DNA from: Streptomyces rimosus
GTDB taxonomy: Bacteria; Actinomycetota; Actinomycetes; Streptomycetales; Streptomycetaceae
NCBI RefSeq assembly: GCF_008704655.1
Contig: NZ_CP023688.1
Span: forward strand, 9,055,001-9,119,000
Direction: 5' to 3'
DNA: 64,000 nucleotides
The notes beneath the pieces are model-generated. The model saw only the letters and a list, made by a program, of their open reading frames with translations, was not told the DNA's origin and searched no databases. The position numbers and the translations under genes are program-made. This document shows positions 1-64,000 of the stretch, piece after piece. Positions within the stretch are counted from its first letter, which is position 1. The number at the start of each line of letters is the position of its first letter.

Positions 1-111
1 CTGCTGCGCCGGTTCCCCGGGCTGCGGCCCGCGGTGGCGCCGGACGGCATCCGCTTCCGGTCCGCGCAGACGCGGCAGTTCAGCCTGGACGCGCTGCCCG
101 TCGCCTGGTGA
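1..111 (+). CDS. Cytochrome P450, C-terminal fragment (runs off the left edge)
   Basis: Only the last 36 codons are in the window, open from base 1 to TGA at 109-111. The fragment starts LLRRFPGLRP and ends DALPVAW. That is the usual C-terminal region of Streptomyces P450s, after the heme loop, and it parallels the end of the next gene (WHRFPGLRLAV ... RLPVVW). The stop lies 49 bp before the next P450 start, on the same strand, so the two look like a tandem pair in one transcript. The heme-binding Cys lies outside the window, so the assignment rests on the tail and on the neighbour. Confidence 0.6.
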   Translation: MLRRFPGLRPAVAPDGIRFRSAQTRQFSLDALPVAW

Positions 112-160
112 GGGGTTCCGGCTGCGGAAGGTCCCGGCCGGTGACGATCGAGGAGACGAC

Positions 161-1375
161 ATGCCGCAGGACACCTCCCGCCGGTTCGAGCGAGCGCCCA
201 GGGCCGCCTTCGGCCCCGACGCCCACACCCGCGAGCTGCACGGGAAAGCACCGGTCAGCAAAGTCGACATGGGCCCGATACCCGACTCGGACGCCGGCCG
301 CGCCACGGTCTGGCTGGTCACGGGCTACCACGAGGTACGCCAGGTCCTCGGCGACCACGTACGGTTCGGCAACGGCTTCGCCTCCGGCCCGGTGTACGGG
401 ACCGCGAGCCGCTTCCGGCCCCCGGAGGTCGTCGGGCACCTGATGGACTACGACCCGCCGGAGCACACCCGGCTGCGCCGGATGCTGACCCCGGCGTTCA
501 CGGTCCGGCGGATGCGGCAGCTGGAGCCCCGTATCGAAGAGGTCGTGGCGCGCTGCCTGGACGGCGTGGCGAAGGCCGGGCAGCCCGCCGACCTGGTGGA
601 ACGGTTCGCCCGCCCGGTGTCGGGCGAGGCGCTGTGCGAACTGCTCGGGGTGCCGCGCGACGACCGTACGGACTTCGTGCGCCGCGTCCAGTGGCAGCTG
701 GAGCAGGACCGGCCGCGCAGGCAGCGGGCCGACGCGGGCGAGTCCTACCTGCGCTACCTCGGCGCGATGGTGCGCCGCCGTCGCAAGGACCCCGACGACA
801 GCTTCATCGGCACGCTCGTACGCGAGCACGGCGACAGCATCACCGACGAGGAACTGCGCGGCGTCTGCGGCCTGATGATGCTCGCCGGGCTCGACAACGT
901 CTCCGGCATGATCAGCCTGGGCATCCTCGTCCTGCTCCAGCACCCCGACCAGCTCGCCGCGCTGCACGCCGGCACCGCGTCCGCGGACCGCGTGGTCGAC
1001 GAGCTGCTGCGCTACCTGTCGGTGGCGCACGCACCGCAGCGGCGGATCGCCCTGGCGGACGTCACCGTCGCGGGCCAGGTGATCAAAAAGGGGGAGCAGG
1101 TCCTGTGCTCCCTCCAGATGGCCAACCGCGACCCGGCCTTCCTCCCGCACCCCGACCGCTTCGACGCCACCCGCGACCCCGCGCCCCACGTCGCCTTCGG
1201 CCATGGCATCCACCACTGCATCGGCGCCGCGATGTCCAGGATGGAACTGCGCATCGCCTACCGCGCCCTGTGGCACCGCTTCCCCGGACTGCGGCTGGCC
1301 GTCCCCGTGGAGGAGATCGCGTATCGGACCAATGCGGTGGCGGACGGGGTGGTGAGGCTGCCTGTGGTGTGGTGA
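161..1375 (+). CDS. Cytochrome P450 with Asn in place of the I-helix Thr
   Basis: A 404-aa soluble bacterial P450 monooxygenase that would need ferredoxin partners; none is encoded nearby. The heme loop FGHGIHHCIG places the thiolate at Cys353, and the K-helix ExxR is ELLR within VDELLRYLS. The I-helix reads LAGLDNVSG: the usual acid-alcohol pair (D/E-T) is Asp245-Asn246, so the proton-relay Thr is missing. Some P450s that act on substrates supplying their own hydroxyl, or that do non-hydroxylation chemistry, share such changes. The ATG start has GAGGAG 6-11 bp upstream. The gene follows another P450 fragment on the same strand. The substrate is unknown. Confidence 0.9.
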   Translation: MPQDTSRRFERAPRAAFGPDAHTRELHGKAPVSKVDMGPIPDSDAGRATVWLVTGYHEVRQVLGDHVRFGNGFASGPVYGTASRFRPPEVVGHLMDYDPPEHTRLRRMLTPAFTVRRMRQLEPRIEEVVARCLDGVAKAGQPADLVERFARPVSGEALCELLGVPRDDRTDFVRRVQWQLEQDRPRRQRADAGESYLRYLGAMVRRRRKDPDDSFIGTLVREHGDSITDEELRGVCGLMMLAGLDNVSGMISLGILVLLQHPDQLAALHAGTASADRVVDELLRYLSVAHAPQRRIALADVTVAGQVIKKGEQVLCSLQMANRDPAFLPHPDRFDATRDPAPHVAFGHGIHHCIGAAMSRMELRIAYRALWHRFPGLRLAVPVEEIAYRTNAVADGVVRLPVVW

Positions 1376-1433
1376 CGTGTGCTGCGCGGCCCGTGTGCCG
1401 GCGGGGTCCGGTGCGTACGGCCCTGCCCCGCCG

Positions 1434-1835
1434 CTACTCCTTCCGCTCCGCCGTCCGCCGACGGGCCCGAAATCTGGCCCGCGCCCGCCGTAGCGCGGCG
1501 CTGATCGGCTGCGGGGGCGGTGGTCCGGCCGCGCCGGCGACCACGGCCGCGGCGACCTCGCGGAGTTTGATGTTGGTGTGCTGCGAGGTGTAGCGGAGCA
1601 TGTCCCACGCCTGGGCGGCGGTGCACGCCTCGTCGGCCATCAGGATGCCCCGGGCCTGGTCGATCAGCGGGCGGCTCGCCATCGCCTCGCGCAGCTGCGC
1701 GTTCTCGGCCCGCAGCCGCCGCACCTCGGCTGCGGGGTCCTCGGCCGGGGTGACCGGGACGGGAGCCTGGTCGTGGCGGGAGATGGTTGTCGTACGGCGG
1801 TGGTGGCGGGCCACCGGCCGGTCCGGGAAGCGCAT
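1434..1835 (-). CDS. ANTAR-domain protein (probable RNA-binding antiterminator)
   Basis: The 133-aa protein is read from the ATG at 1835, preceded by GAGAGGAG; an upstream in-frame ATG at 1973 has no such site. After a basic N-terminus, a short coiled stretch (AAEVRRLRAENAQLREAM) leads into an ANTAR domain at about residues 55-105 (SRPLIDQARGILM ... AWDMLRYTSQHTNIKLREVA). ANTAR domains bind paired hexanucleotide hairpins in nascent RNA and promote antitermination. No receiver or GAF sensor domain is attached, so any signal input must come in trans. The tail is basic (RARARFRARRR). The target is unknown. Confidence 0.85.
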   Translation of the reverse strand: MRFPDRPVARHHRRTTTISRHDQAPVPVTPAEDPAAEVRRLRAENAQLREAMASRPLIDQARGILMADEACTAAQAWDMLRYTSQHTNIKLREVAAAVVAGAAGPPPPQPISAALRRARARFRARRRTAERKE

Positions 1836-1991
1836 GGTGGTCAACTCCTCTCCAGGCCGGCACAGCACTGCCGCGCTCCCGCGACAAGGTCTGCCACAGG
1901 ACTGCCCGCCGGTCCCGCGGTCCCCGCCCGCCACTCGGCGCCCCGGCCACAGGTCGGGTGACCCGCGTCTCACCTGCCCGGGGCCGCTTGT

Positions 1992-2011
1992 CTATGCAAC
2001 TCGTTGCATAG
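1992..2011. promoter_or_regulatory. Perfect 9-bp inverted repeat, probable PadR operator
   Basis: CTATGCAAC and GTTGCATAG are perfect inverted repeats separated by TC. The element ends 12 bp before the ATG of the PadR-family gene at 2024. PadR regulators commonly bind ATG-rich dyads over their own promoters, so this is probably an autoregulatory site, also controlling the acyl-CoA dehydrogenase downstream. Confidence 0.7.
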
Positions 2012-2023
2012 CAGGATCGGGGC

Positions 2024-2581
2024 ATGGCGCTCGAACACGCGATCCTCGTCTCCCTGCTGGAGAAACCGGGCTCCGGCTACGAGCTGGCCCGGCGGTTCGA
2101 GCGGTCCATCGGCTACTTCTGGACCGCCACCCACCAGCAGATCTACCGCGTCCTCAAGCGCATGGAGAGCGACGGGTGGGTGGACGTCCGCGAGGTGCCG
2201 CAGCAGGCGCGGCCGGACAAGAAGGAGTACTCCGTCGCCGCCCCCGGCCGCACCGCCCTGTCCCAGTGGCTGCACGAGCCGATCGAGCCCGAGAGCGTAC
2301 GGCACGACCTCGCGGTGAAGATCCGCGGCGCGGCCTTCGACGACCCGGCCGCGCTGATCCGCGAGGTCGAACGGCACCACCGGGCGCACACCGACCGGCT
2401 CGCCCACTACCTCGCGGGGGAGCGGCGCGACTTCACGGGCCCCGAAGCGCCCGCGGCGCCCGACGCCGGGCAGCAGCTCCAGCACGTCGTCCTGCGCGGC
2501 GGCATCGCGTACGAGCGGATGACGATCGCCTGGCTGGAGGACGTGCTCGCTACGCTCCACCGCCTGCGAAGCGAGAGGTGA
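2024..2581 (+). CDS. PadR-family transcriptional regulator
   Basis: A 185-aa repressor. The N-terminal winged helix (residues about 1-85) has the PadR signature: ILVSLLEKPGSGYELARRFE, then QQIYRVLKRMESDGWV, then a wing rich in K/E (RPDKKEYSV). Residues about 95-180 form the C-terminal dimerisation helices of the Vir_act_alpha_C type (LRGGIAYERMTIAWLEDVLATL). The gene lies between its likely operator and an acyl-CoA dehydrogenase 96 bp downstream on the same strand, an arrangement expected for a repressor of that enzyme. The ATG at 2024 is the only sensible start. The effector is probably a fatty acyl or aromatic acid, but nothing in the sequence identifies it. Confidence 0.92.
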   Translation: MALEHAILVSLLEKPGSGYELARRFERSIGYFWTATHQQIYRVLKRMESDGWVDVREVPQQARPDKKEYSVAAPGRTALSQWLHEPIEPESVRHDLAVKIRGAAFDDPAALIREVERHHRAHTDRLAHYLAGERRDFTGPEAPAAPDAGQQLQHVVLRGGIAYERMTIAWLEDVLATLHRLRSER

Positions 2582-2677
2582 GCGCCGGTCGGCCGCACGT
2601 GCCGACGCGCGCCCGATGGTCCACCCCGCCCCCGTAGCCGTATCCCAACCCTCACCCGACCCCGAAAGGCGTGTCCC

Positions 2678-4426
2678 ATGGCCGACCCGCTGCTCTTCAA
2701 CCCCCGCACCTACGACCCGGCGCACTTCGACCCCGAGACCCGCAGGCTGCTGCGCGCCACCGTCGACTGGTTCGAGAACCGCGGCAAGCGCAGGCTGATC
2801 GAGGACTACCGCTCCCGGGCCTGGCTGGCGGACTTCCTCGCGTTCGCGGCGAAGGAGAAGCTGTTCGCCACCTTCCTCACCCCGGCCTCCGCCGCCGGGG
2901 AGCAGCCCGCTGACCAGCAGGCGGACGGCCACCCGGACAAGCGCTGGGACACCGCCCGCATCGCCGCCCTCAACGAGATCTTCGGCTTCTACGGCCTCGA
3001 CTACTGGTACGCCTGGCAGGTCACCATCCTCGGCCTCGGCCCGGTCTGGCAGAGCGACAACGCCGCCGCCCGCGCCCGTGCGGCCGAACTCCTCGACCAG
3101 GGCGAGGTGTTCGCGTTCGGGCTCTCCGAGAAGACGCACGGCGCCGACATCTACAGCACCGACATGCTGCTGGAGCCCGACGGCGACGGCGGCTTCCGCG
3201 CGAGCGGCGCCAAGTACTACATCGGCAACGGCAACGCCGCCGGACTCGTCTCCGTCTTCGGCCGCCGCACCGACATCGAGGGTCCGGACGGCTATGTCTT
3301 CTTCGCCGCCGACAGCCGCCACCCGGCGTACCACCTGGTGAAGAACGTCGTCGACTCCTCCAAGTACGTCAGCGAGTTCCGCCTCGACGACTACCCCGTC
3401 GGCCCGGACGACATCCTGCACACCGGCCGCGCCGCCTTCGACGCCGCGCTCAACACCGTCAACGTCGGCAAGTTCAACCTCTGCACCGCCTCCATCGGCA
3501 TCTGCGAACACGCGATGTACGAGGCCGTCACCCACGCCCACAACCGCATCCTGTACGGCCGCCCCGTCACCGCCTTCCCGCACGTGCGCCGCGAGCTGAC
3601 CGACGCCTACGTACGCCTGGCCGGGATGAAGCTGTTCAGCGACCGCGCCGTGGACTACTTCCGCTCCGCGGGCCCCGACGACCGCCGCTACCTGCTCTTC
3701 AACCCGATGACGAAGATGAAGGTGACCACCGAGGGCGAGAAGGTCATCGACCTCATGTGGGACGTCATCGCCGCCAAGGGCTTCGAGAAGGACACCTACT
3801 TCGCCCAGGCCGCCACCGAGATCCGGGGGCTGCCGAAGCTGGAGGGCACGGTCCACGTCAACCTCGCGCTGATCCTCAAGTTCATGGGCAACCACCTGCT
3901 GAACCCGGCCGCGTACGAGCCCGTGCCCACCCGCCTGGACGCGGCCGACGACGCCTTCCTCTTCCGCCAGGGCCCGGCCCGCGGCCTGGGATCCGTACGG
4001 TTCCACGACTGGCGCCCCGCCTTCGACGCGTACGCGGCCCTGCCCAACGTCGCGCGCTTCCGCGAACAGGCGGACGCCCTGTGCGAGTTCGTCACCACCG
4101 CCGCGCCCGACGAGAAGCAGAGCCGCGACCTCGACCTGCTGCTCGCCGTCGGCCAGCTCTTCGCGCTGGTCGTGCACGGCCAGCTCATCCTGGAACAGGC
4201 CCGCCTGACCGGCCTGGACGAGGACGTCCTCGACGAGCTGTTCGCCGTCCTCGTACGGGACTTCTCCGCGTACGCCGTGGAACTGCACGGCAAGGACTCC
4301 GCCACCGACGCCCAGCAGCGCTGGGCCCTGGCCGCGGTCCGCCGCCCCGTCGTCGACGAGGCCCGTTCCGCCCGGGTCTGGGAGCGTGTGGAGGCGCTGT
4401 CCGGGACGTACGAGATGGCGCCGTAG
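2678..4426 (+). CDS. Acyl-CoA dehydrogenase family protein, long form
   Basis: A 582-aa FAD enzyme predicted to introduce a double bond into an acyl-CoA. It is longer than the usual 380-400 aa dehydrogenase and resembles the large acyl-CoA dehydrogenase/oxidase-like group. The central beta domain has AFGLSEKTHGADIYSTDM followed by the substrate/FAD stretch GAKYYIGNGNAAGLVSVFG. The C-terminal helical domain contains KMKVTTEGEKVIDLMWDVIAAKGFEKDTYF and is followed by an extra helical region (about residues 430-582). The ATG has GAAAGG 10 bp upstream. It sits behind the PadR gene and is closed by a strong hairpin 15 bp after its stop. It probably belongs to fatty-acid or xenobiotic acyl oxidation controlled by PadR. 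Confidence 0.88.
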   Translation: MADPLLFNPRTYDPAHFDPETRRLLRATVDWFENRGKRRLIEDYRSRAWLADFLAFAAKEKLFATFLTPASAAGEQPADQQADGHPDKRWDTARIAALNEIFGFYGLDYWYAWQVTILGLGPVWQSDNAAARARAAELLDQGEVFAFGLSEKTHGADIYSTDMLLEPDGDGGFRASGAKYYIGNGNAAGLVSVFGRRTDIEGPDGYVFFAADSRHPAYHLVKNVVDSSKYVSEFRLDDYPVGPDDILHTGRAAFDAALNTVNVGKFNLCTASIGICEHAMYEAVTHAHNRILYGRPVTAFPHVRRELTDAYVRLAGMKLFSDRAVDYFRSAGPDDRRYLLFNPMTKMKVTTEGEKVIDLMWDVIAAKGFEKDTYFAQAATEIRGLPKLEGTVHVNLALILKFMGNHLLNPAAYEPVPTRLDAADDAFLFRQGPARGLGSVRFHDWRPAFDAYAALPNVARFREQADALCEFVTTAAPDEKQSRDLDLLLAVGQLFALVVHGQLILEQARLTGLDEDVLDELFAVLVRDFSAYAVELHGKDSATDAQQRWALAAVRRPVVDEARSARVWERVEALSGTYEMAP

Positions 4427-4440
4427 GACCAAGGGGGAAC

Positions 4441-4480
4441 GGCCCCGCCCGTACGCCGGATACTCGGCGTGGGCGGGGCC
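4441..4480 (+). terminator. Strong GC-rich hairpin terminator
   Basis: GGCCCCGCCC-GT-ACGCCG pairs with CGGCGT-GGGCGGGGCC across a 6-nt loop (GATACT), leaving only a 2-nt bulge. It lies just after the acyl-CoA dehydrogenase stop and before the next ribosome site, so it should end the PadR/dehydrogenase transcript. Confidence 0.8.
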
Positions 4481-4514
4481 GACGGGCATCCGTGACCAGG
4501 GGAGGTGGACGATC

Positions 4515-4826
4515 GTGACCGAGGCGATCAGAGGGTGGATCCTGACCTACCGCGCGCGCCCGTTCCTGGAGCTGCTGTCGCGCTATGCCGGGTACGACTT
4601 CGACGACACCGACTGGGCCGCCGTCGAGGCCGGCGTGAAGGCCACCGACGCCGCGGACGCCGACGGCTGGTACTCGTACCCCCTCGTCGGGCGTGGCGAC
4701 ACCCTGGAAGTGCGGCTGGCGAACGCCGTCGGCGGCGACGAGCTGTCGGTGGTCATCGTGGGGGCGGGGACGTACGAGATGTGTCTGCGCGCCGACACGC
4801 TGCTGTCGGCGTTCGCCACGGACTGA
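4515..4826 (+). CDS. Small conserved-looking hypothetical protein
   Basis: A 103-aa protein from the GTG at 4515, chosen because GGGGAGGTGG sits 6-12 bp upstream; the open frame extends further 5' but through the terminator. The sequence is soluble and acidic (YAGYDFDDTDWAAVEAGVKATDAADADGW, then GDELSVVIVGAGTYEMCLRAD), with no signal peptide or membrane segment. I do not recognise a domain. It stands alone between a terminator and the secreted-protein gene downstream. Confidence 0.7.
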   Translation: MTEAIRGWILTYRARPFLELLSRYAGYDFDDTDWAAVEAGVKATDAADADGWYSYPLVGRGDTLEVRLANAVGGDELSVVIVGAGTYEMCLRADTLLSAFATD

Positions 4827-4982
4827 TGCGGGGGCGTCGCGGGGACGGCGCGGGCCATGGGCTCCGCAGTAGCGATTTTTGGTCAAATGTTTCCCTGGTC
4901 CCGTGTTTCACTTGGGTATACGGCATGCTCAGGTTCATCCGGGCGGCCGTACGGGACGCCCGCAGAGCAAAGGGGAATACAA

Positions 4983-5372
4983 GTGAGCCCTTTGACGAAG
5001 CGCGCCAGACTCGCCGCGGCCGTCGCCGCACCGCTCCTCCTGTCGGGCGCCACGCTCACCGCGACGGCGCCCGCGGCCAGCGCCGCGCCCACCGGCGCCG
5101 ACGCGTGTACCCACCCCAGTTGGTCGAACAAGTCGCCCGGCAAGGGCACGGCCAAGGGCGGCGACGCCAAGGTCCGCACCGGCCCCAGCCAGGACTGCGC
5201 GGTCACCGCCACGGTCGGCACTTCCGTCGTGCTCCAGTACCACTGCTGGGTGCAGAATTCCGTAGGCAACAAGTGGACGCACGTCCGCATCGACGGTACG
5301 CAGATCAACGGCTGGGTCTACAACGGCAACCTGGACGACGGCGGGTCCGTACACCCGGACAACAAGTGCTGA
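4983..5372 (+). CDS. Small secreted SH3-like protein
   Basis: A 129-aa exported protein from a GTG start with AAAGGGGAA 6-14 bp upstream. The N-terminus is a typical Sec signal: basic KRAR, hydrophobic LAAAVAAPLLLSGATLTATA, then cleavage near ASAAP (about residue 35). The mature ~94-aa part contains GGDAKVRTGPSQDCAVTATV, a spaced HCWV, THVRIDGTQINGWVYNGNL and a terminal Cys. This pattern (RTGPS ... GWVY) fits the bacterial SH3-type fold of small Streptomyces secreted proteins, with four cysteines for two disulfides. A wall-binding or envelope role is inferred only. The upstream region (4827-4982) is relatively AT-rich. Confidence 0.8.
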   Translation: MSPLTKRARLAAAVAAPLLLSGATLTATAPAASAAPTGADACTHPSWSNKSPGKGTAKGGDAKVRTGPSQDCAVTATVGTSVVLQYHCWVQNSVGNKWTHVRIDGTQINGWVYNGNLDDGGSVHPDNKC

Positions 5373-5773
5373 CGGACATCTGACCGAGGCGCACCGCCCA
5401 CCTGTCCATTCGACCACCCGTCCTCACGGCCTCAGGAGTGAGCTCGTCTTCGCGGGCCGCTCCTGGGGTCGCGCTCCATACCTCAAGGCCGCGGCTGGGG
5501 CCGGCCGCCACCCGACCCGTCCGTAGTATCAACTGTCGAACGATTGCGCGGAATATCGTCTGATCGGTTGTGACGGCATGGTCGGACTGCGAGGGAATAC
5601 GGGCGAAAACGGTCAACCGGCGATCGGAAGCGGTCTTTCGCGAAAGTTTCATTGATGCATGAACCTTCTGCTTCGTCTGCGCCGGTGGGATCCGTAAGCT
5701 GCCAGCAGTCCCCGCCGCGTGCCCGCCGTGCGGGCCGCGCCACCCACCAGCAGCAGCCGAGGAGTTGACCGCC
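5373..5773. other. Non-coding interval, about 400 bp, locally AT-rich
   Basis: No frame shows Streptomyces coding bias. Bases about 5520-5680 are unusually AT-rich for this DNA. A perfect 12-bp palindrome, CTTTCG-CGAAAG, lies at 5635-5646. This is the likely promoter region of the STAS gene at 5774, but I cannot place convincing -35/-10 boxes. Confidence 0.5.
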
Positions 5774-6151
5774 ATGAACACCCGGTGCCCGGAGCAGAAG
5801 GAGGGCTGCCGGGTCGTCCGTCCGGTGGGCGAACTCGACCTGGCGACGGCGAAGGCGCTCCGCGAAGAGCTGAGAGGGAACGATGCTGCACTCTCGGCCT
5901 GCGTCGTTGCCGACCTGCGGCGGGTGACTTTCATCGACAGCAGCGGGCTGCAGGAACTGCGCGCCGCGCAGACGCGGTGCGAGGCGGTCGGCGGCTGGCT
6001 GCGCCTGGTCTACGACCACCGTTCCATCGAGCTGCTGCTGCAACTGACCGGACTCGTCCAGCAGTTCCCCCGGTACGCCGACGTCGACGACGCCCGGCGC
6101 GGCAACCCCGCGCTGCCCGGTACCTCCGGCGCCCCGTCAGTCGGCGGCTGA
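5774..6151 (+). CDS. STAS-domain anti-sigma factor antagonist
   Basis: The ATG at 5774 (125 aa) is preferred over the TTG at 5765 because GAGGAGTT then has normal spacing. A single STAS domain fills the protein: GCRVVRPVGELDLATAKALREEL, VVADLRRVTFIDSSGLQEL, then a C-terminal helix. IDSSGL holds the phosphorylatable Ser of the SpoIIAA/RsbV type, so it should be controlled by an HATPase anti-sigma kinase such as the one at 7785. Two more STAS genes lie divergently next door, suggesting a local partner-switch set. No sigma factor gene is adjacent. Confidence 0.9.
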   Translation: MNTRCPEQKEGCRVVRPVGELDLATAKALREELRGNDAALSACVVADLRRVTFIDSSGLQELRAAQTRCEAVGGWLRLVYDHRSIELLLQLTGLVQQFPRYADVDDARRGNPALPGTSGAPSVGG

Positions 6152-6182
6152 CCGGAGCGAGACGCCGGGCGCACCGGCCCGT

Positions 6183-6599
6183 TCACTTTCCGGGCGGCCC
6201 CGTGCTCACCGGATACGTCGGCGGCCAGGCGGGGCGGTGCGCGACGGGCAGACTGGCCAGGGCCCGGGTGACGGTGGGGAAGACGGCCAGCACCTCCCTG
6301 CTGCCGGTGCTGTCCAGCATCCACAGCACCCGGCGGCCCACACCCGCCAGCAGAAGGCGGCCGCCCCGGCGGCTCAGCAGCCAGTGCAGCCCGAGCAGGC
6401 AGTTCAGGCCGCGGGAGTTGCAGTAGACCAGAGCTGAGCAGTCCAGGACCACGTACCGGTAGCCGGCGTCGACATGGCCGCCCATCGTCGTACGGAAGTA
6501 CTGCTCCCCGATGTGGTCGAGGGCCCCGCTGACGCGCACCACCGCGCACGCGTCGCAGTCGGCGACCATATTGACCTGCAACCCGTCAGCGTGCGGCAT
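6183..6599 (-). CDS. STAS-domain protein with altered phosphorylation loop
   Basis: A 138-aa STAS protein from an ATG with a strong GGAGGTG ribosome site. Domain features are CAVVRVSGALDHIGEQYFRTTM, YRYVVLDCSALVYCNSRGLNCL and a C-terminal helix. The canonical D-S-S-G loop reads N-S-R-G, so the Ser is present but the preceding Asp and the following Ser are changed. Phosphorylation may be weakened or regulated differently. It converges with the STAS gene at 5774, whose stop is 31 bp away, and is followed upstream on the same strand by a third STAS gene. Confidence 0.87.
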   Translation of the reverse strand: MPHADGLQVNMVADCDACAVVRVSGALDHIGEQYFRTTMGGHVDAGYRYVVLDCSALVYCNSRGLNCLLGLHWLLSRRGGRLLLAGVGRRVLWMLDSTGSREVLAVFPTVTRALASLPVAHRPAWPPTYPVSTGPPGK

Positions 6600-6751
6600 C
6601 TCGCACCTCCGAGCGGCGTCCGCTCCAACACCCCATGAGCCGGGCAGAACACGCTATCCGTAGGCGGGCAGGGGTACCAGGCGCGGCTGTCCCGGAGACC
6701 GGCCCATGCGTCACTCCGGGCCGGCCGTCGCGTAGACCGCCGGGACGCCCC

Positions 6752-7315
6752 TCAGCCGCCGTGCGGCCGCGTGGTCCCGTACACGGCGCTGCGGCGGCCG
6801 GTGGCGAGGCGGCGGGCACCGCCGCGGGACGAACGACCGCCGGTCGCCGCGCGGGTGGCGCCGGGGCCGGGTGCGGCCAGCAGCGCGAAGGGCCGGGTCA
6901 GCGGCACCAACTGCAACACGCGGTACACGCACCGGGGCGGCTGGCGCAGATAGGTTTCCCCGCCGTGCGCGGCCACACGGGCCCGTACCTCGCACAGCCA
7001 CTGCAAGCCGCTGCAGTCGAAGAAGTTGACCTCGCTCAGATCCAGCACCACCGTGCGTACGGCGGGCGAGGACACCTGGGACAGGGCCGGGCCGAGGCGC
7101 TGGGCCAGCTCCAGGTCGAGGTCGCCGCGTACCCACAGCACCAGCGTCTCCCCGTCGCGCCGCGCGCGCCAGCACGGTCCGTCGCCCCGGCGGTACGCGC
7201 CGGTGCCCCACCCGCGCTGCCTGCGGTCCTGCCGCCACCAGCGGCGTCCTGAGCGCACGAGACGGCGCGCGGGCGTGCCGCGGCCACGGAAGTAGCGTGA
7301 GCAGAGACCGGTCAC
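6752..7315 (-). CDS. STAS-domain protein with basic N-terminal and C-terminal extensions
   Basis: A 187-aa protein from a GTG start with GGAGGAG 6 bp upstream. An Arg/Trp-rich N-terminal extension of about 50 residues (RYFRGRGTPARRLVRSGRRWWRQDRRQRG) precedes a STAS domain at about residues 50-150 (ETLVLWVRGDLDLELAQRL; VVLDLSEVNFFDCSGLQWL). A Gly/Arg-rich tail follows. The phosphorylation loop is D-C-S-G: the first Ser of D-S-S-G is Cys, leaving only the second Ser. The basic tails are unusual for this family and could bind nucleic acid or membrane, but this is inference. Confidence 0.85.
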   Translation of the reverse strand: MTGLCSRYFRGRGTPARRLVRSGRRWWRQDRRQRGWGTGAYRRGDGPCWRARRDGETLVLWVRGDLDLELAQRLGPALSQVSSPAVRTVVLDLSEVNFFDCSGLQWLCEVRARVAAHGGETYLRQPPRCVYRVLQLVPLTRPFALLAAPGPGATRAATGGRSSRGGARRLATGRRSAVYGTTRPHGG

Positions 7316-7784
7316 AGGCGTCTCCTCCGTCGGTGGACCTACCCCGGCGATGTGCAGGGACGGCCGGGCAGCCGCGGCCGAACGCAGTGGGCGGGCCGAC
7401 CACCTTCCAGGGCGTCGCGTCGGCCCCGTCCGTCGGCCTCATCCGGTGTGATGCCCCGATTCCGCGCGGACAAGCACCCGCCACGGAGCTGTCCCACCGG
7501 AGGCATCCGTAACCCGGACAACTGAACGGCGGCCCAGCCACTGTGCGAGGTGCCGTACGGGACAGGGGACCACCGGAGCGGGGGTGGGAACCGGTACCGG
7601 CGCCACCGGTGCTCGTGGCCGTTGGCGCGGCCGGACGTACCCGAGCGGCGGTGTGGACTTCCGGGGGCGGAATCCGACTTCCGTGCGTGGCTGTCACTCG
7701 AACCGGGCATGAGTGGTACAGACCAACCGCTACGATCCGGCCACCGAGGCGTGACCCAAGGGGGCCGACCGGCCCTTGGGGGGA
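7316..7784. other. Divergent intergenic region with candidate promoter and small dyad
   Basis: The 469 bp between the STAS gene (minus) and the HATPase gene (plus) has no convincing frame. TGGT-ACAG-ACCA (7714-7725) is a small inverted repeat of the sort bound by GntR-like repressors. TACGAT at 7731-7736 could be a -10 box for the plus-strand gene, but a clear -35 is not visible. Confidence 0.4.
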
Positions 7785-8210
7785 GTGAGCCGAACGTTGC
7801 GTACCCGTCGTGCCCGCGTCCGGACCACGCGTGCCGAATACCTGTTACCCCATGCCCGGGAAACGGTTTTCTGGGCCCGCTGGCTGACCGCCGCCTTCCT
7901 CACCCGGGTGATCGCCGGCGCGACCGCGCCCGCCGACCCGGCCGACGCCTACCTGATCGTCACCGAACTGGTCGCCAACGTCACCCGCCACACCCGCAGC
8001 AGCTGCCGACTGCGGCTGTGCGTCGCGGCCGACACCCTGACGGTCGAGGTGAGCGACGACTGCCCGGACCGCCCCCGCTTCCGCCCACCCGCCCCCGGCG
8101 ACGAGAGCGGACGCGGCCTCCTCATCGTCTGCGCCCTCGCCCACACCATTGACGTCCTGGACACCCCCACGGGCGGCAAAACGATCCGCGCCACGCTGAG
8201 CGCGGCCTGA
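7785..8210 (+). CDS. HATPase_c anti-sigma-type ATP-binding protein
   Basis: The GTG at 7785 gives 141 aa; a TTG at 7776 in frame is an alternative start. The protein resembles the single-domain histidine-kinase-like ATPases (RsbW/SpoIIAB class) abundant in Streptomyces. The N-box is YLIVTELVANVTRHT, the G1 region is degenerate (SDDCPDRPRF) and the G2 region is GRGLLIVCALA. Such proteins bind a sigma factor or a STAS partner and phosphorylate STAS serines. Its neighbours are three STAS genes, so it is the obvious kinase candidate for them. The weak G1 box leaves open that it binds ATP poorly. Confidence 0.85.
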   Translation: MSRTLRTRRARVRTTRAEYLLPHARETVFWARWLTAAFLTRVIAGATAPADPADAYLIVTELVANVTRHTRSSCRLRLCVAADTLTVEVSDDCPDRPRFRPPAPGDESGRGLLIVCALAHTIDVLDTPTGGKTIRATLSAA

Positions 8211-8300
8211 TCGCGGTCTGACCGCGGGGGGCCGGCCTGGTACGCCCGGCCTTGCACCCCGGCCGTCGTCATCCGCCCCCGGACGCGCGACACTCTTGCA

Positions 8301-8930
8301 GTGATCACCATGCAACCGGTCCTCGAAATCCACCTCCCGGACGATTTCGCCCTCTGGCCCGTCACCGACTTCGAGCCGTACACCTTCCTGCGGCTCGGCG
8401 GTGGGATGGAGATGACCGAGGTCGGTACGGCAGTGGCACAGATCGCCTTCACCAACGCCGTCGCCCCCGAGGACGACACCTCCCCGCCGCCCTCCGACCC
8501 GTACGGCGCCTTCCTCCACACGCTGCTGACGAGCGAGCACCTCATAGCGGCCGGCGGCTTGCGGGTCCACGACGCCGATACGGGCGTCACCGTGCTGCCC
8601 GGCTGCTGCGACGGGCTGGAGGAGTGGCGCGAGTGGCACCGGGTGTTCGACGGCGACGGCTTCGTCGGCTTCGGCCACGACCCGTCCCCGACCGCCGAAC
8701 GCCGCGGCGACACCGTCCGCCTGACCGTGGACGCCTGGCAGGAGGACAGCCCGGCGATCGACCTCCCCGTCACCGAACTCCGCCACCTGCTCACAGACGT
8801 GGAACGCGACCTGACCGCCTTCCTGGCCCTGGCCACATCCTGGGCCGCTCACCACATGCCCGCCCAGGCGGCAACCGTCACCGCGGCTCTCGCCCGGTGC
8901 CTCGACGTACGTGCGCCGGGGATGCCGTAG
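8301..8930 (+). CDS. Hypothetical protein, 209 aa
   Basis: Soluble acidic protein with good Streptomyces codon bias, from the GTG at 8301 (an ATG at 8310 is equally possible). Visible segments are LEIHLPDDFALWPVTDFEPYTFLRL, PGCCDGLEEWREWHRVFDGDGFVGFGHDPSP and a C-terminal helical part. The layout resembles small immunity-type or SMI1-like proteins of unknown function, but I see no decisive motif. There is no signal peptide. It stands alone, separated from the HATPase gene by 90 bp. Confidence 0.7.
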   Translation: MITMQPVLEIHLPDDFALWPVTDFEPYTFLRLGGGMEMTEVGTAVAQIAFTNAVAPEDDTSPPPSDPYGAFLHTLLTSEHLIAAGGLRVHDADTGVTVLPGCCDGLEEWREWHRVFDGDGFVGFGHDPSPTAERRGDTVRLTVDAWQEDSPAIDLPVTELRHLLTDVERDLTAFLALATSWAAHHMPAQAATVTAALARCLDVRAPGMP

Positions 8931-8952
8931 GAACGTAGGCCCCCGGGCAGGA

Positions 8953-9040
8953 TCAGGCGTTCGGGTCGGCCTTGAGGGGGACGGTGACGGCGTCCTTCGC
9001 GGTCCAGGGGAAGCCGTGCGCGTCGAACGGCCAGGTGCCG
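8953..9040 (-). pseudogene. Possible C-terminal gene remnant
   Basis: On the minus strand a short stretch reads TWPFDAHGFPWTAKDAVTVP and then a few residues to a TGA at 8955-8953. It looks like the end of a real enzyme, but no intact frame continues upstream towards the TetR gene. The rest of 8931-9272 shows no coding feature I can support. I do not recognise the family, and chance similarity is possible. Confidence 0.25.
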
Positions 9041-9272
9041 GACCTCCGCCGGTGTGGCCCGGCGCAGGGTCGCGCCGCCGTGTTGGCGGCGCCGGCCACC
9101 GGCTGCGCGTATCACTTCTGGCTCTGCTGCCCCCGGCAGGTCTGCTGGCGCAGGTGGGGCGCTGACGACGGCGTGTGATGCCCGCGTGGTGTCCGCGGCC
9201 GGTCGGTCCGGGGCGGCATCAGACGCGCCCCCGGTGGGCTCAGCGCCGACAACGCACTCGCGATCCGGCACA

Positions 9273-9926
9273 TCAGGGAATCCGGGCCTCGATATGGGCG
9301 AGTTGCGCGGCCAGGATTTCTTCGAATGCGGCGCGGCGGTCTGCTCCTAGGGGGCGGATGTCGCGGGCGAAGTGGGCCAGGGCGGGGAAGCGTGCGGGGT
9401 CGGCGCCGAGTACCGCGACGCGGAACTGCTCCATGCCCTGTTCGTACTCCTTGGGGGTGAGGGTGCCGATGCCGGCCTCGGAGGTGACCAGTGCGGCGAG
9501 GAGGACCGCGATGCGGTGGTATCGCACCGGGATCTCCTCGTCGGGCAGGCCGGACGTGCGCAGAGCCTGCAGCAGCTCCTCCACGATCAATCGGGATCCG
9601 GCGCCGCCGGATCCATGCCGTCCCCACACCGCGGCGAGTTGGGGTTGCTCGCCGAAGGCCTCGCGCAGGCGCAGGGCGAGGGCGGTGACGCGCTGCTTCC
9701 AGTCGCCCTCGGGGCGGTAGCCGTCCATGGCGGCCAGCAGGATCCGGTCGGCAACCGCGCGCAGCAGTTCGGTTTTGTTGCGGAAGTGCCGGTAGAGGCT
9801 GGAGGAGTCGGTCCCGAGCGCTGCGGCGAGCTTGCGCACGCTGAACGACTCGGCGTCGCTCGCGTGCAGCAGCTCCACCGCCGTGTCCAGGATCTCCTCG
9901 GTCGACCAACGCCTGCGGCCAGTCAT
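9273..9926 (-). CDS. TetR-family transcriptional repressor
   Basis: A 217-aa regulator from the ATG at 9926 (GAGAGGGGCGAG upstream); the open frame extends upstream into the divergent promoter and should not be used. The N-terminal HTH is TTG-type: WSTEEILDTAVELLHASDAESFSVRKLAAALGTDSSSLYRHFRNKTELL. The remainder is the ligand/dimer domain (TetR_C-like, with LLAALVTSEAGIGTLTPKEYEQGMEQF). It is divergent from an alpha/beta hydrolase whose promoter overlaps a dyad, so it probably represses that gene and itself. Confidence 0.93.
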   Translation of the reverse strand: MTGRRRWSTEEILDTAVELLHASDAESFSVRKLAAALGTDSSSLYRHFRNKTELLRAVADRILLAAMDGYRPEGDWKQRVTALALRLREAFGEQPQLAAVWGRHGSGGAGSRLIVEELLQALRTSGLPDEEIPVRYHRIAVLLAALVTSEAGIGTLTPKEYEQGMEQFRVAVLGADPARFPALAHFARDIRPLGADRRAAFEEILAAQLAHIEARIP

Positions 9927-9964
9927 CTCGCCCCTCTCGTCAGGACTCAGCCTAAACCATGCAC

Positions 9965-9992
9965 TTGCTGTTGCACGCACCGCGTGCATAAT
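9965..9992 (+). promoter_or_regulatory. Promoter of the hydrolase overlapping a TetR-type operator
   Basis: TTGCTG (9965-9970) and CATAAT (9987-9992) are spaced by 16 bp and point toward the hydrolase at 10058. The dyad TGCACGC-ACC-GCGTGCA (9972-9988) lies exactly between and over the -10, a classic repressor position for the divergent TetR protein. Confidence 0.65.
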
Positions 9993-10057
9993 GAGGACGG
10001 CGCACTGTCCGGCCACAACGACGCACCCGGCCCTCGGCCGGGAGGAGAGAAGGACAC

Positions 10058-11020
10058 ATGAGCCAGACCACTGACGCGACACGGCCGCCGGAGCCGGATT
10101 TCACGGTGATAACGGCAGCGGAGCTGCGCACCTACCGTGAGGCGGAGAACCGTTTCCGGGCCTCCGGCGCGGCGCGGGCGATCCTCGGGGAGCCGGCCGC
10201 CGGCGCCGCGATCGACTGGCAGACGATCGCGCTGCCCGGCCGCGACCTTCCGGTCCGGGTCTACCGGCCGGCGCCGACGGAAGACGGCGAAGCCGCGGCC
10301 CGGGCCGACCTGCCACTCGTGATCCATGTCCACGGGGGTGGCTTCGTGGGCACGGCGGTGCAGTCCGACTGGATCAACAGCCACCTCTCCGTGGGACTGC
10401 CCGCCGTCGTGGTCTCGGTCGAGCACCGCCTCCTCGCCCCGGACAGCCCGCTCGCGAACGCCGCCGACGATGGCTGGGATGTGCTCGACCACGTGGTGCG
10501 ACACGCCGCGCAGTGGGGCGTCGATCCGGCGCGCGCGGCCGTCTTCGGCGAGAGCTGCGGCGCGCTGATCAGCGCGCTGACGGCTATCCGGGCCAGGGAG
10601 GCCGGCCTGGAGCTCACGGCGCAGGTGTTGGTCAATCCCGCGGTCGATGTGACCGGGACGGCATACGACTACCCCTCGATCACCGAGTACGCGTACAGCC
10701 CGACCCGGGCCCTGCCGCAACTGCAGCTCATGCAACGGCTCGCCGTCCCGCAGGGAGCCGATGCCCGCACATTCTCGCCGCTGTACGCGGACGACCTGAG
10801 CGGGCTCGCCCCGGCGCTCGTGGTGGTACCCACCCAGGACGCGGTCGCCGACCACGGCCGCCGCTATGCCGAGCGGCTGCGCGAAGCAGGGACCCCCGTG
10901 CGGCTTTCCGAATACCCGGGCGCAAAGCACGCGTTCCTCAGCATGCCCGGCGTGGAACCACAGGCCGAGGCCGCCCGGGAGGAAATCCTCGCGTTCCTCC
11001 GCGCGGCCCTGGCGAAGTGA
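10058..11020 (+). CDS. Alpha/beta hydrolase, HSL-type esterase
   Basis: A 320-aa carboxylesterase/lipase of the hormone-sensitive-lipase group. The oxyanion motif is HVHGGGFVGT (about residues 89-98), the nucleophile elbow is GESCG (Ser near residue 167), the acid is probably the Asp in PTQDAVAD and the His is in GAKHAFLS near the C-terminus. No signal peptide, so it acts in the cytoplasm. The ATG has GGGAGGAGAGAAGGA upstream. It is divergent from the TetR gene with a shared operator, so expression is probably induced by a substrate-like ligand. The natural ester is unknown. Confidence 0.9.
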   Translation: MSQTTDATRPPEPDFTVITAAELRTYREAENRFRASGAARAILGEPAAGAAIDWQTIALPGRDLPVRVYRPAPTEDGEAAARADLPLVIHVHGGGFVGTAVQSDWINSHLSVGLPAVVVSVEHRLLAPDSPLANAADDGWDVLDHVVRHAAQWGVDPARAAVFGESCGALISALTAIRAREAGLELTAQVLVNPAVDVTGTAYDYPSITEYAYSPTRALPQLQLMQRLAVPQGADARTFSPLYADDLSGLAPALVVVPTQDAVADHGRRYAERLREAGTPVRLSEYPGAKHAFLSMPGVEPQAEAAREEILAFLRAALAK

Positions 11021-11241
11021 CGGGGAAACGGATGCAGCCCGCCCTTCGCCCTGACGGCCCGGCGGTATCGGCCTGGCATGTCCCCACGCGCCACCAGCGG
11101 CTTCACGGTCAGCCTCGGCGGGGCCGCGCTCCCGCCGAGGTTCACGCACAACCGGTATTCATTCGGCTACTGTTTGTGTTGCGACGCCGAATGGGTTGAG
11201 GCCGACCGTCGTAAACCGGCCCTCCCGGAAAGGAGATTGCC

Positions 11242-12066
11242 GTGGCAGGCGGCAAGCGCATTCTCATTACCGGCGCGGGTTCCGGCTTCGGCCGTGACGC
11301 TGCCCTGCGTCTCGCCGAACGCGGTCACCATGTCATCGCGGCCGCCGAGAACCGCCCGCAGATGACCGGGCTGATCGAGGAAGCGGACCGGCGCGGTATC
11401 GGTCTCCAGGTGGAGAATCTGGACGTCACCGATGCGCTGCACCGCAGCCAGGCGCACGCCTGGGACGTGGACGTGCTGTTCAACAACGCGGCCGTCGGGG
11501 AAATGGGCCCGCTGGCCGAGATTCCCCTGGAACTCGTCCGGCGGGTCTTCGAGGTGAATGTGTTCGGCCATCTCGCCCTGGCCCAGGGATTCGCCCGGCA
11601 GATGGTGGAACGCGGTAACGGGCGCATCGTCTGGCTGTCGTCCATCGCGGGCCTGACGACCAATCCGTATCTCGGCCCGTACTGCGCGTCGAAGTACGCC
11701 ATCGAGTCGATCGCCCAGGCGATGCACGACGAACTGAAACCGCTGGGCGTCCAGGTGTGCACCATCAACCCGGGCCCGTACCGGACCGGTTTCAACGACC
11801 GGATGGGCGACGCGCTACGCGTCTGGTTCGACCGGGAGAAGTCCATCAGCGCCGAGCACTTCACCACCGATCTCGGCGTAGAGGTCCGGCTCGCCGACGA
11901 CTACGGCGAGATGACCGGGGAAAGCCAGAAGGACCCCGAGGAGATCGTCGAACTTTTCGTGAAAGTCGCGGAGGGGGAGTCCGGCCTCTTCCGCAATTTC
12001 CTCCCGGCAGACCGTATCGAGGAGGTGAAGCGGCAACAGGCCGCAATCTGGGACCTCCGGCAATGA
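11242..12066 (+). CDS. Short-chain dehydrogenase/reductase (SDR)
   Basis: A 274-aa classical SDR from a GTG start with GGAAAGGAG upstream. The Rossmann motif TGAGSGFG, NNAAVGE, the catalytic Ser in LSSIAG and YCASK (Tyr and Lys) are all present. The C-terminal region (GDALRVWFDREKSISAEHF ... DDYGEMTG) is longer than average and likely shapes the substrate pocket. It would oxidise or reduce a hydroxyl/carbonyl using NAD(P). It is a single gene; the upstream 220 bp (11021-11241) shows nothing distinctive. Confidence 0.9.
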   Translation: MAGGKRILITGAGSGFGRDAALRLAERGHHVIAAAENRPQMTGLIEEADRRGIGLQVENLDVTDALHRSQAHAWDVDVLFNNAAVGEMGPLAEIPLELVRRVFEVNVFGHLALAQGFARQMVERGNGRIVWLSSIAGLTTNPYLGPYCASKYAIESIAQAMHDELKPLGVQVCTINPGPYRTGFNDRMGDALRVWFDREKSISAEHFTTDLGVEVRLADDYGEMTGESQKDPEEIVELFVKVAEGESGLFRNFLPADRIEEVKRQQAAIWDLRQ

Positions 12067-12090
12067 AGCCGGTAGGGGCCGGACGCCGGG

Positions 12091-12120
12091 CCGCCTCTCG
12101 CACTCCGTGCGAGACGGCGG
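12091..12120. terminator. Bidirectional hairpin terminator
   Basis: CCGCC-TCTCGCAC pairs with GTGCGAGA-C-GGCGG over a TCC loop: 13 pairs with a single bulged C. It lies between the convergent SDR (plus) and hydrolase (minus) genes and can serve both. Confidence 0.75.
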
Positions 12121-12206
12121 TCACCGGCGTATCACCATCCGGCATTGTGGTGATCGCCTCGGGGACGGTGCGGCCGGGCACCCGCCGCGAGGGACAGACC
12201 CCACCG

Positions 12207-12983
12207 CTACCGCTGCGGTAGCCGGCGAACGAAGTCCAGCAGCAGGGCGCAGAACGAAGTGGGCCGTTCCAGCGGTGCGAGGTGTCCTGCGGCGGGGATG
12301 ACCACGGTCTCGCCTGCGTTGAGGGTGCGGGCCAGTGCCTCGCAGCCCTCGAAGAAGTCCGGCATGTCGTGTGCTCCGACGCCGACCAGGGCGGGAGCCG
12401 TCAGCGTACGCAGCGCCTCCGCACCTTTGCCGAGCGGGTCCGGGGCCAGTGACGGTTCGCCGTGGGCGAGTTGTGCGGTCAGTTGGCGGCGCAGCATACG
12501 GGCCGCGTGTTCGCGTACTTCGCCGGTCGCGTCGGCCGAGGTCCATGCCTGGACGCCGGCTGCCACGGCCGTGTCCAGGTCACCGGCGCCGAGTGCCGAC
12601 CTTTCGGCGTCCCAGGCGGCTTGCAGACGTGGGGAGGCCGGCTGGTCGTGCGGCCGGTACCCGACGAGCACCAGGCCCTCGACCCGCTCGGGCGCCGTGA
12701 CGGCGATCTGGAGCGCCACCAGGGCGCCGAGGGAGTTCCCGGCCAGGACGAAGCGGTCGGCCCCGAGATGGTCGAGCGTGTCGAGTACGTCCCCCCAGGG
12801 AGCCGCCTCATGGCCGTCGGGCACGAGCGCGTCGCCGTGGCCGGGCAGGTCCAGGGCGATGGCCCGTACGCCCGCGTCGGCGAGCAGGGGAAGGTGGGCG
12901 TCCCACATGGTGCGGTCGGTGGGACGGGCGTGCAGCAGGACGACGGGGCGGCCTCGGCCCGCTTCATCGGAGGGCAGCAACAT
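12207..12983 (-). CDS. Alpha/beta-fold hydrolase
   Basis: A 258-aa hydrolase of the alpha/beta fold family. Features are VVLLHARPTDRTMWD (oxyanion strand; HA instead of HG), LDLPGHGDA, the nucleophile elbow GNSLG, an acid candidate in VGVGAHDMPDF and the catalytic His in PAAGHLAPLERP. No signal peptide. The ATG at 12983 has a weak purine-rich site (AAAGAAAAGA). It lies downstream of the aldo/keto reductase pseudogene on the same strand with a 140-bp G-rich gap. The substrate is not predictable. Confidence 0.88.
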   Translation of the reverse strand: MLLPSDEAGRGRPVVLLHARPTDRTMWDAHLPLLADAGVRAIALDLPGHGDALVPDGHEAAPWGDVLDTLDHLGADRFVLAGNSLGALVALQIAVTAPERVEGLVLVGYRPHDQPASPRLQAAWDAERSALGAGDLDTAVAAGVQAWTSADATGEVREHAARMLRRQLTAQLAHGEPSLAPDPLGKGAEALRTLTAPALVGVGAHDMPDFFEGCEALARTLNAGETVVIPAAGHLAPLERPTSFCALLLDFVRRLPQR

Positions 12984-13124
12984 GGCGAGCGTCTTTTCTT
13001 TGATGGGAACAGGTTTGATGGGAGCAGGGACGGAGCGGGAGCAGGGAAGGGGAGGGGAAGGAGAGGGGAAGGCGGTCGGACCGCGGTACGAAGGGGCGGG
13101 AGTTCCGACTTCCTGGGGTGGCCA

Positions 13125-14041
13125 TCACGCCTCGGCGGTCAGTTCGTCGCTCTCCGCGTCGCTCAGCCGCAGGGTTGCCGCCGCCAGGTTCTCCTCCAGG
13201 TGCGCGACCTTGGAGGTACCGGGGATGGGCCGGACAACCTGGGAGCGGGCCGGCAGCCAGGCCGGCGCCACCTGCGATGGGGCGGCGAGGTGGGTGGTCT
13301 CGATCCGGTCGACCGGGCCGCCCGTACGGGCCGGTTCACCCGGGCCACCGGCGCCCAGGGGATGAAGCCGATGCCGTGGCGGGTGCAGTACTCCAGGACA
13401 TCGGCGGAGCCGCGGTCGGTGAGGTTGTAGCGGTTCTGGGCAGTGGCGATTTCCGCGACCGCGCGGGCCTGCTCGATCTGGCCGACGGTGACCTGGGACA
13501 GCCCGATCGCGACGATCTTGCCCTCGTCCTGGAGCCCTCGTCCTCCTGAAGCCCTCATCCTGGAGCCTCTTCAGCTCGCCGACCTGGTCCTCCAGCGGGA
13601 TCTTCGGATCGACCCGGGCCAAACGGAAACAGGTCGATGTGGTCCAGACCGAGTCGGCGCAGACTCATCAGGGCTTGCCGGCGCAGGTACTCCGGACGCC
13701 CGACCGGCGGCCACGCCACCGGACCGAGGCGCACCGGTCCTTCGTCCGTCTCGATCACGTCGGGCCCGTTGCGGGTCGGCCCGGCCTTGGTCGCGATCAG
13801 CGCATCGTCGCGGTAGCGGAGGGATCGCCACCCGGACGGTCTCCTCGCTCACGTACGCGGTGTCGATCAGCTGCACGCCGAGCCCGACGGCGCGGCGCAC
13901 CATACGGACGCACTCCCGCCGGTCGTCGGGCTCGCCCCACACCCCCGGCCCGGTCAGGCGCATGGCGCCGAAACCGACACGGGCGACCTTCTTGCCGGTT
14001 ACCTCGAAGGTGCCGGCGGCGTCCGACAAAGAGGCGGTCAT
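13125..14041 (-). pseudogene. Aldo/keto reductase, broken by several frameshifts
   Basis: Consecutive blocks of one aldo/keto reductase are found in different minus-strand frames. They are VARVGFGAMRLTGPGVWG ... [35 protein letters not shown] ... [52 protein letters not shown] ... [16 protein letters not shown]; and [28 protein letters not shown]. Full length would be about 290-305 codons. Besides at least four frame changes, the DAYG part of the DTADAYG motif holding the catalytic Tyr is missing (DTAYVSEE). Its ATG overlaps the stop of the XRE gene (ATGA), so it was once translationally coupled. Sequencing errors could explain some shifts but not the missing motif. Confidence 0.8.
13521..13565. 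repeat. Imperfect triplicated short repeat inside the reductase pseudogene
   Basis: Three imperfect copies of CCCTCGTCCTGGAG lie in a row (13521-13534, 13535-13551, 13552-13565; the middle copy is 3 bp longer). They sit where the frame changes between LKRLQDEG and KIVAIG, so slipped-strand duplication is a likely cause of one frameshift. Confidence 0.6.
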
Positions 14042-14904
14042 GCTCGGAGTTCTTCTTCCTCTGCGGGAGCGGCCCGGTCCGCCGAGGCCGTTTCCCGCTC
14101 GGTCAGCCGGCGGAGCAGGACCAAGGCGTCGGCGCCGGCGCCGCCGGGTTCCGCGCTGTAGACGGACAGGTGCTGTCCGGGGGCGCTGGTGACGGCGAGC
14201 GCCTCGAAGTGCAGACGGATCTCTCCCACCCGCGGGTGGCGGGCGTGCTTGTCCTCGTGCGTACGGGGACGGACCTCGTAGCGCGCCCACAGGCCGGTGA
14301 ACGCGGGGCTGTGCACGCTCAGTTCGCCGACGACCCGCTCGATCCGCTCGTCCTTGGGGAACTGCGAGGAGGACGCCCGCAGGTTGCCCACCGCGATCCT
14401 CGCCGCGCGGTCCCAGTCGGCGTAGAACTCGCGCGCGTACGGGTCGAGGAAGATCATCCGCAGCAGGTTGTCGTACCGGGCGAAACCGTCGTACAGCTCT
14501 TTCGCCATCGCGTTGGCCGCCAGTACGTCCTGCGCCGCACCGACCACGAAGGCCGGCACCTCGCGCATGGCGTCCATCAGCCTCAGCAGCTCCGGAGCCA
14601 CGGTCGTCGCGGCAACGGCCGTTCCGAAGACGGACCGGCCCAAGCGGAACAGGTGGGCGTCCGCCGCGTCGTCGAGCCGCAGTGCCCCGGCGATCGCCCG
14701 CAGCACCTGCTCGGACGGGTGCCGCTCACGGCCCTGCTCCAGACGGATGTAGTAGTCCGTGCTCACCCCGGCCAGCAGCGCCACCTCGTCGCGCCGCAGC
14801 CCCGGCACCCGCCGGGGCCCGTCATCGGGCAGACCGGCATCCGCCGGCGCGACCGCCGCGCGACGGGCGCGCAGGTAGTCACCCAGTTCGTTCTCGCGTT
14901 CCAT
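14038..14904 (-). CDS. XRE-family regulator with MmyB-like ligand domain
   Basis: A 288-aa regulator from the ATG at 14904 (MERENELGDYLRARR); the frame extends upstream into the operator region. The N-terminal HTH (about residues 5-75) shows GLRRDEVALLAGVSTDYYIRLEQGRERHPSEQVL. Residues about 100-275 match the MmyB/PAS-like ligand domain of Streptomyces regulators (LLRMIFLDPYAREFYADWDRAA, ELSVHSPAFTGLWARYEV, HPRVGEIRLHFEAL). It probably controls the downstream aldo/keto reductase, now a pseudogene, which begins inside its stop codon. A 7-bp dyad 37 bp upstream of its start is a likely autoregulatory site. Confidence 0.9.
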   Translation of the reverse strand: MERENELGDYLRARRAAVAPADAGLPDDGPRRVPGLRRDEVALLAGVSTDYYIRLEQGRERHPSEQVLRAIAGALRLDDAADAHLFRLGRSVFGTAVAATTVAPELLRLMDAMREVPAFVVGAAQDVLAANAMAKELYDGFARYDNLLRMIFLDPYAREFYADWDRAARIAVGNLRASSSQFPKDERIERVVGELSVHSPAFTGLWARYEVRPRTHEDKHARHPRVGEIRLHFEALAVTSAPGQHLSVYSAEPGGAGADALVLLRRLTERETASADRAAPAEEEELRA

Positions 14905-14940
14905 GGCCGCCACACTAAAGTCCTCGCGCAGCTCAGGGCG

Positions 14941-14957
14941 TGGGTGCGCTGCACCCA
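14941..14957. promoter_or_regulatory. Dyad upstream of the XRE regulator
   Basis: TGGGTGC-GCT-GCACCCA is a perfect 7-bp inverted repeat upstream of the regulator. A related half-site pair (GGGTG ... GCACCC) lies near 14982-15001, suggesting two operator copies in this intergenic region. Confidence 0.55.
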
Positions 14958-15158
14958 CCCGGGGCCGTCAGCCCCGCGCCCTGGGTGGGCGCGGCGCACC
15001 CTCCCGCATCCGCGGCCGCCCTCGTAGCGTCGGCGCCATGAACGGTCGCGCCGCCGACCGCATACCGATGCCCCTGCCGTCCTCGTACGGGCAGATCGGG
15101 GCAAGCCGCTACGGCGGCCGTCCGCCGGCCCCTCCCTCTGCAGAACCGGAGTCCTTTC

Positions 15159-15599
15159 ATGCCCGAAGCATTCGCCGGCGCCGTCATCCCGGCCCCGGTC
15201 GCCACGGTCTGGCACGTGGTCCGCGACTTCGGCGGCCTGGCCACCTGGCAGCCGGCCGTCGCAGGCTGCGTCCTGGCGGAGGCGGAAGCCCCCGACCGCG
15301 TCGGTTGCGTCCGCACTCTGTCCATGGCCGACGGGGAGACCGTGGTCGAGTCCCTCCTGGCGCTGGACGACCACAGACGATCGCTGACTTACGGCATCGT
15401 CAGTTCCCCGTACGCAGTGCAGTCCTACCGGGCCACCATGCGGGTCGTGCCTCTTACCGCCACCGATGAGACGTTCGTCGCTTGGTCGGTGGACTTCGAC
15501 TGCGATCGCTCCAACACCGACGAGCTGACGGAAACCTTTCGGACCGGCATCCTCACAGCCGGATTGCGTGGCCTGGCCGAGCACTGTCGCAGACTGTGA
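15159..15599 (+). CDS. SRPBCC-family (polyketide cyclase/dehydrase-like) protein
   Basis: A 146-aa single START/Bet v1-like domain. It begins AGAVIPAPVATVWHVVRDFGGLATWQPAV, the usual first helix and loop of the MxaD/SRPBCC group, then GCVRTLSMADGETVVESLLALDDHRRSLTY and ends with a long C-terminal helix (ELTETFRTGILTAGLRGLAEHC). Such proteins hold hydrophobic ligands, and some assist cyclisation or dehydration. It is divergent from the XRE gene and ends at the strong terminator before the nucleoside cluster. There is no sign that it belongs to that cluster. Confidence 0.85.
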   Translation: MPEAFAGAVIPAPVATVWHVVRDFGGLATWQPAVAGCVLAEAEAPDRVGCVRTLSMADGETVVESLLALDDHRRSLTYGIVSSPYAVQSYRATMRVVPLTATDETFVAWSVDFDCDRSNTDELTETFRTGILTAGLRGLAEHCRRL

Positions 15600-15647
15600 C
15601 CGGTCACCCGGCCCGCCCTGCCGTACACCGGCACCCCACGGCATGCT

Positions 15648-15681
15648 TGCGGCCCGGCCCGTGGAGCCGGGCCGGGCCGCA
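15648..15681. terminator. Perfect 14-bp-stem bidirectional terminator
   Basis: TGCGGCCCGGCCCG pairs perfectly with CGGGCCGGGCCGCA over the 6-nt loop TGGAGC. It separates the convergent SRPBCC gene and the first gene of the nucleoside cluster, marking the cluster's left edge. Confidence 0.85.
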
Positions 15682-15813
15682 CTTGCCGCAGCGGAGTTCG
15701 CACCCCGCTGCATCACCCCTGGTCTGGACCGGTAGCGACATGGTGTCGTTGGGTCGGCGGTCGCCTAGGGGTGTCCGCGGCGGCAGGTGCCGCGGAAACT
15801 CAAGGGGGGCTCG

Positions 15814-17082
15814 TCACCGGTCCCCCTCCTGGGGGCCCGGGGTACGGGCTTCCGGGAGCCCCAGCGTGGTGTCGGCGACGAAGTCCACCGCCTCCTCCGG
15901 CGGCGAGTAAGGGGGCATGAAGGCCGCCGCCCGTACGTCGCGGTAGGCGCGGGCCAGGGGGTGGCGTGCCTGGTAACTCGCGCCGCCCGTCAGGCGCATG
16001 GCGAGGTCGACGACCGTCGTGGCGGCGCGCTCGACGGTCATGCTGACGAGCTGGCACTCCTTCATCATCGCCCGGCTCATGTCATCGGTGACCACCTGCG
16101 GCTTGTTGCGCAGCAGCAGCGAGTCGAAGTCCTGCAGCGCCGCGGAGAGTGTGCCGCGGGCCGCGGTCAGGGCGGCTTCCATCTCGGTGACGGCGGCCTT
16201 CACGGCCGATCCCGACCGCTTGCGGCTGGACGACGGCCTGGTCAGGGCCTCCAGCGCGTGATCGCGGGCGGCCTCGGCGATCCCGAGGCCGACGCCGTTG
16301 AGCCCCATGCCGCTGACCGCGCGGCCCTCCAGCATCCCGGCGTCCCGCTTGCCCCACGGCCCGCGTACCATCAGCGCGTTGTCGGGCACCACGCACTCGC
16401 TGAACAGGACGCTGCCGCTGCCGGAGCCGCGCAGTCCCAGCCCCTGCCAGTCGTCCTCGACCCGCACGCCCGGTGTATCGGCGGGGATCATGGCGCTGGC
16501 CAGGTGGTTCCCTTCGCCGCGTACCGCCTTGAGCCGGCAGTAGAAGTGGGTCGCGGCAGGGGAGACGGAGGCCAGGATCTTGTGGCCGTTGACCACCCAG
16601 CCGTTGTACGAGGCGGTCGCCGTGGTGGCCAGATTCCAGTAGTCGGCGCCGCGTTCGGCCACCGCCGAGCACAGCAGCATCCGGCGGCGGCCGATGGCTT
16701 CCAGCCACTCCGCCCGCGGCAGGTAGCCCGGCTCGCCGTCCGCCTCGAACCGTACGACGCGGGCGAAGTACCACGCCAGGGCGATGTGCATGTAGTAGGC
16801 GACCGCGACCGAGGCGTCGGCCCGGGCGATCCGGGACGTGATCACCGTCAGGTCGTGCAGCCGCTCGACGCCGAAACCGCCCAGGTCGGTGGGGACGCTC
16901 GCGGCGAACACCCCGGCGTCGACCAGCGCGTCCACGCTGTCCCGGGCGAAGCGGCCGTCCTGGTCGGTGGCCTCCGCCTGCTCGGTGAGGAAGTCCTGGA
17001 GTTTCGCGACCGCCGAGACCGCCTGCTCGCCACTCGCCGTGGCCGGCTGCAACTCGGAGTTCAGTGACAAGGAAATTGACAT
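15814..17082 (-). CDS. pumE: Acyl-CoA dehydrogenase-fold flavoprotein, candidate N-hydroxylase of the pum pathway
   Basis: A 422-aa protein from the ATG at 17082 (GAGGACGC upstream). The acyl-CoA dehydrogenase fold is clear: an N-terminal helical part, FAASVPTDLGGFGVERL, a beta domain with NGWVVNGHKILASVSPAATHFYC, and a C-terminal helical part. The C-terminus runs LTGGASYQARHPLARAYRDVRAAAFMPPYSPPEEA. It lacks the GTxEI-type end and the obvious catalytic Glu of true dehydrogenases. This is what flavin monooxygenases of the same fold show (nitrososynthase/N-hydroxylase and DszC-like groups). At the cluster position of pumE, a role in hydroxylating the amide nitrogen of pseudouridimycin is the best inference. 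An alternative is an amino-acyl desaturase. Confidence 0.72.
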   Translation of the reverse strand: MSISLSLNSELQPATASGEQAVSAVAKLQDFLTEQAEATDQDGRFARDSVDALVDAGVFAASVPTDLGGFGVERLHDLTVITSRIARADASVAVAYYMHIALAWYFARVVRFEADGEPGYLPRAEWLEAIGRRRMLLCSAVAERGADYWNLATTATASYNGWVVNGHKILASVSPAATHFYCRLKAVRGEGNHLASAMIPADTPGVRVEDDWQGLGLRGSGSGSVLFSECVVPDNALMVRGPWGKRDAGMLEGRAVSGMGLNGVGLGIAEAARDHALEALTRPSSSRKRSGSAVKAAVTEMEAALTAARGTLSAALQDFDSLLLRNKPQVVTDDMSRAMMKECQLVSMTVERAATTVVDLAMRLTGGASYQARHPLARAYRDVRAAAFMPPYSPPEEAVDFVADTTLGLPEARTPGPQEGDR

Positions 17083-17199
17083 TATCGCGTCCTCGGCGTT
17101 TGGCGGGCACCGGCGTCTTTTGGTCATCGTGCGTGGCGGGCACAGAGCTGGTAAGCGTGCCGACCGGGGTATTCCGGGAGATCAGATGAGGGCATTGCC

Positions 17200-17218
17200 C
17201 GGGATGTAAATTCCCGGT
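17200..17218. promoter_or_regulatory. Dyad in the divergent promoter region of the nucleoside cluster
   Basis: CCGGGA and TCCCGG form a 6-bp inverted repeat around a 7-nt AT-rich spacer. It sits in the 227-bp region between the divergently oriented flavoprotein gene and the regulator gene, the natural place for a cluster operator. Binding is not shown. Confidence 0.4.
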
Positions 17219-17309
17219 TACTGTGATCCCGGCCGGCGGAACGGTGAATTCTGTTTCTGGTGCCGATGTTCAGTTTCATGCACCACCGTTCGGGAGAAGG
17301 GTATGCATT

Positions 17310-18122
17310 GTGTGGACTGTGACGCTTCGGTTCTCCGGGTGGATTCTCGGGGACTTGGCTCGTCCGGCCGCGGCCGGACACTGCGAACTCACCGAGGGCG
17401 AAGGCGCGGTCATCCGGTACGACGAGGGGGCGGATTCCCTGGTCTTCGCCCCGGACACCGGCCCGCATCCGCATGGACTCGCCGTCGTCACGGCCCGGGA
17501 CGGACACTGGTGCCTGACGAACCTGCACGCCGAGGACACCTACTTCGTCGAGAACATGGAGAGCGGTGGGGAGTTCGTCAAGGTGGTGCCGCGCCGCCGG
17601 GACATACCCATTCCCTTCGAACTGGCCCGGATCGTTCTGCCGGTGCCGAAGGGAGCCGGGAAGGTCGACGTATTCGGTCCCGAACCGCATTACCTGGCTC
17701 CCTCCTCGCTGTCCGAAAGCGCCGCCAACTGGCCCCGGCTCGACGAAAGCTGTGTGTATTTCCGGGTCCTGGTCGCCCTGTGCGAACCCCAGTTGCGGGG
17801 TTCCCCGCCCGGCGCGGTGCCGACGATCGCCGAGGTGGTCGAACGGCTCAGGGGCTGCCGGCCCGTGTACCGGATCAGCCGGGCCGCGGTCAATCACCAC
17901 ATCGACTACCTGGCCACGCACAAGCTGCGGGTGGGCGAATGGGCCGGGGCCGCCGACGGGAAGCGCAGCTACTGGAAGCGCGAAGCGATCGTGGCGATGG
18001 CCCTGCGCTCCGGCCTGGTCGGGGAAGAGCACCTGAAGATGCTCCCCAACCAGCGCGTCACAGGGCGGCAAGCGCCTGACCCGTTACGCGCACCAGTTCC
18101 GCCACGCCGCTCTCGTCGATGA
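17310..18122 (+). CDS. pumF: FHA-like / winged-helix protein, likely cluster regulator
   Basis: A 270-aa protein from the GTG at 17310, chosen because GAGAAGG lies 9 bp upstream; the open frame extends further 5'. Residues about 1-115 look like a diverged FHA domain (SLVFAPDTGPHPHGLAVVTARDGHWCLTNLHAEDTYFVENM), which elsewhere binds phosphothreonine or other ligands. Residues about 165-245 form a winged helix (TIAEVVERLRG ... ISRAAVNHHIDYLATHKLRVGEW). It is the only regulator-like gene in the nucleoside cluster. Its 3' end overlaps the convergent aminotransferase gene by 65 bp. The symbol is by position in the cluster. Confidence 0.6.
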   Translation: MWTVTLRFSGWILGDLARPAAAGHCELTEGEGAVIRYDEGADSLVFAPDTGPHPHGLAVVTARDGHWCLTNLHAEDTYFVENMESGGEFVKVVPRRRDIPIPFELARIVLPVPKGAGKVDVFGPEPHYLAPSSLSESAANWPRLDESCVYFRVLVALCEPQLRGSPPGAVPTIAEVVERLRGCRPVYRISRAAVNHHIDYLATHKLRVGEWAGAADGKRSYWKREAIVAMALRSGLVGEEHLKMLPNQRVTGRQAPDPLRAPVPPRRSRR

Positions 18123-19380
18123 CCAGCGGCGGTATGGCCATCACGGCGGTGCCCTGCCGGCGCAGGAGCACACCGTGCGCCCTGGCCCCGGCGACCAGGT
18201 CCGCCGCCGCCTCGGGACGGGCACACTCGACCGTCGCCACCAGGCCCAGCCCCCGCACGTCGCTGACCTCCGGGTGGTCCAGCAGCGGGCGCAGGCCCGC
18301 CAGCAGCTGTTCGCCCAGTACCGCGGACGCTTCGACCAGCTTGCGTTCCTCGATGACGTCGAGCACGGCGCAGGCCACCGCACACGCCACCGCGTGTCCT
18401 CCCGTGGTGTGCCCGTACCGCAGGCCGCCGATCAGCGGATCGGCCGCGAAGGAGGAGTAGACCGCCTCCGTGGTCGTCAGCGCGGCGAACGGTACGTACC
18501 CGCCGCTCAGACCCTTGCTCATGGTGACCAGGTCCGGTGCGACGCCGTCGTGTTCGAAGCCGAACATCCGCCCGGTACGGCCGAATCCGCAGAACACCTC
18601 GTCCACGATCAGCAGGGCCCCGGTCCGGTCGCACAGGTCGCGCAGCGCCCGCAGGAGCCCGTCCGGCAGGATCACTCCTCCGCCGACGTTGAGGAGCGCC
18701 TCCACGAACACCGCCGCGGGCGGCGTGCCGTCGAGTACGGCGCGTTCGAACTCCTCGACCAGTACGGGCAGCGCCTCGGGCCTGCGCAGTTCCCTCGGCG
18801 GGAGCGAGGGCCGTACCCGGGTGACCGGGAAGGGCTCGCCGCCGTACACGGCGTTGGTCGGCAGCCCGGACAGGTGCTGGGCGACATAGGTCGTGCCGTG
18901 GTAGCCGGCGGCGAAGGTGACGATCCGGTTCCTGGGCTCGCCCTTGTTGGTCCAGTAGTTGTGCGCGATGCGCACCGCGGCCTCGGTCGCCTCCGAGCCG
19001 CTGTTGACGAACAGCGTACGGTCGAGCCCCTGCGGCAGCAGCGCGCCGATCCGCTCGGCGGCCCGTCCGACGGGCAGATGCGTGCCCACGCTCAGGTCGA
19101 AGTGCGGCAGCAGGGACATCTGCCGTTCGGCCGCCGCGATCAGCGCGGGGTGCGCGTGCCCGCAACTGGCGTTCATCGCCGACGCCATGGCGTCCAGGTA
19201 CTCGCGTCCTGCCGCGTCCCGTACGCGGTATCCCTGGCCGGACACCAGGACCGGACGGTCCTGGTCCGCACCGCCCACGGGGGACCACGGATGCCATACG
19301 TAGCGCCTGTCACGCTCACGGGCGCGGCCCTCGTCCATGTCGGCGGCCACGCCGGAGATCTCACCGTTGGTAAGCGACAT
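18058..19380 (-). CDS. pumG: Class III PLP aminotransferase, 5'-amino group formation
   Basis: A 440-aa pyridoxal-phosphate aminotransferase of the class III (omega) family. Features are HPALIAAAERQMSLL, NSGSEATEAAVRIAHNYW (PLP phosphate), YHGTTYVAQ, LIVDEVFCGFGRTG (Asp) and the Schiff-base Lys289 in MSKGLSGGYVP. The first ATG of MIVGMSL lies near GGAG, and the second (19380) is listed here. In the pseudouridimycin pathway as I recall it, this enzyme turns the 5'-aldehyde of oxidised pseudouridine into 5'-aminopseudouridine. It is divergent from the kinase gene 133 bp away and overlaps the regulator gene tail-to-tail. Confidence 0.85.
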   Translation of the reverse strand: MSLTNGEISGVAADMDEGRARERDRRYVWHPWSPVGGADQDRPVLVSGQGYRVRDAAGREYLDAMASAMNASCGHAHPALIAAAERQMSLLPHFDLSVGTHLPVGRAAERIGALLPQGLDRTLFVNSGSEATEAAVRIAHNYWTNKGEPRNRIVTFAAGYHGTTYVAQHLSGLPTNAVYGGEPFPVTRVRPSLPPRELRRPEALPVLVEEFERAVLDGTPPAAVFVEALLNVGGGVILPDGLLRALRDLCDRTGALLIVDEVFCGFGRTGRMFGFEHDGVAPDLVTMSKGLSGGYVPFAALTTTEAVYSSFAADPLIGGLRYGHTTGGHAVACAVACAVLDVIEERKLVEASAVLGEQLLAGLRPLLDHPEVSDVRGLGLVATVECARPEAAADLVAGARAHGVLLRRQGTAVMAIPPLVIDESGVAELVRVTGQALAAL

Positions 19381-19513
19381 GCCAACGATCATGCAGCTCC
19401 GCCGGGCCGCACACACCCGTACACCTGTCAGGGTGTCAATCCGCCGGTGGTCGGTGATCATGGCTGCGACGGCCGGCAGCGGCCCGTGGAACGGAGCGAG
19501 AGGAACGCCGACG

Positions 19514-20152
19514 GTGGTCTTGCACATGCTCAATCCGCAGGCGGCCCTGCCGCGCCGGCCGGACCGGGTGCTGGTCGCGGGCGGCAGCGGCGCGGGCAAG
19601 ACGACGGTCGCCGACAAATGCGCCGGCCTGCTGGCGCTGCCCCGTATCGAACTGGACGAGCTGTACTACGAGTCCGGCTGGCAGGTGCGTCCCGAGTTCC
19701 CCCAAGAGGTCGCCCGGGCGGCCGGACAGCCCCGCTGGGTCACGGAGTGGCACTACCCGGAGGTGGCCACCGTGCTCGCGCGCCGGGCGGATCTGCTCAT
19801 CTGGCTCGACTACCCGGTACGTACCACGATGACCAGCCTCGTGCTGCGGACCCTGCTGCGGTCGCTGCACAAGGAAGTGCTGTGGAGCGGAAACCAGGAA
19901 CCGCCGCTGCGGTCGGTGTTCACCGACCCGGAGAACATCCTCCGCTACGGCTGGGCCACCCGGCACTCGGCATCCGACCAGGTGCGGGCGCTGGCCCGCG
20001 ACGCCCCGGACATCGAACTGGACGTACTGCGCTTCACCCGGCCCGCCGACCTGTCGGGCTGGCTGCTGCGACTGGCCGGGACCTGGCCGGCACCGGCTTC
20101 GTCCGGACCGCACACTACGGAGAGGAGTACCGGTGCGTCAGGGCTTCGATGA
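19514..20152 (+). CDS. pumH: P-loop nucleoside/adenylate-kinase-like protein
   Basis: A 212-aa P-loop NTPase from the GTG at 19514 (GAGAGGA upstream; an ATG at 19526 is possible). The Walker A motif is GGSGAGKTT (Lys29). The pattern LPRIELDELYYESGW ... WVTEWHY ... ADLLIWLDYPVRTTMTSLVLRTLLR resembles the adenylate-kinase-like topology-modulation (FlaR) group. It opens the operon containing the oxidoreductase and pseudouridine synthase; its last 20 bp overlap the oxidoreductase start. A role in (de)phosphorylation balance of uridine/pseudouridine nucleotides is plausible, but the substrate is not evident. Confidence 0.75.
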   Translation: MVLHMLNPQAALPRRPDRVLVAGGSGAGKTTVADKCAGLLALPRIELDELYYESGWQVRPEFPQEVARAAGQPRWVTEWHYPEVATVLARRADLLIWLDYPVRTTMTSLVLRTLLRSLHKEVLWSGNQEPPLRSVFTDPENILRYGWATRHSASDQVRALARDAPDIELDVLRFTRPADLSGWLLRLAGTWPAPASSGPHTTERSTGASGLR

Positions 20153-21716
20153 CATCGTCGTCGGCGCGGGCCCGGCGGGAGTGGTGCTCGCGGCCCGTCT
20201 CTCGCAGGACCCGGACCGCCGGGTCCTGCTGATCGAGGCGGGCCCCGACTACCCGGACCCCGCCCGCCTGCCTGAAGACCTCCGCAACGGGTGCACCCCG
20301 TCGATGGTGGACCACGACTGGTCACTGACGGCCGAACGCCCGGACGGCGCCCGGCTGCCGCTGCCGCGGGGCCGGGTGGTCGGCGGCTCCTCGGCGGTGA
20401 ACAGCTGTATCGCGCTGCGCCCCGAACCGGAGGACTTCGCCCGGTGGACGGAGCTGACGGGCGGCACCGACTGGTCATGGCCGGACGTCCTGCCGTACTT
20501 CACCGGGCTGGAAAGCGACGCGGACTTCTCGGGCCCCCACCACGGCTCCGGCGGACCGCTGCCGCTGCGCCGGCCCGCACGCTCCGAGTTCTCCCCGCTG
20601 TCGGCCGCCCTGGTGGAGGCCGCGACCGCCGTCGGCCATCCGTACGTCGCCGACCACAACGCGCCCGGGTCCGCCGGTGTCGGGCCGCTGCCGCTGAACC
20701 TCGCCGACGGCGGACGCCGCGTCTCCGCCGTGGCCGCCTATCTCGATCCCGCGCGCGGCCGGCCCAACCTGACGATCGCGGCCGACACCCTGGTCGACCG
20801 GGTGCTGTTCGAAGGAAACACCGCGACCGGTGTCGTGACGGTCTCCGCGGGCCGCACCACGCGGGTGTACGGAGACCGGGTCACCCTGTGCGCCGGCGCC
20901 TACGCGACCCCCGCGCTGCTGCACCGCTCCGGCGTCGGACCGGCCGCGCACCTGCGCTCGCTCGGCGTGGACGTCGTCGCCGACCTGCCGGGCGTCGGCG
21001 CCGGGCTGTCGGACCACTCCCAGGTCCCCATCGGCGTCATCCCCGTCCCCGGACTGTGCGATCCGTCCGACCCGTGCGCGCAGGTCGTCCTGCGGTACAC
21101 GGCACCGGGCTCGGACCTCCCCAACGACATGCAGCTCTACGTACTCAACCACGTGGAACTCGACGTGTACGCCCCGCACCTGGCCGACCGGGTGCCCGGC
21201 GGCCGGGCGTTCATGGTGACCTCCAACCTCATGGCACCCCGGGGCCGGGGAACCGTCACCGCGGTCTCCCGCTCCCCGGAGGTACTGCCGCGCGTCAGCA
21301 TCGACTACACCGCGGACGCGGAGGACCTGCGCCGTCAGCGGGCCGGGGTCGGGCTGTGCCGGGAACTGCTGCGGCAGCCCCCGTTCACCGCGCTGACCAA
21401 GGAACTCATCGGCATGGACGCCGTGGACGCGGAGGCGGCCGGCTCGTCCGAGCGGCTGGATGACTACATCCGCCAGGCGGCACGGACGGCGCACCACCCC
21501 ATGGGCACCGCCAGGATCGGTCCCGCCCACGACTCGGACGCCGTGGTGGACGGCCGCTGCCGGGTCCATGGCACCGAGCGGCTCCAAGTGGCCGACGCCT
21601 CGGTCATACCGGTGCCGATACGGGCCAACACCCACCTGGTCGCCCTCGTCATCGGCGAACGGGTCGCCGCGTGGTCCGCCCAGGAACACACCGGACGCGA
21701 GGGGAGCGGAACATGA
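20133..21716 (+). CDS. pumI: GMC-family FAD oxidoreductase, nucleoside 5'-alcohol oxidation
   Basis: A 527-aa glucose-methanol-choline oxidoreductase. The N-terminal FAD motif is IVVGAGPAGVVLAARLSQDP followed by LLIEAGPDY. The GMC signature is PRGRVVGGSSAVNSCIALR. The C-terminal catalytic His is in AARTAHHPMGTARIG, and RANTHLVALVIGERVA carries the second catalytic His/Asn position. The GTG start has GAGAGGAG upstream, inside the end of the kinase gene. Its own TGA overlaps the ATG of the pseudouridine synthase gene, so translation is coupled. The expected role is oxidation of the 5'-OH of pseudouridine to the aldehyde used by the aminotransferase. Confidence 0.88.
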   Translation: MRQGFDDIVVGAGPAGVVLAARLSQDPDRRVLLIEAGPDYPDPARLPEDLRNGCTPSMVDHDWSLTAERPDGARLPLPRGRVVGGSSAVNSCIALRPEPEDFARWTELTGGTDWSWPDVLPYFTGLESDADFSGPHHGSGGPLPLRRPARSEFSPLSAALVEAATAVGHPYVADHNAPGSAGVGPLPLNLADGGRRVSAVAAYLDPARGRPNLTIAADTLVDRVLFEGNTATGVVTVSAGRTTRVYGDRVTLCAGAYATPALLHRSGVGPAAHLRSLGVDVVADLPGVGAGLSDHSQVPIGVIPVPGLCDPSDPCAQVVLRYTAPGSDLPNDMQLYVLNHVELDVYAPHLADRVPGGRAFMVTSNLMAPRGRGTVTAVSRSPEVLPRVSIDYTADAEDLRRQRAGVGLCRELLRQPPFTALTKELIGMDAVDAEAAGSSERLDDYIRQAARTAHHPMGTARIGPAHDSDAVVDGRCRVHGTERLQVADASVIPVPIRANTHLVALVIGERVAAWSAQEHTGREGSGT

Positions 21717-22759
21717 CCGGCACCTTGGTGCTCAAGCACCGCCCGGAGGACTTCCGGGTACGCGAGAACCTGGTCCTGGCGCTGACCGACGAGGCCGCCG
21801 CCGACCAGCGTTACCTCCTGCTGCACAAGCGCGGTTACACCACGATGGAGGCCGTGCGGCTGGTGGCGGACCGGCTCGGGGTACCCAGCCGCGACGTGGG
21901 CTACGCCGGCCTCAAGGACGAGGACGGCATCACGGAGCAACTGCTGTCCGTACCGCTGAAGGTGCCTGCCGCGCTCGGCGAACTGACATCGGCGGGACTC
22001 GTCGAGGAGAGGGGCCCGGACCGGCTGCTGAGCCTGAGCCACTACGGCTACGGGCGTGAGCCGCTGCGCGTCGGCCGGCTCAACGGCAACGGATTCCGGG
22101 TGGTACTGCGCGGCCTGGACGAGACGACCGCCGCCCGCCTCGCGGACCGGCACCGGATGAACCTGCTGTTCGTCAACTACTACGACACCCAGCGCTTCGG
22201 CGTCCCAGGCGGTCCCAAACGCACCCACCTGGTCGGCGAGGCCCTGCTGAAGGAGGACTGGGCGCTGGCGCGGCGGGAACTGGCCGGGCTCGGCGCTCCG
22301 GAAAGCGGGATCGCCGAGCGGTGGGACGGCACGGACCAGGACCTCTTCCGCGAACTCGACCCCAGGACCGTGGCCTTCTACTTGGCCGCGCACTCCTCGT
22401 ACGAATGGAACGCCCAGGTGCGGGAGCTGGTGGCCACCAGCTGCCCCGAGGAGTCCGCGGAGACCCGCGTCGACGGCCTGCCCTACCGCTTCCCCACCAC
22501 CGGGCGGGCCGTGGCGGCGCTCCTGGCGGCCTGCCACGAACTGCCGTACATGCGCTACGCGTACCAGGACGGGCCCGTGGAGCGTCCCACGGTGCGTCCC
22601 ACCGTGATCCAGACGACGGTGACCGCCGAGGAGGAGGGGCCGGACGAGGAGTTCCCCGGGCGCCGTGCTGTGGAGGTGAGCTTCCTGCTGCCGTCCGGCT
22701 GCTACGCCACCGCGGCGCTGCGGCAACTGATCGCCCAGTGCTCGGAGCCCGTGTCCTAG
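21713..22759 (+). CDS. pumJ: TruD-family pseudouridine synthase, C-nucleoside formation
   Basis: A 348-aa enzyme of normal TruD length (E. coli TruD is about 350 aa). Family motifs: HRPEDFRVRE at the start; GYAGLKDEDGITEQ with the catalytic Asp69 in AGLKD; LNGNGFRVVLRG; NYYDTQRFG; and a central insertion domain. TruD normally makes pseudouridine 13 in tRNA and is not usual in Streptomyces. Within this cluster it matches PumJ, the committed step of pseudouridimycin synthesis. It may act on a uridine nucleotide or on RNA that is later degraded; the sequence does not say which. The ATG overlaps the upstream TGA (ATGA). The C-terminal part (about residues 270-348) is diverged from housekeeping TruD. 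Confidence 0.93.
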   Translation: MTGTLVLKHRPEDFRVRENLVLALTDEAAADQRYLLLHKRGYTTMEAVRLVADRLGVPSRDVGYAGLKDEDGITEQLLSVPLKVPAALGELTSAGLVEERGPDRLLSLSHYGYGREPLRVGRLNGNGFRVVLRGLDETTAARLADRHRMNLLFVNYYDTQRFGVPGGPKRTHLVGEALLKEDWALARRELAGLGAPESGIAERWDGTDQDLFRELDPRTVAFYLAAHSSYEWNAQVRELVATSCPEESAETRVDGLPYRFPTTGRAVAALLAACHELPYMRYAYQDGPVERPTVRPTVIQTTVTAEEEGPDEEFPGRRAVEVSFLLPSGCYATAALRQLIAQCSEPVS

Positions 22760-22850
22760 CTCCGGTCGGGCGCCCCCGCTGGAAGGCGCCACGCGTTACC
22801 GGAATGCCCTAGTAGCTCCTCCCTCTGCCCCTGCCCCGGAGAGACCGTCC

Positions 22851-24056
22851 ATGGCGTTGCTGCTGCTCAACCGCAGGCCCATACTCCCGTACCTGCCGGC
22901 CTGGTTGCCGGAGGCGTCCCTGATCGTCCTGACGGCGAAGTCCGCCCTGACCGGGCCCTGGCCCTGCCCGCCGGAGGAGTGCTTCACACGGCTGGTGACC
23001 GTGGACGACTACGCGTCGGCCGAGGTCGACGAGCTGATCGACACGCTCTGCGCGGACGAGGACGTGGAACGGGTGATCACCACGGCGGAGATCGACGTGG
23101 TGCGGGCGGCGCGGGCCAGGGAACGCCACGGGCTGCCCGGCCAGACGGTGGCCGGTGCCCTGGCCTACCGGGACAAGTACCGGATGAAGGCGCTGGCGGC
23201 CCGGCAGGGCGTCCCGGTGCCCCCCATGGCCCTGGTGCGCGACACCGGCGAACTGCGGTCCTTCGCGGCGGTCCACGGTCTGCCGGTGGTGGTCAAACCG
23301 GCGGACGGCGCCGGCTCGGTCGGGGTCCGGGTACTGCGCGACCACCGCGCTGTAGGGGAGTGCGAGCTTCCCGGCGACGGCACCTGGCTGGCCGAACGCT
23401 TCGTGGACGGCGTGGTGTGCCACGTGGACGGGCTGATGGCGAAGGGGGAGGTGCTGCACGGCATCGCGTCGCGCTACCTGCACGCCAACCTCGACACGGC
23501 GACCCACGGCGCCCCGAGCATCAGCGGCATGCTGACACCGTCGGACCCCCTCGCGGACCGGCTGGCCGGTGCGACCGCCGCCGTGGTCGCCGCGCTGCCC
23601 GCCGTGGAGGAAGTGACCGCCTTCCACGCCGAGTTCTTCCACATGCCGGACGACGGACTCCTCCTGTGCGAGATCGCCTGCCGTCCCGGCGGCTGCGGGA
23701 TCGTGGAGGCGTACGAACTCGCCACGGGAGTCAACCTCTACGCCGCGCACCTGCGCGGACAGGCCGGGCTGCCGGTCGGCGTACCGGATCGGGACGGCGC
23801 CCGTTCCCGGTACGGATGGGCCTGGTTCCCGCCCCGGCGCGGCATGCTGCGGCACCTGCCCGCCGCCTGCCCCTTGCCCCGCGCCCACCGCTTCGCCGCG
23901 TACGGCGTGGTGGGCACGTCCTACCAGGGGCCCGGGTCCAGTACGGACAGCGTCGCCGAGCTGATCTTCCGCGTCGACGGTGGCGAGGAGGTCGAGCCGC
24001 AACTGCGAGCGGTCGAGGACTGGTGGTCGGGGGAGGCGTTGTGGGAGACCGGCTGA
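22851..24056 (+). CDS. pumK: ATP-grasp amide ligase
   Basis: A 401-aa ATP-grasp ligase (carbamoyl-phosphate-synthase-like ATP-binding fold). Features are VITTAEIDVVRAARARE, DKYRMKALAARQGVPVPPMALV, the ATP lysine region LPVVVKPADGAGSVGVRVL, WLAERFVDGVVCHVDGLM and the metal-binding HAEFFHMPDDGLLLCEIACRPGG. These enzymes activate a carboxylate as acyl phosphate and join it to an amine. In pseudouridimycin one ligase attaches glutamine to aminopseudouridine and another adds guanidinoacetate; which is which is not readable here. It starts 91 bp after the synthase gene with a weak ribosome site, and the exporter gene overlaps its 3' end. Confidence 0.85.
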   Translation: MALLLLNRRPILPYLPAWLPEASLIVLTAKSALTGPWPCPPEECFTRLVTVDDYASAEVDELIDTLCADEDVERVITTAEIDVVRAARARERHGLPGQTVAGALAYRDKYRMKALAARQGVPVPPMALVRDTGELRSFAAVHGLPVVVKPADGAGSVGVRVLRDHRAVGECELPGDGTWLAERFVDGVVCHVDGLMAKGEVLHGIASRYLHANLDTATHGAPSISGMLTPSDPLADRLAGATAAVVAALPAVEEVTAFHAEFFHMPDDGLLLCEIACRPGGCGIVEAYELATGVNLYAAHLRGQAGLPVGVPDRDGARSRYGWAWFPPRRGMLRHLPAACPLPRAHRFAAYGVVGTSYQGPGSSTDSVAELIFRVDGGEEVEPQLRAVEDWWSGEALWETG

Positions 24057-25402
24057 CCTCGGAGACGGAAGGGTCGGGTGGCATGGGAGGTACGGACGCC
24101 GCCGGCGAGGGGCGCGGCGCGGCCGACGCCCCCGGCGAACCGGTGACCCGGCCCGTGGCGCGTACGGGTGCCTTCATGACGGCGATGGTCGTGGACGCCG
24201 TGGGCAGCGGCGTGTGGATCACCTTCTCCCTGCTCTACTTCACCTACGGCCAGGGCATGGCACTGACCACCGCCGGCTCCGCGCTGAGCACGGGAGCGCT
24301 GGCCGCGCTGCTGGCGGGCGGGCTGGCCGTCGGAGTGATCACGGACCGGATGGGGCCGTTCCCGGCCGCGACGCTCAGCTGCGCGCTGCGGGCCGTGGGC
24401 TTCCCCTGTTACCTGCTGGCGGACACCCCGGTGACGGTCGCCGCCATCGCCTTCACCATCAGCTTCGGCGACCGGCTTTACTGGGCGGCACACGCGGGCC
24501 TGGTCGACAGCGTCACCGCCACCCAGCACGCGCAGCGCGGCCTGTTCGCCCTGATGAACTCCCTGCGCAACGTCGGCCTCGGGGTGGGCGCGCTGGCCGT
24601 GGCCCTGGGCGCCTCCTTCCAGGAAGCCGGCGGCGCCACCCTGTGGCACGCCATCCCCCTGGTCAACGCGGCGAGCTTCGCCGTCGCCGGGATGATGTTC
24701 CGCTGGGTGGGGCGGCCCCTGAGGGCGGCACCCGTACCACGCAAGGGCGCGGGAGACCGGCCCTCCTACCGGGGGGTCCTGGCCAACCGCCCCTTCCTCG
24801 CCTTTACCGGCGCCACCTTGTCCATCACCCTCTCCAGCGTCGCCTTCGACTCGATCCTGCCCGTCTACCTCCGCTCACTGGAAATGCCGCTGTGGCTGCC
24901 CCCCGTGGCCTACGTGCTGTCCTGTGTGGCGATCCCGGCGTTCCAGCCACTGGCCCTGTGGCTGGGCCGCAGGTACCGGCCGATGCGGCTGATGGCGCTG
25001 GCCGCCGTGCTCATCGCGGTCTCGCTGGCGTCCCTGGTCCCGCTCGGCCGGTTCGACAAGGCCGGCGCCACGGTCTGGATCGCGCTGACCGTCCTGGTGT
25101 TCAGCCTGGGCGAGGCAGTGTTCGGGGCGGTCGCCATGACCATCGTGCTGTCGTTCGCCACCCGGCAGGACGCCGGGCGCTACAGCGCTCTGTACCAGCT
25201 CGCGTGGGGACTGTCGGGGGCGCTCGGCCCCGGTGTGCACACGCTGCTGCTGTCGGCGTCGGGCAGCGCGCCGTGGACCGTCATGGCGTGCGCGCTGCTC
25301 CTGGGCGCCGCCGTCTATCTCAGGCTCGCGCGGACGACACCGTGCGCGCGGACAGCCGGGCCGCGCGACGGTGATCCGGCCGGCCGGAAGGGACAGCGAT
25401 GA
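24041..25402 (+). CDS. pumL: Major facilitator superfamily exporter
   Basis: A 453-aa integral membrane protein from the GTG at 24041, preceded by GGGGGAGG and overlapping the ligase gene by 16 bp; an ATG at 24083 is possible. About 12 hydrophobic segments are visible, starting AFMTAMVVDAVGSGVWITFSLLYF and LAALLAGGLAVGVITDRMGP (the loop 2-3 MFS motif is GVITDRMG). No periplasmic or second subunit is needed. Positioned between two ligase genes, it most likely exports the finished nucleoside antibiotic and contributes to self-resistance. The next gene starts within its stop (ATGA). Confidence 0.88.
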   Translation: MGDRLTSETEGSGGMGGTDAAGEGRGAADAPGEPVTRPVARTGAFMTAMVVDAVGSGVWITFSLLYFTYGQGMALTTAGSALSTGALAALLAGGLAVGVITDRMGPFPAATLSCALRAVGFPCYLLADTPVTVAAIAFTISFGDRLYWAAHAGLVDSVTATQHAQRGLFALMNSLRNVGLGVGALAVALGASFQEAGGATLWHAIPLVNAASFAVAGMMFRWVGRPLRAAPVPRKGAGDRPSYRGVLANRPFLAFTGATLSITLSSVAFDSILPVYLRSLEMPLWLPPVAYVLSCVAIPAFQPLALWLGRRYRPMRLMALAAVLIAVSLASLVPLGRFDKAGATVWIALTVLVFSLGEAVFGAVAMTIVLSFATRQDAGRYSALYQLAWGLSGALGPGVHTLLLSASGSAPWTVMACALLLGAAVYLRLARTTPCARTAGPRDGDPAGRKGQR

Positions 25403-26832
25403 CCAGCACCACCGGGCGGGCCCCGGGATCACGCCCGCAGGACACCGAGGACACCCCGCTTTCCGGGGCCGACGCGGAGGAGGCCGACCTCCTCGGCACC
25501 GTGAACCAGGCACTGCGGCGCCTGTGGTCCGGTCGCGGCGTGGTACTCCTGCTCGACGACTTCGACCACCGGGCCACTTCGCTCGTCGGCGAACTGCGGG
25601 CGTGCGGCGCACGGGTGGAAGCGGTGCTCTCGCGCACCGGTCCGGGGCCCGGGGCACCTGCCGTCCCCCACAGCCGCCAGTGCCGGGAATCCGGCCCGGA
25701 GATGACCCGGCCCGAGTTCGAGGCATGGCTGCGGAACCCGTCCCAGGAGGTACGGCGGTGGCTGGACGGGCTGGACCCCGAACGGCGCTGGCTGGCACTC
25801 GGCACCCCCCGCACGGGAGTCGCCGAGTTCCTCGGGCGGAAGGTGTACGGGTGGCGGCGCCCCAAATGGGCCGCCGTCGAGGACAAGACCACCATCGACC
25901 GGCTGTGGGACGCCGCCGGAGTGGCCTCGCCGCCCCATGTCGTCGTCGACGTCGAGGCGCTGCGGCGGGCGCCGGAGGAGATCGGGATCGGGAAGATCGC
26001 CGGACCAGCCGGCGTCGTGGCCGCCGCCGACTCCACGCGCGGTCATGTCGGCGATTCGCTGGGACTGCGCTGGGTCCCCGACCCGGACAGGTTCCAGGAG
26101 TCCGTACGTGACCTCGCCGACCGGGCCGACCGGGTACGGATCGCCCGCTTCGCGGACGGCGTGCCGTGCAGCGTGCTCGGTATGGCGCTGCCCGACGGCA
26201 TCGCGGTGTTCGCACCGATCGAGATCGTCACCCTCGGCGACCCGGCCACCGGCAGGCTGCTGTTCTGCGGCTCCTCCACCCACTGGCGGCCGGGTGCGTC
26301 CGCCGAACGCGAGATGCGCGACGCCACGCGGCGCGCGGGCCGGGAACTGGTCCGCACCACCGGTTACCGCGGCATCTTCAGCGTGGACGGGCTGCTGACA
26401 CCCGACGGCTTCACGGCCACCGAACTCAACCCGCGGCACGCCTCCGGCCTCGGTCTGCGGGCCGCGCTGCCGGACTTCCCGGTCTACCTGTTCAACCGGG
26501 CGGTTCAGGAGGAGCTGCCCGGGCTGGAGGGGATCCGCAGCGCCGCGCTCGAACGGGTCGTACGCCGTGCGGTGGCGGCGGCGCCGTCGTATGCGCTGAC
26601 GGTGCCCGTGGCGCGTACCGGCCACGCGGACGGCGCCGCGGACGGCGCCGCGCGGCTCCGGCACGGCGGATCGGTGATCGATTACCGCACGGCGGACGGC
26701 GTCGCGGCGCTGACCGCCATCTCGCCCCCCGCACCGGGCCACCGCGCCGGGCCCGCCTGTGCCGCCCTCGCCGCCCATCTGGGCGACCCCGGACTGCGCT
26801 GTTTCCCGCTGGGGACCGGGGGCGCGGACTGA
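25399..26832 (+). CDS. pumM: ATP-grasp amide ligase, second
   Basis: A 477-aa ATP-grasp protein whose ATG overlaps the exporter TGA. The N-terminal ~150 residues form a pre-ATP-grasp domain (VVLLLDDFDHRATSLVGELRACG). Then come AVEDKTTIDRLWDAAGVASPP, GPAGVVAAADSTRGHVGDSL, RIARFADGVPCSVLGMALPDGIAVFAPIE and the metal site YRGIFSVDGLLTPDGFTATELNPRHASG. This last stretch, with E and N on the final strand, is the most recognisable ATP-grasp element. It is probably the ligase that forms the second amide of pseudouridimycin. It differs strongly from the ligase at 22851, so the two did not arise by recent duplication. Confidence 0.82.
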   Translation: MTSTTGRAPGSRPQDTEDTPLSGADAEEADLLGTVNQALRRLWSGRGVVLLLDDFDHRATSLVGELRACGARVEAVLSRTGPGPGAPAVPHSRQCRESGPEMTRPEFEAWLRNPSQEVRRWLDGLDPERRWLALGTPRTGVAEFLGRKVYGWRRPKWAAVEDKTTIDRLWDAAGVASPPHVVVDVEALRRAPEEIGIGKIAGPAGVVAAADSTRGHVGDSLGLRWVPDPDRFQESVRDLADRADRVRIARFADGVPCSVLGMALPDGIAVFAPIEIVTLGDPATGRLLFCGSSTHWRPGASAEREMRDATRRAGRELVRTTGYRGIFSVDGLLTPDGFTATELNPRHASGLGLRAALPDFPVYLFNRAVQEELPGLEGIRSAALERVVRRAVAAAPSYALTVPVARTGHADGAADGAARLRHGGSVIDYRTADGVAALTAISPPAPGHRAGPACAALAAHLGDPGLRCFPLGTGGAD

Positions 26833-26977
26833 CCCGGCCGTATGGAGAGCGAAGACCACGGCGCACCGGTACCGGAAACCCCGAACACCGGAATGCGCCA
26901 GTAATGAGACGCACGAGCACGGATTGACACGAGCACGGAAGCACCCGCACCGAAGCGCGAACGAAAGGGCGTACACC

Positions 26978-28144
26978 ATGAGCCGGCCGACGAACCTGGT
27001 CAATTCCTGGAACGAATGGGACCCGCTGCGCGAAATCGTCGTCGGAGTCGCCGACAACGCCTGCTTCGAGCCGACCGAGCCCGGTCACCGGCCGCAGCTG
27101 CGTACCCCGGACGGCGGTTCGGCTCCCTTCCCGACCGGACCCAAACCGGCCGAGATGATCGAGCGTGCCAATGAGCAGCTGGACGGCTTGGTGAGGCTGC
27201 TGGAATCGCAGGGCGTCACCGTCCACCGGCCCGTGGCGCCCGACCTGGCGAGCCCGCTGCGCACGCCGGACTTCCAGGTGGAGAACCAGTACTGCGTGGT
27301 GTGCCCCAGGGACGTCATGATCACGCTCGGCAACGAGATCATCGAGGCCACGATGTCCCGCCGCGCCCGCTACTTCGAATACCAGGCGTACCGCAAACTG
27401 GTCTACTCGTACTGGAACAACGACCCCGGCATGGTGTGGACCGTGGCGCCCAAACCGTCGATGGCCGACTCCATGTACCGCCAGGAATTCTGGGAATGGC
27501 CGCTGGAGGAGCGGCACCGCCGGATGCACTCCTCGGAATTCTGCGTCACGCAGGACGAGGTGGTATTCGACGCCGCCGACATCAGCCGGTTCGGCCGCGA
27601 CATCGTCGTACAGGAGTCGATGACCACCAACCGCTCGGGCATCCACTGGCTCAAGCGCCACCTGGAGCCGCGCGGATTCCGGGTTCACCCGGTGCACTTC
27701 CCGCTCGACTTCTTCCCCTCGCACATCGACTGCACCTTCGTGCCGCTGCGGCCGGGTCTGGTGCTGACCAACCCCGAACGGCCGCTGCGCGAGGGCGAGG
27801 AACAGCTGTTCCTGCGCAACGGCTGGGAACTGGTCGACGTGCCCCAGCCGACGTCGACCAACGACGAGATGCCCAAGTACTGCCAGTCCTCGAAGTGGCT
27901 GTCGATGAACGTGCTGAGCATCTCCCCGACGAAGGTGGTGTGCGAGGAGCGGGAGAAGCCGCTGCAGGACCTGCTCGACAAGCTCGGGTTCGAGGTCTTC
28001 CCCGTGCCCTTCCGCGACGTCTTCGAATACGGCGGATCGCTGCACTGCGCCACCTGGGACGTCAACCGGGAGGGAACGGCCGAGGACTACTTCCCCGTCA
28101 ACGACTACCGGCCGCTCGCCGAAGGGCCTCGAATTCTCGGGTGA
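26978..28144 (+). CDS. pumN: Arginine:glycine amidinotransferase
   Basis: A 388-aa amidinotransferase from the ATG at 26978 (CGAAAGGG upstream). The family start NSWNEWDPLREIVVGVADNA, the FDAADISRFGRDIVVQ strand, the catalytic HIDCTFVPLRPG segment (His, Asp) and the nucleophile Cys357 in GGSLHCATWDV are all present. It transfers the amidino group of arginine to an amine. In the pseudouridimycin pathway the acceptor is glycine, giving guanidinoacetate for a ligase. It lies 145 bp after the second ligase gene and is followed by a perfect hairpin terminator. Confidence 0.92.
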   Translation: MSRPTNLVNSWNEWDPLREIVVGVADNACFEPTEPGHRPQLRTPDGGSAPFPTGPKPAEMIERANEQLDGLVRLLESQGVTVHRPVAPDLASPLRTPDFQVENQYCVVCPRDVMITLGNEIIEATMSRRARYFEYQAYRKLVYSYWNNDPGMVWTVAPKPSMADSMYRQEFWEWPLEERHRRMHSSEFCVTQDEVVFDAADISRFGRDIVVQESMTTNRSGIHWLKRHLEPRGFRVHPVHFPLDFFPSHIDCTFVPLRPGLVLTNPERPLREGEEQLFLRNGWELVDVPQPTSTNDEMPKYCQSSKWLSMNVLSISPTKVVCEEREKPLQDLLDKLGFEVFPVPFRDVFEYGGSLHCATWDVNREGTAEDYFPVNDYRPLAEGPRILG

Positions 28145-28209
28145 CGGATGGCCCGCGCGGCTCGGACGGCCCGCACGGCCCGCACGGCCCGCGCGGCCTG
28201 GACGTCGGA

Positions 28210-28241
28210 GAGGCGGAGCCGGACGCACCCGGCTCCGCCTC
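28210..28241. terminator. Perfect 13-bp-stem terminator, end of the nucleoside cluster
   Basis: GAGGCGGAGCCGG pairs perfectly with CCGGCTCCGCCTC across the loop ACGCAC. It lies between the convergent amidinotransferase and nucleotidyltransferase-like genes and can serve both. The preceding 28150-28200 is a short GGCCCGCAC-type repeat tract. Confidence 0.85.
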
Positions 28242-28269
28242 CCGGCGCCCCGCCATCACCGTCCGCCGC

Positions 28270-28896
28270 CTACGGGCGGGCGTACCACCGGTCGAACTCA
28301 TCGGCCGTCGTGGCCCCGCCCTCCAGCACCGCGCGGTAGACCTCGTAACTGGGCACCCGCCCGCCGCCGTCGGGCCGCAGGGCCAGCGCCTGTTTGATCC
28401 GCAGGATGCGCGCCCGATGGGCGTCCGTCAGCCGCGGCGGCAGCGTACGGACATGTGCCAGGTCGGGCTGGCGGTCCGGCTCGTCCACGAACCAGATGTC
28501 CAGGGTCCACTCCCGCCCGGCCTCGGAGCGGCAGTCGACGTTGAGGTACAGCCCGTCCGGATAGCCGGGATCGGTGTTCCAGCGCCCGGTGTCGTCGCGG
28601 AAGCACACCTGCCGCACGCGGTCGTGCACGGCTAATTCGGCCCCGATCCCGGCCACCGCCCGCTTCGTGCGGTCCGTCAGCTCCGGGCAGATCACCGTGA
28701 TGTCGAGATCCGGCACCACCATCAGCCCCAGGGCCGCGCTTCCCACCCGCACGGCCTCCCCTTCCTCCGACAACAGCCGCGCCAGCCCCAGGTCGGCACT
28801 GACCGCATCGGCCTCGGCCTGCAACTCCGCCTGCCGCGCCGCCAGCCGCTCATCGCTCAGCTCCCCGCCACTGCCCACCGACGCGCTCACGCTCAT
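28270..28896 (-). CDS. Nucleotidyltransferase-fold hypothetical protein
   Basis: A 208-aa soluble protein. The segment VRVGSAALGLMVVPDLDITVIC has the GSxxxG ... DxD layout of the Pol-beta nucleotidyltransferase fold, with a possible third acid in WTLDIWFVDEPDRQPDL. The C-terminal part is helical (ARILRIKQALAL ... YEVYRAVLEGGATTADEFDRWY). Such proteins transfer nucleotidyl groups to small molecules, drugs or proteins, but the exact family is not clear to me. It lies just outside the pum terminator and is convergent with pumN, so membership in either cluster is unproven. Confidence 0.7.
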   Translation of the reverse strand: MSVSASVGSGGELSDERLAARQAELQAEADAVSADLGLARLLSEEGEAVRVGSAALGLMVVPDLDITVICPELTDRTKRAVAGIGAELAVHDRVRQVCFRDDTGRWNTDPGYPDGLYLNVDCRSEAGREWTLDIWFVDEPDRQPDLAHVRTLPPRLTDAHRARILRIKQALALRPDGGGRVPSYEVYRAVLEGGATTADEFDRWYARP

Positions 28897-29018
28897 CCGC
28901 TCCTCGCTACCTCAACTGGTGACCTGACCGGTCCGTTCTACAGGAAGCCGACTTCTGCACGAAGCCGAGGCGTTCGGGGAGGGCGGGGGAGAAGTACACA
29001 CGTCGCACATGGTCCGAG

Positions 29019-29036
29019 GGGGCGGTCCGCCGCCCC
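29019..29036 (-). terminator. Hairpin after the P450 gene
   Basis: GGGGCGG and CCGCCCC flank a TCCG loop, 10 bp beyond the P450 stop on the minus strand. The stem is short but fully GC-rich. Confidence 0.6.
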
Positions 29037-29045
29037 ACTACTCGA

Positions 29046-30278
29046 CTACTCGCCCCGCAGGGTGACTGGCAGGCTGGTCACGCCGCTGAGGAGGTTGGAG
29101 TAGTTGCGGCGGGTGTCTCCGCGCAGTTCCACCGAGGCGACGAGGTCGCGCAGTGCGCTGAGCATGGCGGCGATTTCCGCCCGGCCGAGGTAGGCGCCGA
29201 GGCAGAAGTGGGAGCCGTAGCCGAAGGAGAGGTGTTTGTTGGGGGTGCGGTCGAGGCGGAAGCGTTCCGGGGCCTCGAAGACGTCCTCGTCCATGTTGGC
29301 CGAGTCGTTCCACAGCGTGACGATGTCCCCGGCCTTGATCACCTGGCCCTGGGTGCCGACCGGGATGTCTTCCAGGGCCGTGCGGCCGAAGTGCAGGGCG
29401 GGGGTGGTCCAGCGCAGGATCTCGTCGACGGCGGTGGCGATATCGGCCTGGCCGCTTTTGAGGGCCTGCCACTGGTCGGGGTGTTCGATGAGGGCGAGTA
29501 CGCCGCCGGTCATCGACATCCGGCTGGTCTCGTCGCCGCCGATGATCAGGCTGTAGCAGTTGACCACGATCTCGTCCATGGTCAGCGGCTTGCCCTCCAG
29601 GGTGCCGGTGGCCAGCACGCTGATCGCGTCGTCGCCCGGGTTGGCGCGGCGTTCGGCGGCCAGCGTGCCGAAGTAGGCGAGGATGTCGTTGCGTGCCTGC
29701 CAGGCGGCGGCGGGCGACTGGGCGGCGCCGTCGTTGCCGAGGGCCGTCGCGGTCAGCTCCAGCACCTTGGCGCGGTCGGCTTCGGGTACGCCCATCAGGT
29801 CGCAGATCGCGGTGAGCGGGATGTCGGCGGCCACGTCGGCGGCGAAGTCGCATTCCCCGCGGGCGATGGCCTCGGCGACCAGTGCGCGGGTGGACTGGCG
29901 GATGTTGTCCACGACGCCTTCGAGGGCGCGCGGCGAGAACGCCTTGAGCAGAATTTTACGGAGGTCGGAATGCCGGGGCCCGTCGGTGACCGCGGCCATC
30001 ATGCCGGCCGCCGAATCGCCGCCCATCAGCAGCGTGGTGAGCACATTTCCCTTTTCCGAGGTGAACCGTTTGTTGTCCCGGTAGATCTCGGACACATCCG
30101 CGTGCCGGGACACGACCCAGAAACCCGGTGCGCCGCCGGTGGACGGGTGCCAGTGGAACGGCTGTGTGGTGCGCAGATGCCGCCAGACCTCGGACAGGTC
30201 GTATTCGGCGTGGGTGCGCGGATCGGTCAGGTCCAGCGTCGCTATGTCACCCGGATTCAGCATGATGCGGCTGGGCAT
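29046..30278 (-). CDS. Cytochrome P450 adjacent to the NRPS locus
   Basis: A 410-aa P450 from an ATG with CAGGAG upstream. The I-helix is SLIIGGDETSRMSM (acid-alcohol pair intact), the K-helix ExxR is EILRW, and the heme loop is FGYGSHFCLGAYLGRAE with Cys359. The GGDET I-helix and overall pattern resemble P450s that hydroxylate amino acids bound to NRPS carrier proteins (skyllamycin, novobiocin and nikkomycin types). That recollection is approximate. It lies 1.17 kb upstream of NRPS1, divergently oriented. The nucleoside pathway needs no P450, so it more likely tailors the peptide. No ferredoxin gene is visible. Confidence 0.87.
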   Translation of the reverse strand: MPSRIMLNPGDIATLDLTDPRTHAEYDLSEVWRHLRTTQPFHWHPSTGGAPGFWVVSRHADVSEIYRDNKRFTSEKGNVLTTLLMGGDSAAGMMAAVTDGPRHSDLRKILLKAFSPRALEGVVDNIRQSTRALVAEAIARGECDFAADVAADIPLTAICDLMGVPEADRAKVLELTATALGNDGAAQSPAAAWQARNDILAYFGTLAAERRANPGDDAISVLATGTLEGKPLTMDEIVVNCYSLIIGGDETSRMSMTGGVLALIEHPDQWQALKSGQADIATAVDEILRWTTPALHFGRTALEDIPVGTQGQVIKAGDIVTLWNDSANMDEDVFEAPERFRLDRTPNKHLSFGYGSHFCLGAYLGRAEIAAMLSALRDLVASVELRGDTRRNYSNLLSGVTSLPVTLRGE

Positions 30279-31451
30279 GGATTCTCCTGCTCCTCAGGCT
30301 TCTTGGCCGGCGTCGGCGCTCTGGCCGTGGTCGCCGCTGTTCCTCTGCGGCCCCGGCGGTGTACGCCGGCGGCCGGCCACGATCCCCCGTGGCCTGTCGG
30401 TGGGAGTTGCCCAGGCGGCCGCTCCGTTGTTGCACAGTAGCAACTCGCCGCGTATCGGCGGAGGTCACCTTCGGCGTCCCTGGGGACTGCGCTGCCAGGG
30501 TGCGGGCCGACCGGAAAACGAAGACGCCATTCCGGGTGGGGCCGAAGAACCGGGCCCCTTCGGCCGATGCCGCCGCCGTACCCGCCGGGCGGTCGTCGGG
30601 GCCGCCGCGCGGGTACGGACAGGGAAGCGCCGGGTTGCCCGGGAAACCCGGCTGACCAGGGCATACTCCTGTTGCGGCGGCTCAGTTGGGCAGCTGCCCG
30701 GGCGGCGCGGGTATCTCCTTGACGCCTTCGCGGGACTGCTGATTAACTCGCGATGGCTTGATCGACGGACCCGGAGCGGGTCCGGACGGTGTGCACTTTC
30801 GGGGGTTGTGTATCCATGCCACAAGACGTACGACCGGGGCCGTGGCCCAGTCGCGCCCATGAGAACGCGGCAGCGTGCCGCGCGGATTCCGTTCCGCCGC
30901 ACCCACTGCGATCGCCCTGACATTCCGTACGGCTCCGGCGGAGCGCCGGTCCATGGAGACGTGACCGCCCGCGCACGGTTGTGCGTCCCGGTCCTTTCCT
31001 GGATTCATGCATCGGCCGCACCTTGTACGGCAGTTCGTCGAACGGGTAACCGGTGGAGATGTCCTGGGACTGTGCACCCTTGACATGCGTCCCGGGTGTG
31101 TGAGAACACGGCTTCAAAACCCGGCCCGCCCGGATTCCCGTCCTGCTTTTCCCTGCCCCGGACCGACCAGCCGGAGCCCGGAAATACCGGCCTTCTCCCA
31201 AGGGAGCGGGCCGGCGACCCCGGCCGGTCATTCCGGCCCTTTTTCATCCGACTCCATTCGGCGTGCCTTTCCCGCCGGGCGTCAGCGCCCTGCGCCGGGG
31301 CGCCGTACGCGGTGTGCCCGCCGTGCCGCCCGCGGACGGCGTCCACCGACGCCGTCCCTCCGACGCCGCTCACCCGGCCCGGCCGACGACCCGGCCGACG
31401 ACCGACCAGCGCCGCATTGCCCTGTGCGGGGCAGGAAGAAGGAAACAGCTC
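30279..31451. other. 1.17-kb intergenic region between the P450 and NRPS1
   Basis: No frame shows coding bias or a recognisable family; in particular there is no MbtH-like gene. A possible NRPS1 promoter is TTGACA at 31080-31085 with AGAACA 17 bp later (31103-31108), about 350 bp before the ATG. Most of the region 31110-31450 would then be an untranslated leader. Both assignments are tentative. Confidence 0.4.
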
Positions 31452-34400
31452 ATGATCCCGTTGTCCTTTGCGCAGCGCCGGCTGTGGTTCCTGCACAAGC
31501 TGGAGGGGGCGTCGGCGACGTACAACATGCCGTTGACGCTGCGCCTGAAGGGCAAGGTGGACGCGGAGGCGCTGCTCGCGGCCCTGCGGGATGTGACGGC
31601 GCGGCACGAGACGCTGCGCACGGTCTTCCCCGAGGTGGACGGCGAGCCGCGGCAGGTCGTCCTGGACGCCGCCGACGCGGACTTCGCCTGGGAACACCGG
31701 CAGGTTCCGGAGGCGGAGCTGCGCGCGGCACTGGAGCAGGCGGCCCGGCACCCCTTCGACCTGGCCACCGAGGTCCCGGTCCGCGTATGGCTGTACGAGA
31801 CCGGGCCGGAGGACCACGTCCTGTTGCTGTTGCTCCATCACATCGCGGGCGACGGCTGGTCGATGGGCCCGCTGGCCCGTGACGTCGTCGAGGCGTACAC
31901 CGCGCGGACCGAGGAACGCGACCCGGACTGGCCCGAGCTTCCGGTGCAGTACGTGGACTACACGCTGTGGCAGCGGGAACTGCTCGGCGACGAGAGCGAC
32001 CCGGACAGCGTCTTCGCCCAGCAGGTCGCCTACTGGCGCGAGCAGTTGGCCGGCCTGCCCGACCTGGTGAGCTTCCCCACCGACCGCCCGCGCCCGGCGG
32101 TGGCCTCCTACGCGGGTGAGCACCTCGCCTTCGACCTGGACCCCGCGCTGCACCGGCGGCTGGTGGCGCTGGCCCGGCAGTCGAACACGACCGTGTTCAT
32201 GGTGCTCCAGGCCGCGATGGCCGCGCTGCTCACCCGCCTCGGCGGCGGCCACGACATCCCCCTGGGCAGCGGCGTGGCCGGCCGCACCGACGAGGGCCTG
32301 GACGACCTCATCGGCTTCTTCGTCAACACCTTCGTGCTGCGCACCGACACGTCCGGCGACCCCGCCTTCGAGGAGCTGCTCGCCCGCGTACGGCGCACCA
32401 GCCTCGCCGCGTACGAGCACCAGGACGTGCCGTTCGAGCACCTGGTGGAGCGCCTGAACCCGCGGCGCTCCACCGCCCACCACCCGCTGTTCCAGGTCGC
32501 CCTGGTCCTCCAGAACGCACCGAGCGAGGACTTCCGGCTGCCGGGCCTCCAGGTGCAGGCCGAGGTGGTGAGCGCCGGCACCTCGCGCTTCGACATGCTC
32601 ATCTCCCTCACCGAGGGGCACGACGCGGCCGACGGTCCGACGGGCATCGAGACGGTCGTCGAGTACGCCACGGAGCTGTTCGACCGCGCGACGGTCGAGG
32701 GCCTGCTGGCCCGCTGGGTGCGGGTGCTGGAGCAGGTGACGGCCGATCCTTCGCTGAGCGTCGGGCAGCTGGAGCTGCTGTCGGACACCGAGCGCGACCA
32801 GGTGGTGTCCGGCTGGAACGCGACGGCCGCCGACGTGCCCGGCACCACCCTCGCCGGGTTCGTCGCCGGGCACGCGCGCCGCACCCCGGAGGCTGTCGCG
32901 GTGGTGTACGGCGCCGAGACCCTGTCGTACGGGGAGCTGGACGCGCGGGCGAACCGGCTGGCGCACTGGCTGACCGGCCAGGGCGTGGGCCCGGAGAAGC
33001 TGGTGGGGGTGGAACTGCCGCGCTCGGTGGAGATGGTCGTGGCCGTCCTCGCCGTCCAGAAGGCCGGTGGCGCGTACGTCCCGGTCGACCCCGACTACCC
33101 GCGTGAGCGGCGGGAGTTCATCCTCGCCGACGCGGCGCCGGTGCTGGTCCTGGACGAGGCGGCGCTGCGCCGGGACCTGTCCGGCTATCCGGAGGACGCC
33201 CCCGGGATCGACGTCGACACGGCGCACCCGGCATACGTCATCTACACCTCCGGCTCCACCGGGCGCCCCAAGGGCGTCGTGGTCTCCCACCAGGGCGTCG
33301 CGAGCCTCGCGTACGCGCAGGCCCGGCGGCTGGGAGTCTCGGCGGAGAGCCGGGTGCTCCAGTTCGCGTCGCCGAGTTTCGACGCGGCGTGGTGGGAGCT
33401 GGTGATGGCCTTCTCGTCGGGTGCCACGCTGGTGGTGCCGGAGGAAGGGCGACTGGTCGGCGAGGCGTTGCGTGAGGTGCTGGCCGAGCAGCGGATCTCT
33501 CACGCGACCCTTCCGCCGTCCGTACTGGGGGCGCTTCCGGCCGGGGCCGAGTCCGGACTGCCGGAGTTGCGGGCGGTGGCGCTGGCGGGTGAGGCGGTGC
33601 CGCCTGAGCTGGTGGCCCGGTGGACGGTGGACGGGCGCGTGGTCGTCAACGCGTATGGCCCGACGGAGTCCACGGTGTGCGTCTCGATGAGCGACACGAC
33701 CGAGGAACTGGTTGCGCCGATCGGGCGTCCGGTCACCAACACGCGTGCGTATGTGCTGGATGCGGCGCTGCGGCCGGTGCCGGTGGGGGTGGCCGGTGAG
33801 CTGTACGTCTCCGGTGCGGGGCTGGCCCGTGGTTACGCGGGCCGGGCCGGGCTGACGGCGGAGCGGTTCGTGGCGTCGCCGTTCGAGCCCGGGGTGCGCA
33901 TGTACCGGACCGGTGACCTGGCGCGGTGGCGCGCCGACGGGCAGCTGGAGTACCTGGGCCGCGCCGACGAGCAGGTCAAGCTTCGCGGCTTCCGTATCGA
34001 GCCGGGGGAGATCGAGTCCGCCCTGACCGCCTCCGAGGGCGTACGGCAGGCCGCCGTCATCGCGCGGGAGGACGTCCCCGGTGACCAGCGCCTGGCCGCG
34101 TACGTGGTGCCCGACCTCGACGCGGCGATGCGGGCCGGCGCGGAGTCGGACGGGGACGCGCAGGTCGAGGAGTGGCGGGAGATCTACGACTCGGTATACG
34201 CCGAGACGGGCACGAAGGGCATCGCCTTCGGTGAGGATTTCTCCGGCTGGGACAGCTCGTACACCGGTGAGCCGATCCCGCTGGACGAGATGCGGGCCTG
34301 GCGGGACGCGATCGTGGAGCGGGTGCGCGGCTTCGGTGGCCGCCGGGTGCTGGAGGTCGGTGTGGGTGCCGGTCTGCTGATGGCCCACCTCGCGCGGGAC

Positions 34401-37400
34401 GTGGACGAGTACTGGGGTACGGACCTGTCGGCCGAGGTCATCGAGCGGCTGTCGGCGCAGGTGGCCGAGGCGGGTCTGGACGACCGCGTACGGCTGCGCA
34501 GCCAGGCCGCCGACGACGTGACGGGGCTGCCCGCCGGTCACTTCGACACCGTACTGATCAACTCCGTTGTGCAGTACTTCCCGGATGGCGCGTACCTGGC
34601 CAAGGTCGTCGGCCAGTTGCTCGCCCTCGTTGCGCCCGGCGGTCGGCTGGTGATCGGTGACGTGCGGCATGCCGGTTCGCTGCGAGCGTTGCACGCTGCG
34701 GTCAACGCCGGGCGTGGGGCGTCAGCGCGTGCGGTCGTGGACCGGGCGGTGCTGCTGGAAAAGGAGCTGGTGACCGCTCCGGAGTTCTTCGCGGAGCTGA
34801 CGGAGCGGGACGAGCGGGTGGGCGCGCTGGACATCCGGCTCAAGCCGGGCGCGTACCACAACGAGCTGACCCGGCACCGCTACGAGGTCGTCCTGCACAA
34901 GGCGCCCGAAAAGGTCGTGGACCTGTCCGGGGTCCGTCAGCTGATATGGGCCGCCGGGCTGGATCTGACCGCCATAATGACCGGTTTCGACGGTGCGCCG
35001 CTGCGTGTCACCGGCATCCCCAGTGCGCGGCTGGCCGCCGAGGTGGCGGCTGAACGGGCCCTGGACGGCCTGGACGCCGAGGACTTCGGCGGTAGCGCCC
35101 CGGTCGACCCGGAAGACCTGGTCGCGCGCGGCCGGGAACACGGCGTGTATGTGGTTCCCACCTGGTCGGCGCGGTCGGTGGCGCGGTTCGACGCGGTGCT
35201 CCTCCCGGCCGGAGCGGAAGACGCTGCCCTGTCGGGCGTGTACCTGCCGGCCGCCGACGGCGGCCCGTGGACCAACAATCCCGTCGCCGCCCGTGGCATC
35301 GGTGCCGTGGTCAAGGCGGCCCGCGCGCGCCTCGCCGAACGGCTTCCGGAGTACATGGTGCCGTCGGCGGTGATGGTCCTGGACCGGCTGCCGCTGACGC
35401 CCAACGGCAAGCTGGACCGCAAGGCCCTGCCCGTTCCCGAGTACGCCGCCACCACGAGCGGCCGCAGGCCGCGCACCGACCGGGAAGCCGCTCTGTGCGC
35501 CCTGTTCGCCGAGGTGCTGGGCGTGGACCGGGTCGGTGTCGACGACAGTTTCTTCGATCTCGGCGGGCACTCGCTGCTCGCCACCCGCCTGGTCAGCCGC
35601 GTCCGCAGCGTCCTCGGCGTGGAGATCCCGATCAAGGACGTGTTCGGCGCGCCGACGGTGGCGGCGCTGGCCGGCCGGCTGGCGGCGGCCGGGGGAGAGA
35701 CCCGTACGGCGCTGGTGCGCAGGGAGCGGCCCGAGCGGGTTCCGCTGTCGTTCGCGCAGCGCCGCCTGTGGTTCCTCCACAAGCTGGAGGGCCCGTCCGC
35801 GACGTACAACATGCCGCTGGTGCTGCGCCTGAAGGGCGGCGTCGACGCGGACGCCCTGCGGGCGGCGCTGCGGGACGTGGTGGCGCGGCACGAGTCGCTG
35901 CGCACCGTCTTCCGGGAGAGCCGGGACGGCGAGCCGTACCAGCTGGTGCTGGGCCCGGATGAGGCGGAGTTCGGCTGGGAGCGCCGCACGGTCACCGAGG
36001 CCGAGCTGCCCACCGCCCTGGAGGAAGCCGCCCGGTACGGCTTCGACCTGGCCGCCGAGGTCCCGCTCCGGGCCTGGCTGCACGACATCGACGCCGACAC
36101 CGGTGTGCTGCTGCTCCTGCTGCACCACATCGCGGGCGACGGCTCGTCGATGGGCCCGCTGGCCCGCGATGTCATGGCGGCGTACGGCGCCCGCGTCCGG
36201 GGCGAGGCCCCGCAGTGGGCGGAGCTGCCGGTGCAGTACGCGGACTACACCCTGTGGCAGCGTGAGCTGCTGGGCGACGAGGCCGACGCGGACAGCGTGT
36301 ACGCGCGGCAGGTGGACTACTGGCGCGAGCAACTGGCCGGCCTTCCCGACCAGGTGACCTTCCCCGCCGACCGCCCCCGCCCGGCCGTCACCTCCTACGA
36401 GGGCGGCCACCTGGCCTTCACCCTCGACGCCGACCTGCACGGGCGGCTGGTGGAGCTGGCCCGGCGGACGAACACGACGGTGTTCATGGTGCTCCAGGCC
36501 GGTATGGCGGCGCTGATGACGCGCCTGGGGGCCGGGACGGACATTCCGCTGGGTTCGCCGATCGCGGGTCGGATGGACGATGCTCTCGACGATCTGGTGG
36601 GCTTCTTCGTCAACACGTTGGTGATGCGGACGGACACCTCGGGCGATCCCAGCTTCGAGGAACTGCTCGGCCGCGTACGGGAGTCGAGCCTCGCCGCGTA
36701 CGCCCACCAGGACGTGCCGTTCGAGCACCTGGTGGAACTCCTCAACCCCGAGCGCTCCACCTCCCACCACCCCCTCTTCCAGGTCATCCTCGGCTTCCAG
36801 AATGGCCAGGAAGCCGCCTTCCGACTGCCCGGTCTCCAGGTCGAGGTGGAGGGCGTCGACCTCAGCGTGGCCAGGGCCGACCTGGTCTTCAACGTGGCCG
36901 AGCAGTACGGCGGGACCGGCGAGCCGGCCGGGATCGAGGCGCTGGCCGAGTACGCCACGGCGCTGTACGACCGGGCCACCGTCGAGGGCTTCGTGGCCCG
37001 CTGGACACGCCTGCTGGAGCAGGCCGTCACGGACCCGGCGCGCCCCATCGGCCGGGCGGAACTGCTGACGCCCGAGGAGCGCACCCGCCTGCTGGCCGAC
37101 TGGAACGCCACCGGCACCGAACTGCCCGCGAAGACGCTGGCCGGGCTGTTCGAGGACGAGGTCCGGCGGGACCCGCAGGCCCCTGCCGTACTGTCCGGCA
37201 CCCTGACCCTGTCGTACGGCGAGCTGAACGCGCGGGCGAACCGGCTGGCGCACTGGCTGGCCGGGCAGGGCGTGGGTCCGGAGCAGCTGGTGGGTGTGGT
37301 GCTGCCGCGGTCGGTGGAGATGGTGATCGCGGTCCTCGCCGTTCTCAAGGCCGGTGGCGCTTACGTACCCGTCGATCCCGAATACCCGCAGCAGCGGCGG

Positions 37401-40400
37401 GAGTTCATTCTTGCCGACGCCGCGCCGGTGCTGGTGCTGGATGAGGCGGCGCTGCGCCGGGACCTGTCGGGCTTCCCGGTCACCGACCCGGGTGTGGCCG
37501 TGGCACCGGAGAACCCGGCGTACGTCATCTACACCTCCGGCTCCACCGGGCGCCCCAAGGGCGTGCTGGTGACGCACAGCGGCGTGCCGAGCCTGGCCCA
37601 CGCGCAGGGCCGTCCTCTGGGCGTCGGCCCGGGCAGCCGGGTGCTCCAGTTCGCGTCGCCCAGCTTCGACGCCGCTTGGGCGGAACTGGTGATGACGTTC
37701 TCCTCGGGCGCCGCGCTCGTGGTGCCGGAGAGCGGCCGGCTGGTCGGCGAAGCCCTCGCCAGTGTGCTCACGGAGCACGGCGTGACGCATGTGACGCTGC
37801 CGCCGTCGGTCCTGGGCGCCCTGCCGCCCGGCACCGAGGCGCGCCTGCCCGCGCTGCGGACCGTGCTGGTGGCCGGTGAAACGGTGCCGCCGGAGCTGAT
37901 CGCCCGGTGGGCGGTGGGCGGGCGCGAGGTCGTCAACGCGTACGGCCCGACGGAGTCCACGGTCTGTGTGTCGATGAGCGGCACGGCCGACGGGCACGTC
38001 GCGCCGATCGGCCGCCCGGTCCCCAACACCAAGGTGTATGTGCTGGATGCGGGACTGCGGCCGGTGCCGGTGGGCGTGACCGGTGAGCTGTACGTCTCCG
38101 GTGCGGGGCTGGCCCGTGGTTACGCGGGCCGGGCCGGGCTGACGGCGGAGCGCTTCGTGGCCTCGCCGTTCGAGCCGGGCGTGCGGATGTACCGCACCGG
38201 TGACCTGGCGCGGTGGCGCGCCGACGGCCAGCTGGAGTACCTGGGCCGCGCCGACGAGCAGGTCAAGCTGCGCGGCTTCCGTATCGAGCCGGGGGAGATC
38301 GCCTCGCTCCTGGCCCGGTCCGAGGGCGTACGGCAGGCGGCGGTCGTCGTCCGTGAGGACACCCCGGGCGACCAGCGGCTCGTCGCGTACGTGGTGCCCG
38401 AGGACGGCCACGGTGCTGCCGCAGGCCCTGCCGGCCTCCTCGCGGACCTGGCGGAGCGGCTGCCGGAGTACATGGTGCCGTCGGCGGTGATGGTGCTGGA
38501 CCGGCTGCCGCTGACACCCAACGGCAAGCTGGACCGCAAGGCCCTGCCCGCACCCGAGTACGCGGCCGGTGCGGACGGCCGCGCCCCGCGGACCCCGCAG
38601 GAAGAGGTCCTGTGCGGGCTCTACGCCGAGGTGCTGGGCGTGGACCGGGTCGGTGTCGACGACAGCTTCTTCGATCTGGGCGGGCACTCGCTGCTCGCCA
38701 CCCGCCTGGTCAGCCGCGTCCGCAGCGTTCTGGGGACGGAGCTGCCGATCAAGGACGTGTTCGCAGCGCCGACGGTGGCCGGGCTGGCCGCGCGTCTGGC
38801 GACGGCCGACGGCCGGGCCCGTACGGCGCTGACCCGGGCGGTACGCCCCGAGCGGGTGCCGCTGTCGTTCGCGCAGCGCCGCCTGTGGTTCCTGCACAAG
38901 CTGGAGGGCCCCTCAGCGACGTACAACATCCCGCTGGCCCTGCGGCTGGTGGGGGAGGTGGACGCGGAGGCGCTGCACGCGGCGCTGCGGGACGTGGTCG
39001 GGCGGCACGAGTCGCTGCGTACGGTCTTCCCGGAGCGCGACGGCGAGCCGTACCAGCGGGTGCTGGACCCGGAGGGGGCGGACTTCGGCTGGGAGCGGCG
39101 CACGGTCACCGAGGACGAGCTGCCCGCCGCCCTCGACGAGGCGGCACGCTATGCCTTCGAGCTGGCCACGGACGTCCCGGTACGCGCGCTGCTCTTCGAA
39201 ACCGGCACGGCCGGTGCCGCCGGGCCGCAGGACTGTGTGCTGCTGCTCCTGCTGCATCACATCGCCGGGGACGGCTGGTCCATGGGCCCGCTGGCCCGCG
39301 ACGTGGTCGCCGCCTACACCGCCCGCGTCCAGGGCGAGGCCCCGCAGTGGGCCGAACTGCCCGTGCAGTACGCCGACTACTCCCTGTGGCAGCGTGAGCT
39401 GCTGGGCGACGAGGCCGACGCGGACAGCGTGTACGCGCGGCAGGTGGAGTACTGGCGTGAGCAGCTGGCGGGCCTGCCGGAGCAGGTGACCTTCCCGGCC
39501 GACCGGCCGCGTCCGGCCATCGCCTCCTACGAGGGAGCGTCGCTCGTCTTCGAGCTGGGCGCGGAGCTGCACGGGCGGCTGGTGGAGCTGGCCCGGCGGA
39601 CGAACACGACGGTGTTCATGGTGCTCCAGGCCGGTATGGCGGCGCTGATGACGCGTCTTGGGGCCGGGACGGACATTCCGTTGGGTTCGCCGATCGCGGG
39701 TCGGATGGACGATGCTCTCGACGATCTGGTGGGCTTCTTCGTCAACACGCTGGTGCTCCGTACGGACACCTCGGGCGATCCCCGCTTCGAGGAGCTGCTC
39801 GGCCGCGTCCGGGACACCGACCTGGCCGCCTATGCCCACCAGGACGTGCCGTTCGAGCACCTGGTGGAACTCCTCAACCCGGAGCGCTCCACCTCCCACC
39901 ACCCGCTCTTCCAGGTCATCCTCGGCCTCCAGAACGCCGGGGAGGCCGGCTTCACGCTGCCGGGCATCCAGGTGGACGTCGAGGGCGTCGACCTCAGCAT
40001 CTCCAAGGCCGACCTCGAACTGAACGTCGTGGAGCGGCACGGTGCGGACGGCGCGCCGCAGGGTGTCGTCTCCGCCGTCCAGTACTCCACCGAGCTGTTC
40101 GACCGGGTGACGGTCGAGGGACTGCTGGGCCGGTGGACGCGGCTGCTGGAGCAGGTGACCGCCGACCCGTCGCTGCGGCTCGGCCAGGTCGAGCTGCTGA
40201 CCGGTGACGAGCGCGCCCGGATCGTGGACGGGTGGAACCGGACGGCCGCCGAGGTACCGGCCGCCACCCTCGCCGGGCTGTTCGCCGGCCACGTGCGCCG
40301 GGACGCGGACGCCCTCGCGGTGGTCTGCGGCACAGAGTCGCTGTCGTACGGCGAACTGGACGCGCGGGCGAACCGGCTGGCGCACTGGCTGGCCGGGCAG

Positions 40401-43400
40401 GGCGTGGGTCCGGAGCAGCTGGTGGGTGTGGTGCTGCCGCGGTCGGTGGAGATGGTGGTCGCCATCCTCGCCGTCCTCAAGGCGGGCGGCGCTTACGTGC
40501 CCGTCGATCCCGAATACCCGCGGGAGCGGCGGGAGTTCATTCTCGCCGACGCCGCGCCGGTGCTGGTCCTGGACGAGGCGGTGCTGCGCCGGGAACTGTC
40601 GGGCTTCCCGGTCACCGACCCGGGTGTGGCCGTCGCACCGGAGAACCCCGCGTACGTCATCTACACCTCCGGCTCCACCGGGCGCCCCAAGGGCGTCGTG
40701 GTCACCCACCGGGGTGTGGCGAGCCTGGCGTACGCGCAGGCCGCGCGGCTCGGGGTGACGGCGGGCAGCCGGGTCCTGCAATTCGCCTCGCCCAGCTTCG
40801 ACGCCGCCTGGTGGGAACTGGTGATGGCGTTCGGGTCCGGCGCCACGCTGGTGGTGCCCGAGGGCGGGCGGCTGGTCGGCGAGGCGCTCCAGGAGGTGCT
40901 GGCCGGTCACCGGGTGACGCACCTGACGCTGCCGCCGTCCGTGCTGGGCGCGGTCCCCGCGGGCGCCGAGACGGCGCTGGACGCGCTCACGACGGTGGTA
41001 CTGGCCGGTGAGGCCGCGCCGCCGGAGCTGATCGCCCGCTGGTCGGCGGGCGGCCGCGAGGTCGTCAACGCGTACGGCCCGACGGAGTCCACGGTCTGTG
41101 TCTCGATGAGCGGGGCCATGGACGCGACGGCCGCGCCGATCGGGCACCCGATCGCCAACACCCGTACGTACGTGCTGGACGCCGGTCTGCGCCCGGTGCC
41201 GGTGGGGGTGACCGGTGAGCTGTACGCGGCGGGCGCGGGGCTGGCCCGTGGCTACGCGGGCCGCGCCGGGCTGACGGCGGAACGGTTCGTGGCCTCGCCC
41301 TTCGCGTCCGGCGAGCGGATGTACCGGACCGGCGACCTGGCGCGGTGGCGCGCCGACGGCCAGCTCGAATTCATGGGCCGGGCCGACGAACAGGTCAAGA
41401 TCCGCGGCTTCCGTATCGAGCCCGGCGAGATCGCGTCCGTGCTGACCGGCTTCGACGGGGTACGGCAGGCTGTCGTCGTCGTCCGCGAGGACACCCCCGG
41501 TGACCAGCGGCTCGTCGCCTACGCCGTACCGGACGGCACGGCCGCGCCCGAGCCCGCCGCCCTCACCGCGTACCTGGCCGAGCGGCTGCCCGAACACCTC
41601 GTCCCGGCCGCCGTGCTGCTGCTGGACCGGCTCCCGCTGACACCCAACGACAAACTCGACCGCAGGGCCCTGCCCGCACCGGACTACGCGGCCGGTGCCG
41701 CGGCCGACGACGGGCGTGCCCCACGCACTCCGCAGGAGGAGACGCTGTGCCGTCTGTTCCGCGAGGTGCTGGACGTGGACCGGGTCGGCCTCGACGACAG
41801 CTTCTTCGACCTGGGCGGGCACTCGCTGCTCGCCACCCGGCTCGTCAGCCGGGTGCGTGCCGAACTGGACGTGGAACTGCCCTTCCGGGTGCTGTTCGAG
41901 GCGCCGACGGTGGCCGGGCTGGTCGAACAGCTCGGTCTCGGCGGCCCGACCCGCACCTCGCTGGGCCCGATGCCGCGCCCTGACCTGGTCCCGCTGTCCT
42001 TCGCGCAGCGCCGCCTGTGGTTCCTGCACCAGCTCGAAGGCCCGTCGGCGACGTACAACATGCCGCTGCCGCTGCGTCTGAAGGGCACCGTCGACCACGA
42101 GGCGCTGCGGGCGGCGCTGCACGACGCGGTGGTCCGCCACGACGCGCTGCGCACCGTCTTCCGCGTCACCGACGGCGAACCGCACCAGGTGGTGCTGGAC
42201 GCCGCCGACGCCGACTTCGGCTGGGAGCGCCGCACGGTCACCGAGGCGGAGCTGCCCGCCGCCCTCGACGAGGCGGCCCGGTACCCCTTCGACCTGACCG
42301 CCGAGCTGCCCTTCCGCGCCCAGCTGTTCGAGCTGGGCCCGGATGACTGCGTCCTGCTGCTGCTCCTGCACCACATCACCGGCGACGGCTGGTCCATGGG
42401 GCCGCTGGCCCGTGACGTGGTGACGGCGTACGAGGCACGCAAGCGCGGTACGGCGCCGCACCAGGAGCCGCTGCCGGTGCAGTACATCGACTACACGCTG
42501 TGGCAGCGCGAGCTGCTCGGCGACGAGGACGACCCGGAGAGCATGTACGGACAGCAGGTGGCCTACTGGCGCGAGGCGCTGGCCGGGCTGCCCGAGCAGA
42601 TCAGCCTGCCCGCCGACCGCCCTCGCCCCGCGGTGGCCTCGTACGCGGGTGCCGCGGTGCCCTTCGAGCTGGACGCGGCGACGCACGCGCGGCTGGCGGA
42701 GCTGGCCCGCGCCTCCGGCGGCACCGTCTTCATGGCCTTGCAGGCGGCGCTGGCCGCGCTGCTGACGCGGCTCGGCGCGGGGACGGACATTCCGCTGGGA
42801 TCGCCGGTCGCGGGCCGGATGGACGACGCGCTCAACGACCTCGTGGGCTTCTTCGTCAACACGCTGGTGCTGCGGACGGACACCTCCGGCGACCCCAGCT
42901 TCCGGGAACTGCTCGAACGGGTACGGGACACCAACCTGGCCGCCTACGCGCACCAGGACGTGCCCTTCGACCACCTCGTGGAACTGCTCAACCCGCGCCG
43001 TTCCACCTCCCACCACCCGCTCTTCCAGGTGATGCTGGTCCTCCAGGACGACCCGTCCGGCGGGTTCACCCTGCCGGGGCTGGAGGTCAGCGGCGAGGCG
43101 GTGGACATCGAGACCGCCAAGGTGGACCTGTCCCTCAACGTGCTGGAGCGGCACGGCGCCGACGGCGCGCCGGCCGGCATCGCGGGCACGCTGAAGTACG
43201 CCACCGACCTGTTCGACCGGGCCACCGTCGAAGGGCTCCTGGCGCGCTTCCAGCGGCTGCTGGCGCAGCTGACGGCCGACCCGTCGCTGCCGATCGGCCG
43301 GGCCCGGCTGCTCGGTGAGCAGGAGCGTGGGCAGCTGCTCACCGCCTGGAACGACACGGCGGTGGAGGTGCCCGAGTTCACCCTCGCCGAGCAGTTCGAG

Positions 43401-46400
43401 ATCCAGGTACGGCGCGCACCGGACGCGGTCGCGGTGGTGTGCGGCACCGAGTCCGTGACGTACGGGGAGCTGAACGCGCGGGCCAACCGGCTGGCGCACC
43501 GGCTCATCGAGCAGGGCGTGGCACCGGAGCAGCGGGTGGCGGTCGTGCTGCCGCGGTCCGTGGACCTGGTCGTGGCGCTGCTGGCCGTCCTGAAGGCGGG
43601 CGGCGCGTACGTACCGGTCGACCCCGAGTATCCGCAGGAGCGGCGGGACTTCGTCCTCGCCGACGCGGCGCCGCTGCTCGTCCTGGACGAGGCAGCCCTC
43701 GACGAGGACCTGTCCGGCTACCCGGACGACGACCCCGAGACCGACGTCGAGATGGAGCACCCGGCGTACGTCATCTACACCTCCGGCTCCACCGGCACCC
43801 CCAAGGGCGTGGTGACCGAACACCGCGCCGTCGTCAACTACCTCAACTGGGCCGCCCACCACTACCCGGCGGCCCGCGGCGCCACCCTGGTGCCCACCTC
43901 GATCGCCTTCGACCTGACCGTCACCGGCCTCTACACGACGCTGACCGTCGGCGGCCGGGTCTACCTGGGCAGCCTGGACGAGGTGGCCGGACAGGACAAC
44001 GCGGTGCCGGTGGCGCTGCTGAAGGCCACCCCGTCGCACCTGCCGCTCCTCGGCGACCTGCCCAAGCGGTGGTCGCCGGGGGAGATGCTGATCCTCGGCG
44101 GTGAGGCACTGACCTCGGCGGCCCTCGCGCAGTGGCGCGCCGATCACCGCCGGGTCACCGTCGTCAACGCGTACGGGCCGACCGAGACGACCGTCAACTG
44201 CACCGAGTTCCGCATCGGCCCCAAGCAGAAGCTGCCCGCCGGGCCGGTGCCGATCGGCCGCCCCTTCTGGAACATGCGGGCCTACGTCCTCGACGAGCGC
44301 CTGGAGCCGGTGCCGACCGGCACGGCGGGCGAACTGTACGTCGCGGGCGCGCAGCTGGCCCGCGGCTACCTCGGCCGCCCCGGGCTGACCGCCGAACGGT
44401 TCGTGGCCTGCCCGTTCGAGCCGGGCGTCCGGATGTACCGCACCGGCGACCTGGCGCGCTGGCGGCCCGACGGCCAGCTGGAGTACGCGGGCCGGGCCGA
44501 CGAGCAGCTCAAGATCCGCGGCTTCCGCATCGAACCCGGCGAGGTCGCCTCGACGCTGCTGGACCACCCGGACGTCCGGCAGGCCGTTGTCGCCGCCCGC
44601 GACGCCGGGCCGGGCGACACCCGCCTCGTCGGCTATGTGGTGCCCGAGAACCGCGCGGACGGGCCGGCCGCCGTGGACACCGACGCGCTGCGCGCGCACG
44701 CCGCCGCACGGCTGCCCGAGTACATGGTCCCGGCCGCGGTGGTCGTCCTCGACGCCGTACCGCTGACGCCCAACGGCAAGCTGGACCACCGCGCCCTGCC
44801 CGCACCGGACTTCGGCGCCCGCAGTGCCGGGCGTGCGCCGCGCACCCCGCGCGAGGAGCTGCTGTGCGGCCTGTACGCCGACGTGCTCGGCGTGGAGCGG
44901 GTCTCCATCGACGACAGCTTCTTCGACCTCGGCGGGCACTCGCTGCTCGCCACCCGCCTGGTCGGCCGCGTCCGCGCCGTCCTCGGTGTCGAGCTGCCGC
45001 TCGGCGCGGTCTTCGAGGCACCGACGGTCGCGGGGCTGACCGCCCGGCTCGACGCGGCCGGGGGACAGGTGCGCACGCCCCTTGTGCCGATGCCCCGCCC
45101 GCAGGCCGTACCGCTGTCCTTCGCGCAGCGCCGCCTGTGGTTCCTGCACCAGCTGGAAGGCCCGTCCGCCGCCTACAACTGGCCGCTGGCGCTCCGGCTG
45201 ACCGGCACCGTTGACCGGCAGGCGCTCCAGGAGGCACTGAACGACCTGGTCGGCCGGCACGAGTCGCTGCGCACCGTCTTCCCCGACGTGGACGGCGAAC
45301 CGCGGCAGGTGGTGCTCGACCCGGCCGACGCCGTACTGGACCTGCGGACCGAGGAGGTGGCCGCGGAGCGGCTGCACCGGGCCGTGCAGGACGCGGCCGG
45401 CCACCGCTTCGGGCTGGCCGGCGAACCGCCCGTACGCGCCTGGCTGTTCGAGCAGCCGGACGGCGGCGCGCCGGTGCTGGTCCTCGTGATGCACCACATC
45501 ATCGGCGACGGCGCCTCCCGCGCCCCGCTGATGCGCGACCTCAGCACCGCCTACGAGGCCCGCCTCGCGGGCGCGGCCCCCGACTGGGGCCCGCTGCCCG
45601 TCCAGTACGCGGACTACGCGATCTGGCAGCAGGAACTCCTCGGCCGGGCCGACGAGCCGGACAGCCTGGCCGCCCGCCAGCTCGCCTACTGGAAGGACGC
45701 GCTCGACGGCATCCCGGCCCAGCTGGAACTGCCCACCGACCGGCCGCGGCCCGCGGTCGCCGACTACCGGGGCGACCTGCTGCACTTCACCCTGGACGCG
45801 GAACTCCACGCCGGGCTGCGGCGGCTCGCCGCCGACACCCGCACCACGCTGTTCATGGTCCTCCAGACCGGCTTCGCGGCGCTGCTGTCCCGGCTCGGCG
45901 CGGGTCACGACATCCCGGTCGGCGTGCCGATCGCGGGCCGCACGGACGAGGCGCTGACCGACCTGGTGGGCTTCTTCGTCAACACGCTGGTGCTCCGTAC
46001 GGACACCTCCGGCGACCCCCGCTTCGACGACCTGCTCGCCCGCGCCCGGGACCGCTCGCTGGCCGCCTACGCCCACCAGGACCTGCCGTTCGAGTACCTG
46101 GTCGAGGCGGTCAACCCGGTGCGGTCGCGGTCCGGCAACGCGCTGTTCCAGGTCATGTTCGCGCTCCAGAACACCGAGGCGCCGACGCTGACCATGGCCG
46201 GCGCCGAGGCCGAGCCGTACCCGCTGGACAGCGACAACTCCAAGTTCGACCTGTTCCTGAGCATGGGCGAGGCGCTGACGGAGGCGGGCCGCCCGGACGG
46301 CATCGGCGGCACGCTGGAGTACGCCACCGAACTGTTCGACCGGAGCACCGCCGAGAAGATCGCCGCCTGGTACGTCACCTTCCTGCGCGCGGTCGTGCAC

Positions 46401-49400
46401 GACCCCTCCGTCCGCCTCGCCGACGCCCCGCTGCTGTCCGACGAGGAGCGCACCGAACTGCTCCGCACCCGCAACGCGACCGGGGACGGTATGCCGGCCG
46501 CGCTGCCGCACGAGCGGTTCGCCCAGCAGGCGGCCCGCGCCCCCGGCGCCCTCGCCGTCCGCGCCGGCGACGACGAGACGGACTACGCGGACCTCGACCG
46601 CCGCGCCAACCGCCTCGCCCGCCTCCTGCTGGACAGCGGCGTCGGCCGGGAGGACGTGGTCGCGCTGGCGCTGCCCCGTACGGCCGACCTCGTGGCGGCC
46701 CTGCTGGCCGTCATGAAGACCGGCGCGGCCTACCTGCCGCTCGACCCGGCCAACCCGGCCGACCGGCTCGCGTACGTCCTGAAGGACGCCGCACCGGCCG
46801 CCGTGATCACCACCCCGGCGCTGCACGGCGCGCTGCCCGGACCGCTGCCCGAGGCGTGCGTCCTACTCGGCGACCCGGCGACCGAGGAACGGCTCGCCGC
46901 CTTCCGGGACGCCGATGTGACCGACGCCGAACGCGGCACCCCCGTCCACCCGGCGGACGCCGCGTACGTCATCTACACCTCCGGCTCCACCGGCCGCCCC
47001 AAGGGCGTGGTGATCTCCTACGCGAGCATCGCCCACTTCCTGGACGCGCTGCTGACCCGCGTACCGATGACACCGGACGACCGCATGGTGGCCGCCACCA
47101 CGATCACCTTCGACATCGCCGCCGTGGAGATCCACGCCCCGCTGCTGTCCGGCGCGAGCGTGGTGCTCGCCTCCTCGGAGACGGCCAAGGACCCGCTCGC
47201 CCTGCGGCGCCTGGTCGCGGAGAGCGGCGCCACCCTCTTCCAGGCCACCCCGTCGGTCTACCGGTCGATGCTGGGCGGCTCCGGGGACGGGCCGGACGAG
47301 GGCGCGGGCGACCTCTCGGGCGTACGGCTGCTGGTCGGCGGCGAGGCGCTGCCCGCCGCCCTGGCCGAGCGACTGCACGCACAGGGCGGCGGCGCCGTCA
47401 ACCTCTACGGACCGACGGAGGCCACCGTCTGGGTCACCACCGGCGAGGTCACCGGCCCGGAACGGCCGCCGATGATCGGAACACCGCTGCCCGGCGCCCG
47501 GGTCTACGTCCTGGACGACCGGCTGCGGCCGGTGCCGGACGGCGTCGTCGGCGAGCTGTACGTGGCCGGGCCCTTCCTGGCCCGCGGGTACCTGGGCCGC
47601 CCCGGGCTGAGCGCCGAACGCTTCGTCGCGAACCCGTACGGCGACCCCGGAGCGCGGATGTACCGCACCGGCGACCTCGTCAAGTGGCGCGCACGGCACG
47701 GCCTGGAGTTCGTGGGCCGCGCCGACGACCAGGTCAAGGTCCGCGGCTTCCGCATCGAACCGGGCGAGATCGAGGCCGCCCTCACCCGCCAGGACGGCAT
47801 TGCCGCCGCCACCGTGCAGGTACGCGAGGACCACGGCACCCCGCGCCTGGTCGGCTACGTCGTCCCCGACCGGGACGGCGCGGCGGACGGCGAGGACGGC
47901 CGCCGGGTCGCCGCCTGGCAGGAGGTGTACGAGGAGGTCTACCGCGGCCAGGCCGGCAGCGGCGGGTTCTGGGAGGACTTCGGCATCTGGACGAGCAGCT
48001 ACGACGGCTCGCCCATCCCGCTCACCGAGATGCACGAATGGCGGGCCGCCGCCGTCGAGGGCATCCGGCGCCTCGCGCCCCGCAACGTCCTCGAACTGGG
48101 CGTCGGCAACGGCCTGATCCTGTCCCGGGTCGCCCCGCACTGCGCGGCCTACTGGGGCACCGACTTTTCCGCCGCCGCCGTGGAAACCCTGCGCGAGCGG
48201 GTGGCGGAACGCGACGACCTGCGCGGCCGCGTCGAACTGCGGGCCCAGCCCGCCCACGACACGACCGGGCTGCCCGAAGGGTTCTTCGACACCGTCGTCG
48301 TCAACTCCGTCGCCCAGTACTTCCCCGACGCCCGCTATCTGACCGACGTCATCACCAAGGCCCTGGCCCTGCTCGTCCCGGGCGGCTCGCTCTTCCTCGG
48401 CGACATCCGCAACGCACGCCTGCTGCGCACCCTCCAGGCCGGGGTCGCCGCACGATCCCTCGGCGCCGACGCCGACAGCACGGCCCTGCGGGTGCAGACC
48501 GACCAGCGCACCGCGGCCGAGGAGGAACTGCTCCTCGCGCCCGACTTCTTCACCACCCTGGCCGCCGGCCTCCCGGACGCAGGCGGCGTCGACATCCGCC
48601 TCAAGCGCGGCGGCTCCTCCAACGAACTGTCCCGCTACCGCTACGACGTGGTCATCACCCGGGCCCCGGCCGCGCCCGCCCCGGTGGCCGACCTGCCCGT
48701 CGTCACCTGGCAGCAGGTCGGTGCCGGCCTGGACGGCCTGGCCGGGCCGCTGCGCGAGCACCCCGGCGGACTGCGCCTGACCGACGTGCCCAACGAACGC
48801 CTGGCCGACGACGCGGCCGTACTGCGCCGCATCGACGGCGGCACCGGGCCGGGCACCGGAACCGACCCGGAAGCCGTGCACCGGTACGCCGAACGGCTCG
48901 GCTTCCACGCCGTCACGACCTGGTCGGACCGGCACGACGACCGCTTCGACGCCGTCCTCCTGCCCGGTGCCGAGGAGCCCGGCACCCTCGTCGCGGCCTA
49001 CCGCGGCACGCCCGGCGACCGGGCACCGGCCGAGTACGCCAACAGCCCGGCCCGCCCGGACCGGACCGCCGAACTCAGCCGCGAGCTGCGGGCCGCGCTG
49101 AGCCGGTGGCTGCCGGAGTACATGATCCCGTCCGCGTTCGTGGTGCTGGACCGGCTGCCGCTCTCCCCGATCGGCAAACTGGACCGCAAGGCCCTGCCCG
49201 CGCCCGACTACGGGCTGCTCAGCGCCGGCCGGGCACCCCGCACGCCCCGCGAGGAAGCCCTGTGCGGGCTGTTCGCCGAGGTGCTCGGACTGGAGCGGGT
49301 CGGCATCGACGACAGCTTCTTCGAGCTCGGCGGCCACTCACTGCTCGCCACCCGCCTGGTCAGCCGCATCCGCCGGACGCTGGGCGCCGAGGTGCCGATC

Positions 49401-52400
49401 GCCGCCGTGTTCGAGGCACCCACCGTGGCCGGGCTGGCCGGCCGGCTGGACGCGGGCGGCCGGGCCCGTACGGCACCGGTGGCCGGGCCGCGCCCCGACG
49501 CCGTACCGCTGTCGTTCGCGCAGCGCCGCCTGTGGTTCCTGCACAAGCTGGAAGGCCCGTCGGCGACGTACAACATGCCGCTGGCGCTGCGCCTGAAGGG
49601 CGCGGTGGACCACGAGGCGCTGCGCGGCGCCCTGCACGACGTGATCGCCCGGCACGAGTCGCTGCGCACCGTCTTCCCCGAGGCCGACGGTGAGCCGCGG
49701 CAGGCGGTCCTGGAGGCCGCGGCGGTGGACTTCGGCTGGCGGGTGCGCCCCGTCACGGCGGACGGGCTGGCGGGCGCGCTGCGGGACGCGGCGGCCCACC
49801 CGTTCGACCTGGCCGCCGAAGCCCCTGTACGCGCCGAGCTGTTCGAGGAGACCGACGCCGACGGCGGGCCCAGCCACGTCCTGCTGATCCTGCTGCACCA
49901 CATCGCGGGTGACGCCTGGTCGGCGGGCCGCCTGATCCGTGACCTGGCCGCCGCCTACACCGCGTGCCGCGAGGGCGGCACGCCCCGCTGGCCCGCGCTG
50001 CCGGTGCAGTACATCGACTACGCGCTGTGGCAGCGGGACGTGCTCGGCGACGAGGACGACCCGGACAGCGCGATCTCCCGGCAGATCGCCTACTGGCGCA
50101 AGCTGCTGGACGGCGCCCCGGAGGAACTGGCCCTGCCCGCCGACCGGCCGCGACCGGCCGAGCCGAGCTACGCGGGCGGCGCCGTCACCTTCGAACTGCC
50201 GGTCCGCACCCACCGCGCCCTGGCGTCGCTGGCCACCGCCTCCGGCGCGAGCCCCGCGATGGTGATCCAGGCCGCCGTGGCGGCGCTGCTGGCCAAGCAC
50301 GGCGCCGGTACGGACATCGTGCTCGGCACCCCGGTCGCCGGACGGACCGACGAGACGCTGGACGACCTGGTCGGCTTCTTCGTCAACACGCTGGTGCTCC
50401 GCGCCGACCTGTCCGGCGACCCGTCGTTCGGCGAGCTGATCGACCGGGTACGGCAGGCCGGGCTGGAGGCGTACGCCCATCAGGACCTGCCGTTCGAGCG
50501 GTTGGTGGAGATCATCAACCCGTACCGTTCGACGGCCCGGCACCCGCTCTTCCAGGTCATGGTCGACTTCGGGGTGCACGGCGCCGACGGACCCGGCCTG
50601 CCCGGACTGGACGTCGAAGCGGTCGAACTGGAAGCCGGAGCGGCCAAGTTCGATCTGGACTTCACCTTCAACGAGCGGATCGCGGACGACGGCACGCCCG
50701 GCGGTGTCGTGGGCACCCTGCGCTACGCCACCGAGCTGTTCGACCGCACGACGGTCACCGCCCTCGCGGAACGGCTGGTGGAACTGGTCGGCACGGTCGT
50801 GGCCGACCCGCGGCAGAAGGTCTCCCGGCTCGACGTACGGACCGCCGGTGAGCGCCGCCGCATGGCGGAGCAGGCGGACCGGCGGCCGGAGAGCGCTGCG
50901 CTGCCGGAAACCGTGGTCCGGCTGTTCGAGCGGCAGGCGGCTGCTACGCCGACGGCACCCGCCGTGACCGCCGACGATGGCACGCTGACGTACGGGGAGC
51001 TCAACGGCCGCGCCAACCGGCTCGCGCGGCAGCTCGCCGGGCTCGGCGCCGGCCCCGGGCAGGTGGTGGCGTTCGCTGCGCCGCCGTCCGCGCGGGCGGT
51101 CGTCGCGCTGCTGGCCATCCTCAAGGCGGGCGCGGCGTACCTGTCGCTCGACGGCGCGGTGGAGCCCGGGGCCCACCGGGACGCCCTCGACGCGGCCGGA
51201 GCGCTGCTGGTCGTCGCCGGCGCGGGCTTCGACGGCGCGGCAGCGGGCGGCCGGACTGTCGTACCGCTGGACGAGGAGCACGAGGCGGCGGCCGACACCG
51301 ACCTCACCGAAGCCGAGCGGACGGCGCCGTTGCTGCCGGACCACCCGGCGTGCGCCGCGCACCACCCCGGCCACCTCCCCGTACCGCACGCGGCACTCGG
51401 CGAACTGGCCGCCCACCATCGGCGGCACCTGTTCACCGAGGCCGTGACCGCGGCCGGGCAGGACCGGCTGCGTGTCGCCCTGACCGTGCCGTTCTCCGCT
51501 CCGGGAGCCTCGGACGCGCTCGCGGCCCTCGTCGCCGGACACGAGCTGTATGTGAGCGACAGCCTGGCCGGGGCGGCCCCGGAGGACGCCGCCGGGCAGC
51601 TCCGCGCGGCCGGCGTCCACCTGGTCGCCACCACCCCGCGGCAGACCGAACAACTGCTGGACGCGGGCCTCTGCGCCCCGGACGGCGACGGCTCGGCCCC
51701 CGTCGGCCTGGTGCTGTCCGGCGAGCCCGCCGGTACGGCACTGTGGCACCGGCTCCGGGACCTGCCCTCCACCCGGGCGTACGTGGTGCACCGCCCCTGC
51801 GGGTGCGCCGCGGCGACGCTGCCCCTCCGGGTGGCCGACGCGGCGGCACCCGTCCTCGGCGACCCGTCGGCCGGCCCCGGGGTGTACGTCCTCGACGCCG
51901 GACTGCGGCCGGTGCCGCCGGGCGTGCCGGGCGAGCTGTACGTCCATGTCCCGCAGCGGCACGCGGCGTACGCGGGCGCGGCCGTGCTGACCGGGGAGCG
52001 GCTGGTGCCCGACCCGTTCCGGCCGGGTGCGTGGATGTACCGCACGGGCGACCTGGTCCGGCGCCGCGACGGCGCGGACGGGCGGCCGTTGCTGGAGCCC
52101 GTCGTCCCGGCGGGGGAGCACGCCGTCCTGCGCGGCCTGCGGCTCGAACCGCGCGCTGTCGAGGGCGTGTTGACCTCCCACCGGGATGTCGCCACGGCCG
52201 CGGTGGCCGTGCGCGAGGACGGCGCGGGGGAGGAGACCTTGACGGCGTACGTGGTACCGGCGCGTGCCGGCGGCGCACCCAGCCCCGCAGCACTCCACGC
52301 CTACCTCGCGGAGCGGCTGTCGGAACACCTCGTCCCGGCCGCCGTGGTGCTGCTCGACCGGCTGCCGCTGACCGCCCACGGCACCCTCGACCGGCCGGCG

Positions 52401-53498
52401 CTGCCGCTGCCGCAGGGGGAGCCGGACGGTTCCGGACGGCCGCCGCGCACCCCCAGGGAAGAACTGCTGTGCGGCCTCTTCGCGGAAATCCTCGGCGTCC
52501 CGCAAGTGAACGTGGACGACAACTTCTTCGAACTCGGCGGGCATTCCCTCTCGGCGGTCCGGCTGCTCGTCAGAATCCATTCCGTGCTGGGTGTGGAATT
52601 CCCGGTGAAGGCCATTCTGGAAACTCCCACCGTGGCCGGGCTGGCCCGGCGCCTGGACACGGACACCGAGGACGGCGCGCTCGACGTCCTGTTGCCGCTG
52701 CGCACACACGGCAGCAAACCGCCGGTTTTCTGTGTGCACGCCGGCAGCGGACTCGGCTGGTCGTATTCGGGACTGCTCCGGCATCTCGATCCGGACGTGC
52801 CCGTATACGCCGTACAGGCAGCCGGTCTGGACGGCTCGGGTAACCTCCCCGATTCCGTCGAGGAAATGGCCGGACACTACGTCGACCGCATCATGGAGAC
52901 GCAGCCGGACGGCCCGTACCACCTTCTCGGCTGGTCGTTCGGCGGAATCGTCGCGCACCGGATGGCGGACCTGCTGGAGAGGCGCGGCAAGCGCGTCGCG
53001 CTGCTCACCCTGCTCGACTGCCACCCGGTCGGCACGGTCACCCGCGAGGAGGTGGAGGAGTCCCTCGCGAAGGTCAGGACAGCCGATGTGTACCGCGCCA
53101 TGCTGGGCCTTTTCGACATCGAACTCGACGACGACGAGGCGGCGCGGCTCACCCACGAAAGCACCGTGGACCTGCTGCGCACCAAGAACACCGCACTGGC
53201 GGGCCTCTCCGAGACCGAGGTCCGGGCGATGACCGAGGTCACGATCAACAACGCGCGCATCGGGCTGGACGTGACACACCGCCCCGTATCCGCTCCGGCG
53301 CTCGTCCTGGCCGCCTCCGAAGAGACCGCGCATCAGCTCCTGCCGGGCATGTGGGACCCGTATTTCACCGGGGACGTCGAATTCCGGGAGATTCCCTGCG
53401 AGCACACGCACATGTTGAATCCCGGACCGCTGGAACTGATCGGAGCCATCGTCTCCGAGAAGCTGCGGGCCGTCTTCCGGGAAGGGGCGGCCGAGTGA
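31452..53498 (+). CDS. Giant six-module nonribosomal peptide synthetase ending in a thioesterase
   Basis: 7348 aa from the ATG at 31452 (AAGGAAACAG upstream). The domain order is C-A-nMT-T, C-A-T, C-A-T, C-A-T, C-A-nMT-T, C-A*-T-TE. Carrier serines are near 1374, 2413, 3458, 4497, 5963 and 7032; the TE nucleophile is Ser7162 in GWSFGG. The C domains carry HHIAGDG-type motifs. The protein begins directly with a C domain ([17 protein letters not shown]), with no loading module or docking segment, so it must accept a chain from another protein, probably NRPS2. No epimerisation domain is present. Both methyltransferases sit inside A domains between motifs A8 and A10, as in N-methylating synthetases. 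The TE should release or cyclise an N-methylated, aromatic-rich peptide. Confidence 0.96.
31471..31678 (+). repeat. C-domain duplication block, copy 1 (partner 54518-54725)
   Basis: This 208-bp stretch at the start of NRPS1 matches 54518-54725 in NRPS2 with only two mismatches by direct reading. It encodes the first part of a C domain. Such identity at third positions indicates very recent copying or gene conversion. Confidence 0.85.
33793..33865 (+). repeat. A-domain identical block, copy 1 (partner 38080-38152)
   Basis: 73 bp coding for the [19 protein letters not shown] stretch are identical in NRPS1 modules 1 and 2. Confidence 0.8.
36435..36617 (+). repeat. C-domain conversion block, copy 1 (partner 39567-39749)
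   Basis: 183 bp in the C domain of NRPS1 module 2 match the C domain of module 3 with about three mismatches, while flanking sequence is more diverged. This fits local gene conversion. Confidence 0.8.
38080..38152 (+). repeat. A-domain identical block, copy 2 (partner 33793-33865)
   Basis: Second copy of the identical 73-bp block, in module 2 of NRPS1. Confidence 0.8.
38840..41935 (+). other. NRPS1 module 3: C-A-T, Phe-type
   Basis: The pocket residues are D-A-W-T-V-A-A-V-C-K, a typical Phe code. Core motif A10 reads [11 protein letters not shown] (Gly changed to Asp, catalytic Lys kept). The carrier Ser is residue 3458. No tailoring domain. Confidence 0.7.
39567..39749 (+). repeat. C-domain conversion block, copy 2 (partner 36435-36617)
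   Basis: Second copy of the 183-bp block, in module 3 of NRPS1. Confidence 0.8.
41970..45060 (+). other. NRPS1 module 4: C-A-T, Asx-like pocket
   Basis: The pocket residues are D-L-T-K-I-G-A-V-N-K. The first half (DLTK) matches Asp/Asn activating domains, but the last positions differ from both, so a modified Asp/Asn or diamino acid is possible. The motifs [11 protein letters not shown] and [11 protein letters not shown] are intact. The carrier Ser is residue 4497. Confidence 0.55.
45095..49460 (+). other. NRPS1 module 5: C-A-nMT-T, glycine, predicted sarcosine
   Basis: The pocket residues are D-I-V-Q-L-G-L-V-W-K, close to the Gly code DILQLGLIWK. A methyltransferase insert (about 47890-48660; [23 protein letters not shown]) lies inside the A domain, so N-methylglycine is predicted. 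A10 is [11 protein letters not shown]. This insert is diverged from the three near-identical methyltransferases in the other modules. Confidence 0.7.
49490..53498 (+). other. NRPS1 module 6: C-A*-T-TE with a degenerate adenylation domain
   Basis: The A domain (about 50915-52420) keeps early motifs ([25 protein letters not shown]) and YRTGDL. It has lost the P-loop motif ([10 protein letters not shown] where YTSGSTGxPKG should be), the NAYGPTE motif ([10 protein letters not shown]) and the A8 loop ([10 protein letters not shown]). The A10 Lys is also gone ([10 protein letters not shown]). It should not adenylate. The C domain reads HHIAGDAWS (Gly to Ala in the His motif). T (Ser7032) and TE look intact. 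Confidence 0.85.
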
Positions 53499-54168
53499 AC
53501 TGACAACGGCGAACCGCCCTGTCGCCGGGACGCGGCAAGGGCCCGGGCGTCCGCACCACGCCGACCGTTACCGCGGTTATCGGCGCGGCGCGGACGCCAT
53601 TGTCCGTGCCCGCGGAAATGCCGCCTGCCGGGCGCCCGGACGGCGTCCGGGATTTGACCGGATGCGGAGATGAACGACCTTGACGCCGCCCCGGGTGGCT
53701 GGTTGACTCACATGAGATCCGGTCAGGCATCGGCTGGCCGGATCGGATACAGGCAGTGTGCATGTCTACGGGGGATTGCGATATGGCACGAGTCAAGCGG
53801 AGAGGGCCGCGTCCAACGGCTCCCGCACAGCGGAAATCCAGTACGGCGCCGCGTTCGCCGAACCGCTCCGGCTGACGTCGGCCGGGCACGCGCGCGTCCT
53901 CCCGAGGGCGCCGGCCCGGCGTTTCCCTTCCGCGGGCCCGCCCGGCTCGCGTATCTCCCATCGCCGTACGGCTGTTCCGTATCCGTACCCGAACGTATGA
54001 ACCGGTGTTCCGCGGCACCCTGCCCGGCCGGCCGCCCGGCCATGCCGCCCGCATGACGGTTCCCGCCCCACCGACCACCGATCGACCCTGCCCGCCGCAG
54101 GCCGCGCCGCCGTACCCGGCCGCCCGGCCGCCGCACGGACATGAACCGCCAGGAAAGCGAGCGAGAAG
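53499..54168. other. 670-bp region between the two NRPS genes
   Basis: No supported gene. Apart from the hairpin at 53546-53598 it is ordinary GC-rich sequence with a somewhat AT-richer part near 53640-53780. That part could hold a separate promoter for NRPS2, but I cannot assign boxes. Confidence 0.45.
53546..53598 (+). terminator. Branched hairpin after NRPS1
   Basis: GGCGTCCGC (53546-53554) pairs with GCGGACGCC (53590-53598). Inside it CGCCG (53559-53563) pairs with CGGCG (53581-53585), and an ACCGCGGT palindrome lies at the tip. It starts 48 bp after the NRPS1 stop and may terminate or attenuate before NRPS2. Confidence 0.6.
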
Positions 54169-57100
54169 TTGGACGCCACGCCATCGTCGACACCGGACCC
54201 GACCGCTCCCGGAGCGGACGGCGGACCGGCCGGGTCGCGCGAGGAGACGCTGTGCGCACTCTTCGCCGAGGTGCTGGGGGTGCCTCACGTCGGCCCGCAC
54301 GACGACTTCTTCGCGCTCGGCGGCCATTCGCTGTCCGCGATCCGGCTGCTGGTCCGCATCCGCGGCGTACTGGGCGCCGAACCCCCGATCAAGGACGTGT
54401 TCGAGCACCCGACCCCCGCCGCCCTGGCCCGGCGCCTCGGCGCGGAGGCCGGCGAGGGCGACCGGCGCGCCGCGCTGACCCCGATGGCACGCCCCGAACG
54501 GCTGCCCCTGTCGTTCGCGCAGCGCCGGCTGTGGTTCCTGCACAAGCTGGAGGGGGCGTCGGCGACGTACAACATGCCGTTGACGCTGCGTCTGAAGGGC
54601 AAGGTGGACGCGGAGGCGCTGCACGCGGCCCTGCGGGATGTGACGGCGCGGCACGAGACGCTGCGCACGGTCTTCCCCGAGGTGGACGGCGAGCCGCGGC
54701 AGGTCGTCCTGGACGCCGCCGACGCCGACCTGGCCTGGGAACACCGCCGGGTCTCCGCGGCCGAACTCCCCGCGGCGCTCGACGAGTCGGCCCGGTACGG
54801 CTTCGGCCTCGCCACCGAGATCCCGGTACGCGCCTGGCTCTTCGAGCTGTCCGACGACGAGAGCGTGCTGCAACTGCTGCTGCACCACATCGCGGGCGAC
54901 GGCTGGTCCCTGGCCCCCCTCGCCCGGGACGTCCTGGCCGCCTACACCGCCCGCGCGGACGGCGCCGCGCCGCAGTGGTCCGAACTGCCCGTCCAGTACG
55001 CCGACTACACCCTGTGGCAGCGCGACCTGCTCGGCGACGAATCCGACCCGGGCAGCCTCGTCAGCCGTCAGGTCGCCTATTGGCGTGCGCAGTTGGCCGA
55101 CCTGCCGGACCTGGTGAGCTTCCCCACCGACCGGCCGCGCCCCGCGGTGGCCTCCTACGACGGCGACCACCTGGAATTCACCCTCGACGGCACGCTGCAC
55201 CAGCGCCTCGTCGCCCTGGCCCGGCAGTCGAACACCACCGTCTTCATGGTGCTCCAGGCCGGTATGGCGGCCCTGCTCACCCGCCTCGGCGCCGGCACCG
55301 ACATCCCCCTCGGCAACGGCGTCGCCGGCCGCGCGGACGAGGCCCTCGAAGACCTCGTCGGCCTCTTCGTGAACACCTTCGTGCTGCGCACGGACACCTC
55401 CGGCGACCCCACCTTCGAGGAACTGCTCGGCCGGGTCCGCGACACCAGCCTCGCCGCGTACGAGCACCAGGACGTGCCCTTCGAGCACCTGGTGGAACTG
55501 CTCAACCCGCACCGCTCCGGCTCCCACCACCCCCTGTTCCAGGTGGCGATGGTCCTCCAGAACACCCCGGAGGAGTCCTTCCGGCTGCCCGACCTCGACG
55601 TGCGCAGCGAGTTCGTCTCCACGGCGACCTCCCGGTTCGACATGCTCGTCGAGATGTTCGAACGGCACGAGGACGTGCACGGCACCTCGGGCATCGAGAC
55701 CGTCGTCGAATACGCCACGGAACTGTTCGACCGCGCGACGGTCGAGGCGCTGCTGAACCGCTGGGTACGGCTGCTGGAGCAGGTGACGGCCGACCCGTCG
55801 CTGCGCCTCGGACAGGTGGAACTGCTGTCCGGCGACGAGCGCGAGACGCTGCTGACCGGCTGGAGCGGCACCCCGGCCGAGGTGCCCGCCGTGACGCCGG
55901 CCGAGGAGTTCACGGCCCACGCCCGCCGCACCCCGGACGCGCCGGCCCTCGCGACAGGGGACCGGACGGTCACCTACGCGGAGCTGGACGCACGGGCGAA
56001 CCGCCTCGCGCACTGGCTGCGGGCTCAGGGCGTCGGCCCGGAGAAGCTGGTCGGGGTGCTGCTGCCGCGTTCGGCCGAGATGGTGGTCGCGGTCCTCGCC
56101 GTCCACAAGGCCGGTGGCGCGTACCTACCGGTGGACCCGGAGTACCCGCAGGAGCGCCGCGATTACCTGCTGGCCGACGCCGCGCCCGTTCTCACCCTGG
56201 ACGAGGGGGCGCTGCGACAGGATCTGTCCGGATTCCCGGACACCGATCCGGGCGTGCCGGTCGAGCCCGACCACCCGGCGTATGTGATCTACACGTCCGG
56301 CTCCACCGGTCTTCCCAAGGGGGTCGTCGTCCCGCACCGGGGCGCGGCGAGCCTGGCACACGCGCAGATCGAACGCTTCGGAGTGACGGCGGACAGCCGG
56401 ATTCTCCAGTTCGCCTCGCCCAGCTTCGACGCGGCGTGGTGGGAGCTGGTGATGGCGTTCTCCTCGGGGGCCACGCTGGTGGTGCCGGAGGAAGGCCGCC
56501 TGGTCGGCAAGGCGTTGCAGACGGTGCTGGCCGACCAGCGCGTGACGCATGTGACGCTGCCGCCGTCGGTGCTGGGGGCGCTTCCGGCCGGGGCCGAGTC
56601 CGCGCTGCCTGAGCTGCGGGCGGTGGCACTGGCGGGTGAGGCGGTGCCGCCGGAGCTGATCACCCGGTGGGCGGTGGACGGCCGCGTGGTCGTCAACGCG
56701 TACGGGCCCACGGAGTCCACGGTGTGCGTTTCGATGAGCGGGACCACGGACGGAACCGTCGCGCCGATCGGGCGTCCGGTCACCAACACACGTGTGTACG
56801 TTCTGGATGCGGCGCTGCGGCCGGTGCCGGTGGGCGTGGCCGGCGAACTGTACGCGGCGGGCGCCGGCCTGGCCCGTGGCTACGCGAACCGCCCCGGCCT
56901 GACGGCGGAGCGCTTCGTCGCCTCGCCGTTCGAGCCGGGCGTGCGCATGTATCGCACCGGTGACCTGGCGCGCTGGCGTGCCGACGGCCAGCTGGAGTAC
57001 CTGGGGCGTGCGGACGAGCAGGTCAAGGTCCGCGGCTTCCGTATCGAGCCCGGGGAGATCGAGTCGCTGCTGACCGCTTCGGACGGCGTACGGCAGGCCG

Positions 57101-60100
57101 TGGTGGTGGCCCGTGAGGACGTGCCGGGTGACCAGCGCCTGGCCGCGTACGTCGTACCGGACCTCAATGCGGCTGTGCGGGCCGGTGCGGAGGCGGACGG
57201 GGACGCGCAGGTCGAGGAGTGGCGGGAGATCTACGACTCGGTGTACGCCGAGACCGGCACCAGGGGCATCGCTTTCGGTGAGGACTTCTCCGGCTGGGAC
57301 AGCTCCTACACCGGCGAGCCGATCCCTCTCAGCGAAATGCGCGTCTGGCGGGACGCGATCGTGGACCGGGTGCGGGAGTTCGGCGGCTCGCGGGTGCTGG
57401 AAATCGGTGTCGGCGCCGGTCTGCTGATGGCCCACCTCGCGCGGGACGTGGACGAGTACTGGGGCACGGACCTGTCCGGCGCCGTGATCGAGCGGCTGTC
57501 GGCACAGGTGGCGGAGGCGGGGCTGAGCGAGCGCGTACGGCTGCGTGCCCAGGCGGCCGACGATGTGGACGGCCTGCCGTCCGGCTCCTTCGGCACCGTA
57601 CTGATCAACTCCGTGGTGCAGTACTTCCCGGACGGGGAGTACCTGGCCAGGGTCGTCGACCGGGCGCTGGGGCTGCTGGCTCCCGGCGGCCGCCTGGTCA
57701 TCGGTGATGTCCGGCACGCCGGTTCGCTGCGCGCGCTGCATGCGGCGGTGCACGCCGGTCGCGGTGCGTCCGCACGGGCCGCGGTGGACCGCGCCGTGCT
57801 CCTGGAGAAGGAACTCGTCGCCGCCCCCGAGTTCTTCGCGGAGCTGGCGGAGCGGGACGAGCGGGTGGGCGCGCTGGACATCCGGCTCAAGCCGGGCGCG
57901 TATCACAACGAGCTGACGCGTCACCGCTATGAGGTCGTGCTGCACAAGGCTCCGGAGCGGGTCGTGGACCTGTCCGGGGTCCGGCAGGTGGCCTGGAGCG
58001 CCGGTACCGACCTGGGACAGCTGCCGGAGGGGCCGCTGCGCCTGACCGGCATACCCAACGCGCGCCTGGTCGCCGAGGCGGCCATGGAGCGGGCGCTGGA
58101 CGGCCGGGACGCCGAGGAGTTCGACGGCCCGGCCGTGGACCCCGACGAGCTGGTCGCGCGGGGCCGTGAGCACGGACTCCGGATCGTGCCCACCTGGTCG
58201 TCGCGTTCGGTGGCGCTGTTCGACGCCGTCGTGCTGCCGGACGGCGCGGACGACGCCGCGCTCTCCGGCGTGTACGTGCCCGCCGCCACCGGCGGCCCCT
58301 GGACCAACACCCCGGTTGCCGCCCGAGGCATCGGCGCCGTCGTGAAGGCGGCCCGCGCGCGCCTCGCCGAGCGCCTGCCGGAGTACATGGTCCCCTCCGC
58401 CGTCATGGTCCTCGACCGGCTGCCGCTCACCCCGAACGGCAAGCTGGACCGCAAGGCCCTGCCCGTACCCGAGTACGCCGCCATGGCGGACGGCCGCAAG
58501 CCCCGCACCCCGCAGGAAGAGGTGCTGTGCGGCCTCTACGCCGAGGTGCTGGGCGTGGACCGGGTGGGCATCGACGACAGCTTCTTCGACCTGGGCGGGC
58601 ACTCCCTGCTCGCCACCCGCCTGGTCAGCCGCATCCGCAGCGTCCTCGGCACCGAGCTGCCGATCAAGGACGTGTTCGAGGCACCGACCGTCGCCGAACT
58701 GGTGGCACGGCTGGCCCCGGGCGGGCGCACCCGTACGGCGCTCACCCGGGTGGCGCGCCCCGACCGGGTACCACTGTCGTCCGCCCAGCGCCGCCTGTGG
58801 TTCCTGCACAAGCTGGAGGGCCCGTCCGCCACGTACAACATGCCGTTGGCGCTGCGCCTGACCGGCGACGTGGACACGGAGGCGCTGCACGCGGCCCTGC
58901 GGGACGTGATCGGGCGGCACGAGTCGCTGCGTACGGTCTTCCCGGAAATCGACGGCGAGCCGTACCAGCGGGTGCTGGACCCGGCCGAGGCGGACTTCGC
59001 CTGGGAGCGCCGCACGGTCACCGAGGCCGAGCTGCCGTCGGCGATGGAGGAAGCCGCCCGGTACGGCTTCGACCTGGCCGGTGAGCCGCCGATGCGCGCC
59101 TGGCTCTTCGAAGCCGGGGCGCAGGACAGCGTGCTGCTGCTCCTGCTGCACCACATAGCGGGCGACGGCTGGTCCATGGGCCCGCTGGCCCGCGACGTGG
59201 TCGCCGCCTACACCGCCCGCGTCCAGGACACGGCCCCGCAGTGGCCGGAGCTGCCGGTGCAGTACGCGGACTACACCTTGTGGCAGCGCGAACTGCTCGG
59301 CGACGAGTCCGACCCGGACAGTCTGTTCAGCCGCCAGGTCGCCTACTGGCGCACCCAGCTCGCCGGCCTGCCCGAGCAGGTGACGTTCCCCGCCGACCGG
59401 CCGCGCCCGGCGGTCGCCTCGTACCAGGGCTCCTACGCGGAGTTCACCATCGACGCCGCGCTGCACCAGCGCCTGGCGGACCTGTCCCGCGCCTCGGGCG
59501 CGACGGTCTTCATGGCGCTGCAGGCCGGTATGGCGGCGCTGCTGACGCGGCTCGGGGCGGGGACGGACATCGCGCTGGGCAGTGGCGTGGCCGGTCGTAC
59601 GGACGAGGCGCTGGACGACCTGGTGGGCCTGTTCGTCAACACGTTCGTCCTGCGCACGGACACCTCGGGCGATCCCAGCTTCGAGGAACTCCTCGCACGC
59701 GTACGGGAGTCGAGCCTCGCCGCGTACGCCCACCAGGACGTGCCGTTCGAGCACCTGGTGGAGCTGCTGAACCCGCAGCGCTCGACCGCCTACCACCCGC
59801 TCTTCCAGGTCGCCCTGGTCCTCCAGAACACCGACCAGGGGGACTTCACCCTGCCCGGCCTGCGGGTCCGGATGGAGGAGGTGGCCGCGGGTACCTCGCG
59901 CTTCGACATGCTGCTCTCGCTCACCGAGCAGTACGACGCGGCGGGCCGCCCGGCCGGCATCGCGACGCTGGTCGAGTACGCCACCGACCTCTTCGACCGG
60001 TCCACCGTCGAAAGCCTCGTCGCCCGCTGGATACGGCTGCTGGAACAGGCCCTGGACGCGCCCGAGCGGCTGATCGGCCAGGCCGACCTGCTCACCGGGC

Positions 60101-63100
60101 AGGAGCGCCGGCAACTGCTGGAGCACTGGAACGACACCGCGGCCGACGTCCACCCGGGCACCCTGGTGGACCTGGTCGAGGCGCAGGTCGAGCGGTCGCC
60201 CGAGGCCACCGCCGTCCTGTACGGCGACACCGCGCTCACCTACGCCGAGCTGAACGCGCGCGCCAACCGGCTCGCCCGGCACCTCGTCGGGCTCGGCGTC
60301 GGACCCGAGCGGCTGGTCGCGGTCGCGCTGCCCCGCTCGGCGGAGACCGTCGTGGCCCTTCTCGGCGTCCTCAAGGCCGGCGGCGCCTACCTGCCGCTCG
60401 ACCCCGACGATCCGGCCGAACGGCTGCTGGCCACGCTCCGCGACGCCCGGCCCCAGCTGGCTCTGGTCACCCGGGACGGCGGCCTGGACACGGCCGCCGC
60501 GGGCGTCCCGGCCGTCGTCCTCGACGACGCGGAGACCACCGAGGCCGTCGCGCGGCACGCCGCGGGCAACCTGGCGGACAGCGAGCGCACCACGCCGCTG
60601 ACCCCCGCCGGCCCGCTGTACGTGATCTACACCTCCGGCTCCACGGGCCGCCCCAAGGGCGTCCTCGTCGAGCACCGCGGCCTGGCCAACAACCTCCAGT
60701 GGATGCGGGACGCCTACCCGGTGGGCCCCGGCGACGTGCTGCTGTTCCGTACGTCGGTGCGGTTCGACTCGGTGGGCCTGGAGATCTGGTTCCCGCTGCT
60801 GACCGGTGCCGCGATCAGCGTGGCGCCCGCCGACGTGGTCCGCGACCCGCAGCGGCTGGTCGCCCACATCGCGGAGTACGGCGTCACCGTCGCCCAGTTC
60901 CCGCCGTCCCTGCTGGCCACGCTGCCCGAGCCGCCCGCCGGACACGCGGTCCGCCACATCTGGTCCAGCGGCGAGGCCCTCCGCCCCGACCTGGCCGCCC
61001 GCATCAGCACGGCCTGGAACAGCGAGCTGTCCAACCTGTACGGCCCCACCGAGATGACCATCCAGGTCGCCTCCGCCGTCTGGACGGGCGAGGACACCGG
61101 CGGCCACGCCGTACCGATCGGCCGCCCCATGTGGAACACCCGGGCCTTCGTCCTGGACGCGGGCCTGCGGCCGGTGCCCGTGGGCGTCGTGGGCGAGCTG
61201 TACGTGACCGGCGTCCAGGTGGCGCGCGGATACGTGGGGCGCCCCGGACTGACCGCCGAACGCTTCGTCGCCTGCCCGTTCGCGCCGGGCGCGCGGATGT
61301 ACCGGACCGGTGACCTGGTACGCCGGCGTGCCGACGGTCAGCTGGAGTTCGCCGGCCGCGCCGACGAGCAGGTCAAGCTGCGCGGCTTCCGTATCGAGCC
61401 CGGCGAGATCGAATCGCTGCTGACCGCCTCGGACGGCGTACGGCAGGCCGTGGTGGTGGCCCGTGAGGACGTGCCGGGTGACCAGCGGCTGGCCGCGTAC
61501 GTCGTTCCCGACCTGGACGTGGCCGCGCGAGCGGGTGCCGGTGCGGAGGCGGACGGGGACGCGCAGGTCGAGGAGTGGCGGGAGATCTACGACTCGGTGT
61601 ACGCCGAGACGAGTACGAAGAACATCGCTTTCGGTGAGGACTTCTCCGGCTGGGACAGCTCCTACACCGGCGAGCCGATCCCGCTGAGCGAAATGCGCGC
61701 CTGGCGGGACGCGGTCGTGGACCGGGTGCGGGAGTTCGGCGGCCGTCGTGTCCTGGAGATCGGCGTGGGTTCCGGTCTGCTCATGGCGCACCTGGCCGGC
61801 GGCGTGGACGAGTACTGGGGCACGGACCTGTCGGCCGCCGTCATCGAGCGGCTGACGGGGCAGGCGGCCGAGGCGGGGCTGAGCGAACGCGTACGGCTGC
61901 GGAACCAGGCGGCCGACGAGGTGACGGGACTCCCGGCCGGGTACTTCGACACCGTACTGATCAACTCCGTCGTGCAGTACTTCCCCGACGGGGAGTACCT
62001 GGCACGCGTGGTCGGCCGGGCGCTGGACCTGCTCGCGCCCGGCGGCCGCCTGGTGATCGGCGACGTACGGCACGCCGGTTCGCTGCGGGCCCTGCGGGCC
62101 GCGGTGCAGTCCGGGCGGGGCGCGGCGGCGCGGACCGTCGTGGACCGGGCCGTCCTGCTGGAGAAGGAACTGGTCGTGGCGCCCGAGTTCTTCGCGGGCC
62201 TCGCGGCGGGGGACGAGCGGGTGGGTGCGCTGGACGTCCGGCTGAAGCCGGGCGCGTACCACAACGAGCTGACCCGGCACCGCTATGAGGTGGTGCTGCA
62301 CAAGGCGCCCGAGCGGGTCGTGGATCTCGCCGGGGTCCGGCAGGTGGCGTGGAGCGCCGGTCTCGACCTGGGGGCCCTGCCTGAGGGGCCGCTGCGTATT
62401 ACCGGTATACCCAATGCGCGCCTGATGGCGGAGGTGGCGGCGGAACGGGCTCTGGATGGCCTGGATGCCGAGGACTTCGGCGGGGCCCCGGTTGATCCTC
62501 AGGATCTGGTGGAACAGGGCCGGGAACACGGCCTGCGGGTGATCCCCACCTGGTCGTCGCGGTCGGTGGCCCTGTTCGACGCGGTGCTGCTCCCGGCGGA
62601 CGACGGGGACGCGGTCCTGTCGGGCGTGTACGTGCCCGCCACCACCGGCGGCCCCTGGACCAACAACCCCGTGGCCGCCAAGGGCATCGGCGCCATCGTC
62701 GAGGCGGCCCGCGACCACCTGGCGGCGCGACTGCCCGCATACATGGTGCCGTCGGCGCTGATGGTCCTGGACCGGCTGCCGCTCACGCCCAACGGCAAGC
62801 TGGACCGCAAGGCGCTGCCCGTACCCGAGTACGCCGCCACGCCCGGCGGCCGCGCCCCGCGCACCCCGCAGGAAGAGGTGCTGTGCGGCCTGTTCGCCGA
62901 GGTGCTGGGCGTGGGCCGGGTCGGTATCGACGACAGTTTCTTCGACCTGGGCGGCCACTCGCTGCTCACCACCCGCCTGGTCAGCCGTATCCGCGGCAGC
63001 CTGGGCGTCGAGGTGCCGATCGCCGCGGTCTTCGAGGCGCCGACCGTCGCCGGACTGGCGGCCCGCCTCACCGGCAACGGCCGCACCCGTACGGCCCTGG

Positions 63101-64000
63101 TCCCGATGGAGCGTCCCGGCACGGTGCCGCTGTCCTTCGCCCAGCGCCGCCTGTGGTTCCTGCACCAGCTGGAGGGCCGCTCCGCCACGTACAACATGCC
63201 GTTGGCGCTGCGCCTGACCGGCGACGTGGACGCGGACGCACTGCATGCGGCCCTGCGGGACGTGATCGGACGGCACGAGTCGCTGCGTACGGTCTTCCCG
63301 GTGACCGACGGCGAGCCGTACCAGCGGGTGCTGGACCCGGCCGAGGCGGACTTCCCGTGGGAGAGCCGGGACCTCACCGAGGCGGAGCTGCCGGGCGCCC
63401 TCGACGCGGCGGCGAAGTACGGGTTCGACCTGGCCGGGGAGATCCCGGTCCGGGCGTGGCTCTTCCGCACCGGTCCGCAGGTAGGCGTCCTGCTGCTGCT
63501 CGTCCACCACATCGCGGGCGACGGCTGGTCGATGGGCCCGATCGCCCGTGACTTCGTGGCGGCCTATACCGCGCGTTCGCGTGGCGCCGCCCCGCAGTGG
63601 CCGGAGCTGCCGGTGCAGTACGCGGACTACACCCTGTGGCAGCGCGAACTGCTCGGCGACGAGTCCGACCCGGACAGCCTCTACGCCCAGCAGATCGCCT
63701 ACTGGCGGCGGCAGTTGGCCGGTGTACCTGAGCAGGTGACGTTCCCCGCCGACCGGCCGCGCCCGGCGGTCGCCACGTACGAGGGCACCCACCTCGACTA
63801 CGAGCTGACGGCCGAGCTGCACCAGCGTCTGGTGGCGCTGGCCCGCCGCGCGAACGCGACGGTGTTCATGGTCCTCCAGGCCGGTATGGCGGCGCTGCTG
63901 ACGCGGCTGGGCGCGGGGACGGACATCGCGCTGGGCAGTGGGGTGGCCGGCCGTACGGACGAGGCGCTGGATGATCTGGTGGGCCTGTTCGTCAACACCT
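54169..64000 (+). CDS. Second NRPS, starts with an orphan T domain, runs off the right edge
   Basis: 3277 codons are visible. The only usable start is TTG at 54169: an in-frame TGA lies at 54142 and the carrier domain begins at about 54238; AGGAAAG lies upstream. The order is T, C-A-nMT-T, C-A-nMT-T, C (partial). Carrier serines are residues 54, 1479 and 2931. The frame is unbroken throughout. The lone first T, without its own A, must be primed in trans, so this protein probably starts the assembly line and passes the chain to NRPS1, which begins with C. The methyltransferase inserts have [22 protein letters not shown] and [10 protein letters not shown]. No TE is seen before the window ends. 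Confidence 0.93.
54238..58730 (+). other. NRPS2 orphan T plus module 1: T / C-A-nMT-T, aromatic, N-methylated
   Basis: The first T domain ([11 protein letters not shown], Ser54) has no A domain in cis. Module 1 has the same pocket residues as NRPS1 module 1 (D-A-W-T-A-A-A-V-C-K) and a near-identical methyltransferase insert (about 57200-57970), predicting a second N-methyl aromatic residue. The motifs [11 protein letters not shown] and [11 protein letters not shown] are intact. Confidence 0.7.
54518..54725 (+). repeat. C-domain duplication block, copy 2 (partner 31471-31678)
   Basis: Second copy of the 208-bp block, at the same place in the first C domain of NRPS2. Both first modules (C-A-nMT-T with the same pocket residues) are related throughout, so a whole module was probably copied. 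Confidence 0.85.
58740..63075 (+). other. NRPS2 module 2: C-A-nMT-T with an unusual A-domain pocket
   Basis: The A core (about 60150-61320) is unrelated in detail to the aromatic-type A domains. The pocket residues I read are D-S-L-Q-W-S-L-I-Q-K, which match no code I know. From the A8 region on (about 61365) the DNA returns to near-identity with module 1, including the methyltransferase insert (about 61560-62340). Some N-methyl amino acid is predicted, identity unknown. Confidence 0.6.
63110..64000 (+). other. NRPS2 module 3, partial C domain
   Basis: The condensation domain starts with [18 protein letters not shown] and contains [13 protein letters not shown]; it is cut at the window end near GLFVNT. 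The rest of the module lies outside. Confidence 0.85.

Follow-up and report, generated by a model that had tools for sequence, protein, structure and literature searches.

Pseudouridimycin (PUM) is known from Streptomyces rimosus ATCC 10970 and from Streptomyces sp. ID38640. On the published ATCC 10970 chromosome (9,365,899 bp) the PUM cluster is listed as biosynthetic gene cluster (BGC) 44, at 9,075,785-9,088,816, followed by an NRPS cluster, BGC 45, from 9,091,105, and the oxytetracycline cluster is found at 628,015-655,782 (PMC9045324). A further report assigns BGC 44 to pseudouridimycin and BGC 45 to momomycin (PMC13098539). Although pumA-D form part of the ID38640 cluster, they are reported to be missing in S. 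rimosus, where PUM is nevertheless detected (PMC9045324), at about 200 µM, comparable to ID38640 (PMC7955054). The sap cluster of S. albus DSM 40763 corresponds to the same core, with sapJ-sapU matching pumE-pumO (PMC6586884), and S. eurocidicus ATCC 27428 and S. mobaraensis DSM 40847 are also reported PUM makers.

Published work on these relatives (PMC7955054, PMC7835738, PMC10127198, PMC8724604) describes a pathway in which pseudouridine is supplied by PumJ together with the kinase PumH, its 5'-OH is oxidized by PumI, and transamination of the PumI product by PumG gives 5'-aminopseudouridine. PumK then adds glutamine, PumE carries out N-hydroxylation, PumN makes the guanidinoacetate that PumM attaches, and PumL exports the product, a competitor of UTP at bacterial RNA polymerase. 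The role of PumF is most likely that of a regulator that binds DNA.

Here, we describe a pum locus in an S. rimosus genome. Our analysis establishes gene content, order, homology and some key residues, and provides features that point to the organism; the enzymatic steps and PUM production are taken from the published work on relatives.

Results

Gene content and genomic setting

The window, by which we mean the whole 64,000-bp stretch of DNA analyzed, covers bases 9,055,001-9,119,000 of a 9,361,154-bp contig. Open reading frames combined with homology place eleven genes, pumE to pumO, at window positions 15814-28896 (Table 1). An earlier interpretation of the bare letters (the sequence-only reading) had proposed a complete-looking set of ten genes, pumE to pumN, and open reading frames for all ten are indeed present in 15814-28144; what it left out was the eleventh gene, pumO. 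An automatic GC-frame picker retained eight of the ten, overlooking pumH and pumL, which were then placed by homology. For pumL, we rejected the longest overlapping frame (23980-25374), which gave zero family matches, in favor of the frame ending at 25402, which matches MFS_1 at 3.6e-27.

Table 1. Features of the pum locus in window coordinates, with predicted roles
Feature	Position	Strand	Description
pumE	15814..17082	-	N-hydroxylase, acyl-CoA-dehydrogenase fold; start uncertain, longest ORF from 17127
pumF	17310..18122	+	270-aa regulator, FHA-like and LuxR-type HTH domains; longest ORF from 17223
pumG	18058..19392	-	5'-oxo-pseudouridine aminotransferase; start placed via 7qzj alignment
palindrome ACCCGTACACCTGTCAGGGT	19415..19434	.	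20-bp, imperfect; candidate regulatory site in divergent pumG/pumH gap
pumH	19526..20152	+	P-loop nucleoside kinase; alternative start 19460
pumI	20133..21716	+	GMC oxidase acting on pseudouridine 5'-OH
pumJ	21713..22759	+	TruD-type pseudouridine synthase
pumK	22851..24056	+	ATP-grasp Gln ligase
pumL	24083..25402	+	MFS exporter; start about 24083
pumM	25399..26832	+	ligase for guanidinoacetate attachment
pumN	26978..28144	+	arginine:glycine amidinotransferase
pumO	28270..28896	-	conserved protein, role not assigned

The locus shares pumE-pumO with the ID38640 cluster, down to equal overlaps of 20 bp between pumH and pumI and of 4 bp between pumI and pumJ (PMC7955054). A family search of ten flanking ORFs found no family resembling pumA-D. 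Relative to BGC 44 of ATCC 10970, the cluster is of the same type, lies likewise near 9.07 Mb, spans about 13 kb and adjoins an NRPS cluster; its pumE end, at 9,070,814, falls 4,971 bp earlier. The published chromosome also exceeds the present assembly in length by 4,745 bp, and given both this and the shift of about 5 kb, the present one therefore represents another assembly or strain than the published ATCC 10970. Elsewhere in the genome, an OtrB-type protein (563/563 positions of the NCBIfam OtrB model, 1292 bits) is encoded at ~630.8-632.5 kb, the expected position of the oxytetracycline cluster of S. rimosus. To the right of pumO, window positions 29046-64000 hold a P450 gene and giant NRPS frames that by position correspond to the published BGC 45. 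The giant frame from 31263 carries condensation and AMP-binding domains within the 5,000 residues searched, and its start is ~130 bp off that predicted for BGC 45 by the coordinate shift.

The individual proteins fall into the expected families. The best PDB matches of PumE are the FAD-dependent oxidoreductase 4kcf/3m9v and the nitrososynthase 3mxl. PumG is a class-III aminotransferase whose alignment to PDB 7qzj covers 438 residues (E 4.4e-214), and in this alignment, assuming a 10-residue numbering offset, it keeps the active-site Lys and the substrate Trp. Judging from the match and the residue numbering, 7qzj is probably SapH, whose key residues are reported as Lys289 and Trp32 (PMC10127198). 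PumH has weak P-loop kinase matches in Pfam, PumI has GMC oxidoreductase domains, PumJ matches TruD at 5.8e-39, and PumK has ATP-grasp matches. PumM gave zero Pfam matches at 1e-3 and a weak biotin-carboxylase/ATP-grasp-like NCBIfam match (1.7e-5), and a Pfam search with PumO returned zero matches. PumN aligns with the arginine:glycine amidinotransferase (AGAT) 1jdx (E 1.1e-84), including the Asp, His and Cys active-site stretches, which we take to be catalytic. The families named in the sequence-only reading thus held up, apart from PumF, which it had described as an FHA/winged-helix protein and for which we find FHA and LuxR-type HTH domains.

Conservation and phylogenetic placement

All eleven genes recur, collinear and in the same orientation, in five further loci from Streptomyces, where the proteins are 59-87% identical to those of the window. 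Together with the overlaps equal to those of ID38640, this agreement goes beyond what chance would give. Four were located by tblastn, in S. eurocidicus ATCC 27428 (L002), S. albireticuli (L003), S. albus NRRL B-1811 (L004, through which we made the comparison with the sap cluster) and genome G051 (L018), and the fifth (L028, genome G1046) has the same eleven-gene arrangement. Across the five, identities are 78-83% for PumE, 62-67% for PumF, 69-71% for PumH, 71-73% for PumI, 64-68% for PumK, 71-76% for PumL, 59-72% for PumM and 72-74% for PumO, with PumM in L018 (59%) and PumN in L028 (87%) as the extremes. The flanks are different: six left-flank proteins and the right-side P450 have no syntenic match in L002, L003, L004 or L018, where the two weak hits were the P450 (31% in L003) and an SDR protein (33% in L018), and the genes flanking the S. 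albus locus differ from those here.

The sequence-only reading had also named results that would speak against it, namely TruD, amidinotransferase and ligase proteins outside the pum clades or a lack of synteny with characterized producers; none of these occurred, the ligases PumK and PumM being compared by synteny and by the identities given above. In a tree of 89 TruD-like sequences (79 of the best 120 of 246 matches, plus 10 from the loci and window), PumJ sits in a 14-member pum clade (support 98/95) with the five syntenic loci. Beside this clade branches a TruD-like protein of Actinomyces sp. Lu 9419 (P0027, B5SP78; 58% identity). A quick tree built from 66 amidinotransferases places PumN in a 14-member clade that takes in all six pum loci (SH-aLRT 98).

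The same reading called such clusters rare. By number this stands, since pumJ was detected at E <= 1e-20 in 4 of 392 Streptomyces genomes, the present one counted, but similar clusters have been described as seemingly widely spread across Streptomyces (PMC6586884). At the same threshold, pumJ occurred in 1 of 394 genomes of a class-level sample, namely the present genome, and PumM in 8 of 394 of a family-level sample, where it reached at least 74% identity in three (the present genome, G946 and G1046); these samples overlap partly, and the counts are kept separate rather than pooled.

Because the genes present, their order, strands and overlaps, the positions in the trees and the conserved key residues all fit, we read the locus as a complete pseudouridimycin cluster. 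Specifically, we assign a probability of about 97% to its being the PUM cluster of S. rimosus, probably of ATCC 10970 or a close strain, published as BGC 44; both cluster and product are thus already known for ATCC 10970 (PMC9045324, PMC7955054). That the product is instead a PUM congener, for example mainly deoxy-PUM or a compound with another side chain, would be consistent with PumK and PumM being among the less conserved proteins and with deoxy-PUM having been described as a possible shunt product of the pathway. We nevertheless regard a congener as very improbable, as PUM itself is reported from ATCC 10970 and pumE is intact and well matched in all five loci. Least probable of all is a TruD-type cluster for a different C-nucleoside, for instance malayamycin. 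Malayamycin biosynthesis is reported to use a TruD-like synthase and a relative of PumH, MalE, but this reading is contradicted by the full synteny of the ordered pumE-O set and by the identity of TruD relatives beyond the pum clade, at most 59% among the matches listed (120 of 246).

PumF and a conserved palindrome in the pumG/pumH gap

PumF has been called a putative Ser/Thr kinase in one place in print and a regulator in another. Many of its homologues are annotated "serine/threonine protein kinase." PumF itself has no Pfam match up to E 5 and no NCBIfam match at 1e-3, kinase domains included. Its predicted structure consists of a beta sandwich and a small helical domain, which we read as an FHA domain and a LuxR-type HTH domain. 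On this model, PumF would be a DNA-binding protein, which fits the published regulator reading. An N-terminal FHA and a C-terminal LuxR-type HTH domain is the arrangement that defines the SsaA class, and PumF shares this architecture with the regulators SsaA, NpsM, PacA and Mur33 (41% identity to Mur33).

Sites recognized by SsaA presumably follow the consensus GTMCTGACA-N2-TGTCAGKAC. Tried as a candidate PumF site, this consensus was not enriched: its one match in the window, with 3 mismatches, lies within pumO, and 3 of 100 shuffles contained at least one such match. The 14-bp core of the same assumed consensus was not enriched either (10 found versus 18.1 expected). Instead, a different 20-bp palindrome is conserved. 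At 19415-19434, the pattern ACCCGTACA-N2-TGTNAGGGT is exact in 6/6 pum loci, of which three (S. eurocidicus, S. albireticuli and L028) are near relatives, and 17 of the 20 positions do not vary across the six, compared with 10% of the left 40 bp and 27.5% of the right 40 bp. A second short block common to the loci, CGGTGATCRTG, lies 17 bp beyond the palindrome. A 20-bp dyad centered on ACA-N2-TGT, as in this palindrome, is what we assume to be the form of an SsaA site, and lux boxes are likewise 20 bp long.

Across the 9.36-Mb genome the palindrome is matched exactly at a single place, and no other place came under 3 mismatches, although the scan is partly circular, the pattern having been derived from the same aligned loci. 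The scan returned ten rows (the site itself, its other strand at 3 mismatches and eight other places at 3), and a backward-read control pattern returned four. Within the six loci, no other place lies under 5 mismatches to the palindrome; 20 simple shuffles of part of the window gave a mean of 1.85 matches at <=5 mismatches. Two observations hold apart from this circularity: the palindrome is conserved far better than its flanks, and the rest of the genome contains no place under 3 mismatches.

Tentatively, and with somewhat more doubt than confidence, we propose that ACCCGTACA-N2-TGTNAGGGT is the PumF operator, such that a single site carrying a DNA code of its own would serve as the switch for PUM synthesis, operated by an SsaA-class protein and not by a kinase. 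That PumF binds the palindrome is our inference, and published genetic data on PumF bear on it. A ΔpumF mutant of ID38640 is reported still to yield pseudouridine and aminopseudouridine, so pumG-J can function without PumF, and these metabolites speak against PumF as a simple activator at the palindrome. A one-promoter construct that still benefited from pumF also counts against the operator reading. We found no mention of such a box in the portions of the literature on PumF and SsaA that we consulted.

Partial pum-like and TruD-like loci elsewhere

Outside the six complete loci, a Kitasatospora-like genome (G902) holds a partial pum-like set together with other tailoring genes (L029, positions 943-15599). 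Its proteins resemble TruD (54% identity), PumK (50%), PumL (31%), PumM (48%), PumN (78%) and PumH (38%); a second PumK-like frame shares an ORF with a methyltransferase, and EPSP-synthase-family, 2OG-oxygenase and aminotransferase genes are also present. Across the 19.9 kb, PumE, F, G, I and O had no match at E 1e-4, and a palindrome search gave no match within 5 mismatches. Perhaps this set makes another C-nucleoside. One literature search returned no paper on a TruD-type C-nucleoside locus in Kitasatospora.

Four further loci contain a PumM-like ligase and no TruD match: one in G282 also has a PumN-like protein (L030, 176-11273; 74%), one has two PumK-like stretches (L031), one has weak PumE- and PumH-like stretches (L032), and in one the ligase stands alone (L033). 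TruD-like genes with 32-48% identity to PumJ occur in Longimycelium (L005), Streptomyces sp. UNOB3_S3 (L006), Sinosporangium (L007), Plastoroseomonas (L008) and Saccharibacteria (L009). PumH-like stretches lie near the TruD-like gene in Longimycelium and Sinosporangium, and the latter also has PumE- and PumG-like stretches. These five are possible unstudied C-nucleoside loci, although the TruD-like genes of Plastoroseomonas and Saccharibacteria may be ordinary tRNA enzymes.

Discussion

The sequence-only reading took the locus for a pseudouridimycin-type set fitting pumE-pumN, and its content, order, strands and overlaps match the published clusters. A known antibiotic pathway was thus recognized correctly without prior information, with nothing new on its product. 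For the regulator, PumF gains an interpretation based on its modeled structure, together with a single candidate site in the DNA. More broadly, partial sets of the kind seen in the Kitasatospora-like genome, accompanied by other tailoring genes, point to possible related C-nucleosides.
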